A stretch of 16,370 bases of DNA, taken from NCBI GenBank assembly GCA_937893415.1, contig CALBWZ010000446.1, positions 1 to 16,370 of the forward strand, read 5' to 3'. A program made the translations under genes and the position numbers. The stretch is from an uncultured Comamonadaceae bacterium (lineage in GTDB: Bacteria > Pseudomonadota > Gammaproteobacteria > Burkholderiales > Burkholderiaceae_C). The notes below the pieces were generated by a model. The model saw only the letters and a program-made list of their open reading frames with translations, made no database searches and was not told the origin of the DNA. This document shows, in pieces, positions 1-16,370 of this stretch. The first letter of the stretch is position 1. Every line of letters begins with the position of its first letter.

Positions 1-620
1 TCCACCCAGCTGAACATGAAACAAAAGAATGCCGCAACGCCGACGCCTGCCTTGATGAGGGGTAAGAAAATGCGTACAAAAAACTTAGGAAAACTGTAGC
101 CGTCAACGTAGGCGGTTTCGTCAATTTCACGCGGAATTCCGCTCATAAAACCTTCCAAAATCCACACAGCCAAAGGCACGTTAAATATGAGGTGTGCTAA
201 AGCTACTGCTATGTGTGTGTCCATCAAACCAGCGGTTGTGTACAGCTGAAAGAAGGGCAGCAAAAACACAGCCGGTGGGGTCATGCGGTTGGTGAGCAAC
301 CAAAAGAAGACGTGCTTGTCACCAATGAAGCGGTAGCGTGAGAATGCATAAGCTGCTGGCAGCGCCACACTCAGCGAAATAACCGTGTTCATGGCCACAT
401 AAATCAGGCTGTTGACATAACCCATGTACCAAGATGGGTCAGTGAATATGGTGATGTAGTTGTCCCACGTAAAATTCAAGGGCAACAAGGTAAAGCTAGA
501 CACAATCTCATTGTTGGTCTTAAAGCTCATGTTGATCATCCAATAAATGGGCAACAAGGCAAACAGCAGGTACAGCGATAGACCTATGCGTTTGATCCCT
601 AGGTTTTGTTTGTTAAGCAT
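1..620 (-). CDS. glpQ: Glycerol ABC transporter permease GlpQ (MalG type), 3' end outside window
   Basis: Second permease of a glycerol-type ABC importer in the inner membrane. The frame opens with ATG at 618-620 and stays open for 206 codons to the left edge, so the C-terminus is missing. Hydrophobic segments lie at about residues 11-30, 67-92, 103-128 and 136-155. A binding-protein-dependent permease EAA loop is visible at about 166-190 (EIDETAYVDGYSF then FLPLIKAG), the surface that docks on the ATPase, followed by the next membrane helix ending FMFSWV. It overlaps the end of glpP by 8 bases, so the two are probably translationally coupled. In the Rhizobium glpSTPQUV operon the next genes are glpU (DUF2160) and the binding protein glpV, and I expect these beyond the edge. 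The family call is firm. The substrate (glycerol) is inferred from the neighbouring ATPases and glpK. Confidence 0.88.
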   Translation of the reverse strand, partial: MLNKQNLGIKRIGLSLYLLFALLPIYWMINMSFKTNNEIVSSFTLLPLNFTWDNYITIFTDPSWYMGYVNSLIYVAMNTVISLSVALPAAYAFSRYRFIGDKHVFFWLLTNRMTPPAVFLLPFFQLYTTAGLMDTHIAVALAHLIFNVPLAVWILEGFMSGIPREIDETAYVDGYSFPKFFVRIFLPLIKAGVGVAAFFCFMFSWV

Positions 621-1500
621 GCTGACTGTCCTTGTTGGCTGCGCCAGTGTTTTGCATCCAGTTGTAGAGCACGTAGCACATCAACAAGATAATTAAAAAA
701 TACACCAGGGAGAACGCCGCAGCAGGCCCAAGGTCAAATTGCCCCACCGCTTTTTGTGTCAGATACTGGCTAAGGAATGTCGTCGAGTTACCTGGACCAC
801 CACCTGTTAGTACAAAGGGTTCTGTATAAATCATGAAGCTGTCCATCAAGCGCAGCAGCACCCCAATGACCAACACACTCTGCATTTTTGGCAACTGAAT
901 GTAGCGAAACACGGCCCATTTGCTAGCGCCATCAATTTGAGCAGCGTGGTAGTAGGCGTCAGGTATTGAGCGCAAGCCGGCATAAGCGAGCAGGGCCACC
1001 AATGGTGTCCAGTGCCACACGTCCATGATCAACACAGTCAGCCAAGCGTGTAGCGGGTTGCTGGTGTAGCTGTAGTCAATGCCCAGGTACAACAAACTAG
1101 CACCTAGTAAGCCAATGTCTGAGCGGCCAAAAATTTGCCAAATGGTGCCCACAACGTTCCAAGGAATGAGCAAGGACAAGGCCACAACCACCAAGGTCGC
1201 TGATGCACGCCAGCCTGTTGCAGGCATGCACAGAGCAATGGCTATACCCAGTGGAATTTCAATGGCCAACACCCAAAAAGAAAACTTTATTTGACGCCAT
1301 AACGCGCTGTGCAGCTCGCTGTCACGCATGGTTTCAACAAACCATTCGGTGCCTACAAATACACGCCTATCCGGAGAAATGATGTCTTGTACCGAGTAGT
1401 TGACTACAGTCATCAATGGCAATATAGATGAAAAAGCTACGCAAATTAGGACTGGCAAAATCAGCCACCATGCCGCGTTGTTATAAGGTTTTTGCATCAT
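613..1500 (-). CDS. glpP: Glycerol ABC transporter permease GlpP (MalF type)
   Basis: First permease of the importer, 295 residues, integral to the inner membrane. Hydrophobic stretches lie near 10-31, 71-92, 99-121, 151-176, 205-226 and 260-281, giving about six helices. The EAA loop is at about 181-208 (DAYYHAAQIDGASKW then IQLPKM), followed by the PFVLTGGGPGNST motif typical of MalF-like subunits. ATG at 1500 overlaps the glpT stop in an ATGA arrangement; a second ATG follows immediately and could be the true start. The stop overlaps the glpQ start. Together with glpQ it forms the heterodimeric channel energised by GlpS and GlpT. Similar permeases serve other sugars and polyols, so glycerol specificity rests on the operon: glpS-glpT-glpP-glpQ order beside glpR-glpK. 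Confidence 0.9.
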   Translation of the reverse strand: MMQKPYNNAAWWLILPVLICVAFSSILPLMTVVNYSVQDIISPDRRVFVGTEWFVETMRDSELHSALWRQIKFSFWVLAIEIPLGIAIALCMPATGWRASATLVVVALSLLIPWNVVGTIWQIFGRSDIGLLGASLLYLGIDYSYTSNPLHAWLTVLIMDVWHWTPLVALLAYAGLRSIPDAYYHAAQIDGASKWAVFRYIQLPKMQSVLVIGVLLRLMDSFMIYTEPFVLTGGGPGNSTTFLSQYLTQKAVGQFDLGPAAAFSLVYFLIILLMCYVLYNWMQNTGAANKDSQHA

Positions 1501-2576
1501 GTGACCAATTCTTCGTTGATGTAGTAGCAGGTGTTTTCATTGAGCACGTTGAGACCAATCAAGGTGCCTACTTGCGCTGGTATGTCTGATTTGTTTTGGC
1601 GTGTCTTCAACACCGCACCTTCGACCGCACATGTAATGAGGTAGTAAGTGCCCACGTCTTGCACGCGTGTGACGGTTGCTTGCAACTCATTACTCTGACC
1701 TGATGGGGTGGTTTGTAGGTGTTCTGGACGAATGCCAACAGTTACTGGGCCAGTCGCCAGCGTTTGATTGCTTGGTATTTGCAGCAGTTGCCCTGCCATG
1801 TTGATACTGCGTTCGGTGGTGACATCTGCACTGATAAAGTTCATACCAGGGGAGCCAATAAAGTGGCCAACAAATGTATGGGCTGGACGCTCGAAAAGAT
1901 CTTGTGGTGATCCAACTTGAACAGCTCGTCCTTGCGACATGACCACAACTTTGTTGGCAAATGTCAGTGCCTCCACTTGGTCGTGTGTCACGTATATCAG
2001 CGTGAGTTTTAGCTCGTTGTGGATTTGCTTGAGTTTGCGCCGCAGCTGCCACTTTAAGTGTGGGTCAATCACTGTGAGTGGCTCATCAAACAGTATCGCG
2101 CTCACGTCTGGCCTGACCAATCCTCTGCCCAGCGAAATTTTCTGTTTGACATCTGCGCTTAAGCCTGACGCACGTTGTTGCATGATGGGACCCAGTTCCA
2201 GCATCTCTGCAATGTCATGAATGCGTTTTTGAATGTATTGGGCATCCACCTTGCGGTTGCGCAGCGGAAAAGCCAGGTTGTCAGCCACTGTCATGGTGTC
2301 GTAAATGACGGGGAACTGGAACACTTGCGCAATGTTGCGCTCTTGGGGGGTTTGATGGGATACATCTTTTCCGTCAAATAGCACAGTCCCCTCTGAAGGG
2401 GCCAACAACCCAGACATGATATTGAGCATGGTGCTTTTACCGCAACCCGATGGCCCGAGCAAAGCGTAAGCGCCACCGTCCTCAAACCGCATATCCATGT
2501 GGTGGAGCGCATAGTCTGCCGGCCCAGTTGGGTTGGCTTTGTATGAGTGCGCCAGTTGTAAATCTATTTGTGCCAT
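1497..2576 (-). CDS. glpT: Glycerol ABC transporter ATP-binding protein GlpT
   Basis: Nucleotide-binding subunit of the importer, 359 residues, cytoplasmic face; this is the ABC-ATPase GlpT, not the E. coli glycerol-3-phosphate antiporter of the same name. Walker A is GPSGCGKST at 41-49, Q-loop glutamine at 87, Walker B ILFDEP with E165, and a switch histidine H198 in YVTHDQ. The signature motif is degenerate: LSADV at 139-143 instead of LSGGQ. Residues after about 235 form the MalK-like C-terminal beta-rich regulatory domain. A GKDV tetrapeptide at 69-72 aligns with the site of the stop codon in glpS. It starts 12 bases after the glpS stop without an obvious ribosome binding site and ends in a 4-base overlap with glpP, consistent with coupled translation in one operon. 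Confidence 0.92.
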   Translation of the reverse strand: MAQIDLQLAHSYKANPTGPADYALHHMDMRFEDGGAYALLGPSGCGKSTMLNIMSGLLAPSEGTVLFDGKDVSHQTPQERNIAQVFQFPVIYDTMTVADNLAFPLRNRKVDAQYIQKRIHDIAEMLELGPIMQQRASGLSADVKQKISLGRGLVRPDVSAILFDEPLTVIDPHLKWQLRRKLKQIHNELKLTLIYVTHDQVEALTFANKVVVMSQGRAVQVGSPQDLFERPAHTFVGHFIGSPGMNFISADVTTERSINMAGQLLQIPSNQTLATGPVTVGIRPEHLQTTPSGQSNELQATVTRVQDVGTYYLITCAVEGAVLKTRQNKSDIPAQVGTLIGLNVLNENTCYYINEELVT

Positions 2577-2588
2577 GTGGTTGTTTGT

Positions 2589-3665
2589 CTATGCGTTGTT
2601 GTGTGGGGCGTGGCTCAGGTTGCCAGCCTTGTCAAACACGAAGGTGCGGTTGGGCTGCAAGTAGACATTGGTTTGGCTACCCAGTTGCATGTTTTGCACG
2701 CCAGATACCTGCGCCACTAGCGGGCCTAATGCGGTACTCAAGTGAATGAATGTGTCTGAGCCAGAGATTTCAGACAGCTCAACGCGCGCTGCTACCGCCA
2801 CACCATCAGTGCCTTGGTCTAAGGTCACGGCATTAGCACGCAAGCCGACGCTGACGGGGCCTGATGCCTTGTTGTATTGTGCAATTCGGATGGTGATTGC
2901 TGAGCCTAAATCCAAAACACCATCTGTGCTTGTTGCGCTTAAGACATTCATGGGTGGGTCGCTAAAGGCGGTGGCAACCTGAACATTCATTGGACGCTGA
3001 AACACCTCATTGGTAGGACCGTATTGCAACAGCTTGCCCTCGTACAACACAGCGGTATGACCGCCCAGCAGCAATGCCTCACCGGGTTCAGTTGTGGCGT
3101 ACACGATGGTTGAGTTGCCCACATCAAATACGGCGGTGAGTTCCTCGCGTAATTCCTCTCGCAGTTTGTAATCCAAGTTGACCAACGGCTCGTCTAGCAA
3201 TGTAAGGGGAGCGGCTTTTATAAGCGCTCTTGCCAAAGCCACGCGTTGCTGCTGACCGCCAGACAATTCGGCTGGTAAGCGCTGCAAGAACTGGCTGATG
3301 TGCAAGCGATCAGCAATATCATTGACACGTTGCGTGATGCTGGCAGGTGTGTCACGCCCAGCCAGCTTGAGTGGTGAGGCGATGTTGTCGAACACCGACA
3401 TAGACGGGTAGTTGATGAACTGTTGGTACACCATGGCTATATTGCGTTCACGAACAGAGCGACCGGTCACATCTTATCCGTCAAACAGCAAGCTGCCTTT
3501 GCTGGGTTTGTCTAGACCTGCCATCACGCGCATCAAAGAGGTTTTGCCAGCTTGTGTGGCTCCCAGCAGCACGGTTAGGCTGTTTGGTTTGAGCACCATA
3601 TCCAGCGGGTAGATGTGTGTGTGGCCATCAACGATGGTGCTGATCTGTTGTAGCTCTAGGCTCAT
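2589..3665 (-). pseudogene. glpS: Glycerol ABC transporter ATP-binding protein GlpS, interrupted by an in-frame TAA
   Basis: Second ATPase of the importer and first gene of the leftward operon. ATG at 3665 opens a 63-codon frame with a Walker A-like GATQAGKTS at 35-43, closed by TAA at 3476-3474. The same frame continues without shift from the next codon: GTG at 3470 begins a 293-residue stretch with QQFINYP, signature LSGGQ at its residues 69-73, Walker B LLDEP (D93, E94) and a C-terminal beta domain. Read through the stop, the protein would be 358 residues, normal for the family. The usual switch histidine is replaced (ATTEP), which I recall as a family trait of GlpS. The stop separates Walker A from signature and Walker B. 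A GTG restart (GGA 6 bases upstream) would give a product without Walker A. Either a nonsense mutation or a base-call error explains it. Confidence 0.82.
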
Positions 3666-3681
3666 GCTGACTCACTTCTGT

Positions 3682-3691
3682 GCACCGGTGC
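3682..3691. repeat. 10-base perfect palindrome in the glpS leader
   Basis: GCACCGGTGC is its own reverse complement and ends 17 bases upstream of the glpS start. It could be a dimer-binding site or a small RNA hairpin in the glpS leader; the sequence alone does not decide. Confidence 0.35.
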
Positions 3692-3699
3692 GCTGTATA

Positions 3700-3833
3700 T
3701 TCGTTTGCTCATGAGCGATATGTTCTTTTGTGTTCGTAAACCATCTATTTTTTTCGTTTGGTGCATGTTAATGGGTTTTATTTCTTCGGTTTATAGGTGT
3801 TTACCCTTTTATATGTTCCTTTCTGTTCGGTTA
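3700..3833 (+). repeat. Five phased TTCG-type direct repeats, candidate GlpR operators
   Basis: Same-orientation octamers occur at 3700-3707 (TTCGTTTG), 3733-3740 (TTCGTAAA), 3753-3760 (TTCGTTTG), 3785-3792 (TTCGGTTT) and 3826-3833 (TTCGGTTA). Start-to-start distances are 33, 20, 32 and 41 bases, each close to a whole number of helical turns, which would place all copies on about one face of the DNA. DeoR-family repressors commonly bind TTCG-containing repeats. The assignment to GlpR is inference. Confidence 0.5.
3707..3716. repeat. 10-base perfect palindrome in the glpS-glpR control region
   Basis: GCTCATGAGC is its own reverse complement and begins on the last base of the first TTCG repeat. 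Its centre lies 25 bases from the centre of the palindrome at 3682-3691. A protein-binding site is possible but unproven. Confidence 0.35.
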
Positions 3834-3844
3834 TCGTCCTCTTC

Positions 3845-4645
3845 ATGCATGACACACACGTTTTCAACCTTCATACAGCTTTCACACCCAATGTGCGCCA
3901 GCAAGCCATTGTTGAGGAGGTCAAACGCCATGGAGCGGTCACCATCGAGTCCTTGTCGTCACGCTTTGACGTGACGCTACAAACGGTGAGACGTGATGTT
4001 CAGCGTTTGGCTGAATTTGGTTTTTTGGCGCGGTTTCATGGCGGTGTGTGTATGCCGGTGTCGACTACTGAAAACGTCAACTACATGCGGCGCCAAGCGA
4101 TGCAGGCCAATGGCAAGCAGCGTATTGCTCAAGCTGTTGCCGCACGTATTCCCAATGGGTGTTCATTGATTTTGAATATTGGCACCACGACAGAAGCCAT
4201 TGCGCAGGAACTGCTTCAGCACAAGGGCTTGCGTGTCATTACCAACAATTTAAATGTGGCTGCAACTCTCAGCGCGAACGAAGACTGCGAGGTCATTGTT
4301 GCAGGTGGTGTTGTTCGTGCGTTAGACCGCGGTATCACTGGCGAGGCCACGGTAGACTTTATCCGTCAGTTCAAGGTGGACATCGGTCTAATTGGTATCA
4401 GCGGCATTGAAGATGACGGCACCTTGCGCGACTTTGACTTCAGAGAAGTCAAGGTGGCCAAAGCCATCATTGCCAACTCACGTCAAGTGTGGCTGTGTGC
4501 CGACAGCACCAAGTTTTCTCGTCCCGCGATGGTCGAGCTGGGCCGTATTGACGAGTTGGATGTGGTGTTTACAGACATGACGCCGCCGCCACTGTTCTCT
4601 GACCTCATGGACAACGCCGGCGTTGAATGCGTGGTTGCCGCTTGA
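3845..4645 (+). CDS. glpR: DeoR-family glycerol-3-phosphate regulon repressor GlpR
   Basis: Predicted transcriptional repressor of the glycerol genes, 266 residues from ATG at 3845. The N-terminal winged helix-turn-helix spans about 18-75, with [20 protein letters not shown] leading into RDVQRL and the DeoR hallmark FHGGV. The C-terminal DeoRC sugar-phosphate sensor includes [33 protein letters not shown] and the GlpR-like [12 protein letters not shown] and [15 protein letters not shown]. The frame extends upstream to an ATG at 3797, but that adds a non-family hydrophobic 16-residue leader and would swallow a putative operator repeat, so I prefer 3845; neither start has a clear ribosome binding site. 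It is followed 58 bases later by glpK on the same strand. The expected inducer is glycerol 3-phosphate, by family. Confidence 0.92.
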
Positions 4646-4691
4646 AGCTGCGCTGTGCAGCCAAAAGCACCGTAACAAGCCTTACATTTTT

Positions 4692-4695
4692 GGAG
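4692..4695 (+). promoter_or_regulatory. Ribosome binding site of glpK
   Basis: GGAG lies 8 bases before the ATG at 4704 and fixes the glpK start. The open frame extends 27 codons further upstream into the end of glpR, but those codons match nothing in glycerol kinases. Confidence 0.75.
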
Positions 4696-4703
4696 TTTTA
4701 TAC

Positions 4704-6191
4704 ATGTCATATTTGATTGCCTTAGACCAAGGAACCACCAGTTCAAGGGCCATTCTGTTTAAAGACAACGGTGACATTGCCGCCAGTGCCCAGCAAGAGT
4801 TTGAGCAAATTTTCCCTAATCCAGGCTGGGTTGAGCACGACCCGTTTGCCATTTGGAATACCCAGCTTGCCGTGCTGGTCAAGGTGTTGGGTACAAGTGA
4901 CATCAACCCCAGTGACATTGCCGGCGTTGGTATTACCAACCAACGCGAAACCACGCTGGTGTGGCACAGGCGCACAGGCCAACCCATCTACAACGCCATC
5001 GTGTGGCAAGACAGACGCACCACATCTATTTGTGATGGCTTGCGCGAAAAAGGATTGCTGGACACAGTACGCAGCAAAACAGGTCTGCTGTTAGACCCGT
5101 ATTTTTCAGGCACCAAAATTCGCTGGATACTCGACCGCGTCGACGGCGCGCAGGCTTTGGCCGACCAAGGCGACTTGGTATTTGGCACAGTGGATACATG
5201 GCTTATTTGGCAATTAACAAGTGGCAAGCGCCACGTTACAGATGTGAGCAATGCGTCGCGCACCATGTTGTTCAACATCCATACAGGACAATGGGACGAC
5301 AGCTTGTTGGCCGAGCTCAATATCCCCCGCAGCATGCTGCCAGAGGTGTTGGCATCAAGTGCCGAATTTGGCTTTACAGACGCCAACATCGTTGGTCATC
5401 GCTGGCCTATTGGTGGTGTGGCTGGTGATCAGCAGTCGGCTGTATTTGGTCAAACTTGTTTTGAGCCAGGGCAGGCTAAAAATACGTACGGTACTGGCTG
5501 CTTCATGCTCATGCATACCGGCGATCAAGGTTTGGCCAGCGCCAACGGCTTGATCACTACGCGCTTGGCGCAATGGGGCGCTACGCCCTCGTATGCATTG
5601 GAAGGCAGCGTGTTTATGGCTGGTGCTGTTGTGCAGTGGCTGCGAGACGGTTTGGGTGCCATTGATGCCAGCGCTGACGTACAAGCCTTAGCCTCCAGCG
5701 TGCCCGATAGCGGCGGCGTCATCATGGTCCCGGCCTTTACGGGTTTGGGCGCACCTTATTGGTTGCCTGATGCACAGGGGAGCATTACAGGACTGAGCCG
5801 TGGCACGACCATGGCACACATTGCCAGAGCTGCTTTAGAGAGCATTGCCCTGCAAAGCACCGCATTGTTGCAAGCCATGAGCAAAGATGCGTTGTGCCAT
5901 GGTGGGCAAGCCGTTACGGAACTGCGTGTTGACGGCGGCGCCTGTGTTAATGATTTGCTGATGCAAATGCAAGCTGACCTGGCCGGTGTATCTGTGGTGC
6001 GTCCTCAAGTTGTAGAAACCACGGCTCTAGGCGCGGCGTATCTTGCAGGGCTGCATGTTGGGATATACCAAGACTTGGACCAGCTGAAGTCCCAGTGGCG
6101 TGTGCAGCGCGTGTTTGAGCCGCAGTGGTCAACAGACCAGGCTCAAGCAAAAATGGCCCAGTGGGAGCGAGCAGTGGCGGCTTTAACCTAA
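4704..6191 (+). CDS. glpK: Glycerol kinase GlpK
   Basis: ATP-dependent phosphorylation of glycerol to glycerol 3-phosphate in the cytoplasm, trapping imported glycerol. The protein has 495 residues, close to the E. coli enzyme (about 502). The FGGY-kinase N-domain starts with [12 protein letters not shown] at 6-17; the GVAGDQQ segment carries the expected catalytic aspartate D242; [40 protein letters not shown] and [10 protein letters not shown] are conserved kinase blocks. The loop that in E. coli binds the inhibitor fructose 1,6-bisphosphate (GGKGGTR, from memory) reads NIVGHR at 228-233 here, so that feedback may be absent. It is the second gene after glpR, 58 bases downstream, with a small inverted repeat (GCTGC/GCAGC, 4647-4661) in the gap. 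No convincing terminator is visible in the 83 bases after the stop. Confidence 0.97.
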
Positions 6192-6274
6192 CTTGGCTGC
6201 AGTAGGACAAGCGCGTATCAAGCCACTTCAGCCCAGCAAGCAACCAAGCTTGCACGCTATTTACAATAGCAGTT

Positions 6275-7396
6275 ATGCAAGCTTTAACTGATTTATACGC
6301 CTACCTCCTGCAGACCTCTAGCGACCCCAAGATTTGGTTGAGCCAAGTCTTTGTGGTGGTGTTGTTCATTGTGTTGTGTAATTTTGTTTTGATGCGTTTC
6401 ATAGAGGCCTCTGAGAAGGTGTTTGCCAAAACCAAGTCCTTGTGGGACGACGCGCTGCTAGACGCCGCGCGCATCCCGGTGCGTTTGTTCGTGTGGACGA
6501 TTGGGTTGACAGTAGCTGCGAAGGTGTTGGACAACGCCACCCAAAGCTCCCTGCTCGAGTTGTGGCCAGAAGTGCGCAGCATGTCCTACATTGTGATCGT
6601 CTCAATGTTTTTCACGCGTTTTATCCGCTTTGCAGAAACCAATTTGGTAGACGAGCAGCGCCGTGCCGCGCCTATGGACAAAACCACAGCCACTGCCATT
6701 GGCAAGCTGCTGCGTTTGAGCGTGGTGATTACAGCGTTTTTAGTGGCTTTGCAAACGTTGGGCTATTCAATTTCAGGCGTATTGGCCTTTGGTGGCGTAG
6801 GCGGTGTCGCGGTAGGCTTTGCCGCAAAAGATTTATTGGCAAACTTTTTTGGCGGCCTCATGTTGTACCTTGACAAGCCATTTTCTGTGGGCGATTGGAT
6901 ACGTTCACCTGATCGTGACATTGAAGGCACCGTAGAGGATATAGGCTGGCGCCTCACGCGCATTCGCACCTTTGACAAAAGGCCCTTGTACATCCCTAAC
7001 TCTATGTTTGCCTCCATCATTGTGGAGAACCCATCGCGCATGGCGCACAGACGTATTTATGAAAACATAGGCATTCGCTATGAAGACGCACACGTCTTGC
7101 ATGCTGTGGTGAACGATGTGCGTGCGATGCTGAAAAGCCACCCTGATATAGCCCAACAGCAAACGCAAATTGTGCATTTCAACGCTTATGCAGCATCGCA
7201 TTTAGAGTTCATGGTGTATGTGTTCACGACCACAACGGATTGGTTGCAATTTCACGCCATCAAGGAAGACGTGCTGACGCGGATCATGGCGATTGTGGAC
7301 AAGCACGGCGCTCAGTTCGCTTACCCCACCCAAACGCTGCATATCGCCAACGAGGTGGGCTTGGCGGAGCTGCAACACGCGCAACCTGCAGCCTAG
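6275..7396 (+). CDS. ynaI: MscS-family mechanosensitive ion channel, YnaI type
   Basis: Inner-membrane channel that opens under membrane tension to release solutes during osmotic downshock. The protein has 373 residues with membrane helices near 21-41, 68-85, 101-117 and 143-165, then the pore helix at about 166-199, whose glycine/alanine-rich GGVGGVAVGFAAKDLLANFF is followed by LDKPFSVGDWI, the MscS hallmark. The following beta domain (GTVEDIGWRLTRIRTFD, PLYIPNSMF, VENPSRM) closely resembles E. coli YnaI as I remember it. It begins 83 bases after glpK; the ATG at 6275 lacks a strong ribosome binding site. It converges with the oxidoreductase gene ending at 7425. Whether it is co-transcribed with glpK is open, though glycerol is an osmotically active solute. 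Confidence 0.93.
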   Translation: MQALTDLYAYLLQTSSDPKIWLSQVFVVVLFIVLCNFVLMRFIEASEKVFAKTKSLWDDALLDAARIPVRLFVWTIGLTVAAKVLDNATQSSLLELWPEVRSMSYIVIVSMFFTRFIRFAETNLVDEQRRAAPMDKTTATAIGKLLRLSVVITAFLVALQTLGYSISGVLAFGGVGGVAVGFAAKDLLANFFGGLMLYLDKPFSVGDWIRSPDRDIEGTVEDIGWRLTRIRTFDKRPLYIPNSMFASIIVENPSRMAHRRIYENIGIRYEDAHVLHAVVNDVRAMLKSHPDIAQQQTQIVHFNAYAASHLEFMVYVFTTTTDWLQFHAIKEDVLTRIMAIVDKHGAQFAYPTQTLHIANEVGLAELQHAQPAA

Positions 7397-7402
7397 GCTG
7401 CA
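7387..7402. repeat. 16-base perfect palindrome spanning the ynaI stop codon
   Basis: TGCAGCCTAGGCTGCA is its own reverse complement, with the TAG stop at its centre, between convergent genes. As RNA it could fold into a 6-base-pair stem with a 4-base loop. There is no T-run on either side, so an ordinary intrinsic terminator is not well supported. Confidence 0.5.
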
Positions 7403-7424
7403 TACCAATGCGCCAATTGTCTGT

Positions 7425-8597
7425 TCATGACGTACCGACGTTGGGTGCTGGTTTAGGCACTTCTTTTTGCGGTACGCGTTGCAGCTGCTTGGCAATAAAA
7501 CCTTTGTCGATTGCGTTCTTCCACCACCAAAATAGGCGTGAGCAAGCGGCCCAGCGGCCCCAAGTCGCAAGGGCACTTCCGTTGCTTAAATTCAGCAAGT
7601 TCAATGTGCGCTTTGGAGGTTTAAATGCCACCAGCGAACGTCTGTTGGCACTGGCCACCAGGTTGCGCCGTAAGGGCGGGCCCGCCCTTTCGGCGTATAC
7701 GCCGCTTCTTGGATGCGGGTAAGGCGTGCTGGCACTGGCATCACCGACGGCAAAGACGTTGGGGTGGGAGTGTGATTGGCCGTACTCGTTCACGCGAATG
7801 TAGCCGTAGTCGTTCAGTGACAAGCCAGACGGCGTCAATACGGTGGGCGCATGGCCACCTGTTGCAAGAATCGCCAAGTCGCATTTCAAACGCAGGCCGC
7901 CGTGCAAACTGAGCGCATCGCTGGTCAGCCCGACACAATGTTGCTCAATCACCTGAACCCCTGCACGCTTAAGGACTTCTCTGGTCAGCCGTTTGGCCAT
8001 GGGCGAGTAGTTGTGCAACAGGCCCCGCGTGCCAGCTATCAGTGTGAGTCCAGCTTTGGTTTGACTCAGCGACAGTGCCTTTGCCACTGCCAAAATAATT
8101 TCCACACCTGATGCACCAGCGCCCACGACGACCACACTTTGAGGCTTTTGGCGAAGACGTGCCAGCACTGCCGGCCATTGGGTTGCAAAGTCATCAATAG
8201 GATGAATACACAGGCCATGTTCAGTTGCGCCTGGGATGCGCCTATCGAGCTCAAGCTTGTTCACGGCCCTGCCGATGTCTATCGATAAAGTATCAAAAGA
8301 AATCTGTTTTCCGGTGTCTAGTGTGATGACTTGGCTTGCAGCGCTGATGTGTTGTGCGCTGGCTTGTATCCAATTGACTGCGTTATTTTTGAGCAAGCGT
8401 GCCACGTGCAACTCACACTGAGCTCGTTGGTACTTGCCCGCTATAAGACCTGGCAACATCCCACTGTAAATGTGCTCAGCCCGTGGCGTAACTACTGTGA
8501 GTTGTGCGTTCGGGGCGGCCGATTGCTGCCAATGTTTGATGATGTAGACGTGTGCATGACCGGCACCCAGAAGAACTATTTGTTTTGTGGCGTTCAA
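7425..8597 (-). CDS. FAD-dependent pyridine nucleotide oxidoreductase, SelD-associated type
   Basis: A two-dinucleotide-binding-domain flavoprotein of 390 residues, soluble or membrane-peripheral. The FAD Rossmann motif GAGHAH is at 11-16, YSGMLPG at 44-50, the NAD(P)H motif GAGASG at 159-164, and the second FAD motif AVGDAS at 283-288, followed by HPRSGVYAERAGPPL. No CxxxxC redox disulfide is present, so it is not a disulfide reductase; the fold resembles type II NADH dehydrogenases. The HAH variant and the R-G-V-Y..GPPL block match the family that is fused to, or encoded next to, selenophosphate synthetase SelD. No selD lies in this window. The start is a TTG at 8597 with CAGG 5 bases upstream; no in-frame ATG fits. 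It is downstream of the DUF3047 gene, separated by 113 AT-rich bases. Substrate unknown. Confidence 0.85.
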   Translation of the reverse strand: MNATKQIVLLGAGHAHVYIIKHWQQSAAPNAQLTVVTPRAEHIYSGMLPGLIAGKYQRAQCELHVARLLKNNAVNWIQASAQHISAASQVITLDTGKQISFDTLSIDIGRAVNKLELDRRIPGATEHGLCIHPIDDFATQWPAVLARLRQKPQSVVVVGAGASGVEIILAVAKALSLSQTKAGLTLIAGTRGLLHNYSPMAKRLTREVLKRAGVQVIEQHCVGLTSDALSLHGGLRLKCDLAILATGGHAPTVLTPSGLSLNDYGYIRVNEYGQSHSHPNVFAVGDASASTPYPHPRSGVYAERAGPPLRRNLVASANRRSLVAFKPPKRTLNLLNLSNGSALATWGRWAACSRLFWWWKNAIDKGFIAKQLQRVPQKEVPKPAPNVGTS

Positions 8598-8710
8598 AAT
8601 GACCTGCTTAAATGGAGGGCGAAAATTTAATTTTTAATTATATATTTGAAACTATTTTGCACGTTTTACATAGTGAGGACTTTTGGACTAACAAAGACGG
8701 TTGCGTTCTT
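8598..8710 (-). promoter_or_regulatory. AT-rich leader with a possible -10 box for the oxidoreductase gene
   Basis: This 113-base gap is the most AT-rich part of the window. On the minus strand a TATAAT hexamer occupies 8642-8637, about 40 bases before the TTG start. No good -35 match is found at the usual spacing, so the promoter is only a candidate. No terminator hairpin with a T-run is visible after the DUF3047 gene. Confidence 0.4.
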
Positions 8711-9463
8711 TTATTTCGCCGGTGTTTGCCAGCGTAAATTGTTGACCCAACCCAGCGCTTGTTCTTGTGTGTTGTCGGTATCTGCGCCAACAGCTATAGC
8801 GCTGACTGGTGGGACCACTTGGGCCTCGTCACCAAAGAGTTTTAAAAAATCATCCGACAAATTGCGGCGTTGTGTAGTCCACTCATTCAGCACGCTGGTA
8901 TTGGTCTGCAGCACCATGTAGCGCACCCGCTGTGTATATGGATTTGCACCCGTCGTACCGATGGGGTATCGGTTGTCCCAGATATAGCAAATGGTGGCTG
9001 CGGGTAGGTCAAGCGCGCTGGTGCTGCGGGCGATGCGCAGCAGCAAACGCTCACCCCAAGGCACGCTACCATCTTTGTGGGCAAAACTGACACACACCTT
9101 GAGTGCAGCATCGTCGCCAGATTTCGCTTGAAGGTTGGCTGTAGACAGGGCTGTGTCTAAGCGCCATTGCCAACTGATCACCCCCGCAGGCCATGGCCCC
9201 TTTTGTAGCAAGTGGCCATAGCTCGCATTGCTGTGTATGCGAACGGCCGGCGCAGTTGTGTTTGGCGCGTTGGCAACGCTGATAACGGGCGCGGCGACGC
9301 CCTTGTCTGTTGGCAGGCCAACACGCTCCCACTGGGTGTTTATTTGACCTGTTGCATTGAGCAGCGGTGCGGGTACTTGCGCGGTTACGGCTATCGGCGA
9401 CGACGCATGGGCATATGCCACACCCGCCGTAAGAAGCGCTGTCAAAACAGTGGTGGGGTTCAT
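8711..9463 (-). CDS. Exported DUF3047 protein
   Basis: Protein of 250 residues with a probable Sec signal peptide at 1-20 (short hydrophobic core, cleavage near AYAHA), so likely periplasmic. It matches the DUF3047 pattern: WERVGLP at 45-51, SYGHLLQ at 81-87, ISWQWRLD at 96-103, KSGDDAALKVCVSF at 114-127, PAATICYIWDN at 154-164, NPYTQRVR at 174-181 and GADTDNT at 226-232. The repeated W/D pattern and beta-rich makeup suggest a jelly-roll-like or carbohydrate-binding-like fold, but I know no established function for the family. It starts 13 bases after the stop of the phosphatidyltransferase gene, so it belongs to the ynj-like operon. A role as a periplasmic partner of the transporter or of a modified lipid is inference. 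Confidence 0.85.
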   Translation of the reverse strand: MNPTTVLTALLTAGVAYAHASSPIAVTAQVPAPLLNATGQINTQWERVGLPTDKGVAAPVISVANAPNTTAPAVRIHSNASYGHLLQKGPWPAGVISWQWRLDTALSTANLQAKSGDDAALKVCVSFAHKDGSVPWGERLLLRIARSTSALDLPAATICYIWDNRYPIGTTGANPYTQRVRYMVLQTNTSVLNEWTTQRRNLSDDFLKLFGDEAQVVPPVSAIAVGADTDNTQEQALGWVNNLRWQTPAK

Positions 9464-9476
9464 ATTGGCTGTTGGT

Positions 9477-10139
9477 TTATAAGTCGCGTAGACCCGAACG
9501 AATACGGGTCAGACTGGTGACGGTACACAGCGCTGAAAACACAAAGGCGAGGGTTGGAAAATACGATGGCCACAGGCACATTGCTACAAAAAAAACCAGC
9601 GTTTCTGTGGCTTCAGTCAGGCCGCCTAAAAAGTAAAACGACTTGTCGGCTCGGGTGACGGTAGCCGTTGGCGCTGTGGGGTTTGGTGCGTGTTTAGGCT
9701 GTAGATTAGATGCGTGGGATGTGTGTGCATTTTGCTTTTCACGCATAACAGCATAGGCTAGGAAACTGGTGCCAGTGCTTATAAATGCGGCCAGTAGACA
9801 CGCAGCTGCCAAGGCGTTTCGCGCGGGGTCAGCCCACGCAAACGCCAGCGGAATAGCCGCATAAAACCAAAAATCTAAACTTATGTCCAGAAAGCCACCC
9901 GCATCACTGGGTTGGCCAAGCCTGGCCACAGCCCCGTCTAGGCCATCGCATAGGCGCGAGAGCAACAGCACGCACAAGCCAAGCACGTACATCTGGTTGA
10001 CAATGGCCACGGCGCTGGCCATGCCCAAGCCCCAGCCCCACCAAGTCAGCGTGTTGGCACATACGCCAAGGCCGTGTAGTGCGTCAGCTAAGCTGCTGAT
10101 TAGTGGGCGAATGGCCTTTTGTGTGTAGTTGTCTAGCAT
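9477..10139 (-). CDS. ynjF: CDP-alcohol phosphatidyltransferase, YnjF-like
   Basis: Inner-membrane enzyme of 220 residues that should transfer a phosphatidyl or similar group from a CDP-alcohol to an acceptor hydroxyl. The family motif is intact: D65, D68-G69, A72-R73, G81, D85 and D89 (CDGLDGAVAR then GGFLDISLD); these aspartates bind metal and CDP in characterised members. Helices lie at about 31-50, 51-64, 80-100, 106-131 and 172-204. A hydrophilic insert at about 133-164, rich in His, Asn, Pro and Thr, separates the last helices. The SDAGGFLDISLDF block resembles E. coli YnjF. The ATG overlaps the ynjD stop by 7 bases, suggesting coupled synthesis with the ABC ATPase. Substrates are unknown for YnjF. 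Confidence 0.88.
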   Translation of the reverse strand: MLDNYTQKAIRPLISSLADALHGLGVCANTLTWWGWGLGMASAVAIVNQMYVLGLCVLLLSRLCDGLDGAVARLGQPSDAGGFLDISLDFWFYAAIPLAFAWADPARNALAAACLLAAFISTGTSFLAYAVMREKQNAHTSHASNLQPKHAPNPTAPTATVTRADKSFYFLGGLTEATETLVFFVAMCLWPSYFPTLAFVFSALCTVTSLTRIRSGLRDL

Positions 10140-10795
10140 GTGAACGTGCCCGGTGGCTCAGCAGCAAGCAAGCGGGTCAGTGTGCCACTGCTTTCAACAT
10201 CTTGTACATCGTGTGTCACCACCAAGGTGGGTACGCCGCTGGCCTTTAATGTGCTGAAGACCCACGTGCGCAATCGCTGGCGCAAGTCGGCGTCTAATGT
10301 TGCAAATGGCTCATCTAGCAACAGTGCTTTCGGTTGAGCCAACAGTGCGCGCATCAGTGCCACGCGGGTCCGCTCGCCACCTGACAGCTGGTGAGGCCAG
10401 CTGTGAGCCTTGTGACTCATCTCAATACCAGCCAAAGCATTCTGTGCAGCCTCAGTGCGTTGGGCTTTGCTGAGGGCGTGACGTGGCACGCCAAATAGCA
10501 AGTTGTCTAAAACGTTGAGTTGCGGAAACAACAAGTCGTCTTGAAACATCATGCCAATGCGCCTGAGATGCGCGGGCGTGTGGTCCAGTGCCGTTGCGTC
10601 CAGTTTGATGTGCCCTTGGTAGGTCATAGGCGCGTGCAGTTGACCAGCAATGGCCAATAACAAACTGCTTTTGCCGCTGCCGCTTGGCCCCATCAGCGTG
10701 TGCACACTGCCCGCCTCTACGCTTAAGCGTATGTCGCGCAGCAGCGGGGTCTGGCCAATGAGACCCAAGGTGTCGATGTGGATGTCTAAACGCAT
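10133..10795 (-). CDS. ynjD: ABC transporter ATP-binding protein, YnjD-like
   Basis: ATPase subunit of an importer, 220 residues from ATG at 10795; a TTG at 10801 would add two residues and sits directly after the ynjC stop. All nucleotide-binding motifs are canonical: Walker A GPSGSGKSS at 36-44, Q-loop Q85 in MMFQDD, signature LSGGERTRVAL at 137-147, Walker B LLLDEPF with E162, and switch H195 in VVTHD. RALLAQPKALLLDEPF strongly resembles E. coli YnjD as I recall it. It has no C-terminal regulatory domain, as expected for thiamine/iron/polyamine-type small ATPases. It lies 6 bases after ynjC and overlaps ynjF by 7 bases. It would energise the fused permease YnjC. Substrate unknown. Confidence 0.92.
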   Translation of the reverse strand: MRLDIHIDTLGLIGQTPLLRDIRLSVEAGSVHTLMGPSGSGKSSLLLAIAGQLHAPMTYQGHIKLDATALDHTPAHLRRIGMMFQDDLLFPQLNVLDNLLFGVPRHALSKAQRTEAAQNALAGIEMSHKAHSWPHQLSGGERTRVALMRALLAQPKALLLDEPFATLDADLRQRLRTWVFSTLKASGVPTLVVTHDVQDVESSGTLTRLLAAEPPGTFTC

Positions 10796-10801
10796 GCGCA
10801 A

Positions 10802-12499
10802 TTAATAGGTATAAGGTGTGCGCTTAGCCCACAGGTGGGCCAAGCCAAAAGCCACCACTGGCAGCACTATTTGTAGCAGCCCGAAAGCAGATGCTGTGTC
10901 ACGTTGTCCGCCGCTGGCCAGCGTGACGGCTTCTGTCGTGATGGTCGTCACACGTCCAGCCCCCAGCATTTGTGTGGGTAGGTACTGGGCCACACTGACT
11001 GCAAAACCAACTGCCCATGCATTGAGTATGGCGGTCTTTAGCATTGGCCATTTCACGCCAAAGAGATAGCGACATGTTGGCACGCCAAGGCTGGCGCTGA
11101 CCCATGACAAACGCTGGTTAAAGCTGAGGTAGGCTGGGCTCAACATCAGGACGGTGTAAGGCAGCACAGCCAATGTGTGGGCCGCGCCAACGCCGACCCA
11201 ACTGGCATCTATCCCCACCACGGTGGCAGCTTGGTGCAGTCCTGACAACCACAACACAGGCGGCAAAACCAACAGGCCATACAGCGCAGGTCTTAAGGCC
11301 AGCTCCAGACGAGGCGGTGCGGCTTCTAGCCACGCCAGCGTCCACAGCATCGCGGCAATGCTACTCATGGATGCCAAGCTACAAGTCGTGCGCAAGGCCT
11401 CTGAACTGATGAGCGCTTGCGCCCATGCGCCCAGGTGCCACTGCTGTGGCCACACATTGGGAAAGGGCCAGTACAAGGTCAAGCTGGCTGTTGCCAAAGC
11501 CAACACAATCGCCACATACACGCCGCTAAAGCATCTCCAAAAAGCGACTGCAGACTTGTGCTGGTGTGTGGTGTGCCCCGCACGGGTTGGGACATTATTT
11601 GAAAAGTTGTGGTGGCCGCGGGTGTTCAAGCGCTGCCAACCCTGCCAGCGCAAGGCCAGCCACGCCAGGAATGCGCACGCAGCACCTGCAACACTCAGCA
11701 GCCAAGCTGCAGCTATGCCGGTGCTGGCCATCCGTGGGTCGGGGTCTTGCAACCACTGCCATGCCAGCGTCGCCAGCGTTGGCGGCTGGTTGGGGCCAAT
11801 GACCAAGGCCATGTCTACTTGGCTGATGCCATAGGCAAACATGGCCGTTAATGGCCAGCCAAGTCTGGGCAACAGCATGGGCCACATGATGCGCTGCCAA
11901 GTTTGACGCGGGCTGTAGCCAAGGCATGTCGCGGTGGTCATGGCGCGCCTCAGCGTCTGTTGCATATCGGGGCGTTGCAGCTGCGTGGCCAGGCTCCACA
12001 GTAAGAAAGGCAGCTCTTTTCCGATGAGTACAGCGCACAAGCCCAAGCCCAAGGCATCATTGACCAACGGCCAATCTGGTGGCCACTGCCAGCCGCTTAA
12101 ACCCGGTGACACCACACGTACCAGCCAACCACTGGGTGCAATCAGCCACACAATACCAATGGCAAAAGCCACGTGTGGCATGGCCAACATAGCCGGTAGC
12201 CAGCGTGTAAAACGCTGCCATGACCGGTTGGTTTGTCCTTTTGCAACCCACAAATAAAACACCAACCACCTCGCTAGACCAACACAAGCGGCTACTGAGA
12301 GCAATGATGTGATGAGACTCAGTAACAGCGCAGTCCACGTGCTGGGGTGTCGTAGCAAGGCGTCCCATGCGTGATGAGAAGCACCTTGCAGGGCAGCGTG
12401 TCCAAGCGCTGCGACTAAGGGGATACCCAAGGCCAGCATCAAGGCACTGCGCATGAAAAACAAGCCCGCGCGGCTGAAAGTGTAGGAGGATACCGTCAC
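10802..12499 (-). CDS. ynjC: ABC transporter double permease, YnjC-like
   Basis: Integral membrane channel of 565 residues in which two permease domains are fused, as in ThiP or FbpB-type proteins. Two EAA loops are visible, at about 187-216 (TATCLGYSPRQTW then WPMLLPRLG) and 467-494 (SASLGVPTCRYLF then WPMLKTAIL), with about twelve hydrophobic segments. A basic, hydrophilic linker at about 293-320 joins the halves. The C-terminal block AQYLPTQMLGAGR, ITTEAVTLASGG closely follows E. coli YnjC as I remember it; this copy is somewhat longer (E. coli about 511). The start is a GTG at 12499 without a ribosome binding site; an in-frame ATG 15 codons downstream is an alternative. ynjD follows after 6 bases. 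Ninety-one featureless bases separate it from ynjB. Confidence 0.92.
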   Translation of the reverse strand: MTVSSYTFSRAGLFFMRSALMLALGIPLVAALGHAALQGASHHAWDALLRHPSTWTALLLSLITSLLSVAACVGLARWLVFYLWVAKGQTNRSWQRFTRWLPAMLAMPHVAFAIGIVWLIAPSGWLVRVVSPGLSGWQWPPDWPLVNDALGLGLCAVLIGKELPFLLWSLATQLQRPDMQQTLRRAMTTATCLGYSPRQTWQRIMWPMLLPRLGWPLTAMFAYGISQVDMALVIGPNQPPTLATLAWQWLQDPDPRMASTGIAAAWLLSVAGAACAFLAWLALRWQGWQRLNTRGHHNFSNNVPTRAGHTTHQHKSAVAFWRCFSGVYVAIVLALATASLTLYWPFPNVWPQQWHLGAWAQALISSEALRTTCSLASMSSIAAMLWTLAWLEAAPPRLELALRPALYGLLVLPPVLWLSGLHQAATVVGIDASWVGVGAAHTLAVLPYTVLMLSPAYLSFNQRLSWVSASLGVPTCRYLFGVKWPMLKTAILNAWAVGFAVSVAQYLPTQMLGAGRVTTITTEAVTLASGGQRDTASAFGLLQIVLPVVAFGLAHLWAKRTPYTY

Positions 12500-12590
12500 G
12501 GGAGGTTTGTGGTGTGCAACAGCGTTGGGTTGGCGTTTAAGTTGATATGTAAGCCGGTGTTCTATGTGGCGTCTGAGTCAAGGTTTACGG

Positions 12591-13832
12591 CTATTGGCCG
12601 TAGCGCTGAATCCATGCCGTCTCAAGTGCGCCCACCCACGACACATGCGGTTCGCCCAATGTGGGTGCTGTGTTGACCAGTGCACCGCCTGTGTTGCCGC
12701 TGGTAGCTGCTGCAAAAGCGGCTTGTCCTGCTGCATCTAGCGACTGTAGGTTCAGCACGGTGGGGTCACCCCACACACGGATATCAGATTTACGAGCCTG
12801 AGCCAACGGCGATAACAAGAAGTTAGCGACCACTTGTGCACCTTGGGGCGCATTGGCATTTGTTGGAATGGCTACAAAATGGGTGTTGCCAATGGTGCCG
12901 CCGGTATGTTGGTAACTGTAGGTCGACGCGGGTAGTTTGCCCGCGGCAACCTCCGCACTGGCCTCAACCGGGTTGAAGGTCAAGCCCAGTAGCAGCGACC
13001 TGTCGGATACGCCTTGGGCAATGTGAGCCACGCTGCTGGGAAATTGTTGACCGCTGCGCCACAGGTTTGGGTGCAGGGCATCAAGGTAGGTCCACAGTGG
13101 CGCAGTGGCTTGTTTGAAAGCAGCGTCTGTCACCGGTTGATCAAGCAATGTGCGTCGTGGGTTGAGCTCAAGCAGCAACTGCTTTAAAAATGTGGTCCCA
13201 TGAAACTCTGGCGGGCGCGGATAAGTGATGCGCCCTGGCTGTTTGGCGGCGAGTTGAGCCAACTCTTGTGCGTTGCGCGGTGGCGTGGGGAGTAGCTGTT
13301 TGTCAGCATAAAAGGTGAGCTGAGCCATGCCCCAAGGCGACTCTAAGCCGTCTGTGGTTTCACCAAAATCTTTCAGTGTGGTGGGCTTGCCTGCAGTGTC
13401 TACGTGCACAAAGTTGGGCAATGCTTGCGCAAAGGGGCCGAACAGCAGGCCTTCTCGTTTGAGGGTGGCAAAATTTTCGCCATTGACCCACATGAGGTCT
13501 GCTGACCCATTGTTCCGCTTGCCAGCGGCCACTTCGCCGCGCACTCTGGCGATGGTCTCAGCAATGTCTGCCACCTTGACGTGAACCAACTTCACGCCGT
13601 ATTGCGTTTGCACTTGCTCGCCAACCCACCGGAGGTAGGCGTTGATACGCTCGCCACCACCCCATGCGTTGAGATAAACAGTCTGACCCTTGGCGTCTTT
13701 TTCAATGTCTGACCAAGACTGTGCGCCTGTTGCGGCGATGGCGATGTTGACTGTCATTAGGGAAGTCAGCGACAACCATGAGGCGACGGCTAGTCCCAGG
13801 GTGCTGCGGCGTGTGAGGAAATAACGTGACAT
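12591..13832 (-). CDS. ynjB: ABC transporter periplasmic substrate-binding protein, YnjB-like
   Basis: Periplasmic receptor of 413 residues from ATG at 13832. The signal peptide at about 1-34 has a twin arginine (R8-R9, LTRRSTLG) before a long hydrophobic core ending AIAATGA, so Tat export is possible as well as Sec. Mature-region blocks include TVYLNAWGGGERINAYLRWV, GSADLMWVNGENFATLK, EGLLFGPF, PWGMAQLTFY and GLTFNPVEASAEVAAGK, which match the YnjB branch of extracellular solute-binding proteins (E. coli about 388). The frame continues up to 13955, but those 41 codons look like non-coding leader placed before a good signal peptide. It is the first gene of the leftward ynj-like operon and diverges from the TVP38-reductase gene. 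Ligand unknown. Confidence 0.9.
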   Translation of the reverse strand: MSRYFLTRRSTLGLAVASWLSLTSLMTVNIAIAATGAQSWSDIEKDAKGQTVYLNAWGGGERINAYLRWVGEQVQTQYGVKLVHVKVADIAETIARVRGEVAAGKRNNGSADLMWVNGENFATLKREGLLFGPFAQALPNFVHVDTAGKPTTLKDFGETTDGLESPWGMAQLTFYADKQLLPTPPRNAQELAQLAAKQPGRITYPRPPEFHGTTFLKQLLLELNPRRTLLDQPVTDAAFKQATAPLWTYLDALHPNLWRSGQQFPSSVAHIAQGVSDRSLLLGLTFNPVEASAEVAAGKLPASTYSYQHTGGTIGNTHFVAIPTNANAPQGAQVVANFLLSPLAQARKSDIRVWGDPTVLNLQSLDAAGQAAFAAATSGNTGGALVNTAPTLGEPHVSWVGALETAWIQRYGQ

Positions 13833-14046
13833 GGTCTGGAGGGTCCTGGGTATGAAAGACAGTGGTGTTGGTGAGTAAATTGAGTCGGCGGTGTGATTGC
13901 GTGTGTCAGTGCATACGTTGGGCCTAGTCCCTAGGTTACAGTGAAGTGAATGCACCGTGTTGAGGCCTGTAACTTGCAGTAGATCATTATCGAATAGGGG
14001 TGTGAACGTTTTGATGCCAGCTTTAATTTAACCTAGGTTTTGCCGT
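13833..14046. promoter_or_regulatory. Divergent control region between ynjB and the TVP38-reductase gene
   Basis: This 214-base gap separates divergent genes and should hold both promoters. It carries a CCTAG-tcc-CTAGG inverted repeat at 13923-13935 and the palindrome AACCTAGGTT at 14030-14039; they share the 9-mer CCTAGGTTA (13930-13938) as inverted copies (TAACCTAGG, 14029-14037). I could not choose convincing -35/-10 elements. Shared control of the two units by one regulator is inference. Confidence 0.5.
14030..14039. repeat. AACCTAGGTT palindrome over the ribosome binding site of the TVP38-reductase gene
   Basis: The 10-base perfect palindrome ends 7 bases before the ATG at 14047. The only Shine-Dalgarno-like triplet (AGG, 14035-14037, 9 bases before the start) is inside it. 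A repressor bound here would block early transcription, and RNA pairing with the copy at 13930 could mask the site; both are inference. Confidence 0.45.
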
Positions 14047-16278
14047 ATGAATTCTCCCACTGCACACAGCAGCCGCCCACTGTCGTTGCTTATAAAGCTA
14101 CTCATCGTTGCTGTAGTGGTTGTTGCGCTGTGGGTGTATGCCCGCAGCGATGCCAGCCAATGGCTAAGCCTTGCCTCGCTGAAGGCGCACGCAGCAGGTT
14201 TGGCTTCTTGGCGAGTTGATCAGCCTTGGGCCGCTGCGGCAACTTTCTTTGTCGTCTATGTCCTGGTGACCGCTGTGTCGCTGCCCGGCGCTGTGTGGCT
14301 TACCCTGGCTGGGGGTGCGTTGTTTGGCCTCTGGCAAGGTTTGTTGTTGGTGTCTTTCGCGTCAACCACGGGGGCCACACTGGCGATGCTGGCTGCGCGG
14401 TTTGTGTTAGGTGAGACGGTGCAGCGCCGCTTCGGCGAGCGCTTGCGGTCAGTCAACGATGGGATTGCCAAAGACGGTGCGTTTTACTTGTTCAGCTTGC
14501 GCTTGGTGCCGGTGTTGCCATTTTTCCTCATCAATTTACTGATGGGACTTACCCAGTTGCCAGCACGTACTTTTTATTGGGCCAGTCAGGTGGGCATGCT
14601 GCCAGGTACAGTCGTGTATGTGCTGGCGGGTACGCAATTGGTTCAAATTGACAGCCTCAGCGGAATTGCTTCTCCGGGTTTATTGGGCTCGTTCGTGATG
14701 CTGGCAATGTTCCCTTGGGTGGCTAAATGGTTTGTTGCCCAATGGCAAGCCAAGCGTGTGTACAGCGGCTACAGCAGGCCTAAGCAGTTTGACCGCAACA
14801 TGGTGGTTATTGGCGGTGGTGCAGCCGGTTTGGTAAGTGCTTATATCGCCGCGGCAGTCAAAGCCAAAGTCACCTTGGTTGAAACGCACAAAATGGGCGG
14901 TGATTGTTTGAATTATGGCTGTGTGCCCAGCAAGGCACTTATTAAAAGTGCCAAGGTTGCCCACCAAATGCGCCACGCGCACACCTATGGCCTCAACCAT
15001 GTGGCGGTCGATCAAGCACAAGTGGCGGCTTCTTTTCCTGACGTGATCAAGCGTGTACGCCAAGTGGTCACCGCCATTGAACCCCACGACAGCATAGAGC
15101 GTTACACAGCCTTGGGCGTTGACGTGGTGCAAGGTTATGCCCGGATCGTGGACCCTTGGACAGTTGAGATCACGGGCAGCGATGGTGGGGTTGAAACCCT
15201 CACCACCCGCGCCATCATCATTGCCACTGGCGCCCGTCCGTTTGTGCCGCCGCTGCCAGGCATTGATGACGTGGGTGTGCTGACCAGCGACACCATGTGG
15301 GATGCGCTGGCAGCGCTTCCCTCAGCGCCGCAGCGTGTGGTGGTGTTGGGTGGCGGCCCTATTGGCTGTGAGTTGTCTCACGCTTTGGCGCGTTTAGGCA
15401 GTGGTGTGACGCAAGTTGAAATGGGCCCACGCATATTGCCTCGTGAAGATAGAGACGCGGCTGATGTGGTGGCAGCGGCTATGCAACGCGATGGTGTGAC
15501 CCTCCTTACAGGGCATGAAGCGGTACGTTGTGAGCCGGGTGAGCCAAGCGGGCCTGGTCATCAGGGTCGAGCACATGCGATTGTGGTGAACCACAACGGA
15601 GCGGAAAAACGCATTGAGTTTGACGTGCTCATTGCAGCGGTAGGGCGCAACGCTAGGTTGTCAGGTTTTGGCCTAGAAGCGTTGGGTATTGAGGTGGGGC
15701 GCGTGGTGCAAACCAACGGGTACTTGCAAACCAAATTCCCCAATATTTTGGCTGCAGGCGATGTGGCGGGTCCTTACCAGTTCACCCATACGGCGTCGCA
15801 TCAAGCATGGTTTGCCGCCGTTAATGCCTTGTTTGGCGACTTTAAATTATTTAAGGTGGACTACAGGGTGATACCGTGGGCCACCTTTACCGATCCCGAA
15901 GTGGCCCGGGTAGGTTTGAGTGAAACCGAGGCCGCAGCCCAAGGCATAGCGGTAGAGGTGACAAGGTTTGAGTTGCACGAACTAGACCGTGCCATCACCG
16001 ACTCTGCTACCACTGGATTCGTCAAAGTGCTGACCAAACCCGGTAAAGACACCATCTTGGGCGCCACCATCGTTGGCGCTGGAGGCGGCGACTTGCTGAC
16101 AGAGTTCGTGCTTGCTATGAAATACAGCTTGGGATTGAATAAAATTTTGGGCACCATTCACACCTATCCCACCATGGGTGAAGCCAACAAGTCCGCTGCG
16201 GGTGAATGGAAGCGTGCCCATGCGCCAGCGGCTGTGTTGCGATGGGTGCAAAAATTCCATACGTGGCGCAGGGGCTAA
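14047..16278 (+). CDS. Fusion of TVP38/VTT membrane domain and mercuric-reductase-like flavin disulfide reductase
   Basis: Membrane-anchored flavoenzyme of 743 residues. The N-terminal part (about 10-235) is a TVP38/TMEM64 (VTT, DedA-like) domain with helices near 14-31, 62-80, 83-119, 146-168 and 208-231; its conserved blocks are FSLRLVPVLPFFLINLLMG at 149-167 and MLPGTVVYVLAG at 184-195. A basic linker leads to a complete class I pyridine nucleotide-disulfide reductase: FAD motif GGGAAG at 256-261, redox pair C287/C292 in GGDCLNYGCVPSK, NAD motif GGGPIG at 435-440 with E458 suggesting NADH, AAGDVAG, and a dimerisation domain. The usual catalytic HPT histidine is replaced by tyrosine (Y707, with E712), as in MerA-like enzymes; the MerA C-terminal cysteine pair and N-terminal metal-binding domain are absent. 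Substrate unknown. Confidence 0.93.
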   Translation: MNSPTAHSSRPLSLLIKLLIVAVVVVALWVYARSDASQWLSLASLKAHAAGLASWRVDQPWAAAATFFVVYVLVTAVSLPGAVWLTLAGGALFGLWQGLLLVSFASTTGATLAMLAARFVLGETVQRRFGERLRSVNDGIAKDGAFYLFSLRLVPVLPFFLINLLMGLTQLPARTFYWASQVGMLPGTVVYVLAGTQLVQIDSLSGIASPGLLGSFVMLAMFPWVAKWFVAQWQAKRVYSGYSRPKQFDRNMVVIGGGAAGLVSAYIAAAVKAKVTLVETHKMGGDCLNYGCVPSKALIKSAKVAHQMRHAHTYGLNHVAVDQAQVAASFPDVIKRVRQVVTAIEPHDSIERYTALGVDVVQGYARIVDPWTVEITGSDGGVETLTTRAIIIATGARPFVPPLPGIDDVGVLTSDTMWDALAALPSAPQRVVVLGGGPIGCELSHALARLGSGVTQVEMGPRILPREDRDAADVVAAAMQRDGVTLLTGHEAVRCEPGEPSGPGHQGRAHAIVVNHNGAEKRIEFDVLIAAVGRNARLSGFGLEALGIEVGRVVQTNGYLQTKFPNILAAGDVAGPYQFTHTASHQAWFAAVNALFGDFKLFKVDYRVIPWATFTDPEVARVGLSETEAAAQGIAVEVTRFELHELDRAITDSATTGFVKVLTKPGKDTILGATIVGAGGGDLLTEFVLAMKYSLGLNKILGTIHTYPTMGEANKSAAGEWKRAHAPAAVLRWVQKFHTWRRG

Positions 16279-16279
16279 A

Positions 16280-16302
16280 CCCATGCGGCTTTGCTGCATG
16301 GG
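16280..16302. terminator. Hairpin after the TVP38-reductase gene, possible bidirectional terminator
   Basis: One base after the stop, CCCATGCGGC and GCTGCATGGG pair as a 10-pair stem (one G-T) around a TTT loop. No T-run follows on the + strand; on the minus strand only TTT follows. It sits between what look like convergent genes, which favours a terminator role. Confidence 0.5.
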
Positions 16303-16317
16303 CGGCTGTCGCCTCAG

Positions 16318-16370
16318 TTAAGCCAACATAGCCTGTGCAAACTCGTGTGCTTTGAAGTTTTGAAGGTCTA
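16318..16370 (-). CDS. Possible C-terminal end of a convergent gene
   Basis: On the minus strand one frame is open from the right edge to a TAA at 16320-16318 and reads DLQNFKAHEFAQAMLA. The composition looks protein-like and amphipathic, and of the three minus-strand frames one opens with an immediate stop. The fragment is far too short to identify. The hairpin at 16280-16302 lies just beyond its stop. Confidence 0.35.
   Translation of the reverse strand, partial: DLQNFKAHEFAQAMLA

Follow-up and report, generated by a model that had tools for sequence, protein, structure and literature searches.

Among the systems closest to the locus described here is that of E. coli, where the genes run in the order ydjX-ydjY-ydjZ-ynjA-ynjB-ynjC-ynjD-ynjE; ynjF lies further downstream, on the opposite strand, 5.6 kb from selD. 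This gene order agrees with a first-pass annotation of our locus, which had stated that E. coli keeps the TVP38 genes ydjX and ydjZ beside the ynj genes. The E. coli locus also carries a ferredoxin-like YdjY, an AhpD-like YnjA and a sulfurtransferase, YnjE. A 2005 paper reportedly linked a DedA protein to selenite resistance. The available part of PMC9207381 terms YnjBCD an uncharacterized transport system, and a table in the available part of one review labels YnjB polyamine (PMC9397018); as the same annotation had held, no established substrate of YnjBCD was found in the literature searched. Fusions of DedA with a pyridine nucleotide-disulfide oxidoreductase, the same two domain families as in the protein described below, are the commonest fusion in COG0398 according to an excerpt of PMC10127716, which gives no tie to YnjBCD or SelD. 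Among the matches listed in the literature searched, including the available parts of PMC5322559, PMC9312934 and PMC13188914, none tied YnjBCD or the VTT-flavin reductase fusion to selenium.

On the selenium side, SenC makes selenophosphate (PMC9814287) and belongs with SenA and SenB to the selenoneine (sen) cluster. A TIGR03169 domain occurs N-terminal to SelD in fused proteins, and TIGR04553 describes the binding protein of another ABC importer, of PhnCDE type and not YnjBCD, which is a putative selenate importer.

Gene content of the window

The window, a stretch of 16,370 nucleotides from an uncultured Comamonadaceae bacterium, contains a leftward operon that diverges from a VTT-reductase fusion gene, and both the open reading frames and the family profiles place these genes where the first-pass annotation had put them. 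All on the minus strand, ynjB (12591-13955) encodes the periplasmic substrate-binding protein of an ABC importer (NF008633, 499.8 bits against a cut-off of 203), ynjC (10802-12499) a double-length ABC permease, ynjD (10133-10801) an ABC ATPase (PF00005, 113 bits), ynjF (9477-10139) a member of the CDP-alcohol phosphatidyltransferase family (PF01066, 36.1 bits against 22) and the last gene (8711-9463) a DUF3047 protein (PF11249, 154.6 bits against 27). YnjC gave no Pfam match and weak permease matches in NCBIfam, and the assignment to the YnjBCD importers comes from YnjB being over its cut-off with YnjC and YnjD adjoining it. Identity to the E. coli proteins is 49% for YnjB, 31% for YnjC (555 aligned positions), 45% for YnjD and 44% for YnjF. 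On the plus strand, the fusion gene (14047-16278) encodes a VTT (TVP38/DedA) domain (PF09335, 81.4 bits against 33.9) joined to a flavin disulfide reductase (PF07992 and PF02852, both over cut-off). The E. coli locus likewise has VTT-domain proteins adjoining YnjBCD and YnjF relatives, but there they are not fused to a reductase, and no DUF3047 or TIGR03169-type gene is annotated in that stretch.

A further minus-strand gene (7425-8597), 113 bases beyond DUF3047, lies outside the coordinates of the first-pass annotation, which had left it out. Its product narrowly passes the TIGR03169 cut-off (316 bits against 310), the same cut-off that defines the domain N-terminal to SelD; at 390 aa and without a SelD-type domain it is a stand-alone oxidoreductase and not a TIGR03169-SelD fusion. 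It shares only 30% identity with the N-terminal region of the SelD fusion that the host encodes elsewhere in its genome. A TIGR03169 relative also follows DUF3047 in loci L002 and L003, and in 10 fusion-bearing genomes all 7 of the 7 stand-alone TIGR03169 proteins over cut-off were found within 6 kb of the fusion. The sequence thus shows an ABC importer (YnjBCD), YnjF, DUF3047, a stand-alone relative of the SelD-fused domain and, anchored in the membrane, a flavin reductase carrying a redox-type CxxxxC pair. As this neighbourhood recurs in many genomes, the arrangement is not due to chance.

The DUF3047 protein has an N-terminus that looks, by eye, like a signal peptide, and its model (mean pLDDT 77.8) is mostly beta-strand. 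No sequence relative was found for it among PDB sequences up to an E-value of 10, and a function could not be assigned from the fold, which matched carbohydrate-binding proteins and other beta folds only weakly, at TM-scores of about 0.3-0.6.

The true start of ynjB is probably an internal ATG near 13832, which would give the protein a signal-peptide-like N-terminus and leave a shared control region of about 210 bases (13833-14046) between the divergent genes. Two CCTAGG-centred sites occur in it, at 13930 and 14032; both are kept in L002 and one was found in the stretch read of L003. Co-regulation with the sen operon through these sites is not supported, as neither CCTAGGTTA nor TAACCTAGG occurs in L156 or L157. 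The window gave no Rfam match over cut-off, so no riboswitch is supported, and a promoter and terminator scan returned counts no higher than those in shuffled sequences.

The fusion reductase

In 61 of 61 non-identical fusion sequences the reductase has the CxxxxC, a Glu at position 458 and a Tyr replacing the catalytic His. Dihydrolipoyl dehydrogenase and glutathione reductase have the His in an HPT..E motif, whereas MerA also has a Tyr at this place and additionally carries a vicinal Cys pair at its C-terminus. The fusion has the CxxxxC flavin reductase core in common with MerA and dihydrolipoyl dehydrogenase and adds an N-terminal membrane domain, but scores below the curated cut-offs of both; its best profile is NF004991, a subfamily of FAD-containing oxidoreductases, ahead of lipoamide dehydrogenase and MerA, and none of the three reaches its cut-off. 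With 334 bits against the TIGR02053 cut-off of 454, and with the last 40 residues lacking a CC pair in all 61 sequences, mercuric reductase was ruled out.

The order of these profile scores and the Tyr would suit a defence against metals or oxidants, with the fusion as a membrane relative of the MerA/RclA-type reductases (copper, mercury, reactive chlorine or thiocyanate) and its neighbours in periplasmic protection. Bufferin-type genes near the module fit metal stress as well; they were detected by direct comparison in 8 of 40 loci, and related clusters were seen in 10 loci (clustering done with L001, L082, L083 and L122 left out). The low MerA score and the missing Cys pair speak against such a role, which would also leave the link to selD and TIGR03169 described below unexplained, and we consider it unlikely.

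Co-occurrence of ynjBCD and the fusion

Across 250 Burkholderiaceae genomes, in counts that use the E-value limit of each search and include related genomes that are not independent of one another, the fusion was present in 35 of the 38 genomes with ynjB and in 39 of the 212 without it. The association persisted among SenB-positive genomes (24/24 with ynjB, 24/70 without) and among SenB-negative ones (11/14 and 15/142). Linked ynjB-fusion pairs were also found in a Propionivibrio MAG, two Tolumonas MAGs and an Oceanospirillaceae MAG, and co-occurrence thus extends beyond the lineage of the window, which the first-pass annotation had set as its own test. The two parts also occur separately: Granulosicoccaceae have ynjBCD without the fusion, and in 15 of 20 loci the fusion and a stand-alone TIGR03169 gene are found without a ynjB match (in the locus set L104-L123, G245 contributes a second piece as L107, and L122 duplicates L002).

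Physical linkage to selD

In many genera of the family selD is found in physical linkage with the reductase gene, as selenoneine genes often are. Of the 72 fusion genomes with a SelD, 23 (18 genera) have it no more than 25 kb from the fusion; counted over the cases with both on the same contig, this is 23 of 32. The control, MnmH, was within this distance in 0 of 69 genomes and 0 of 12 same-contig cases (MnmH was matched in 69 of 74 fusion genomes; in G208, G243 and G356 the matches are partial and on contigs other than that of the fusion). SelD itself was found in 228 of the 250 genomes, so its mere presence says little. Of the 48 genomes with both SenB and the fusion, 16 have the two within 25 kb of each other. 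Among the 23 SelD-linked genomes, 7 gave no SenB match, indicating a tie to SelD and not to selenoneine alone. By best match, 31 of 74 fusion genomes have a fused-type SelD, compared with 3 of 176 others (G356, with a partial SelD match, was excluded). Including second copies, which were counted in fusion genomes only and not in the other 176, the number is 34 of the 72 SelD-bearing fusion genomes, with G238 and G403 seen in fragments only.

Linkage of this kind might have been passed down within a single branch of the Burkholderiaceae as a neighbourhood with no functional meaning, and all 23 linked genomes do come from this family, the sole one covered by the linkage survey. The 18 genera, the distances of 125 bases to 22 kb with differing gene orders and strands, the MnmH control and the 5.6 kb between ynjF and selD in E. 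coli all argue against this explanation, which we regard as improbable.

A predicted selenium supply module

Based on genome context, we propose a selenium supply module at this locus, one that would import and reduce a selenium compound and feed selenophosphate synthesis, a reading to which we assign a probability of roughly 0.55. The first-pass annotation had named selenium among several candidates for testing, and genome context now points there. YnjBCD would import the selenium compound, and the VTT-flavin reductase, probably using NADH, would act at the membrane's inner face, reducing a selenium intermediate such as a thiol-bound selenium species, with the VTT domain as a candidate anchor or a means of lipid or ion movement. 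The TIGR03169 protein may then complete the reduction to selenide or channel it, and SelD/SenC would make selenophosphate for MnmH and, where present, for SenB and SenA.

Genes for selenoneine, selenophosphate and selenouridine are all present in the host, where SenA, SenB, EgtD, SelD and MnmH were detected. On its contig L156 (C159 of G000), outside the window, SenA, SenB, the SelD fusion and EgtD are over cut-off, with SenA, SenB and SelD side by side. The window genes themselves are not sen genes, but the sen cluster is found in the same islands as the module in several genomes; in island L140, SenA, SenB, EgtD and the TIGR04553 binding protein pass their curated cut-offs. Selenocysteine was rejected as the end product because a SelA search of 39 genomes found none, and a tRNA search of 27 island loci reported no tRNA-Sec.

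Several observations weigh against the selenium supply module. Of the 72 fusion genomes with a SelD, 49 show none within 25 kb; 9 of these 49 have both genes on one contig, separated by 53 kb to 4.5 Mb. Within the genus of the window, G000 has its sen operon on a different contig, and in G412 the operon is about 239 kb and SelD about 237 kb from the fusion. SenB was not found in 14 of the 38 ynjB genomes, and Granulosicoccaceae keep ynjBCD without the fusion. In addition, these islands already have a predicted selenium importer, the TIGR04553 system, whose binding protein was within 25 kb of the fusion in 12 of 17 same-contig cases and was not found in the host. It shows no association with ynjB (19/38 genomes with ynjB, 94/212 without), and with no significant anti-association the idea that YnjBCD replaces this importer was dropped.

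Possible ligands of YnjBCD and the role of YnjF

The AF2 model of YnjB (mean pLDDT 87) matches binding-protein folds, and no sequence relative was found among PDB sequences (best E-value 0.62). The model is similar to binding proteins of many ligands, including PotD, Stm0429, MctA, AfuA and sugar-binding proteins, and a ligand could not be named from the fold because many different ones score alike. This range, together with the polyamine label noted above, the Granulosicoccaceae loci and the 15 loci without a ynjB match, would be expected if YnjBCD imported an ordinary organic solute (polyamine, phosphonate or sugar-like) and selenium were served only by the fusion, TIGR03169 and DUF3047. The presence of the fusion in nearly every ynjB genome, and the persistence of that tie with and without SenB, run counter to this division of labour, which is a doubtful but real possibility.

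The first-pass annotation had proposed uptake of a compound that is reduced at the membrane or attached to a lipid. Uptake and membrane redox remain a fair reading, while lipid attachment has no support beyond ynjF travelling with ynjBCD. By comparison with the E. coli sequence, ynjF was present in 55 of 80 loci (L001 left out), and it was found in 16 of the 20 loci of the ynjB set, 19 of which show ynjB. As just 5 of the 20 fusion loci that lack a ynjB match have ynjF, a pathway in which the imported compound is reduced and then attached to a lipid by YnjF appears very improbable.

The fully specified form of the selenium supply module is put forward tentatively and as less likely than not. 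Under it, YnjBCD would be a dedicated importer of a selenium compound, the VTT-flavin reductase and TIGR03169 protein would form a membrane-tied, NADH-driven reductase handing selenide to SelD/SenC, and the E. coli ydjXYZ-ynjABCDEF locus would be a variant. The genome context gives a concrete, testable hypothesis for YnjBCD, a transporter also present in E. coli, and makes the fusion a candidate for the reductive step that precedes selenophosphate.

Gene organization of the window

The first-pass annotation had described a leftward ynj operon diverging from a membrane flavin reductase, and both the ORF positions and the protein families agree with this arrangement. In the ORF calls, the leftward run consists of ynjB, ynjC, ynjD, ynjF and DUF3047, tightly packed, with a 7-base overlap between ynjF and ynjD and remaining gaps of 0, 13 and 91 bases. 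The fusion gene (14047-16278, plus strand) lies opposite to this operon and encodes a VTT domain (residues 80-196) followed by an FAD/NAD disulfide reductase. The divergent control region (13833-14046), facing both directions, holds two CCTAGG-centred sites, one of them within a perfect AACCTAGGTT palindrome; both are retained in the locus of Betaproteobacteria bacterium MOLA814, whose YnjB is the closest named match by sequence search (92% identical), and one is seen in another fetched locus (L003). A sixth leftward gene, 113 bases past DUF3047 and beyond the coordinates of the original finding, encodes a stand-alone TIGR03169 oxidoreductase (7425-8597, minus strand), and it is this gene, whose domain is otherwise fused N-terminal to the selenophosphate synthetase SelD, that gives the selenium lead. 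An MscS-family mechanosensitive channel gene (6275-7396, plus strand) is convergent with it. Positions 3-6191 carry ABC transporter genes, a DeoR regulator and an FGGY-family kinase, which we take to be probably a glycerol uptake locus; an ATPase ORF there (2589-3470) is without the initial part of the ABC domain.

Cys 287, Cys 292 and Glu 458 of the fusion are invariant in all 61 non-identical sequences, and a glutamate at the latter position favours NADH. The catalytic position of disulfide reductases, usually His, is occupied by Tyr in 61/61, and none of the 61 has a CC pair within the last 40 residues. Given the invariant cysteine pair, Tyr for His and no terminal CC, the protein is a CxxxxC flavin reductase distinct from MerA and from typical lipoamide/glutathione reductases. 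VTT-reductase fusions are already known, and PMC10127716 gives them as the commonest fusions among COG0398 DedA proteins.

Co-occurrence of YnjBCD, the fusion and DUF3047

The proposal that this transporter and VTT proteins travel together was strongly borne out for ynjB and the fusion. Among 250 Burkholderiaceae genomes, 38 carry ynjB, 74 the fusion and 144 DUF3047; the fusion is present in 35/38 ynjB genomes vs 39/212 others (odds ratio 52, p = 1e-18), and DUF3047 in 65/74 genomes with the fusion vs 79/176 without. The first two genes share a contig in 20 of the 35 genomes (within 10 kb in 16) and lie on separate contigs in 15. Across the order ynjB is rare (2/200 genomes, including the window's own). 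When the fetched flanks of ynjB were read in 80 loci of named genomes, 21 contained all or part of a VTT-FAD gene, spanning, among others, Rhodoferax, Limnohabitans, Propionivibrio, Tolumonas and Oceanospirillaceae; one further locus (L018) shows the reductase part at its edge, and in Atlantibacter (L076) the VTT gene near ynjB is unfused. Counter to this pattern, Granulosicoccaceae ynjBCD loci have no fusion within the fetched flanks. Two permease-like genes, of oligopeptide-type ABC look by eye, recur near ynjB in 14 of them (L050, L054, L055, L058, L059, L060, L068, L069, L071, L073, L075, L078, L079, L081).

The module also exists apart from the transporter. In 20 fusion loci taken from genomes without a ynjB match, we found stand-alone TIGR03169 in 15, DUF3047 in 13 (12 at a slightly higher threshold), ynjF in 5 and the SelD fusion in 1; in one of these (L094), ynjC and ynjD run off the contig end, so the missing ynjB is probably an assembly effect. 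A DUF547 gene occurs in 8/20; in L137, L153 and L154, for instance, it separates the fusion from DUF3047. Bufferin-type genes, which would suit a metal-stress role, adjoin the module in 8/40 loci; Bufferin/Hvf-type genes (DUF2063, DUF2282, HvfX-like DoxX) were noted in L086, L097, L104, L115, L117, L118 and L119, and partly in L089.

Linkage to selenophosphate synthetase

A search of 10 fusion-bearing genomes gave 13 TIGR03169 matches over the cut-off, comprising 6 SelD fusions and 7 stand-alone genes, and each of these 7 is found no more than 6 kb from the VTT-FAD gene. SelD (TIGR00476) itself is present in 72/74 fusion genomes and shares the fusion's contig in 32, at ≤25 kb in 23 genomes of 18 genera (≤8.2 kb in 11), vs 12 shared contigs and none within 25 kb for the selenouridine gene mnmH (23/32 vs 0/12, p = 1e-5, mnmH being a single control gene, which is little). 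No SelD lies within 25 kb in 49/72 SelD-bearing fusion genomes; the linkage survey covered a single family and a single E. coli genome, and draft contigs limit it both ways. By best match, SelD of the TIGR03169-fused type occurs in 31/74 fusion genomes vs 3/176 others, the type being assigned from score classes and the fused make-up confirmed by family scans in three proteins. In E. coli K-12, the ydjXYZ-ynjABCDE, ynjF stretch ends 5.6 kb before selD; a single genome is weak evidence, but this is a second lineage with the same ynj/selD neighbours. In a member of the window's genus (G321), the fusion is split over two reading frames (L121, 4486-6922), and a SelD fusion stands 125 bases away; searches of this genome for SenB and DUF3047 found neither.

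Selenoneine genes and predicted selenium use by the host

Selenoneine synthesis employs SenC to make selenophosphate, SenB as selenosugar synthase and SenA as the selenoneine-forming enzyme (PMC9814287). SenB is present in 48/74 fusion genomes vs 46/176 without the fusion, and lies ≤25 kb from it in 16 of the 48. In one island (L140, genome G311), the stretch separating the fusion from SelD holds SenA, SenB, EgtD and a PhnCDE-type ABC transporter, with SenA, SenB, EgtD and the transporter's binding protein, a member of TIGR04553, the "putative selenate ABC transporter" family, all over curated cut-offs. SenB was not found in 7/23 genomes with close SelD, some of them incomplete drafts, so the association of the fusion with SelD does not depend solely on selenoneine. 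TIGR04553 occurs in 44 fusion genomes, on the fusion's contig in 17 (within 25 kb in 12); its distribution is unrelated to that of ynjB.

In the host genome, a 2.4 Mb draft of 468 contigs, one contig (L156) carries the SelD fusion, SenB, SenA and EgtD, each over cut-off, and MnmH is present elsewhere. A large ORF beside egtD (9804-11876) has a YcaO-type look by eye. TIGR04553 was not found in this genome, which seems to be without a predicted selenate importer, leaving YnjBCD as one candidate. Against this assignment, the sen genes do not adjoin the window genes in the host; in another genome (G412) they lie about 239 kb from window-type genes, with TIGR04553 present. The CCTAGG-centred sites of the control region are absent from the host's sen contig. 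A search for SelA, positive in the E. coli control, found it in 0/39 genomes, and not in the host either, although ATP-grasp genes occur in 6/40 and YHS genes in 8/40 loci. In L110 (14276-16943), genes for an ATP-grasp protein and a YHS-domain "(seleno)protein"-family lipoprotein follow DUF3047.

The evidence is genome context throughout, with related genomes not independent, and the best-supported function is that of acquiring or reducing selenium to supply selenophosphate synthesis (probability roughly 0.55). That YnjBCD is a dedicated selenium importer, jointly with a selenium reductase role for the fusion, is a tentative and rather doubtful extension. As sen genes and MnmH are present and SelA was not found, selenium in this host should go to selenouridine and selenoneine, not selenocysteine.
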